In this document: positions 1 to 32,173 of the stretch, one piece after another
How positions within the stretch are numbered: position 1 is the first letter of the stretch
Layout of the letters: each line of letters starts with the position of its first letter
DNA from: a bacterium
GTDB lineage: Bacteria; Zhuqueibacterota; QNDG01
Reading direction: 5' to 3'
DNA: 32,173 nucleotides
NCBI GenBank assembly: GCA_021158245.1
Contig: JAGGVB010000091.1
Location: forward strand, 1 to 32,173
Notes under the pieces: generated by a model
Told to the model about the DNA's origin: nothing
Database searches by the model: none
Seen by the model: the letters and a program-made list of their open reading frames with translations, nothing else
Position numbers and translations under genes: made by a program

Positions 1-1536
1 CTTGCTCCTTATAAAGAAAATGTTGTAAAGTCAGTACAGGGTAAAATATGGCTGAGCGGAGTTAATAAGTCTCCGGCATCGGGAAGGCCGGTAATGCTGA
101 TAACTGTTCCTATAAAAGAAAACGATATTGTTGTGGGTATTCTGGGTACACCGGTTGAGCTTAACAATTTTTCGCGGGAATATATTGATAATATAAAGGT
201 AGGCAAAAGAGGATATGCATTTCTTGCAGATAAAAACGGTGTAATTCTTGCCCATCCGGATAAAAGTTTAGTAATGAAAAAGAATTTAAATGATTTTGAT
301 TTCGGGCCTGAAATGCTCCGGATCAAGAATGGTAAAATGGAATACACTTATAATGGTGAGAAGAAAGTGCAGTACATTGCCACAAATGAAAAAACAGGGT
401 GGATAATTTCAATTACAGATTCTCTTGAAGACGCATTTCTTTCCCGCCTGCGAAGCATGAAGACTATTGCATTTTTTCTTGGGCTTGGAGCTGTACTCAT
501 AGTTGGTTTTGTGATTTGGTGGCTGGTCCATTCGGCAATAGCTGCAATACGAAAAGTTGCACAAAAGCTGGATGTGATAGCTACAAGCGGAGGAGACTTG
601 ACTCAGCGTCTTGAAGGCGGAGGTGATGATGAAGTGGGTATGCTTGTTAAAGGTTTCAACCAGTTTATGGAAAAATTACAGGAAATAATATCCAAAGTAA
701 AAACCAATACTGAAGAGCTTGTTGCTGCTTCAAATGAAATAAGTGCTACTTCAACTGAATTGGCAACAGGTGCTGAGGAGCAGACATCTCAGTCGAGTGA
801 GATAGCAGCCAGCGTGCAGGAGATGACCGCTTCAATCGTGGAGAATGCAAAAAATGTAAATCAGACTTCAGATATTGCAAGAGAGGCAAGTAGTAAAAGC
901 CTTGACGGTAAAAAAGCTATGGCAGAGGCTCGTGAGGGATCGGAAGCTGTTGTTCATGTTACTGAGCGGGCTGTAACTTCTGTAAAATCTCTATCTGACA
1001 GAGCAGGGCAGATAGGTGAAGTAATCCAGGTAATTGATGATATTGCAGATCAAACCAATTTACTTGCTTTGAATGCTGCAATTGAAGCTGCCCGTGCAGG
1101 GGACCAGGGAAGGGGCTTTGCTGTTGTGGCTGATGAGGTGAGAAAACTTGCGGAACGGACAACAAAAGCAACAAAGGAAATTGCAGATACTATACATGCA
1201 ATACAAAGCGATACAGAGGAGACATCTGAATCCATGCTGGAGGCGCAGAGCAAGGTAATGCAGAGTGTTGATGCGGTTGTAAAAACAGACGGTATTTTAA
1301 CAGAGATTACAGCTGCAGTAAATACAATGATGGATATGATGAATCAGATTGCAGCGGCTACAGAGGAGATGAGTTCCGGAGCTGAAGAGATTTCTAAAAA
1401 TATGGAATCAATAAGCCAGGTTACACGTGAGTCTGCTGCAGGGGCAGAACAGATGTCCATTGCATCAGAAGAGATGAACAGACAATCTGAAAAATTAATA
1501 GATATTATCCGGCAGTTTTCTTTGGGAGATAAGTGA
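1..1536 (+). CDS. Methyl-accepting chemotaxis protein, 5'-truncated by window edge
   Basis: Transmembrane chemoreceptor that senses a periplasmic ligand and controls CheA. The reading frame is open from base 1, so the Met at base 94 is internal and the true start lies upstream; 511 residues are visible. The first ~130 visible residues are the membrane-proximal part of a dCache-like sensor (motifs [11 protein letters not shown] and [17 protein letters not shown]). A transmembrane helix ([20 protein letters not shown]) is followed by a HAMP domain and a long cytoplasmic coiled coil. The signalling tip carries the family hallmark [17 protein letters not shown] followed by [18 protein letters not shown]. 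There is no C-terminal CheR-docking pentapeptide; the protein ends SLGDK. It is the first visible gene of a chemotaxis operon. Family call is certain; ligand unknown. Confidence 0.97.
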
Positions 1537-1569
1537 ACGTTATAAACCATAAAGGATTTTGTATCTACC

Positions 1570-2331
1570 ATGGATGAAGAAAAGAGAAAAAAACTTGAAG
1601 AATTGCGTAAAGAACTGGACCCGGAAATCCTGTCAAAGATGGCGAAGTATCTTGGCGGTGACGAGGCTGCTGCAGCTGCGAGTATCGGAACCGGCGCAGT
1701 AAAATCTTCCGCAGGCCCTGCTGATACTTTAATCCCGAAGTCTGCTGCGGAGAAAAGCAGGGAAAGAAGAGCAATGCGGTTTCAGGAGAGGATGGCGAAG
1801 AAGAGAAGGGAAAATGGTACCTATATTGAAGTACCGCAGAATCGGAATTCTAATATCCACTTTGAAAGGCCCGTATATATTTTTAGTTCTCTTGATATCT
1901 GGGCTAAAATTATTGACAGCCAATTCAAACTGCTTGGTTATCAGGAGTCATTAGTTTTTTCTTCTTTTTCATCATTAATAAAAGAAATTCTCAACAGCCA
2001 TAAAGAGAATAAAGAAAAAATATTTTATGTGGCTGTAGCTTTTCAGGATATAAAATCATTTATCATGGGCTGGCAAAACCTGAAAAATATGGCATTAAGC
2101 GAAGAAGCATTGAAATTCCTTGAGGGCATCCATGTTTTTTATGTTGTGGAATCAATGAAACAGATTGGAGATAGGTTTATTAGTATGTATGGTTCTGATA
2201 AAATTATTGCAATTACTGACGAGCCTGATGAAAACAGGGCCAAAGTGGTTTCCGTTGCAGGTGGCGGCAATTCATTATCTAAGGGAAAAGAGTCAGGGAG
2301 AGAGGAAAATGAAACGAATACTAATAGTTGA
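1570..2331 (+). CDS. Uncharacterised protein with probable degenerate receiver domain
   Basis: 253 aa, family not recognised. The first ~100 residues are highly charged and probably partly disordered, opening with MDEEKRKKLEELRKELDPEI, with an Ala-rich stretch and an RRAMRFQERMAKKRRE basic segment. Residues ~98-230 read like the alternating strand/helix pattern of a CheY fold: VYIFSS, a helix ending LLGYQ, KIFYVAVAF, IHVFYVVE, KIIAITDEP. The acidic pair after strand 1, the phospho-acceptor Asp after strand 3 and the Lys after strand 5 are all missing, so it would be a pseudo-receiver; this is inference. It overlaps the next gene by 23 bases, which suggests translational coupling with the CheY-like receiver. 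A likely job is a non-phosphorylatable adaptor in the chemotaxis array. Confidence 0.8.
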   Translation: MDEEKRKKLEELRKELDPEILSKMAKYLGGDEAAAAASIGTGAVKSSAGPADTLIPKSAAEKSRERRAMRFQERMAKKRRENGTYIEVPQNRNSNIHFERPVYIFSSLDIWAKIIDSQFKLLGYQESLVFSSFSSLIKEILNSHKENKEKIFYVAVAFQDIKSFIMGWQNLKNMALSEEALKFLEGIHVFYVVESMKQIGDRFISMYGSDKIIAITDEPDENRAKVVSVAGGGNSLSKGKESGREENETNTNS

Positions 2332-2683
2332 TGATGAGAAAGTAGTACTTGACGTTTTGGAACGGATACTTGCGAGGTTAGGATATTCTACAGTTGTAGC
2401 CCATTCAGGCGATACGGCACTGGAACTATATGCAAAGGAAAAGAATTTTTTCGACCTTGTTCTTCTGGATGTGCTCATGCCGGGGAAAAACGGGTTTCAG
2501 ATTGCAGAAGAGATGCGGCGGCTCAAACCTGATCAGAGAATTGTCCTTGTTACGGGAATGGGGGAGAATGCCATAAATGTAAAACGTGAAAATGCATCAT
2601 CTGTTAAAATTAACGATGTACTTGCAAAGCCCTTTTCTTTTGAGAAAATAAAATCTCTCGTGGAGGAGATGACAAATAACTGA
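2309..2683 (+). CDS. CheY-like single-domain response regulator
   Basis: 124-aa stand-alone receiver. The start at 2309 (MKRILIVDDE) is preferred over a longer in-frame ATG at 2165 because receiver homology begins exactly there and an AG-rich Shine-Dalgarno stretch (GGGAGAGAGG) lies just upstream. The longer version would overlap the upstream gene by 167 bases. Conserved residues: acidic D8/D9, phospho-acceptor D54 in LVLLDVLMPGKNG, Thr in LVTGMG, and Lys in LAKPFSF. It lies between the pseudo-receiver gene and cheA, so it is a good candidate for the chemotaxis output regulator (CheY), though specificity for the flagellar switch cannot be read from the sequence. Confidence 0.93.
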   Translation: MKRILIVDDEKVVLDVLERILARLGYSTVVAHSGDTALELYAKEKNFFDLVLLDVLMPGKNGFQIAEEMRRLKPDQRIVLVTGMGENAINVKRENASSVKINDVLAKPFSFEKIKSLVEEMTNN

Positions 2684-2740
2684 TTTATGGCATTGATCTC
2701 TGTTTATGTTGAGATATAAAATATTTTAAAGGGAAGAAAT

Positions 2741-4510
2741 ATGGAGTCTATGGCGCAGGATATTGAACTTGTAAAAGAATTTTTAAATGAAACGACAGAA
2801 CTTCTCGAAAATCTGGATAATGATCTGGTAAGCCTTGAAACGGAACCTGAAGATAGTGAATTAATAAATCGAATCTTCAGAGCATTTCATACAATAAAAG
2901 GGACATCCAGTTTCCTGGGATATGATCAGCTTGTGGAGCTCGGCCATGCGGCTGAGGATGTGTTAAGCCTTTTACGGGACGGTGAGCGTATTGTAACATC
3001 AGATATAATGGATATTCTTCTTAATGCAATTGATAAACTTAAAATTTTGGTTGATCAGATTCGGAACGATAAAATTGAAGCAATTGATCTTTCGAATGTA
3101 TTAAAAGAGCTGTTAAAAATAAAAAATGGTGAAATCGGGATAAAAAATCTGGCTGAGAAGACATCCGAAACAGAAAGCAGCCCGGAAGAAGAGAAGAGGC
3201 CTGATGGAAACAGAGAAGAGAACCTGAAGAAGAGTGCTCCGGAGAAAAAAGAGAGAGGAGACAGGTTTAAAGGTGTGGAGACTTCAACCATACGTGTTGA
3301 TGTGGAAAGACTGGACGGCTTGATGAATCTTGTAGGTGAGCTTGTACTTGAAAGAAACAGGCTTCTGCAGGTAAACAGAGAATTCAGGGTAACTCAGGAT
3401 TGGCAGGATTATGAAGAGAAAGTCGCAGATACAACAGAAAAAGTAAATTTTATCACTGCAGAGCTTCAGCTTTCAGTATTAAAAATGAGAATGGTTCCTA
3501 TTGACAGGCTTTTTAAAAAGTATCCCAGACTTATGAGGGATATTGCAAGAGACAAGAATAAAAAAGTTGAGCTTGTAATTTCCGGAGGTGAGACCGAGCT
3601 TGACAAGACAGTTATTGATCAGGTTGGGGATCCTATTGTTCATCTTATGAGAAATGCAATTGATCATGGAGTTGAACCCCCTGAAGAGAGGCAGAGAATG
3701 GGGAAGCCGAGAACAGGGAAAATAGAGCTTTCTGCTTCTCAGGAAGGGAATCACATAATTATTTCTGTCAAAGATGACGGAAGGGGCCTTGATATTGAAA
3801 AGATAAAACAAAAAGCACTTGAAAAGAAAATGGCCACGGAAGCGCAGCTTAAAGGAATGTCAGACAATGATGCAATGCAGTTAATATTCGAACCTGGTTT
3901 TAGTACTGTCGATAAAGTGAGTGACCTCTCGGGCAGAGGTGTGGGGATGGATGTAGTGCGGAATAATATCCGTAATCTAAATGGGATAATTGACATGCGC
4001 AGCAATTTCGGCAGGGGTACAGAAGTTATTTTAAAACTGCCGCTGACGCTTGCTGTAATTCAGGCTCTGATGGTAGGAGTGGGCAGGGAAATTTATGCAG
4101 TTCCTTTGACATCAGTAATTGAAACAATCAGAATTGATACAAAAGAAATTCAGACAATTGATCATAGAGAAGTGATTAGGCACCGTGATTCAGTAATACC
4201 TGTGCTTTTCCTGAAAAGAATTTTTAATGTTGCCAATGACAGTGATGATGTAAGTGATGGAAAATCAATTAAATATGTAGTTTTAATTGCAATCGCGGAA
4301 AAACGTTACGGGCTTATTGTTGATCATCTTCTCGGACAGGAAGAAGTTGTTATTAAATCTCTCGGAGAATATTTGGGAAATGTACCCGGAGTAGCAGGAG
4401 GTACAATCACAGGGGACGGGCTTGTACGATTGATTCTGGATACTGCCAATGTAGCGGAAATCGCAAAAGAGAAGTATTATTCTGCTCAGAATACGGTAAT
4501 AGAGGATTAA
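2741..4510 (+). CDS. cheA: Chemotaxis histidine kinase CheA (no recognisable P2)
   Basis: 589-aa kinase that autophosphorylates on an HPt histidine under receptor control and passes phosphate to CheY and CheB. Domains: P1/HPt residues 1-105 with phospho-acceptor H50 in AFHTIKGTS; an acidic/basic low-complexity linker ~130-180 where the CheY-binding P2 domain normally sits; P3 dimerisation ~185-250 (LMNLVGELVLERNRLLQ); P4 ATPase ~255-435 with N-box HLMRNAIDHGVEPPEER, G1 DDGRGLD and G2 SGRGVGMDVV; P5 CheW-like ~437-580. Start at 2741 has AAGGGAAG upstream; Met4 at 2750 is an alternative. It is followed 10 bases later by cheR. The apparent lack of P2 makes it shorter than enteric CheA (about 650 aa). 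Confidence 0.97.
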   Translation: MESMAQDIELVKEFLNETTELLENLDNDLVSLETEPEDSELINRIFRAFHTIKGTSSFLGYDQLVELGHAAEDVLSLLRDGERIVTSDIMDILLNAIDKLKILVDQIRNDKIEAIDLSNVLKELLKIKNGEIGIKNLAEKTSETESSPEEEKRPDGNREENLKKSAPEKKERGDRFKGVETSTIRVDVERLDGLMNLVGELVLERNRLLQVNREFRVTQDWQDYEEKVADTTEKVNFITAELQLSVLKMRMVPIDRLFKKYPRLMRDIARDKNKKVELVISGGETELDKTVIDQVGDPIVHLMRNAIDHGVEPPEERQRMGKPRTGKIELSASQEGNHIIISVKDDGRGLDIEKIKQKALEKKMATEAQLKGMSDNDAMQLIFEPGFSTVDKVSDLSGRGVGMDVVRNNIRNLNGIIDMRSNFGRGTEVILKLPLTLAVIQALMVGVGREIYAVPLTSVIETIRIDTKEIQTIDHREVIRHRDSVIPVLFLKRIFNVANDSDDVSDGKSIKYVVLIAIAEKRYGLIVDHLLGQEEVVIKSLGEYLGNVPGVAGGTITGDGLVRLILDTANVAEIAKEKYYSAQNTVIED

Positions 4511-4520
4511 AGGATATAGA

Positions 4521-5351
4521 ATGAGCGATTTGTTAAAAATACGTGATTTGGTTTATCAGGAGACAGGAATGTATTTCCCTGATGATAAACAGTACTATTT
4601 TGAAGGCAGGTTTAAACGCCGGATTGAATCATTGGGGCTGAAAGATTTTAGTGAATATTATTCCTATCTGTCAAAGAAGGAAAACAAGAGAGACGAATTC
4701 TTAAACTTGATGAATGAACTCACAATCAATGAGACAAGTTTTTTCAGGAACAAGGCTCATTTCCATGCGCTTCAGGAGATTATAATCCCGGAAATTGCTG
4801 AGAAGAAAAAGGATATGGCTTTCAGGAAGATTAAATTCTGGAGTGCCGGATGTTCATCAGGAGAAGAAGCATATACAATTGCAATGATAGTAAATGAGTT
4901 GAAGGAAACAATTTTAAGCGGATGGAGTATTGAAATAATTGCTACTGATATTAGTGAAAGAGTTCTGAATATTGCAAGAAAAGGTGAATACAGACAATAT
5001 GCTGTCAAAAATATGCCTGAAGAGTATAAAAACAGATATCTAACCTTTAATAACGGAATCTATACTGTAAAAAAAGAACTGAAAAATTATATAAAATTTT
5101 CAAATGTAAATCTTAATAATGACATGTCAATGCTTTTTATGAAGGGGTTTGATATTATTTTCTGCAAGAATGTTTTGATATATTTTGACCTTGCGTCAAA
5201 AAAGAGAGTTATTTCACATTTTTTTAACGCCCTTGATGTAGGGGGAAATCTGTTCATCGGGTTCTCAGAGTCGCTTTTTGGAGTTGACAGCAGATTTAAA
5301 CTTGTTCATTTCCCCGGGGGAATGGCTTACCGCAAAGATATTCATATTTAG
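4521..5351 (+). CDS. cheR: Chemotaxis protein methyltransferase CheR
   Basis: 276-aa S-adenosylmethionine-dependent enzyme that methylates receptor glutamates for adaptation. The N-terminal helical domain (~1-70) precedes the diagnostic LTINETSFFRN segment. The SAM-binding site reads FWSAGCSSGEEAYTIAM, then IIATDISERVLNIARKGEY, and the core motif FDIIFCKNVLIYFD; length is typical of the family. The gene starts 10 bases after cheA and ends 9 bases before the HDOD gene, so it is cotranscribed. Its substrate is presumably the receptor encoded at the start of the window and others elsewhere. Confidence 0.97.
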   Translation: MSDLLKIRDLVYQETGMYFPDDKQYYFEGRFKRRIESLGLKDFSEYYSYLSKKENKRDEFLNLMNELTINETSFFRNKAHFHALQEIIIPEIAEKKKDMAFRKIKFWSAGCSSGEEAYTIAMIVNELKETILSGWSIEIIATDISERVLNIARKGEYRQYAVKNMPEEYKNRYLTFNNGIYTVKKELKNYIKFSNVNLNNDMSMLFMKGFDIIFCKNVLIYFDLASKKRVISHFFNALDVGGNLFIGFSESLFGVDSRFKLVHFPGGMAYRKDIHI

Positions 5352-5360
5352 AGGTAAAAG

Positions 5361-6257
5361 ATGAGGGTTAATGATAAAGATTTGTTAGTTAATACATATG
5401 TTACCCGCGCAATGCCGATTCCGACTTTGCCGAGTGTTGTTTCAAGAATACTTGAACTTTCAGGCAAGCCGGATGCGAAGGTGGAGGAAGTTGCAGATGC
5501 TATTCTGACGGATAAAGTTTTAACTGCACGCATGATAAGATTGGTAAATTCTGCATTCTGGGGTATCAGGAGGAGAATAACTTCAATTCGGGAAGCGATT
5601 GTTTACTTAGGGTTGCATCAAATCCGCAGTATAGTTCTTACTACATCTCTATTTAATTCTTTTCCGGAGAAGAATCCTTCTTTTGATATCAGGCGTATTT
5701 GGGAACACGGGCTTGGTGTTGCTATGGTAAGCCGCCGTATTGCTGAAAAAGTAGGGTACAGTGATTCTGAAAAGGCGTACATCGGGGGATTGATGCATGA
5801 TATAGGGGAAGTTTTGCTGAGCCAGTACAGCCTTAATGAATTTGAAGAAGTGATTGAAGTTGTTAAAAATGAAAAGATATCTTTTTATGATGCGGAGAAC
5901 AGGGTTATAGGTGTGAATCATACTGATTTTGCAGACTGGTTTGGCGAGCACTGGGGCTTTTCGGAAGAGTATGTTGAAGTTATTGCAAAACATCACTCAT
6001 TAGAAGAAGCGGAAATCAATCCTCCTCTTGTTGCAATTGTTGTTTTGGCAGATTTGTTGTGCAGAGTACGCGGCCTTGATTACGGGTTTGAGGAAAATAT
6101 AGAAATTGTTTTAAAAGATGAACTCGCATGGAAGATTCTTGTTGATGACAATCCTGATCTTGCTAAAATAGACCTTGTCAGGTTTACCCTGGATCTGGAT
6201 GCACTTATTGCAGAAGTTAAAACAATTGTCAGGGATATATACAGAAGTGATGATTAG
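5361..6257 (+). CDS. HDOD-domain signalling protein
   Basis: 298-aa protein almost wholly made of an HDOD domain (about residues 15-220), a helical HD-related output fold found with two-component and chemotaxis systems. Visible markers are PIPTLPSVVSRIL, VLTARMIRLVNSAFWG, the HD dyad H146-D147 in GLMHDIGEV, and NHTDFADWFGEHW followed by KHHSLEEA. No EAL, receiver or GGDEF domain is fused. A Shine-Dalgarno GAGG lies just before the ATG. It sits between cheR and cheB. A paralogue closes the signalling block at 21350-22252. Catalytic activity is not established for this family. Confidence 0.93.
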   Translation: MRVNDKDLLVNTYVTRAMPIPTLPSVVSRILELSGKPDAKVEEVADAILTDKVLTARMIRLVNSAFWGIRRRITSIREAIVYLGLHQIRSIVLTTSLFNSFPEKNPSFDIRRIWEHGLGVAMVSRRIAEKVGYSDSEKAYIGGLMHDIGEVLLSQYSLNEFEEVIEVVKNEKISFYDAENRVIGVNHTDFADWFGEHWGFSEEYVEVIAKHHSLEEAEINPPLVAIVVLADLLCRVRGLDYGFEENIEIVLKDELAWKILVDDNPDLAKIDLVRFTLDLDALIAEVKTIVRDIYRSDD

Positions 6258-6291
6258 TATAAGAAAATGTTGATATGGAGACTCAATTGAT

Positions 6292-7371
6292 ATGAATAAC
6301 ACCCGGAAGCAAATTAATATTCTTGTTGTTGATGATTCTGCGTTCATGCGGGTTGCCCTGAAAAAAATTATTGAGGAAGACGGCACGATAAAAGTGATGG
6401 ATGTTGCACGGAACGGCGAAGAAGCCCTGAAAAAGATAAAGAGGCATAAACCTGATCTTGTTACTCTTGATATTGAAATGCCTGTAATGGACGGATTAAC
6501 AGTGCTTGAGAAAATCATGAATGATATGCCTATGCCTGTGATAATGATAAGCTCTTTGACAGAGGAAGGCGCTGATGCGACTATGCGTGCTCTTGATCTT
6601 GGTGCTGTTGATTTTATACCCAAGGGAGGCAAATCCTATGTAAATCTTGATATTGTCAAGGTCGGTGAGCAGCTAAGGCAGAAGATAAGGGCCATTGTTA
6701 AAAAGGGCAGAATACAAAAATACGGTATGCAACCCGGATCGGGTGCAGATAAGAAATCATTTCAGCCGGATTACGTCAATCTTCCGGCAGTAAAGGAAAA
6801 GTGCGGTGTTGTTGCTTTGGGTGTTTCTACTGGCGGCCCTCTTGCGCTTCAAAAAATGATACCTATGCTTCCGGAAGATTATCCGTCAAGTATTCTTGTT
6901 GTTCAGCATATGCCGCCGATGTTTACAAAACCTTTTGCAAAAAGATTAAATCAGCTTGCCAAAGTAAAAGTTAAAGAAGCCTCTGAAGGAGATATTACAG
7001 AACCCGGGACAGTTTTTATTGCACCCGGAGGAAAGCATATGATATTTGAAAGAAGGAGCGATGGGAAACTTGTAATAATACTTTCTGATATTCCCGGTGA
7101 TACACTTTTCAGGCCTTCCGTAGATGTGATGATGCTTTCAGCTGCATCTGTATACAGAAGAAAGATTCTCGGAGTGATTATGACAGGCATGGGAAATGAC
7201 GGGCTGCAGGGAATGATAAGAATTAAAGATCTTGGCGGAACAACACTTGCACAGGATGAAGCCTCATGCGTTGTTTATGGAATGCCTAAAGCATGCGTTC
7301 AGAACGGTATAATTGATCAGACCATTCCACTTGAATTGCTGGCAAACAGTATTGTTCATTATTCCGGGTAA
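6292..7371 (+). CDS. cheB: Protein-glutamate methylesterase CheB
   Basis: 359-aa two-domain adaptation enzyme that removes methyl groups from receptors (and deamidates Gln) when phosphorylated by CheA. Residues 1-125 are a receiver with D14/D15 and phospho-acceptor D60 in VTLDIEMPVMDG. A ~45-residue linker leads to the esterase domain with its full catalytic triad: S179 in GVSTGGP, H206 in VVQHMPP and D303 in MTGMGNDG. Length and motif order match the family. It is 34 bases downstream of the HDOD gene and 33 bases upstream of the first cheX. Confidence 0.98.
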   Translation: MNNTRKQINILVVDDSAFMRVALKKIIEEDGTIKVMDVARNGEEALKKIKRHKPDLVTLDIEMPVMDGLTVLEKIMNDMPMPVIMISSLTEEGADATMRALDLGAVDFIPKGGKSYVNLDIVKVGEQLRQKIRAIVKKGRIQKYGMQPGSGADKKSFQPDYVNLPAVKEKCGVVALGVSTGGPLALQKMIPMLPEDYPSSILVVQHMPPMFTKPFAKRLNQLAKVKVKEASEGDITEPGTVFIAPGGKHMIFERRSDGKLVIILSDIPGDTLFRPSVDVMMLSAASVYRRKILGVIMTGMGNDGLQGMIRIKDLGGTTLAQDEASCVVYGMPKACVQNGIIDQTIPLELLANSIVHYSG

Positions 7372-7404
7372 AGATATACAAAACTGAAAGAATGGGGTGT
7401 TTAG

Positions 7405-7881
7405 ATGGAAGAGCATTTTTCAAAAATCATAATTAATACTACAGAGAAAGTATTTAATAGTATGGTTTTTATGGATGTCAAGGGTAAGGAATCTGACGGG
7501 AATTTTACAATTGAGGGAGTTCATGTAACTGCAATGGTAGGATTTGCAGGAATTTATGTAGGCCTTTCAGCTATTCACTGTTCTATCGGGCTGGCACGTA
7601 AGATTTGTGCATCAATGCTGCAAATGGATCCGTCGAGCCTTACCAATGAAGATGTCCGTGATGCATTGAGTGAAATATCCAATATGATTTCAGGGCACTT
7701 TAAAGCACAGCTTGCAAATACAATTGATGCTGAAGAGCAGGTTTTCGAACAATCCGTACCATCTGTAATTAGCGGTGAAGATTATGAAACTCACGTTATT
7801 ACTGACGCGCCTCATTATTATGCAGAATTTACAACAGGGGAAGATGTATTCTATGTAGAACTTGCGATGAAAAAGGTATGA
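7405..7881 (+). CDS. CheX-type CheY-P phosphatase, copy 1
   Basis: 158-aa protein of the CheC/CheX/FliY phosphatase superfamily, which dephosphorylates CheY-P. The CheX signature helix reads EISNMISGHFK, with catalytic E90 and N93 (ExxN spacing). The surrounding alternating strands (VHVTAMVGFAGIYVGLSAIHC and QSVPSVISGEDYE) fit the CheX fold and length. A second, diverged copy follows directly. CheX is typical of bacteria that lack CheZ. Confidence 0.88.
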   Translation: MEEHFSKIIINTTEKVFNSMVFMDVKGKESDGNFTIEGVHVTAMVGFAGIYVGLSAIHCSIGLARKICASMLQMDPSSLTNEDVRDALSEISNMISGHFKAQLANTIDAEEQVFEQSVPSVISGEDYETHVITDAPHYYAEFTTGEDVFYVELAMKKV

Positions 7882-7946
7882 TTGCCGGAATCCGAATTGA
7901 TAGTCAGTGTCTATGATTAATGTGTTATAAATTATTAGGAGTTCAG

Positions 7947-8441
7947 ATGATTACACAAGAGACTGAAAAAGAGTTATTATCTAAAGCATTGGATGAAGTT
8001 TTTGGAACAATGATGAATCTTGAAGTGACTCATTGTGATTCGTGTGACGATGATGATATTATTCATCAAGAGCACCTGACTGCAACAATAGGTTTTGCAG
8101 GAGGATGGAATGGATTTGTTTCAATTGCATGCAGCATTACTACTGCACGGCTGATAACCCAGCTTCTCCTTGGCACCAATAGTGATGAAATCCCGTGTGA
8201 TGAAATCAGAGATGCAGTAGGGGAGGTTGTCAATATGGTTGGAGGAAGATATAAGACTTTGTTTTCTGAACATCAGAATAGCAGCAGGGAAGTTTTTAAG
8301 ATGTCAATACCATCTGTGGTACAGGGGAAAGAGTATAATATTTTTGCGCCTGCAAATAGCGGTTCGACAAAAATTGCAGTAGAAATAAAGGATGAAAAAC
8401 TATCGGCTTTTATTGCGTTAACTGAAGATCAAGGCAATTGA
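7947..8441 (+). CDS. CheX-type CheY-P phosphatase, copy 2
   Basis: 164 aa. The start at 7947 is chosen because AGGAG lies 6 bases upstream; the longer ATG at 7920 has no such site. Catalytic helix is GEVVNMVGGRYK with E93 and N96. It aligns with copy 1 along its length (TATIGFAGGWNGFVSIAC versus TAMVGFAGIYVGLSAIHC; MSIPSVVQGKEY versus QSVPSVISGEDY). A difference is an acidic Cys/His-rich insertion near residues 29-43 (HCDSCDDDDIIHQEH), which could bind metal; that is speculation. Two phosphatases may serve different receivers in this receiver-rich locus. The stop overlaps the longest possible reading of the next gene by 4 bases. Confidence 0.85.
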   Translation: MITQETEKELLSKALDEVFGTMMNLEVTHCDSCDDDDIIHQEHLTATIGFAGGWNGFVSIACSITTARLITQLLLGTNSDEIPCDEIRDAVGEVVNMVGGRYKTLFSEHQNSSREVFKMSIPSVVQGKEYNIFAPANSGSTKIAVEIKDEKLSAFIALTEDQGN

Positions 8442-8464
8442 GCAGGTTTAATAGGGGTAAGGAA

Positions 8465-8884
8465 ATGAAGCCATTGCCATACATTTTAAGTGCTGTAATT
8501 ATAGGTTTCGGAGGCCTTGCAGAAAAATTTGACAATACAGGACATAGTGTTACAATTGTTGTACGTCATGTTGATAAATTTAATATTCAGACTGAAAATG
8601 CTGATCAAATAAAAACAAGCGCACTTCATTGGACTTCAACGAGAAATGGAAAGAAAATTACAGTTAAAAGAATGATCTCCGGGGAAGTAACCGATCATGG
8701 GTATAATGTTATCAGATGTAATGGGGGCACTGTTGCAGAAAATATGATTTCGGCCGAATTAGACATGGATTTTATTGTTAATCTCAGCAGATCAGGGGAG
8801 TGCATTCTATATATGAAGAAGCCGAAACACGGCCGTAATAAAAGGAAAGAAGTAATTATTTATACAATAACAGACACATATTAA
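8465..8884 (+). CDS. Small protein with N-terminal hydrophobic segment, function unknown
   Basis: 139 aa, not recognised. The start at 8465 has a TAAGGAA ribosome site directly upstream and gives an N-terminus like a signal peptide or anchor (MKPLPYILSAVIIGFGGLA). An in-frame ATG at 8438 would give a 9-residue extension and a 4-base overlap with cheX; it lacks a good ribosome site. The rest looks strand-rich (HSVTIVVRHVDKF, GKKITVKRMISGEV, MDFIVNLSRSGECILYMKK) with a basic tail. It lies between the chemotaxis core and the hybrid-kinase block on the same strand, so it is probably cotranscribed. An exported or membrane-attached role is inferred only from the N-terminus. Confidence 0.72.
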   Translation: MKPLPYILSAVIIGFGGLAEKFDNTGHSVTIVVRHVDKFNIQTENADQIKTSALHWTSTRNGKKITVKRMISGEVTDHGYNVIRCNGGTVAENMISAELDMDFIVNLSRSGECILYMKKPKHGRNKRKEVIIYTITDTY

Positions 8885-8912
8885 ATAAACAGGATTAAAG
8901 AAGGCATTTCTT

Positions 8913-11900
8913 ATGAAAACACCAAGAATTTTAGTGGTTGAAGACGAACGAATTGTATCAATGGAGATTGAAGATAAATTACGTGATCTCGGATATACAG
9001 TTGTTGCGTCAGTATCAAATGGTGAAGAAGCAGTAAAAATAGCTAAAATAGAACTGCCGGATATTATCTTAATGGATATAAAACTTAAAGGTGAGATGGA
9101 TGGTATTGAGGCAGCAGCTATCATTACATCAAAATCCAATATTCCTGTAATTTTCCTTACAGCATATGCTGATGAAAGGACAATTCAGCGGGCAAAACAC
9201 AGCAATCCTTACGGCTATCTTTTAAAACCCTTTGAAACAAGAGAGCTGCATACAACAGTTGAGATGGCTTTGTACAGGTCTCGTATGGAGAGGCGTATTG
9301 CTGAGAGCGAACAGTGGCTTCACACAACCTTAATCAGCATCGGAGATGCTGTTATTGCCACAGACGGCGATAAAAGAATTAAATTTATGAACAGAGTGGC
9401 GGAAAATCTTACAGGATGGCTGTTAAAGGATGCGGATAAAAAGTATGTATCCGAAGTATTCAATATTGTAAATGACGATACCAACGAGAGTATAAATTTT
9501 TTAGATACGGGTTTAAAAACAACTGACAACTACTCACTTATTACAAAAAAAGGAGATAGAGTTCAAATTGAATATACAGTTTCACCTCTTGTTAGCGAGA
9601 AGATAGCAATTGAAGGGAAAGTTTTAACTTTCCGGGATATAACAGAGAAGAAACGAACGGAAAAAGCAATTAAAGAAGCGAGAGATCAATTAAGAGAGCG
9701 CAGCAAAGCACTCGAAGCAATTAATAATAAGTTGACTGCAGAAATTGAGGAACACAACAGAACCGGAAAGGCATTGGAAGAGAGTGAAGGTAAATATTAT
9801 GCTCTTTTCAATAATATTGTTGATCCTATAATTATTTTTGATAAAAAATCAAAGAGAATAGTGCATTTTAATGAATCATTTAAAAAGGTTTACGGATATT
9901 CCGATAAGGAGATCATCTCAATGACTCCTTTTGATCTCCACCCAGAGGAAGAGTTGGATTTAGTCGAAAGTACAATAGATAAACTCAGCAATTCAACACC
10001 TAATTGCTACACGCATCTGACAAAAGACGGAAGGAAGATTCTCGTTGAGGTTCTGACTCATGAAATTGAGTATCAGGGAAAACCTGCATGGATGACTATA
10101 ATTAGAGATATTACCGGCAGAAAAGAAGCCGAAGAAGAGAAAAACAGAAGAATAGCACAAACAGCATTGATTAATGAAGTCGGAAGATATCTTGCAATAG
10201 AGCTTAATCATAAAAGATTGATGGACAAAATAGTAAGGGCTGTAAAGAAAACTTTCAATTTTGACTGGGTTACTCTTTTTCTGTCAGATACAGATAATAA
10301 AAAATTGATACTACACTCATTCGCAGGTGTACAGAATAATTTGTTACAGAAAGGAGATGAAATTCATTTTGGCAAAGGCATGATAGGTATGGCAAAAAGT
10401 ACAGGTTCAGTCCAGGTCAGTAATGATGTCAGAAAAAATCCTTATTACATCAAGATGCGGGATGAGGATATCCTGTCGGAATTGGCAATTCCTATAATCG
10501 GAAAGAGACAGAGGGTACTGGGAGTCCTTGATATTCAGAGTAAAGAATTAAATGCATTCAGTCAGCATGATGTGGAAGCCATGGAAGCTTTGTCAACTCA
10601 GATAGCTGCTGCATTGGAGAATGCAGATTTATACAAGCAGGTAAGAAAGGAACTTGCCGAGAGGAAAAAGGCAGAAGAGGAGATGAGGAAGCTAAAAGAA
10701 TTTCACGAAAGAATTCTGCAGAATATGTCAGAAGGAGTTGTTCTTGAGACGAAAAAGGGTATGCTTCTGTTTGTAAATAAGGCGGCAGCAGAAATGCTTG
10801 GAGACAGCCCTGAATATCTTATAGGGAAACATTGGAGAGATGTGATCCCGAAAAATTTGTATTCTCAGGTAAAAAATTTAAAGGACAAGATGAAAAAGGA
10901 CATTACTGAGCAGCTTGACCTTGAAATAAAAACAAAAAGAGGGAAAACTGTCCCTGTTCTTGTCAGCTCCAGTTATCTTTACAATGGGAATAAATGCACA
11001 GGAATGATAGATGTACTTACAGATATAACGGAAATAAAAAAGGTTCAGGAGCAGCTTAAGCGGTCTGCAGAGGATCTTAAGTCAGCAAAAGAACTGCAGG
11101 ATGTGTATACAAAAGAGCTGGAAGAGGTAATTAAGGAGTTAGAGAGGGCAAAAGAAAAAGCAGAGGAGGCAACACGCCTTAAAAGTGAATTTCTTGCCAA
11201 TATGAGCCATGAAATCAGGACACCAATGAATGGCGTAATAGGCATGACAGAACTTGCACTTGACACAAATCTTGACCCCGTACAGAGAGATTATCTTGAA
11301 GCAGTTTATGTATCTGCCGAATCGCTTTTAACCCTGATAAATGATATACTCGATTTTTCCAAGATGGAAGCAGGAAGGCTTGGGCTGGAAAATATTAATT
11401 TCAGCCTTGGTAATGTACTAAACAGCTCAGTACGTTCCATATTCTACCAGGCTGAGAAAAAAAATATTGAACTCCTGTATACTATTAGCCCTGAAATACC
11501 GGATAATTTAATTGGTGATCCAGGCCGAATAAGGCAGATACTGATAAATCTTTTAAGTAATGCTTTGAAATTTACAGAAGAAGGTGAAGTTCTAATCAGA
11601 GTAGAGGAGCAGGCAAAAGTTAGGAATGATGATACTATACTGCATTTTTCAGTTACTGATTCAGGAATAGGAATCCCCAAAGAGAAGCAGAAAATGATTT
11701 TTGATGTGTTCACCCAGGCTGACGGTTCAACAACGCGGAAGTACGGGGGCACTGGCCTCGGCCTTGCTATATCTTCCAAATTAGTTGAAATGATGGGCGG
11801 TGAAATATGGGTAGAAAGCCCGGCAAAACATCTCGGCACAGATAAGGGAGGAGCCGGATCAACATTCCATTTTACCCTTAAACTCGGTGTTTCTGAAAAC

Positions 11901-13145
11901 CAGATGTCTGAGAAAGAAGTTGATGATTTTACATTGGCAGGAGTAAAAATATTAGCTGTTGATGACAATAAAACAAATTTGCAGATTCTCGGCGATACTC
12001 TTAAAAAGTGGGGAGGAAGAGTTGTGCTGGCTTCAGGCGGCAGGGAAGCGCTTGAAGAGATAAAAAAAACGGAAGAGGATGGGAAACAGTTTGATATAGT
12101 CCTGGTTGATGCACATATGCCTGATATGGATGGATTTGAGCTTGCTTCAAAGATAGCTGAAATGGAAAAAGGTACAGGTGTCCCTGTTATGATGGTTTCA
12201 TCTTCGGACATTAAAAATCACAAAGATAAGTTAGATAATATAAATATTAGCTGCTATGTGCAGAAGCCTCTCAGACAATCAGATTTAAAATGTATACTGA
12301 TGGACCTTTTATCAAAAAAAGATAATAGAAATGATGCAACATGTAATAAGGCAGGAAATACTACTATGGCTTCAAGAAATAAGAAGCGTTCCAATGAAGA
12401 TGTGAAGATTCTTCTTGCAGAAGACAATCCGATAAATCGTAAACTTGCTGCATCGCTCATTGCAAAGAAGGGGTGGGATATAATATCTGTTGAGGATGGG
12501 GAAGAGTGTGTAGAGGCATTTAAACACGGGAATTTTAATATTATTTTAATGGATGTACAGATGCCGAGGATGGACGGAGTTGAAGCCACCAGAAAAATTC
12601 GTGAAATTGACAGAAAGAAAAATATACATACACCGATAATTGCGATGACAGCCCATGCAATGAAAGGCGACAGGGAAAAGTTTCTTGCAGCAGGAATGGA
12701 TGATTACATTGCAAAGCCGATGAAGGCCGCACAGCTATATGAGATTATTGGAAAGTATTTTAAAAACAGAGAGCAGCAAGAGGTGTTGACTATGGATACT
12801 GACCTCGCAAATATGGCTGATGTTATGGAAGCAGTAGATGGCGACAGGGATTTGGTAAGAGAGCTTGTACATGATTTTCTCCGTATTTATCCTGAACAGT
12901 TAGATGAATTGATTAGTGCCGTACGGAAATCCGATCCTTTACTTGTAGAACGTAAAGCTCACTCATTTAAAGGGTCAGTTGGAAATTTCGGAGTAAAAAA
13001 TGTTCAGCAATTGGCATACGAACTTGAAAAAATGGGAAGAGAATCAAAGCTTGACGATGCTGATGATGTATTAAACAAGCTGCGTCTTGAAATGGAAAAA
13101 GTGGATTCCTATTTTTCTTCGAATGAGTGGGAGAAAGAGATATGA
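8913..13145 (+). CDS. Cytosolic hybrid histidine kinase REC-PAS-PAS-GAF-PAS-HisKA-HATPase-REC-REC-HPt
   Basis: 1410-aa soluble multidomain phosphorelay kinase with no transmembrane segment. Order: receiver 1-120 (D55 in LMDIKLKGEMDG); PAS ~130-245; PAS ~289-410; GAF ~419-570; PAS ~594-715; coiled coil ~712-755; HisKA with H766 in [12 protein letters not shown]; HATPase with DSGIGIP and GGTGLGLAIS; receiver ~1010-1130 (D1066 in VLVDAHMPDMDG); receiver ~1163-1285 (D1214 in [12 protein letters not shown]); HPt ~1305-1400 with H1350 in AHSFKGSVGNFG. All phospho-sites are intact. The N-terminal receiver should place the kinase under another histidine kinase. Its start has AAAGAAGG upstream and its stop overlaps the next start (ATGA). 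It shares its catalytic half with the 1585-aa kinase at 15793. Confidence 0.96.
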   Translation: MKTPRILVVEDERIVSMEIEDKLRDLGYTVVASVSNGEEAVKIAKIELPDIILMDIKLKGEMDGIEAAAIITSKSNIPVIFLTAYADERTIQRAKHSNPYGYLLKPFETRELHTTVEMALYRSRMERRIAESEQWLHTTLISIGDAVIATDGDKRIKFMNRVAENLTGWLLKDADKKYVSEVFNIVNDDTNESINFLDTGLKTTDNYSLITKKGDRVQIEYTVSPLVSEKIAIEGKVLTFRDITEKKRTEKAIKEARDQLRERSKALEAINNKLTAEIEEHNRTGKALEESEGKYYALFNNIVDPIIIFDKKSKRIVHFNESFKKVYGYSDKEIISMTPFDLHPEEELDLVESTIDKLSNSTPNCYTHLTKDGRKILVEVLTHEIEYQGKPAWMTIIRDITGRKEAEEEKNRRIAQTALINEVGRYLAIELNHKRLMDKIVRAVKKTFNFDWVTLFLSDTDNKKLILHSFAGVQNNLLQKGDEIHFGKGMIGMAKSTGSVQVSNDVRKNPYYIKMRDEDILSELAIPIIGKRQRVLGVLDIQSKELNAFSQHDVEAMEALSTQIAAALENADLYKQVRKELAERKKAEEEMRKLKEFHERILQNMSEGVVLETKKGMLLFVNKAAAEMLGDSPEYLIGKHWRDVIPKNLYSQVKNLKDKMKKDITEQLDLEIKTKRGKTVPVLVSSSYLYNGNKCTGMIDVLTDITEIKKVQEQLKRSAEDLKSAKELQDVYTKELEEVIKELERAKEKAEEATRLKSEFLANMSHEIRTPMNGVIGMTELALDTNLDPVQRDYLEAVYVSAESLLTLINDILDFSKMEAGRLGLENINFSLGNVLNSSVRSIFYQAEKKNIELLYTISPEIPDNLIGDPGRIRQILINLLSNALKFTEEGEVLIRVEEQAKVRNDDTILHFSVTDSGIGIPKEKQKMIFDVFTQADGSTTRKYGGTGLGLAISSKLVEMMGGEIWVESPAKHLGTDKGGAGSTFHFTLKLGVSENQMSEKEVDDFTLAGVKILAVDDNKTNLQILGDTLKKWGGRVVLASGGREALEEIKKTEEDGKQFDIVLVDAHMPDMDGFELASKIAEMEKGTGVPVMMVSSSDIKNHKDKLDNINISCYVQKPLRQSDLKCILMDLLSKKDNRNDATCNKAGNTTMASRNKKRSNEDVKILLAEDNPINRKLAASLIAKKGWDIISVEDGEECVEAFKHGNFNIILMDVQMPRMDGVEATRKIREIDRKKNIHTPIIAMTAHAMKGDREKFLAAGMDDYIAKPMKAAQLYEIIGKYFKNREQQEVLTMDTDLANMADVMEAVDGDRDLVRELVHDFLRIYPEQLDELISAVRKSDPLLVERKAHSFKGSVGNFGVKNVQQLAYELEKMGRESKLDDADDVLNKLRLEMEKVDSYFSSNEWEKEI

Positions 13146-13915
13146 GTATCCTTGTTGTTGAAGATGATCAAATAACAGGAAGAATTCTGGAGCTCAACCT
13201 TAAGAAACACGGTTACGAAGTAAAAAAGACTGAAAATGGCAGAGATGCTCTTGACTTGCTTAAAACTACTCTCGGTATTGAACTTATTGTTGCAGATATA
13301 ATGATGCCTGAGATGTCAGGTATAGAGCTTCTCGAAAAGATAAAGGCTTCTCCTAAATATGAAAAGATTCCTGTGATTATGTGTTCGGCCCTGCATGATG
13401 CTGAAAATGTTAAAAAAGCTGTAAGTATTGGATGTTCATCTTATCTAGTAAAACCGGTAAATGCAGGAATCCTAATACAAAAAGTCCGTGAAGTACTTGG
13501 TGATAGCGGTATGGTATTGCAGAACAAAGATCAGGTTATGCTGCGGACCAATATGGATGAGGATGCTTACAGAACAGTTGCTGTCTCTTATTATGAATTT
13601 ATCAAAGGACTGATCAGAGATATTGAAGAATTTTTGAATAATAAAACCGGAAGTTTTACTGTTGATTTTAAAAGGCTGAGAGCAGGAGCAAAAGTGCTGG
13701 GTGCGGCCTTTATTCAAGCGAGGATTAAACAGATGGGGGGTATCTCTGATAATGGTGAAAGAGATATCTCTGAACGTGAGCAGGCTATCCTTTTAAGAGA
13801 ATTACAAGAGTTTTGTGCAGCTTTTGAAGAAAGGTATGAGGCTTACTTGAAAGTTCAGGAAGATTCTGTTATAACGAGCGATTCGGAGTTTGCATCAGAC
13901 AGGAGAACAGGATGA
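13142..13915 (+). CDS. Response regulator with C-terminal HPt-like domain lacking the His
   Basis: 257 aa. The start at 13142 overlaps the preceding stop as ATGA, with a GGAG-type site upstream; a GTG at 13127 is the alternative. Receiver residues 1-125: D8/D9, phospho-acceptor D52 in VADIMMPEMSG, and Lys in YLVKPVNAG. The C-terminal ~110 residues are helical. The segment FKRLRAGAKVLGAAF lines up with the HPt core (for comparison AHSFKGSVGNFG in the upstream kinase), with Lys at the phospho-His position. I read this as a pseudo-HPt dimerisation or docking domain; that is inference. Both ends overlap their neighbours by 4 bases, so it is translated with the two flanking kinases. Confidence 0.88.
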   Translation: MSILVVEDDQITGRILELNLKKHGYEVKKTENGRDALDLLKTTLGIELIVADIMMPEMSGIELLEKIKASPKYEKIPVIMCSALHDAENVKKAVSIGCSSYLVKPVNAGILIQKVREVLGDSGMVLQNKDQVMLRTNMDEDAYRTVAVSYYEFIKGLIRDIEEFLNNKTGSFTVDFKRLRAGAKVLGAAFIQARIKQMGGISDNGERDISEREQAILLRELQEFCAAFEERYEAYLKVQEDSVITSDSEFASDRRTG

Positions 13916-15402
13916 AAATCCTTGTTGCAGAAGATGACCCTATTTCGAGGCAGCTGCTTAAAGCATCCTTAAAAAAATGGGGTTATGAAGTATCAGCAGC
14001 TTCTGACGGCGATGAAGCATGGGCGATTCTGTCAGAAGAAAATTCTCCCCAGATTGCTGTGCTTGACTGGATGATGCCAGGCATGGACGGTATTACAATA
14101 TGCCGGAAAATCCGCAAAGAACTGCCCTCCCAGCCTGCTCGTTATGTGGTTCTGTTAACTGCAAAAGGGAGGCGTGAAGATGTAATAGCAGGATTTGATG
14201 CCGGTGCTGACGACTATGTTGCAAAACCATTTAATGCACAGGAACTAAAAGCAAGAATTAATGCAGGTGAGAGGATAATTTCTCTTCATAACACTCTTGA
14301 GTCGCATATAGACAAATTAAAGGAACTTGATCAATTAAAAAGTGAATTTCTTGCTACAGTATCCCATGAATTGCGTACACCAATTGCAGTAATGCGCGAA
14401 GGGGTGTCGCTGTGTGTTGATGGAGTAGCAGGTGAACTCAACGAGATGCAGAATGAGTTTTTAATAGATGTGCTCAACAACATTGACCGACTTTCCAGGC
14501 TTATTGATGACCTTCTTGATATATCCAAGATTGAAGCCGGTAAGGTTCTCGTCAGGAAATCCAATATTAATATCTGCGAGCTTGCAGAGAAAATAGTTAG
14601 AGATTTTAACCCTGTAGCAGGGAAAAAAGGGATAATTCTTGAATTGGCAGTACCAGATTCCGGAATTGAAATTTTTGCTGATTGGGACAGAATAGTTCAG
14701 GTTTTTTCAAATCTTATAACCAATGCGATTAACTATACTTCAGAAGGAGGCTGTGTTTCTGTTTCAGTCCAGGATGGTGATAGAGAAGTTATCTGCAGTG
14801 TAAAAGATACAGGTGTAGGTATAAGCGCTGAAAATATTCCCATGCTGTTCAATAAATTCCAGCAGTTCGGAAGGCAGGAAGGCCCCGGATACAGGGGCAC
14901 AGGCCTGGGCCTGGCAATTGTAAAGGGCCTGGTAGAGAAGCACGGCGGAAAAATACAGGCTGAATCGGAAGAGGGAAAGGGTTCTGTTTTTACGTTTACA
15001 TTGGAAAAATATTTTGGCGATAAGATTCTAATTATTGCCAAAGATAGTGAAAAACAAAAATTTTATAAGCAGTTGTTAGAGGACAGCGGCCATAATGTGG
15101 AAGTAGCAGACACCTGTGATAATGCTTCAGAGAAATTAAAATTACACAGGATGAATTTTGTAATTATAGATATATGCGGGCAGTGCGGCGCAGACGATTT
15201 TGAGAATGTAAAAAGATTTATAAAAGGGCCTGAATTTAAGTCAGTACCTGCGGTTGTTGTGCTTAATGGAAATAGAAACAATCAAAAGTTGGAGGATTTT
15301 GGAATAGATAAACCGGTTAAATTCATTATGAACCCGATTGATAAAGATTATCTGATGGAGGTTTTAGAAAAATCTTTGGCTGGTGAGGAGATTTTAAAAT
15401 GA
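13912..15402 (+). CDS. Receiver-first histidine kinase REC-HisKA-HATPase-degenerate REC
   Basis: 496-aa soluble kinase. The N-terminal receiver (1-120) has D8/D9, D52 in VLDWMMPGMDG and KPF. A signalling helix (GERIISLHNTLESHIDKLKE) connects to HisKA with H152 in TVSHELRTPIAV. The HATPase domain (~255-370) has NLITNAINYTSEGG, DTGVGIS and GTGLGLAIV. A C-terminal ~120-residue domain looks like a receiver that keeps an Asp (VIIDICG) but has lost the first acidic residue (IIAKDS) and the conserved Thr and Lys. The kinase is probably switched by phosphorylation of its own N-terminal receiver, making it an intermediate relay node. Both ends overlap the neighbouring genes by ATGA. Confidence 0.95.
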   Translation: MKILVAEDDPISRQLLKASLKKWGYEVSAASDGDEAWAILSEENSPQIAVLDWMMPGMDGITICRKIRKELPSQPARYVVLLTAKGRREDVIAGFDAGADDYVAKPFNAQELKARINAGERIISLHNTLESHIDKLKELDQLKSEFLATVSHELRTPIAVMREGVSLCVDGVAGELNEMQNEFLIDVLNNIDRLSRLIDDLLDISKIEAGKVLVRKSNINICELAEKIVRDFNPVAGKKGIILELAVPDSGIEIFADWDRIVQVFSNLITNAINYTSEGGCVSVSVQDGDREVICSVKDTGVGISAENIPMLFNKFQQFGRQEGPGYRGTGLGLAIVKGLVEKHGGKIQAESEEGKGSVFTFTLEKYFGDKILIIAKDSEKQKFYKQLLEDSGHNVEVADTCDNASEKLKLHRMNFVIIDICGQCGADDFENVKRFIKGPEFKSVPAVVVLNGNRNNQKLEDFGIDKPVKFIMNPIDKDYLMEVLEKSLAGEEILK

Positions 15403-15802
15403 GCAGTGCGGAGAATAAAAGAATACTTATTGTTGAGGATAATCCCATTTTTTTAAAGATGGTAAGAGCCCGGCTTGAGAACAAAGGTTATAGTGTGACC
15501 TCTGCTGAAGACGGCCTTACAGGATACACCAAAGCTTTGCGTGAACATCCTGATTTGATTATTCTTGATTTAATGCTGCCGAAAATGGACGGGCATAAGG
15601 TCTGCAGGCTTTTGAAATTTAATAAAAAATTTCATAATACACCGGTTATTATACTCACTTCGAGAGACCTTGAAGAAGATGCAGATCTGGCAAAAAAGAA
15701 CGGTGCAGATGCCTTTGTTGTAAAAACTACAAAAGGCGAGATCCTTATGGACGTGGTAAGTAAACTTCTGTTAAAACAGGGAAGTGCAATAGATGAGTAA
15801 AA
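15399..15802 (+). CDS. Single-domain response regulator
   Basis: 133-aa stand-alone receiver; the coding region itself ends at base 15800. Acidic pocket E13/D14 (VEDNPIF), phospho-acceptor D57 in [12 protein letters not shown], Thr/Ser in ILTSRD, Lys in FVVKTT in place of the more usual KP. The short N-terminal extension MSSAENKR precedes strand 1. Its ATG overlaps the preceding stop (ATGA) and its last 8 bases overlap the start of the propeller kinase, so it is tightly coupled to kinases on both sides and may shuttle phosphate between them. No output domain. Confidence 0.93.
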
Positions 15803-18800
15803 ATAATTCCAATACAAGATTGGTAAAAATATTCGGATTATTCCTGTTTATTATTTTAGCGTTTCAAACAACTGTTTTCGCTTTTAATACAAAAGTAACA
15901 ACAGATGCTTATCGGTTTTTACATCTGACCATTAATGACGGGTTGTCCCAAAGTGCAGTTCAAACTATTATTAAAGATAAAGATGGATTTATGTGGTTTG
16001 GTACAACTGATGGTCTAAACAAGTATGATGGATACAATTTTAAAACCTATTACAGTGATTTAAATGATACTACAACAATTACCTCAAATTGGATCAATTG
16101 TATTGCGGAAGATAGGAACGGCTCTTTATGGATTGGAACTATAAATGGCTTAAACCTTTTGAATAAAGAAAGAAATTCGTTCAATAGAAAACCGGTTAAA
16201 GGAGAAGAGGGTAATTTGTTGGCAAAAGCCATGATTAGATGCATGCTTGTTGGTGAAAATGGGATTCTTTGGGTTGCTACAAATAACGACGGATTATTTG
16301 CAGTTAATGTTAATTCCCGCACGGCTGTCCAATATACAAAAGATAGTGCAAGTGGAATTAAATTAACAGTTAATGCTGTATCATCTTTAATGTTTGACCA
16401 ATCTGGTAAAATGTTTAACAAATCCGGCAGGCTTTGGATAGGTACAACTTTCGGAATAACCATATATGATTTTGAAACAAATAGTTCAAAAATCATATCT
16501 GAAAGTTTAGATAATAGCGGATTAACCAATGATGTTGTCATGTCAATGATGCAGGACAGAGATGGAACAATCTGGATTGGCACAACTGATGGTATTGATC
16601 TTTTAAATCAGAACGGTAAAAGATTGTCTCATTATTCAATTAATGATGCTCTGCAATCCGTGCCGCATCAGGTAAATCAGATATTTCAGGATTCAAATGG
16701 TACGATTTGGGCAGCAACAGAATTTGGAGGACTAAATTATTATAATGCTAAAAGTAATAAATTTAATTTAGTGAGATATGATAAGAATAGCACATTTTCT
16801 TTTTCAGGAAGCAGGATAAGGTGTATATATGAAGATAGAGGAGGACTTCTTTGGTTTGGTACATGGGATGCAGGCATTAATTATATATCATATTTATCAA
16901 CAAAATTTTATAACTATACAGTGGGCAATAATCCGAAAATGGGATTATCCGGTAAAAATGTTTTCGGATTTCATGAAGATTCAGAAGGAATTATCTGGAT
17001 AGGCCTATCAGGAGGAGGGCTGAATAGATTTGATCCGCAAACAGGGGAATTTAAATGGTACATGCACTCCTCTTCAAATTTAAAGAGTCTAAGTGATAAT
17101 ATTGTATGGACTATATGTGATAAAGACAAGAAAAATTTATGGGTTGGTACATCAAGAGGATTAAGTGTGTTTAATAAGGAGACAGAAACTTTTAAAAGAG
17201 TTAACCCATGGAAAGATAATTATCAGCGTTCGATTTATCTTATACAAAAAGATATTTACGGTAATTTATGGTTATGTACAGCCAATAGCGGATTGTATGC
17301 TATTAGCCCTGATGGAATAGTAAAATATTTTTATTCCAATGGTGTTGAAAATAATAAAAATCTATCCAGTAATTTTATTATTTCTTTTTCTGTTGGGAAA
17401 AACAAATATGTGTGGGTAGGGACAGATAAAGGTCTTGATAAATTAGATCCGGAGTCTGGTAATGTAGTACATTATAAAGTAAACATTGGTGATAGAACCT
17501 CTTTAACCAGTAATTATATTAGTGCTCTATTTTTAGATTCTCAAAAAAGAATTTGGGTCGGCACTGACAAGGGATTAAATCTTTTAAATGAGGATGGTAA
17601 AACATTTACGCGATTTACAAGAAAGGATGGCCTTGCAAATGATATGGTTTATGCAATATTGGAGGAGGATGATACAACAAACAGTAAATGTGGAAATTTA
17701 TGGCTAAGTACAAATAAAGGGCTTTCAAAGTTTGATCCGGATAAAAAGAAGTTTAAAAATTTTGATGTTCACGACGGGCTTCAGAGCAATGAGTTCAATG
17801 CCGGTGCTGCATATAAGATGAAAAACGGATATTTGTTTTTTGGCGGTATTGACGGATTTAATATGTTTTATCCGGATAGTATTAAAATAAACAGTTATGC
17901 CCCTCAAATTATGATAACGGACTTTCAGCTCTACAACAAGTCAGTAGGTGTAGGCAAACAATACAACGGCCGTGTTTTACTCACAGCTCCTGTTTATAAG
18001 ACTCATAAAATAGTATTGTCCTATAAAGATGATGTAATATCTTTTGAATTTGCAGCTGATAATTATCTGTTTCCTCAAAAGAACAAATTTGCATACAGAA
18101 TGGAAGGTTTTGACAAAGGATGGATCTATGCAGGAAACCGGAACTATGCGATGTATACAAATTTGCCTCCCGGGCATTATACATTCCATGTTATCGGAGC
18201 CAACAATGACGGAGTGTGGAACAGGAAAGGTACTTCCATATCAATAATTGTAGTACCTCCGTTCTGGGAAACTACGTGGTTTATAATGCTATCTGTAATT
18301 CTGTTTATTGTTTGTGCTTACGGTGTATATCAATACCGAATGGGTGTTATAAACAGAAGAGCTAAAGTATTAAAAAAGTTAGTCAAAGAACGCACAAAAG
18401 AGATTGAAGAAACAAACAAAATGCTTGCCCATGAAGTGAAAGAACACGAAAGAGCAGAAGAGGAACTCAGGAGGAAGGCTGATGACCTTGAATATGCAAA
18501 AGAGATAGAAGAGAAGAACGCATCACGCCTTGTTGCGCTAATTGATGAACTCAATATTGCAAAACGAAGAGCAGAAGAAGCCACAAAAGCTAAGAGTGAA
18601 TTTTTAGCGAATATGAGCCATGAAATAAGAACTCCTATGAACGGCATTATTGGAATGACAGAACTTACTCTTGATACTGATTTAACTCCTACCCAAAAAG
18701 AGTACATGGAAGCTGTGATGACATCTGCGGAATCTCTTCTTTTCCTGATTAATGATATTCTCGACTTCTCAAAAATAGAAGCCGGAAAACTTGACATGGA

Positions 18801-20550
18801 AAAAATTCATTTTAATGTAAGGGAAACAGTTGAAAATTCTCTGCAGGCTATTGTGCATAAAGCCAATCAAAAAAATATAGAGCTTATAAGCAGAGTTTCC
18901 AATAAAATAGACAGAATGTTGCTTGGTGACCCGGGAAGGCTTAAGCAGATTATAGTAAATCTTGTAAACAATGCAATCAAGTTTACATCAGAAGGAGAAG
19001 TAGTCATTGATGTATCTGTCAGTAAAGAAGAGAGCGATTTTACAGAGCTTCTTTTTTCGGTTTCAGACACGGGAATAGGTATTCCGAAAGAAAAACAGGA
19101 TAAAATATTTGAACCATTTACACAGGTCGACGGATCTACAACAAGAAAATTCGGAGGTACCGGACTCGGCCTTTCAATATCTACACACCTTGTTGAAATG
19201 ATGGAAGGCAGAATATGGATAGAGAGTCCCTCAACAAAAAAGAATGGTCGGGCCGGAGGCCCGGGAAGCATTTTCAGCTTTACTGCAAAATTTAAAAATG
19301 GAAGACGTTTTAAAGATACTGACGGAAAAGAGAGTACAGTCTTAAATGGTTTAAAAGCCCTGATTGTTGATGATAATGGGACAAACAGAAGGCTTATGGA
19401 AGAAATTTTGACAAATTGGGGTATGAAACCCGTAACTGCATCAAACGGCCGGGATGCACTTGATATTGTAAAGAAATCCTTAAAGGGTGATGCAATTTTT
19501 TCGCTTTTTCTTTTTGATGTTAATATGCCTGAAATGGATGGCTATCAGCTGGCAGAGAATGTCCGCAGTTTTGATCCATACAAGACAAGCCCTATAATCA
19601 TGCTTACCTCTTCTGCACGTCCAAGAGACAGAGAATTTGAGGAAAAACTGGGAACTTTCCGAATTTTAAAGCCTGTAAGGCAGTCTGCTCTTATGAATTT
19701 GATATTAACCTGTTTTGATAAGGATACAGACAAAGAACGTACATCATCTGAATATACGAATCAGGAGCATGAAGAACATTTGACCGGCTTAAAAGTACTT
19801 CTCGCAGAAGATAATCCCATAAACCAGAAGCTCGCATGGACATTGCTGACGAAAAAAGGTGTTGATGTGAAAACAGTCAATAATGGTAAAGAAGCAGTTG
19901 GCCTGTACAGAGAAAAAGAGTTTGATCTGATCTTAATGGATGTTCAGATGCCGGTTATGGATGGATTTAATGCAACAGCGGAAATTCGAAGACTGGAAAA
20001 GGAGAAGAGTACACATATACCGATAATTGCTATGACTGCACATGCAATGAAAGGCGACAGAGATAAATGCATTCGTGCAGGCATGGATGATTATATAGCC
20101 AAGCCGATGAAAGCAGGGGAATTATATGGTACAATAAAAAAATATATAAGTGATAATGTGTTGCATGCTGACCTGTCAGTAAAGGATATAGAAACAACTA
20201 TTGATGATAATACCATAGAATCTGTAGATTTAAACAGCGCTCTTGAAACGTTTGACAATGACAGGGATCTTCTTTTTGGTTTATCAAAGGAATTTTTCGG
20301 ATCGTGCGGAGAGCAGATTAAAGAGCTTCAGGATTTAATTGAAAGAGGAGATGCCTATCAATTGGAACGTTCCGCACACAGGATCAAGGGAGCACTTGGT
20401 AATTTTGGAATGAAAAAAGCGTACAGATTAGCTTATGATATAGAAAAACAGGGGAAAAGCAACAAGATTGAGGGGGCAGAAAGGATCCTCCTTGAGCTTG
20501 AAAAAGAGATCACTCTGGGAAAAGAATTTTTTAATAAGGAATTAGTATAA
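15793..20550 (+). CDS. Propeller-sensor hybrid histidine kinase (HTCS-like, REC-REC-HPt tail)
   Basis: 1585-aa membrane hybrid kinase. A signal peptide (hydrophobic core [10 protein letters not shown], likely cleavage after VFA at residue 30) leads to ~720 periplasmic residues. I count 14 blade motifs of the two-component propeller type, such as [30 protein letters not shown] and [15 protein letters not shown], consistent with two seven-blade propellers. A Y_Y_Y domain follows at ~764-825 ([26 protein letters not shown]), then a transmembrane helix ~828-850 and a coiled coil. HisKA has H943 in [12 protein letters not shown]; then HATPase ([17 protein letters not shown]), receivers with D1242 and D1383, and HPt with H1529 ([12 protein letters not shown]). 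Bacteroidetes kinases with this sensor usually end in an AraC-type DNA-binding domain; this one does not. Ligand unknown; often a polysaccharide fragment in relatives. Confidence 0.96.
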
Positions 20551-20558
20551 GGCGCAAA

Positions 20559-21173
20559 ATGAAAATACTTATAGCTGAAGACGATCCTGTCTCCAGAAAA
20601 GTTCTTGTAACCATTCTTGAAAAAAGGGGATACGAGGTTCTGTCTGTACAGGATGGTGAAAGTGCATGGGAAATACTTAAACGGTATGATGCACCACAAC
20701 TTGTTATACTTGACTGGATGATGCCGGGAAAGGACGGAACTGAAGTTTGCAGATTGACAAGAGCGTCTGCCAAGGATAAGTATGTTTATATAATTCTGCT
20801 TACAGGTAAGGGTAGAAAGATAGATGTTATAGAGGGGCTTGATGCTGGTGCTGATGATTATGTAACAAAACCTTTTAATGCAGGAGAATTAATTGCAAGA
20901 GTGAAAGTAGGTGAAAGGGTAGTAGGCCTTCAGAATCGTCTTAACGAACATGTTGAAAAATTGCAGGATGCCCTTGATAACGTTGAAACCCTGCAGGGGC
21001 TTTTACCTATTTGTTCGTACTGTCACAAAATAAGGGATGACAAAAATTATTGGATGAGCGTTGAAACCTACATTTCGGAACATTCGGAAGCGAAATTCAG
21101 CCACAGTATCTGCCCTGATTGCATGGCAAAATATGTTAAACCTGAGATTGAGAAATTAGACAATGGAAAATAG
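20559..21173 (+). CDS. Response regulator with C-terminal four-cysteine (zinc-type) motif
   Basis: 204 aa. Receiver 1-115 with E7/D8/D9, D52 in VILDWMMPGKDG and TKPFNAGE. A helical linker (~118-147) joins a short tail with C152-x2-C155 (ICSYCHKIRDD) and C185-x2-C188 (ICPDCMAKY), spaced like a zinc-binding knuckle and containing HSEAKFSHS. This tail recurs on receivers and kinases in many environmental bacteria; its function is unknown to me. The receiver and linker resemble those of the kinase at 13912. It begins 8 bases after the propeller kinase and overlaps the next small gene by 11 bases. Confidence 0.93.
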   Translation: MKILIAEDDPVSRKVLVTILEKRGYEVLSVQDGESAWEILKRYDAPQLVILDWMMPGKDGTEVCRLTRASAKDKYVYIILLTGKGRKIDVIEGLDAGADDYVTKPFNAGELIARVKVGERVVGLQNRLNEHVEKLQDALDNVETLQGLLPICSYCHKIRDDKNYWMSVETYISEHSEAKFSHSICPDCMAKYVKPEIEKLDNGK

Positions 21174-21357
21174 GCTTGATTGCAGAAAATGCATGCATTT
21201 TTACATTACCTGGGATGATTCTTATCCTTTCGGATGCAGAGCTTTCGGTATTAAATCAAGGCAGATACCTTCAATGGTAGTTTCACTCCATTCGGGTTAT
21301 AGATGCAGGATGTTTAAAAACAAAAACAGTTTTCACACAGAGGCCAAACATGGATGA
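21163..21357 (+). CDS. Small Cys-rich protein, function unknown
   Basis: 64 aa. Cysteines form CRKC near the N-terminus and single Cys in PFGCRAFG and SGYRCRMF, a pattern suited to one metal site. The arrangement (CxxC-x-HF, TWD, GCxAFG, SG-x-x-C) resembles a conserved family of tiny uncharacterised bacterial proteins, which supports it as a real gene. It overlaps the upstream receiver by 11 bases and the downstream HDOD gene by 8 bases, in a run of same-strand signalling genes. Function cannot be assigned. Confidence 0.78.
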   Translation: MENRLDCRKCMHFYITWDDSYPFGCRAFGIKSRQIPSMVVSLHSGYRCRMFKNKNSFHTEAKHG

Positions 21358-22252
21358 AGAAAAGAATGCAAAATTAGAAGAATATCTGAGCCAGGTTACA
21401 GACATACCTACTCTTCCCCATATTGTGATAAAATTGTTTAATAAAATACATGATCCTGAACCTGATATAGAAGAGCTTGCGGATCTGATTATGAGTGATC
21501 AGGTTTTGACAACAAGAATGATTCGTATGGTAAATTCAGCATTCTGGGGTTTAAGCCGTGAAGTGAATTCTGTTAAGGAAGCAATTGTTTTTTTAGGCCT
21601 TAGGGAAATAACTAATCTTATATATTCAGTAAGCCTTGCAAATACATTTGAACGCGACACTCCGTTGTTAAAGAGGGTGCGTTTTTGGGAACATTCTCTC
21701 GGGTGCGCGCTTATAAGCAAAGAGATTGCAACGCGTTTTCATTTTCAGGACAGAGAGCTTGCATATCTTGCAGGGCTTGTTCATGATATAGGTGAAGTAA
21801 TTATTGCTGTTCAATTCGGCAAGGAGTTTGAAAAAGTGGTAGAAATTGTTCTTGACAGGCATGCAACATTTTATGATGCTGAAGACATTGTGCTTGGAAT
21901 AAACCATACGGATTTCGGGGCATGGCTTGTTAAGGACTGGAGGCTTCCGTCCATTCTGTCAGATGTTGTAAGTTTTCATCATAAACCTCTTGAAGCCACT
22001 GAACATAAAATTTTAGTTGCAATCGTTCGTCTTGCTGATCTTATCTGCCTTTATCATCAGCTTGATTTCGGTTACAGTGAAGGTGAAGATATAATGCCTG
22101 AAATTGTTGATTTGTGGCATTTTCTGGGTACAAAATCAAAATATATAGCTGATATTGAACTAACACAATTCCTTGCTGAGCTAAATGAAAATATAGAAGA
22201 TGTTAAAAGCAGTGTGGATTCCATGTACGGGCAGAATGAAACGGTTTCATGA
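21350..22252 (+). CDS. HDOD-domain signalling protein, second copy
   Basis: 300 aa. Paralogue of the protein at 5361: shared IPTLPHIVIKLF, VLTTRMIRMVNSAFWG, FWEHSLG and GLVHDIGEV (H145-D146), with NHTDFGAWLVKDW and FHHKPLEA. No additional domain. The ATG lies inside the end of the preceding gene (8-base overlap). It is the last gene of the + strand signalling block. Its opening MDEEKNAKLEEYL resembles the start of the protein at 1570, possibly by chance. Confidence 0.93.
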   Translation: MDEEKNAKLEEYLSQVTDIPTLPHIVIKLFNKIHDPEPDIEELADLIMSDQVLTTRMIRMVNSAFWGLSREVNSVKEAIVFLGLREITNLIYSVSLANTFERDTPLLKRVRFWEHSLGCALISKEIATRFHFQDRELAYLAGLVHDIGEVIIAVQFGKEFEKVVEIVLDRHATFYDAEDIVLGINHTDFGAWLVKDWRLPSILSDVVSFHHKPLEATEHKILVAIVRLADLICLYHQLDFGYSEGEDIMPEIVDLWHFLGTKSKYIADIELTQFLAELNENIEDVKSSVDSMYGQNETVS

Positions 22253-22319
22253 TAACTATTTGCGGATTAATGAGATTTATCAGAATTTTATAATCCCCCT
22301 CTTACCCTAATCTGTCCTG

Positions 22320-22353
22320 AAAAAAGCGGCCTCCGAGAATACGGAGGCCGCTC
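22320..22353 (-). terminator. Rho-independent terminator of the asd-aminotransferase unit
   Basis: An 11-bp perfect stem (left arm AGCGGCCTCCG at 22326-22336, right arm at 22343-22353) with a 6-base loop. Read on the minus strand it is followed by seven Ts (22326-22320). It lies 26 bases beyond the aminotransferase stop. On the plus strand there is no T-run after the stem, so it fits the minus-strand unit. No other terminator is seen for the converging signalling operon in 22253-22378. Confidence 0.88.
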
Positions 22354-22378
22354 ATGTACGTGAGAAATTTAATATCTC

Positions 22379-23686
22379 TTACCTCGCCAACTGCAGGCAT
22401 GCAGTATAGATATTGTCAAATATTTTGGCAATTTTATCTTCGGGGACAGAAGAGAAGGCAATTCTAATCAGGCTGCCCAGTGCAATAACTCCAGTATCAA
22501 AATCATTTAACAGTTTTTGTCTCAATTTTTCCGCATCAATACCTTCTTTCAGCTCAATGCATAAGAAATATCCGGAATTGAACGGGAGAGGAGAGAAATA
22601 TCTTGAATACATTTTTTTGTTTTCATCCAGTATTGAGCACACTTTCATGTATCGGTGGTTTAGAATATCTTTTTTATTTGATTTTTCATTATCATAGTTT
22701 CCGGAATTAAGTGCCGTAAGCAGCAGGCTTTGAGACAGGCGCGAAGAGTTGGAAATTGTACTTCTTATAGCGCCTGAAGCTTTTTCTTCCAAAGCAGCAC
22801 ATGCATTTTTTGAAATATTTTTACCTGAGAAAGTAATGAATCCGACTCTGAACCCCCATGCAAAATCTTCTTTTGTTGCACCATCAATTTTTACAGCAAG
22901 TATGTTTTCATGCAAACCTGCAATACGGGAGAAGATTGATTCCCGCAGGATATTTTTTTTATAAATGAGTCCAAAATATGCATCGTCGCATATTATAAGG
23001 ATTTTATTGCCTCTTTCAGCGCTGTTTTTGATTACTTCAGCGATACGGCCTGCTTCTTCATCGGTAATTGTGTATCCTGTAGGATTGTGGGGGAAGTTTA
23101 AAAGAATAATCTGTTTTCCCTGCTGTTCTTTAAGCCTTTGGTCAAGGCCTGCTACATTGTAACCACCCTGGGAAAAAATAGGATAAGATTCTATTCTGCC
23201 TTGATAAGCTTGTTCAAAAATAAGTTTGTAATTGCCCCAGAATATATCTGTCAAGATAATTTTGTCGCCTGGGTTTATAAAAAGAAAAGATGTAATTGTA
23301 AGCCCGTGTGTGAGCCCGCTTGTTACAAGGGGCTTTGATATTGTCTGTCCGCTGAGAGACGGGTTTTTTTTGAAGATAAGCTGCTGCCATTTTTCCCTGA
23401 GTTCCGGTATCCCCGAACTCGGAGCGTAAGGGAAAGCATCAGCCGGTTTGATATTCAGCATGGATTCGATTGCCGAAAGGCGCATGGGCTGTCCGTCATC
23501 ATCAATACTAATGCCTATTGTTGCATTCAGTTCTTTCCCTCTGGCTTCTGCGGATTGTTTGATAAGCCCTTTTTTTGGGAAAAATATTCCTTTGCCCCGT
23601 TCGGATAAAAGGGAATAGGCTGCAGGATAGTCTAATTTCAGTATTTTGTTAAGTTTTTCTGCCTGGTCATTGATAATATAATTCAT
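22379..23686 (-). CDS. PLP-dependent aminotransferase, class I/II
   Basis: 435-aa fold-type I aminotransferase. Visible active-site elements are NFPHNPTGYT (N201), DDAYFGL (D234 or D235, Y237), PLP-binding lysine K272 in DGATKEDFAWG and the arginine R280 in GFRVGF. The N-terminal part includes FPYAPSSGIPELREKW, typical of the family. The sequence around the lysine is unlike standard aspartate aminotransferase (usually SLSKxxxMxGWRxG), so the substrate is uncertain. It starts 9 bases after asd, which suggests a role in aspartate-family amino acid metabolism, for example an aspartate-linked transamination. Confidence 0.9.
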   Translation of the reverse strand: MNYIINDQAEKLNKILKLDYPAAYSLLSERGKGIFFPKKGLIKQSAEARGKELNATIGISIDDDGQPMRLSAIESMLNIKPADAFPYAPSSGIPELREKWQQLIFKKNPSLSGQTISKPLVTSGLTHGLTITSFLFINPGDKIILTDIFWGNYKLIFEQAYQGRIESYPIFSQGGYNVAGLDQRLKEQQGKQIILLNFPHNPTGYTITDEEAGRIAEVIKNSAERGNKILIICDDAYFGLIYKKNILRESIFSRIAGLHENILAVKIDGATKEDFAWGFRVGFITFSGKNISKNACAALEEKASGAIRSTISNSSRLSQSLLLTALNSGNYDNEKSNKKDILNHRYMKVCSILDENKKMYSRYFSPLPFNSGYFLCIELKEGIDAEKLRQKLLNDFDTGVIALGSLIRIAFSSVPEDKIAKIFDNIYTACLQLAR

Positions 23687-23695
23687 TAATAACTC

Positions 23696-24799
23696 CTACT
23701 TAACGTAACCTTTTTTAACAAGAAGTTCAGCAAGAAGCAGAGCACCGCCTGCAGCTCCTCTGATAGTATTATGAGAAAGGCATGCAAATTTCCAGTCCAG
23801 AACAGTATCCCGGCGAAATCGTCCTACACTTATTCCCATACCATTGAACAAATCCCGGTCTAAAGATGTCTGCGGCCTGTCGTTTTCGGTAAAGTATTTT
23901 AAAAAGTGCTCCGGAGCTGAAGGAAGATTCAATTCATCAATCGGAGATATGAATTCCTCAATAGCCTGAATACACTCCTGCAGAGTGGGTGTCTCTTTGA
24001 ATCGTACACTGACAGATGCCATATGTCCGTCTGAAACCGGAACTCTCATACATGTGGCAGAGATAGCAGGTTCGGTTGCAGGCTCAATGAGGCCGTTGAC
24101 AATTTTACCCCATATTCTCAATGGCTCTTTTTCAGACTTTTCTTCTTCTCCCGGAATAAACGGGATAACATTGTCAATGATTTCCGGCATTGTCTCAAAT
24201 GTTTTTCCTGCTCCGGAGATCGCCTGATATGTTGAGACAACGACTTCTTCAGGGCCGAAGTGTTTAAGCGCTTCAAGCACAGGCATGTAGGATTGAATGG
24301 AACAGTTTGGTTTAACAACGATGCATCCTGTTGTCCATCCCCTGTTTTTTCTTTGGGTTTCGATAAGCTGAGTGTGGCGGCTGTTTATTTCAGGCAGAAT
24401 CATAGGTATGTCAGATGTCCACCTGTTGGCTGAATTGTTTGAAATAACCGCACATCCTGCTGCAGCATAGTTCTCTTCAATTTTTTTTATTTCCCCTTTT
24501 TCCATGTTCAGCGCGGAGAACACAATTCTGACATTAGATGAAATTTTTTCCATGTCCTTTTCAACGTTCATTACAGTCATGGATTCAATATCAGGGAGAA
24601 AGTGTCCGTTGCCTGTATGTTTGTTTCTGACTGCTTCTGAAAATATTTTCCCTGCTGAATTTGCAGATGCTGCAACTGCTTTTATTTCAAACCAGGGATG
24701 TCCCTCCATAAGCTTTATAAATTTCTGCCCTACCATACCGGTAGCACCCAATACAGCTACAGGGATTTTCTCTTCTGCCTGTTGGAAATTTTTCAACAT
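23696..24799 (-). CDS. asd: Aspartate-semialdehyde dehydrogenase, archaeal/fungal type
   Basis: 367 aa. Reduces aspartyl phosphate to aspartate-semialdehyde, the branch point to lysine/diaminopimelate, threonine and methionine. The N-terminal NADP-binding motif is VAVLGATGMVGQKF. The catalytic Cys is C166 in VVKPNCSIQSY and the active-site His is H259 in RVPVSDGHMAS. The KPNCSIQ version and the overall sequence match the archaeal/fungal-type enzyme, also found in some bacteria, rather than the E. coli type. First gene of a minus-strand pair with the aminotransferase; a promoter is visible upstream. The ribosome site is weak. Confidence 0.95.
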   Translation of the reverse strand: MLKNFQQAEEKIPVAVLGATGMVGQKFIKLMEGHPWFEIKAVAASANSAGKIFSEAVRNKHTGNGHFLPDIESMTVMNVEKDMEKISSNVRIVFSALNMEKGEIKKIEENYAAAGCAVISNNSANRWTSDIPMILPEINSRHTQLIETQRKNRGWTTGCIVVKPNCSIQSYMPVLEALKHFGPEEVVVSTYQAISGAGKTFETMPEIIDNVIPFIPGEEEKSEKEPLRIWGKIVNGLIEPATEPAISATCMRVPVSDGHMASVSVRFKETPTLQECIQAIEEFISPIDELNLPSAPEHFLKYFTENDRPQTSLDRDLFNGMGISVGRFRRDTVLDWKFACLSHNTIRGAAGGALLLAELLVKKGYVK

Positions 24800-24835
24800 T
24801 TTACTTTACCGCCGCTTTATTTTAAATAATTGTAT

Positions 24836-24864
24836 AATATAAAAAATATTTACGCCTATGTAAA
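24836..24864 (-). promoter_or_regulatory. Candidate sigma-70 promoter for asd
   Basis: On the minus strand, a -35-like TTTACA (24859-24864) is followed after 17 bases by a -10-like TATATT (24836-24841), about 35 bases upstream of the asd start. Position and spacing fit a housekeeping promoter. The region is AT-rich, so chance matches are possible. Confidence 0.5.
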
Positions 24865-24898
24865 GAGTGATTTTCATTAACGTCATTTTTTAACGGAA

Positions 24899-24921
24899 AT
24901 TTTCAGATGCCGGAGAAAAAA
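24899..24921. repeat. Direct repeat copy 1 (pairs with 25941-25963)
   Basis: ATTTTCAGATGCCGGA followed by one variable base and AAAAAA. The same 23 bases recur at 25941-25963 with one mismatch. The two copies bracket about 1.02 kb containing the dispersed palindromes and the IS110-type fragment. Confidence 0.7.
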
Positions 24922-24931
24922 TCCTCAATTC

Positions 24932-25023
24932 TGTCATTTCGATTCTGCCGCAGGCAGAAGAGAAATCTTCTGTTTTATCATATTTTAAGATTTCTCAGTC
25001 GCTGTTGCTCCTTCGAAATGACA
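24932..25023. repeat. 92-bp inverted-repeat element (REP/MITE-like)
   Basis: The ends are perfect 11-base inverted copies, TGTCATTTCGA at 24932-24942 and its complement at 25013-25023. A second inverted pair lies inside (AGAAATCTT at 24961-24969 and AAGATTTCT at 24987-24995). There is no coding potential. Elements with a TGTCATTTCGA end and an internal AGAAATCTT are common dispersed intergenic repeats in several environmental phyla. Together with 25037-25166 it fills the 453-base stretch between asd and the IS fragment, which holds no gene. Confidence 0.75.
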
Positions 25024-25036
25024 TTTTGCTAAATTT

Positions 25037-25063
25037 GTCATGCCCGTGAAAACGGGCATCCAG
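25037..25063. repeat. REP-like palindrome, copy A
   Basis: 27 bases: GTC, an 8-bp stem (ATGCCCGT paired with ACGGGCAT) closed by a GAAA tetraloop, then CCAG. The GTCAT/CCAG edges and the GNRA loop match the two copies around the GIY-YIG gene at 30409 and 30744, while stem bases differ in a pairing-preserving way. Confidence 0.8.
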
Positions 25064-25108
25064 AGGTGGGTGGGGTGATTGCAGGGAATCCCACCTCCTC
25101 TCCTGGAT

Positions 25109-25166
25109 TCCCGATAGTCCCGATTCTGATTATCATAGTTTTTTATTAAAGGAAATCGGGACGGGA
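25109..25166. repeat. Imperfect hairpin, possible decayed REP-like copy
   Basis: GTCCCGATT (25117-25125) pairs with AATCGGGAC (25154-25162), extended by TTCCC with GGGAA across a small bulge. The left edge CTGGATTCCCG (25103-25113) resembles the reverse end of the GTCAT...CCAG palindrome family. Another small hairpin (AACAAAAAT with its complement, 25209-25230) lies just outside the IS-like end. No gene is visible in 24865-25240. Confidence 0.5.
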
Positions 25167-25252
25167 AAGTTTATTAAGAAAAAAGTCAAGAGAAAATACT
25201 ATCCCATTAACAAAAATTATCATTTTTGTTTTCTGCTTTTGGGGTCACTTTA

Positions 25253-25813
25253 TTAAAGATATGGTGTAGTATTTTTTATTACGTGTTTTAATACTATTTT
25301 CTTGTATTGTAACCCTAATGCACGATATATAACTGATTTTTGATTCAGTACTCTTGTACCATTTCTGACAAGAGAGATATAACTCATTACCAATTTACGG
25401 ATCCAGTAATCATGCTCCAAACTGTGAAATACTTTTCTAAGAAGGTTTGAACGCAGGAGTAGACATAATTTATTGGCGTCGATCCTGTCTGTCTTGGACC
25501 CTTCGCTCAGTAAAGCATTACGATATGGATCGCATATTAATATGCGTCTGAATTCCCCACGTAATTTAACAAATAACCAATGTGTGGAAGTGGCCTCCTC
25601 TATTGTTAGTATCTTTTTCTCTTGAAACCGTTCAAAGTATTTAAATAAATTTTTTATATTCGATACGTTAGGTCTCCTGCTATTTGAACGCATATGGGCT
25701 ATTGCTACTGTTTCCTGAGAGCAGTCAATTGCAAAATAATGATCGTAAACTGTTTCCGGTAAAAATTCTTGTTCCTTTAATGAAATTTTTGTATTTTTTT
25801 TTGATATTTGCAT
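25253..25813 (-). pseudogene. IS110-family transposase, DEDD domain only
   Basis: 186 aa with an intact start and stop. The N-terminal DEDD (RuvC-like) domain of IS110 transposases is visible: D30 in FAIDCSQETVAIA, E72/E73 in ILTIEEATSTHWL, and D109 and D112 in the hallmark KTDRIDANKLCLL. The C-terminal Transposase_20 domain, with the catalytic Ser, is absent; full-length members are about 320-400 aa. It therefore should not be able to transpose alone. It is called a pseudogene on that ground, though the open frame could be expressed. Confidence 0.75.
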
Positions 25814-25847
25814 TAGGGGCTACTTTCTGTGTTTTTTTAAATTTACA

Positions 25848-25876
25848 CTACAAGTTAACAATTTTTTAACTTGTAG
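25848..25876. repeat. 11-bp perfect palindrome upstream of the transposase fragment
   Basis: CTACAAGTTAA (25848-25858) and its exact complement (25866-25876) flank a 7-base AT loop. It lies between the transposase start and the outer end of the element. It could be an operator, or part of the structured noncoding end that in IS110 elements encodes a guide (bridge) RNA. The latter is only a guess. Confidence 0.6.
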
Positions 25877-25940
25877 GGAAAAAGTGAGCCCCTTTTTTCT
25901 TGATTTACCTACACCTCCCGAAGCACCACAGGTGTCGGAG

Positions 25941-25963
25941 ATTTTCAGATGCCGGATAAAAAA
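25941..25963. repeat. Direct repeat copy 2 (pairs with 24899-24921)
   Basis: ATTTTCAGATGCCGGA plus one variable base plus AAAAAA, matching 24899-24921 at 22 of 23 positions. It lies 49 bases beyond the right end of the IS-like unit. Confidence 0.7.
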
Positions 25964-26000
25964 GTTTTATATTAACTTTTAGAAAAACGAGAATAAAAAG

Positions 26001-26153
26001 ATGAGTGTAAGAATTTTTATTTCAGGATCAATATCTATAAAAAGGTTGCCAAATTATGGTTTCAGATTTATAGATCAAATTATTTCAAATAATTTTGAAA
26101 TATTGGTTGATAATGCATGTGATACTATCAACAATTTCACGGATAAAAATTAA
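26001..26153 (+). pseudogene. Short fragment of a FISGS-type Rossmann (SLOG-like) protein
   Basis: A 50-codon frame beginning MSVRIFISGSISIKRLP and running through FIDQIISNNFEILV. This resembles the N-terminus of a family of small Rossmann-like proteins whose typical start is FISGSRSI.LP followed by a conserved VGDANG motif. Here the second motif is degraded (VDNACD) and the frame stops shortly after, so most of the domain is missing. It sits at the edge of the repeat-rich scar, which fits gene decay. Family recognition is from memory of the motif and is moderate. Confidence 0.45.
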
Positions 26154-26179
26154 TATTTCCAAAACTGTGGAGGTATGTA

Positions 26180-27505
26180 ATGTTAGAAAAACTATTCCAT
26201 CTGAAAGAAAAGGGGGTAAGTGTTAAGATTGAAGTTTTTGGCGGGCTTACAACGTTTCTCACAATGGCCTATATTATTTTTGTAAATCCTGCAGTTCTCT
26301 CAACTGATTTTGCAGGTAATGCCACTGGCCTGTCATTTGATGCTGCTCTTGTGGGAACATGCCTTGCTGCTGCGGTAGCAACATTTATCATGGGAGTTTA
26401 TGCAAATTTCCCCATTGCCCAGGCTCCGGGAATGGGAGAAAACTTCTTTTTTGTAACAGTTGTAATGGCACTCGGTGCAAGAGGTATAACAAATTCGTGG
26501 CAGGTTGCTCTCGGTATTGTATTTATTTCCGGAATTATTTTTCTGCTTCTGTCCCTTCTTAAATTCCGTAAAGCAATTATTGATGCAATAAGCCCCAGCA
26601 TGAAAAACGGAATTGCAGTCGGCATAGGATTTTTTATTGCTTTTATAGGTTTGCGCAACGGAGGGATCATTGTAAAATCTCCGGGCACTGCAGTTGCATT
26701 TAATTCACATATTCTTCAGGCAAATGTTTTAATCTTTCTTTTTGGACTTCTTTTAACTGCAGTTCTGCATACAAGAAGGGTAAAAGGCGCTATATTGTGG
26801 GGTATCGTGGCAACAACAGTTATTGCTCTTGCTGTTGGTAAAGTGCATTTCGAAGGAGTGTTCGGGCTTCCCCATGATCAGGCATTTTTCAAAATGGATA
26901 TTGTCGGAGCTCTTAAGTTCAGCCTTGTGCCGTTTATAGTAATTTTTCTTTTTATGGATATGTTTGATACTGTAGGAACAATTGTCGGAGTATCGGAACA
27001 GGCAGGGCTTATAAAAGATAATACTCTGCCCGGCGGGAACAGGGCTCTTATATCAGATGCAGTTGGAACAGTTATAGGTTCATGTTCAGGTACCAGTACT
27101 GTAACCTCTTTTATTGAGAGCGCTGTGGGCGTGGAGTACGGAGCGAGAACAGGGTTAAGCAGTGTTGTTGTTGCCATACTTTTTCTGCTTGCACTCTTTA
27201 TTAATCCGATTATTGGTATGATTGGCAGGTATTCGCCGATTACTGCACCTGCTCTTGTAATAGTCGGATCTCTTATGATGAGAAATGTAAGAAAAATAGA
27301 ATGGGATGATTTTTCCGAAGCAATACCCGCATTTCTGATTATGATTGGCATTCCTATGAGCTACTCCATTGCAGACGGAATGGCAATGGGATTTATTGCT
27401 TATCCTGTGATAAAGATTTTTTCAGGAAAAGCCAGGGAAGTTCACTGGCTTATATGTGCAGTGGCAGTTCTGTTTATTTTAAGGTATGTGCTGTTTACAG
27501 TTTAG
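26180..27505 (+). CDS. NCS2-family guanine/hypoxanthine-type permease (AzgA-like)
   Basis: 441-aa inner-membrane purine permease of the AzgA branch (COG2252). Opening VSVKIEVFGGLTTFLTMAYI and the motifs QAPGMGENFFFV, FLFMDMFDTVGTIVGVSEQ and SCSGTSTVTSFIESAVGVE are diagnostic; the C-terminal part includes GIPMSYSIADGMAMGFIAYP. Many hydrophobic segments fit a 12-14 helix transporter; length is typical. It has a perfect GGAGG 6 bases before the ATG and ends before a strong terminator, so it is a single-gene unit. Substrate probably guanine, hypoxanthine or adenine; it cannot be resolved further. Confidence 0.95.
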   Translation: MLEKLFHLKEKGVSVKIEVFGGLTTFLTMAYIIFVNPAVLSTDFAGNATGLSFDAALVGTCLAAAVATFIMGVYANFPIAQAPGMGENFFFVTVVMALGARGITNSWQVALGIVFISGIIFLLLSLLKFRKAIIDAISPSMKNGIAVGIGFFIAFIGLRNGGIIVKSPGTAVAFNSHILQANVLIFLFGLLLTAVLHTRRVKGAILWGIVATTVIALAVGKVHFEGVFGLPHDQAFFKMDIVGALKFSLVPFIVIFLFMDMFDTVGTIVGVSEQAGLIKDNTLPGGNRALISDAVGTVIGSCSGTSTVTSFIESAVGVEYGARTGLSSVVVAILFLLALFINPIIGMIGRYSPITAPALVIVGSLMMRNVRKIEWDDFSEAIPAFLIMIGIPMSYSIADGMAMGFIAYPVIKIFSGKAREVHWLICAVAVLFILRYVLFTV

Positions 27506-27530
27506 GCAGGTTTTAACATTAAAAAAAATT

Positions 27531-27569
27531 AAAAGTAGAGCAAATTTGCAAGTTTGCTCTACTTTTTTT
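27531..27569 (+). terminator. Rho-independent terminator after the purine permease
   Basis: A 14-bp perfect stem (left arm AAAAGTAGAGCAAA at 27531-27544, right arm 27553-27566) with an 8-base loop, running into a T7 tract (27563-27569). It starts 25 bases after the permease stop. The A-rich left edge could also allow some termination from the other side, but no minus-strand gene needs it. Confidence 0.92.
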
Positions 27570-27603
27570 GGATGTCAGTATTGATTTTTTTGAGAAAAAA
27601 TAC

Positions 27604-27631
27604 TTGCATTTTTAAGAAATCATTGTAAATT
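27604..27631 (+). promoter_or_regulatory. Candidate promoter of the dtxR-feoAB unit
   Basis: TTGCAT (27604-27609) and TAAATT (27626-27631) are separated by 16 bases, about 50 bases upstream of the regulator's start and after the terminator. This fits a sigma-70-type promoter. Confidence 0.5.
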
Positions 27632-27644
27632 TAGTCGTGTCTAA
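27631..27644. promoter_or_regulatory. Candidate DtxR-family operator
   Basis: TTAGTCGTGTCTAA is an interrupted palindrome with TTAG/CTAA arms, like the TTAGG...CCTAA boxes bound by DtxR/IdeR-type repressors. It directly follows the -10 element. A second, weaker dyad (GTTA...TAAC, ~27649-27664) lies downstream. Binding by the adjacent regulator under iron-replete conditions is inferred. Confidence 0.5.
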
Positions 27645-27680
27645 CTTTGTTATGTGAAACTAACTAATTAAGGTTCTGTA

Positions 27681-28061
27681 ATGAAAAGCAACCTTTCGCC
27701 CAATATGGAAGACTATTTAAAAACAGTTCATACTCTGCAGCTTGAAAAAGGAGCTGTAAGGATTAAAGATATTGCATCAAGAATGGGAATATCAATGCCG
27801 AGTGTCTCTTCTGCTATGAAAAATTTAATCAATCAGGGCTTTGTGTGCCACCCCCGCTATGATCTGGTGAAACTAACAACAGAGGGGGTGTTCCTTGCAG
27901 AACAACTTGAGAGAAGATTTATTATTATTAAATCGTTTTTATCGGATATTTTAAAAATTGATCTGGAAATTGCTGAGAAAGATACATGCCAGATTGAACA
28001 CAGAATCAGTCCGGAGACTGTAAAACAGATGGAAAATTTCCTTAAATTAAAAAAAATATAG
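27681..28061 (+). CDS. DtxR/MntR-family metal-dependent repressor
   Basis: 126-aa two-domain regulator without an SH3-like third domain. Winged helix ~1-70: MEDYLKTVHTL, RIKDIASRMGISMPSVSSAMKNL. Dimerisation and metal domain: DTCQIEHRISPETVKQM. By alignment to DtxR, likely primary-site ligands are D11, C103, E106 and H107. The usual ancillary-site His and Glu appear as F80 and K84, so only one metal site may be present. It precedes feoA by 34 bases and probably represses its own feo operon when Fe(II) is plentiful. The palindrome at 27631 is the candidate site. Confidence 0.92.
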   Translation: MKSNLSPNMEDYLKTVHTLQLEKGAVRIKDIASRMGISMPSVSSAMKNLINQGFVCHPRYDLVKLTTEGVFLAEQLERRFIIIKSFLSDILKIDLEIAEKDTCQIEHRISPETVKQMENFLKLKKI

Positions 28062-28095
28062 TTCATGATATAATTGATGACAGGAATCAGAAGAA

Positions 28096-28329
28096 ATGGA
28101 TTTAATTACACTGGAACAGGCAGAAAAGAACACTGAGTGGACTGTTAAAAAAATAGACGGCGGAGTAACGGTAAGGCGTAGGCTGAACCAGATGGGTATT
28201 CACCTCGGCGATGTGGTAGTAGTCAGAAGAAGCGGTATTATGGGCGGTCCCCTTCTTGTTGAAGTACACGGAAGCGAAGTTGCAATCGGCAGGGGAATGG
28301 CAAAAAAAATTATTGTGAGTAGAGAATGA
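28096..28329 (+). CDS. feoA: Ferrous iron transport protein FeoA
   Basis: 77-aa SH3-like protein that acts with FeoB in Fe(II) uptake. Typical features are the RRRLNQMGIHLGDVVVVRRSG segment split around the Met-Gly pair, GGPLLVEVHGSEVAIGRGMA and the C-terminal KKIIV strand. The stop overlaps the feoB start (ATGA). Length is normal. Confidence 0.95.
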   Translation: MDLITLEQAEKNTEWTVKKIDGGVTVRRRLNQMGIHLGDVVVVRRSGIMGGPLLVEVHGSEVAIGRGMAKKIIVSRE

Positions 28330-30284
28330 TGGATTTAAACAATAAATCAGATCAAGAGTTTGATTTTAATATTGTTCTTGTGGGACAGCCGAACTGCGGT
28401 AAGAGTACTATTTTTAATGAGGTAGCAGGTTATCGTTCCATATCTTCAAATTTCCCGGGTGCAACAATCCAATATACAAAAAGTAGAGTAAGGGTAGGCG
28501 GTGAAGTATGCGCGCTTGTGGATCTTCCGGGGATATATTCTCTTTCCTCCTTTGATGAAGCAGAAAGAGTCAGTCAGCAGTATCTCATAAATGGGCCTGT
28601 TGATGTTATTGTAAACGTAATAGATGCTTCCCTTCTCGGCCGAAGCCTTGAACTGACTTTGCAGCTTCTTGATCTTAAAATTCCCATGGTAGTATGCCTT
28701 AACATGATAGATGAGGCCGAGAAAAAGGGTATATTTATTGATACTTCCGAATTGTCAAAAAAATTGGGAGTGGTTGTTGTTACAACAGTTGCTTCAAGAG
28801 GCAGGGGTATAGATAATCTTTTCAAAAGTGTAGTTGAAACAGCGGAGAAAGGTACTACCGGGAATATAATTAAAAACAGCAGGGATGTTGAAATAATAAT
28901 TGCAAAGCTTGCAGGAATACTTAAAGACAGCCTTGATTCTTCTCTGCCTTTTCTCGGAAGGCTTCTTGCTGTAAAATTACTTGAGAATGATCCTTTTTTT
29001 GTTGATTACATAAATCAATCTCATCCCGAGTTAACAAAAGCCATTGAGGATTTTCAGAAGGAACTTTCCAGAACGCATGGACGGCCTTCAGATGCAGTTA
29101 TGAACGGTGAGCGTCATGCATTATCCCTGACACTATTCGAGGAAGTAACACGTCTTGGCAAACCGAAAAAAGACTGGCGAAAGAGTGTTGACAAAGTATT
29201 GATGCATAATGTGTGGGGATATTTTTTCCTGGTTTTGTTTTTATTTATTTTTTTTAACACAATATTCCGGTTTGGAGCTCTTATAGAAGCGCCGATGATG
29301 GCACTTGTTGAACAGGGAGTAAAAGAAACAGCCAGGATGTTCGGCTCAGGCTCTATGGCCGCAATGGTATCCGGCGCTGTAATTAATGGCTTTGGCGGAG
29401 GCCTTGCAATTATACTTCCATACCTTTTTCCGTTTTTGTTCGGCCTTGCACTTCTTGAGGACATTGGTTACCTGCCCCGTGTTGCATTCCTGATGGATGC
29501 TTTTATGCATAAAATCGGGCTGCACGGAAAAGCAGTAATACCTGCTGTAATAGGTTATGGCTGCAATGTTCCTGCAATTATGGCTACAAGGATTCTTGAA
29601 TCGCCGAGAGACAGATTTATAGCAAGTTTAATTGCAGCAATGGTTCCGTGTGCAGCAAGAATGACTATTATAATGGGGCTTGTTGGATTTTATCTCGGAG
29701 GTACTGCTGCAATGCTGATTTATCTTCTTAACCTAATTGTAATCAGTATTTCAGGTAGAGTACTTTCAAAGCTTCTGCCTGAGGTAACTCCGGGTATGCT
29801 GCTTGAGATACCTCAGTATCAGATTCCGAGAATAGAAACTCTTTTGCAGAAAACGTGGCTGCGATTAAAGGAATTTATTTTTATTGCATGGCCCCTTCTT
29901 GTAGGCGGAAGTATTATTCTGGGTTTTATTGAATATTTTAATTTCAGTATGCTTATAAATAAAATGTTATCCCCCATTACATGGATTCTCGGGCTTCCTT
30001 CTCAAACAGGAATAACATTGATATTCGGTGTGTTCAAAAAAGAGCTTTCAATGCTTATGCTTTTTCAGGCAATGGGAACCCGGGATCTGCTTACAGTTAT
30101 GACTTATGGGCAGATACTTGTGTTTACTGTTTTTATTGTGTTCTATGTTCCCTGTGTTGCAACAATAGGAGCGCTATATAAAGCAATCGGCTCTAAGCGT
30201 ATGATTTTGATAACTGTTTTTACTTTCATTCTTGCTCTTGTAATAGGATTCCTTACCCGTGTCCTTACGTGGGTTGTGTGGTAA
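28326..30284 (+). CDS. feoB: Ferrous iron transporter FeoB
   Basis: 652-aa inner-membrane Fe(II) transporter with an N-terminal G domain. G1 GQPNCGKSTIFN, G3 VDLPGIYSLSS and G4 CLNMIDEA are visible, with a helical linker to ~290. The membrane part carries both gate motifs: LLEDIGYLPRVAFLMDAFMH, VIGYGCNVPAIMATRIL, PCAARMTIIMG, and FGVFKKELSMLMLFQAMG in the second half. It is shorter than E. coli FeoB (773 aa) but complete by motif content. ATG at 28326 overlaps feoA; the next ATG (28329) is an equally possible start. No clear terminator follows. Confidence 0.97.
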   Translation: MMDLNNKSDQEFDFNIVLVGQPNCGKSTIFNEVAGYRSISSNFPGATIQYTKSRVRVGGEVCALVDLPGIYSLSSFDEAERVSQQYLINGPVDVIVNVIDASLLGRSLELTLQLLDLKIPMVVCLNMIDEAEKKGIFIDTSELSKKLGVVVVTTVASRGRGIDNLFKSVVETAEKGTTGNIIKNSRDVEIIIAKLAGILKDSLDSSLPFLGRLLAVKLLENDPFFVDYINQSHPELTKAIEDFQKELSRTHGRPSDAVMNGERHALSLTLFEEVTRLGKPKKDWRKSVDKVLMHNVWGYFFLVLFLFIFFNTIFRFGALIEAPMMALVEQGVKETARMFGSGSMAAMVSGAVINGFGGGLAIILPYLFPFLFGLALLEDIGYLPRVAFLMDAFMHKIGLHGKAVIPAVIGYGCNVPAIMATRILESPRDRFIASLIAAMVPCAARMTIIMGLVGFYLGGTAAMLIYLLNLIVISISGRVLSKLLPEVTPGMLLEIPQYQIPRIETLLQKTWLRLKEFIFIAWPLLVGGSIILGFIEYFNFSMLINKMLSPITWILGLPSQTGITLIFGVFKKELSMLMLFQAMGTRDLLTVMTYGQILVFTVFIVFYVPCVATIGALYKAIGSKRMILITVFTFILALVIGFLTRVLTWVVW

Positions 30285-30408
30285 AATATTTATTTAGTTG
30301 TATTGGTTTTAAAAAAATATTACTTACTATTACAAGGTCGCGTGACAATCTTATAGACGAAAAGGCGATTAAATTTTTGTTAGAAATATTTAGGAAGTTA
30401 CTATTTAT

Positions 30409-30435
30409 GTCATTCCTGCGGAAGCAGGAATCCAG
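30409..30435. repeat. REP-like palindrome, copy B (left of GIY-YIG gene)
   Basis: GTC, 8-bp stem (ATTCCTGC with GCAGGAAT), GGAA tetraloop, then CCAG. Inverted relative to copy C at 30744-30770, which it matches at 24 of 27 positions. Confidence 0.85.
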
Positions 30436-30455
30436 AAAAGTCTGTAAAAATAGAG

Positions 30456-30743
30456 ATGAAGATATATTATGTTTACATATTGGCAAGTAAGAGGAATGGA
30501 ACACTTTACATAGGAGTAACTAACAATCTTGCCAGAAGAGTGTATGAACACAAGGAAAACAAAGTTTCTGGATTTACATCAAAATATAATGTGCATAAAC
30601 TTGTTTATTTTGAAGAAAGTTTTGATATTACTAGTGCGATAAATCGGGAGAAGCAGCTTAAGAAGTGGAAGAGAAAGTGGAAATTAGAATTAATAGAGAA
30701 GTATAACCCAAATTGGAAGGATTTGTACGAAGATATAAAATAA
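30456..30743 (+). CDS. GIY-YIG domain endonuclease, small stand-alone
   Basis: 95 aa, essentially one GIY-YIG nuclease domain (UvrC/homing-endonuclease N-domain fold). Motifs: YYVYIL paired with LYIGVT (GIY and YIG), conserved Arg in NLARRVYEHKE, and catalytic Glu E65 in INREKQLKKWKR. Small proteins of this type are widespread, multicopy and of unknown role. The gene is bracketed by inverted REP-like palindromes whose inner edges lie 20 bases before the ATG and exactly at its stop. That makes a 362-bp unit and suggests the gene moves with, or acts on, these repeats. Confidence 0.92.
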   Translation: MKIYYVYILASKRNGTLYIGVTNNLARRVYEHKENKVSGFTSKYNVHKLVYFEESFDITSAINREKQLKKWKRKWKLELIEKYNPNWKDLYEDIK

Positions 30744-30770
30744 CTGGATGCCTGCTTTCGCAGGCATGAC
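30744..30770. repeat. REP-like palindrome, copy C (right of GIY-YIG gene)
   Basis: Reverse orientation: CTGG, stem arms ATGCCTGC and GCAGGCAT (an ATGCCTGC stem on the complementary strand, closed by GAAA), then GAC. One stem pair is T-A in copy B and G-C here, preserving the fold. Confidence 0.85.
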
Positions 30771-30798
30771 AAGTTGGGGTATATAACGGAAAAGTCCC

Positions 30799-31809
30799 AT
30801 GAAAGAAGCAAAATTATATAAAAAAAATTCTGACGGATCTGTTACGTGTCTGACATGTGCGCATAAGTGCAGAATTGCTGGTGGAAAGAGGGGAATCTGC
30901 AGAGTCAGGGAAAACAGAGATTCCCGCTTGTACACCTTAGTATATGGCAATCCTGTTGCCACGCATATTGATCCAATTGAGAAAAAACCGCTGTTTCATT
31001 TTCTCCCTGGTTCTTCTGCTTTTTCTATTGCAACTGTGGGATGCAATATGCACTGCTTAAACTGCCAGAATGCTGATATATCTCAGGCAGGGCCTGAACC
31101 AGGCAGTGGATTTTCCGATGTTCCTCCGGAAGATATTGTAAACTCTGCTCTGCAGAGAGGGTGCGGCGCAATTGCTTACACATATACCGAACCTGCAATA
31201 TTTTTTGATTATGCATATGATATTTCCCTGCTTGCACATAAAGAAGGGATAAAAAATATTTTTATTACCAACGGATTCTGGTCAGAAGAAGCATTAAAAG
31301 AGATAGCACCGTTTATGCACGGTGCAAATGTTGACCTCAAGTTTTTCAAAGATGAAATGTATAAAAAGATATGCGGCGCAAGTCTTAAACCTGTCCTTGA
31401 TACAATCATAAGAATGAAAGAATTCGGTGTGTGGGTGGAACTTACTACCCTTATTATCCCCGGACTGAATGATTCTGCTGAAGAACTTAAAAAGATTGCA
31501 GAATTCATAGTATCAGTTGATAAATCAATCCCCTGGCACATAAGCAGATTTTATCCCACATACAAAATGAATGATATTCCTCCCACTCCTGCTGATACAC
31601 TTAAGAATGCCAGGGAGATCGGGTTTGAGGCAGGGCTCAGATTTGTTTATACGGGAAATATCCCCGGAGACACAGGAGAGAATACATTCTGCCCTTCGTG
31701 CGGAAGAGAACTTATTTCAAGGTACGGATTTTCTGTCGGAAATATTAATATTGAACATGGAAAATGCAGATGGTGCGGAGAAAAAATTGAAGGGGTGTGG
31801 GGAAAGTGA
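30799..31809 (+). CDS. AmmeMemoRadiSam-system radical SAM enzyme
   Basis: 336-aa radical SAM protein of the AmrS/PflA-like family. N-terminal cysteines C17, C20, C24 and C34 (TCAHKCRIAGGKRGICRVR) precede the [4Fe-4S]-binding CxxxCxxC with C82, C86 and C89 (TVGCNMHCLNCQN). The body has AYTYTEPAIFFDYAYD, the family motif NVDLKFF and HISRFYPTYKMND. A C-terminal zinc-type pair (FCPSCGREL and CRWCGEK) closes the protein. This class occurs with AMMECR1 and Memo proteins, neither of which is in the window; the modification it performs is unknown. It begins 28 bases after the right REP-like copy. Confidence 0.93.
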   Translation: MKEAKLYKKNSDGSVTCLTCAHKCRIAGGKRGICRVRENRDSRLYTLVYGNPVATHIDPIEKKPLFHFLPGSSAFSIATVGCNMHCLNCQNADISQAGPEPGSGFSDVPPEDIVNSALQRGCGAIAYTYTEPAIFFDYAYDISLLAHKEGIKNIFITNGFWSEEALKEIAPFMHGANVDLKFFKDEMYKKICGASLKPVLDTIIRMKEFGVWVELTTLIIPGLNDSAEELKKIAEFIVSVDKSIPWHISRFYPTYKMNDIPPTPADTLKNAREIGFEAGLRFVYTGNIPGDTGENTFCPSCGRELISRYGFSVGNINIEHGKCRWCGEKIEGVWGK

Positions 31810-31873
31810 TTATAGATGTTATTTTACTGAAAAATCAATAACAGATTAATCCGGAAAAAAGAGGAAAGTAAAA

Positions 31874-32173
31874 ATGGAACAGAGAAGAAGAGAGAAATCA
31901 AGAGCAGGTTCGGTTATAGTGGGGTTTTTTATAGGTGTTCTTTTTACCGTATTTGTAATGTTTCTGTTTATAAGATATGCCATGGCTCATCCGAAAACAG
32001 TACTGGTTCATGCAGGCAGGATAGGAGTTCAGCAGATAGCTGTAAAAACAGTTGAATCAGTGCCAAAGGAGTATCTCGGCAGAAAACAGGATGAGATTGC
32101 TGCAAGTGTGCAGAATTTTGCAGATGCCTTATCCAAAAATAAAATTTCTCAGGAACAGATGAGAATGCTTGCA
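31874..32173 (+). CDS. Single-pass membrane protein, 3'-truncated by window edge
   Basis: The frame starts at ATG 31874 with GAGGAAAG upstream and stays open for 100 codons to the end of the window. A basic N-terminus (MEQRRREKSRAGS) precedes one hydrophobic helix (~14-35: VIVGFFIGVLFTVFVMFLF). A hydrophilic, probably helical exterior part follows (VKTVESVPKEYLGRKQDEI, ADALSKNKISQEQ). Orientation by the positive-inside rule is N-in. Not recognised. It follows the radical SAM gene by 64 bases. Confidence 0.72.
   Translation, partial: MEQRRREKSRAGSVIVGFFIGVLFTVFVMFLFIRYAMAHPKTVLVHAGRIGVQQIAVKTVESVPKEYLGRKQDEIAASVQNFADALSKNKISQEQMRMLA

Follow-up and report, generated by a model that had tools for sequence, protein, structure and literature searches.

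The DNA analysed here, referred to throughout as the window, is a stretch of 32,173 nucleotides of contig JAGGVB010000091.1, from a bacterium of candidate phylum KSB1. Near its start, within a run of chemotaxis genes, lies an open reading frame of 253 amino acids (1570–2331, + strand) that we call X. Homologues of X occur in two other genomes: G001, which belongs to the same genus as the window genome (G000), and G010, which belongs to another family of the same order. The features in and around X are the following.

1–1536, + strand: MCP gene, cut by the contig start; an open reading frame named by eye, 71% identical to the MCP that precedes X in G001.
1570–2331, + strand: X, a protein of unknown family; an open reading frame with homologues in G001 and G010 that sit among the same genes, and without a Pfam or NCBIfam match.
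1570–1683, + strand: conserved N-terminal segment of X (residues 1–38), defined by identity to the homologues and holding the conserved motif GGDE(A/S)AA.
1744–1815, + strand: conserved basic helix-like segment of X (residues 59–82, SRERRAMRFQERMAKKRR), with 11 of 24 residues identical in all three homologues.
1861–2256, + strand: predicted receiver-like domain of X (residues 98–229), without conserved phosphorylation residues; from an AlphaFold2 model, VIA-align and Foldseek.
2309–2683, + strand: cheY, a genuine receiver (Pfam Response_reg, 1.1e-23), with counterparts beside X in G001 and G010.
2741–4510, + strand: cheA with domains P1, P3, P4 and P5 (Pfam at E 0.01); no P2 detected.
4521–8441, + strand: cheR, an HDOD gene, cheB, cheX and cheX, in an order conserved in G010; CheX by Pfam.

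The MCP, CheR, CheB and HDOD proteins of the window were named by eye from their translations, and we take them to be such; CheA and the two CheX proteins, as well as the CheW and ParA proteins discussed below, were identified by Pfam. After the second cheX, and before a hybrid kinase gene, comes a 148-amino-acid open reading frame (8438–8884) with no Pfam family above cut-off, which is absent from the same place in G010. Multi-receiver hybrid kinase and receiver genes, recognised by eye, then run from 8913 to 21173, directly downstream of the chemotaxis genes. They are followed by a second HDOD gene (21350–22252; 40% identical to the first) and, at 25253–25813, by an open reading frame that by eye resembles an IS110-type transposase fragment.

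X is a real gene, because it is conserved in G001 and G010 at the same place, with dN far below dS. Comparison with the G001 homologue gives a dN of ~0.37 and a (saturated) dS of ~1.8, and codon comparison of this kind indicates that X is under purifying selection. A sequence-only reading of this DNA had placed an open reading frame at 1570–2331 that overlaps a true CheY-like gene by 23 bases; this is correct, the ATG of cheY being at 2309. Promoter-like and terminator-like signals between 1480 and 2800 are near chance (three promoter-like against 3.6 expected; two terminator-like against 1.0 expected, sd 1.0). No known family accounts for the protein: Pfam returns no family for the window copy up to E 10—and none of the CheX, CheC, CheD, CheZ or CheV domains at that threshold—NCBIfam gives no match, and a PDB sequence search gives two matches only, at E 0.5–0.7, which we take as chance. 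The sole Pfam match of the full-length G010 homologue is to UPF0154 (E 0.023, below its cut-off).

In all three carriers X occupies the same slot, between an MCP gene and cheY. The gene order common to the carriers is parA, a cheW with a long N-terminal extension, a YfiR-like gene, two MCP genes, X, cheY, cheA, cheR and an HDOD gene. The arrangement in G010 (locus L079) runs: flgN-like, flgM-like, cheY-like, parA, extended cheW, YfiR-like, MCP, MCP, X, cheY, cheA, cheR, HDOD, cheB, cheX, cheX. G001 has the same order from the flgN-like gene to the start of the HDOD gene, on two contigs (L028 and L027) that overlap by 99 bases, with 95% identity, inside X. The window contig begins inside the MCP gene, and the parA-cheW-YfiR-like-MCP half of the cluster lies on contig C1 of the same genome. 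The names flgN-like, flgM-like and YfiR-like are presumed assignments. The neighbourhood beside cheY and cheA, on which the earlier interpretation partly hung, is therefore kept in 3 of 3 carriers, though only three genomes carry X.

Two further elements of the cluster deserve description. Firstly, parA is followed by the cheW with a charged N-terminal extension at L113 (G000:C1:1-3321), L028:1808-3374 and L079:3918-5374; the extension measures 121 residues in G001 by Pfam, and is similar by eye in G000 and G010. Together, parA and the extended cheW may form a ParC/ParP-like pair that places arrays at the pole. Secondly, a small protein of ~180 amino acids is encoded between cheW and the first MCP gene (L028:3415-3954, L079:5512-6054, L113:1138-1842). 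It is apparently secreted and by eye YfiR-like; the G001 copy is without a Pfam match.

X is rare. In searches that covered 59 relatives, 82 phylum genomes and a broader set of 388 overlapping with these, it was found only in the window genome (whose one match is X itself), in G001 (54–56% identity) and in G010 (39–40% identity), all of which belong to one order of KSB1. Two scans of genome contigs gave, respectively, nothing and only two G001 records, and a plasmid search gave no match. Searches of the phyla to which three genomes with CheA relatives belong found X in 0 of 40, 0 of 2 and 0 of 4 genomes, some of which are also among the 388. Weak matches (E 0.016–1) in 13 further genomes of the 59 relatives and in five of the 82 phylum genomes were taken as chance. 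The six such places that were read (L004, L012 and, on the matching strand only, L022–L025; L005–L011, L013–L016, L018 and L026 were left out) hold unrelated genes or broken short frames.

The distribution of X follows that of one type of cheA. All 12 genomes of the order have a CheA match at E 1e-60, and the type found in the X operon (>60% identical) is present in three of them, each of which carries X. CheA of the other two carriers is 77% and 63% identical to that of the window; in the remaining nine genomes identity is at most 43%, and X was found in none of these (no match better than E 0.06). Likewise, 22 other genomes have a CheA match at E 1e-120, and in 15 of these the surroundings of cheA were read without revealing an open reading frame that matches X. 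FliG_C was found in 2 of the 12 genomes of the order, both of them X carriers; the assembly of the third carrier is 80% complete and has flgN/flgM-like genes in the same cluster. Flagellar and chemotaxis genes are reported in KSB1 clades II and IV (PMC9012183). In the few KSB1 bacteria that have it, X is probably an accessory protein dedicated to a single chemosensory system, and that system is probably flagellar. The idea that X stands in for the missing P2 domain of CheA was rejected: CheAs without P2 also occur in genomes without X and are common elsewhere, over half of all CheAs lacking this domain (PMC10782961).

The company of parA and the extended cheW raises the possibility that X acts alongside this pair as an adaptor in array or pole placement, its conserved tail contacting ParA or another pole factor and its C-terminal domain serving only as a protein-binding fold. 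The three genes lie in one cluster in G001 (across the two overlapping contigs) and in G010, with parA and cheW on C1 in the window genome; among the KSB1 genomes searched, the X carriers are the only ones for which a parA homologue was reported at E 1e-40. There is also a precedent in FrzS, a polar pseudo-receiver protein of which two receiver point mutants mislocalise (PMC3158785). However, the extended CheW, with its CheW domain at the C-terminus by Pfam, already has the layout to be expected of a ParP partner (PMC5706961), and X has no CheW match in Pfam; we regard a placing role as rather unlikely. X does share with ParP a chemotaxis operon with a ParA-type gene and the combination of an N-terminal tail and a C-terminal domain. 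It has no CheW/AIF domain, the operon's extended CheW fits ParP better, and X as ParP itself is excluded by domain content (no CheW-like C-terminal domain by Pfam). Small genes beside cheY in distant operons, which we take to be CheZ-like, resemble X as small accessory genes beside cheY/cheA. Unlike X, they lie between cheY and cheA or after cheY, and they show no similarity to it at E below 0.2.

The C-terminal part of X had been read as having the strand/helix rhythm of CheY over residues ~98–230. Receiver homology is not detectable at the level of sequence. Response_reg gives no Pfam match for any of the three X domains (window, G001 and G010), X fails the curated PF00072 profile cut-off, and a PDB profile search with the domain returns no receiver among 10 matches. 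In hhalign, the X domain scores 14.6 against receivers, a value reached by 25 of 200 column shuffles and approached by the reversed sequence (13.3). Among control families from the same operons, 5 of 9 non-receivers—ParA, CheB-catalytic, HDOD, one CheX and CheW—outscore the X domain (14.7), compared with 201 for the true CheY trio. An unguided profile alignment of full-length X with the whole receiver profile does fall on residues 98–240, and the beta1-alpha1-beta2 register of X against receivers is ungapped. Because profile similarity is at background, the receiver assignment rests on the structural model.

An AlphaFold2 model of residues 98–229 (two-sequence alignment, template-free) has a pLDDT of 57 and a pTM of 0.54, the other four of the five domain models scoring only 44–49; a full-length model (pLDDT 43) gave no fold and was set aside. 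The first 90 residues of the domain model have block-mean pLDDT values of 59–79, and the model shows the elements E5-9, H12-24, E30-33, H36-49, E56-61, H64-76, H81-88 and E91-96 (domain numbering). This order, beta-alpha-beta-alpha-beta-alpha-alpha-beta, amounts to beta-alpha units in receiver order. After beta4 (domain residues 96–132) the pLDDT falls below 50, and beta5-alpha5 is unmodelled.

This model finds its best structural matches among receivers, CheY and DivK for example. VIA-align places receiver 4xlt first, with a Z of 9.3 over 88 residues at 2.4 A, a moderate margin given that best Z values of 7 to 8 are common for models without a clear match; E. coli CheY (3chy) has a Z of 8.0 over 85 residues at 2.6 A. 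Of the best 50 VIA-align rows, two are cobalamin-binding domains (3ezx, Z 8.5; 4jgi, Z 7.6) and the others carry receiver titles, except for a few (RssB, 3grc) that are presumed to be receivers. Foldseek gives no match at E 0.001 or better: the best E is ~0.07, for a KaiC chain that was set aside because its probability (0.33) and TM-score are low, and the first receivers come at E 0.084, their probabilities reaching 0.96. We consider it likely, on the strength of the model, that residues 98–229 adopt a receiver fold. The proposed CheY-like rhythm is thus supported by a template-free model in receiver order and by the comparison with known receivers, but at modest confidence and with an unreliable last quarter. 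On fold and neighbourhood together, the earlier interpretation finds partial support.

A less likely reading of the C-terminal domain is a different alpha/beta fold, of flavodoxin-like or Rossmann-like type, with a descent other than from receivers and a chemotaxis function of its own. Such a fold would agree with the background-level sequence tests, with the two cobalamin-binding domains among the best 50 VIA-align rows, and with the only Pfam match of the G010 domain, a weak one to Rossmann-like Csa3_N (E 0.14, below cut-off). We think it improbable: receivers dominate the structural match list, and it is to residues 98–240 that the unguided full-length alignment assigns the receiver profile.

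If the fold is that of a receiver, its active site would be lost. In the hhalign register, the acidic pair D12/D13 of CheY corresponds to S106, which is invariant, and to S107, replaced by T or H among the three homologues. The remaining positions were mapped by strand order rather than by residue-level structural alignment: D57 falls on F158 (F or L in the homologues), T87 on E194 and K109 on T216, the last two invariant in all three. Two acidic residues lie close by. D109, three residues after S106 and near the pocket, is invariant; D160, two residues after predicted beta3, is present in the window and G001 copies and is Lys in G010. A shifted register would therefore leave at most one conserved acid. 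Provided that the proposed register is right, the phosphorylation residues are lost in 3 of 3 homologues, in agreement with the earlier claim that all of them are replaced. If the predicted fold holds as well, the usual route of phosphorylation would be closed to X.

Conservation within the domain is uneven. Invariant columns gather in two places. One is alpha1-beta2, with 12 of 20 against 28 of 112 in the rest of the domain (one-sided p 0.003); the other is the surroundings of beta5, with 5 of 6 against 35 of 126 (p 0.01). Both figures come from only three sequences and from tests of seven segments that were picked once the alignment had been inspected. Known receivers use alpha1 to touch the His kinase or HPt domain. 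The beta5 patch would fit a different role, in which X partners CheY as the inactive half of a heterodimer and translational coupling keeps the two in step. X and cheY overlap by 23 bases (2309–2331) in the window and by 4 bases in G001; in G010 they are separated by a 12-base gap. The overlap itself is thus not conserved, and gene overlaps are common in operons, so that we think a heterodimer with CheY doubtful.

Ahead of the domain, X has a tail of ~97 residues. The earlier description called it long and charged; its charge is mixed overall (residues 1–96: 21 K+R, 16 D+E), with a basic stretch at residues 59–82 (10 K+R and 4 D+E; 5 and 3 in G010). Two conserved segments flank a variable linker. 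The first (residues 1–38) is identical to G010 at 16 of its first 27 positions, has 7 of residues 28–38 identical in all three homologues, and is helical in the low-confidence full model (pLDDT about 40–60); the second is the basic segment. This pattern would suit two short binding helices. A PDB search with the tail gives no convincing relative (two matches, best E 0.26), and among 326 open reading frames of the compared loci none but X itself matches it below E 0.15.

Taken as a whole, the C-terminal domain (residues 98–229) is, on the model, most likely a pseudo-receiver: a CheY-like fold without the acidic pair, acceptor Asp, Thr/Ser and Lys. X resembles CheY and other single-domain receivers (PF00072) in its predicted strand/helix order and its ungapped beta1-alpha1-beta2 register. 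It differs from them in having no conserved phosphorylation residue, no Pfam match and an N-terminal tail. By concept, and compared by description only, the nearest precedent appears to be FrzS of Myxococcus xanthus, likewise described as a pseudo-receiver without acceptor Asp and tied to a chemosensory pathway (PMC3158785). In FrzS, however, the pseudo-receiver is N-terminal and followed by a coiled coil, whereas the domain of X is C-terminal, behind the tail; and FrzS serves S-motility by type IV pili, whereas X lies in a cluster with flagellar genes. Pseudo-receivers are an already known kind, and it is the family of X and its setting that appear new: among the published matches listed, no title or abstract opening names a pseudo-receiver in a flagellar chemotaxis operon.

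Since X is encoded in step with CheY, is kept with one set of CheA, ParA and CheW, and would be blind to phosphorylation, its simplest reading is that of a docking or decoy module. The partners and mechanism that we infer are as follows. X would be an accessory chemosensory protein in which (i) the conserved helix-like tail anchors the protein to a component of the array or pole that the operon also encodes, (ii) the pseudo-receiver presents, mainly through alpha1-beta2, a docking face that is blind to phosphorylation, (iii) this face competes with CheY and CheB for the P1 domain of CheA, or pairs with CheY, and (iv) docking tunes phosphate flow or array assembly. To this general account we give about an even chance. 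A bolder and more specific version, to which we attach only a small probability, is that of a decoy receiver built into the flagellar array: held by its tail, X would dock CheA P1 through the alpha1 face and set kinase output by competing with CheY.

X points to a protein family that appears to be new and, within a candidate phylum, to a chemotaxis cluster of a distinct kind. If the decoy reading is right, it would add to the components of flagellar chemotaxis a receiver-shaped, phosphorylation-independent part, of which we know no other example, and a chemosensory array would be tunable by a decoy produced in parallel with CheY.
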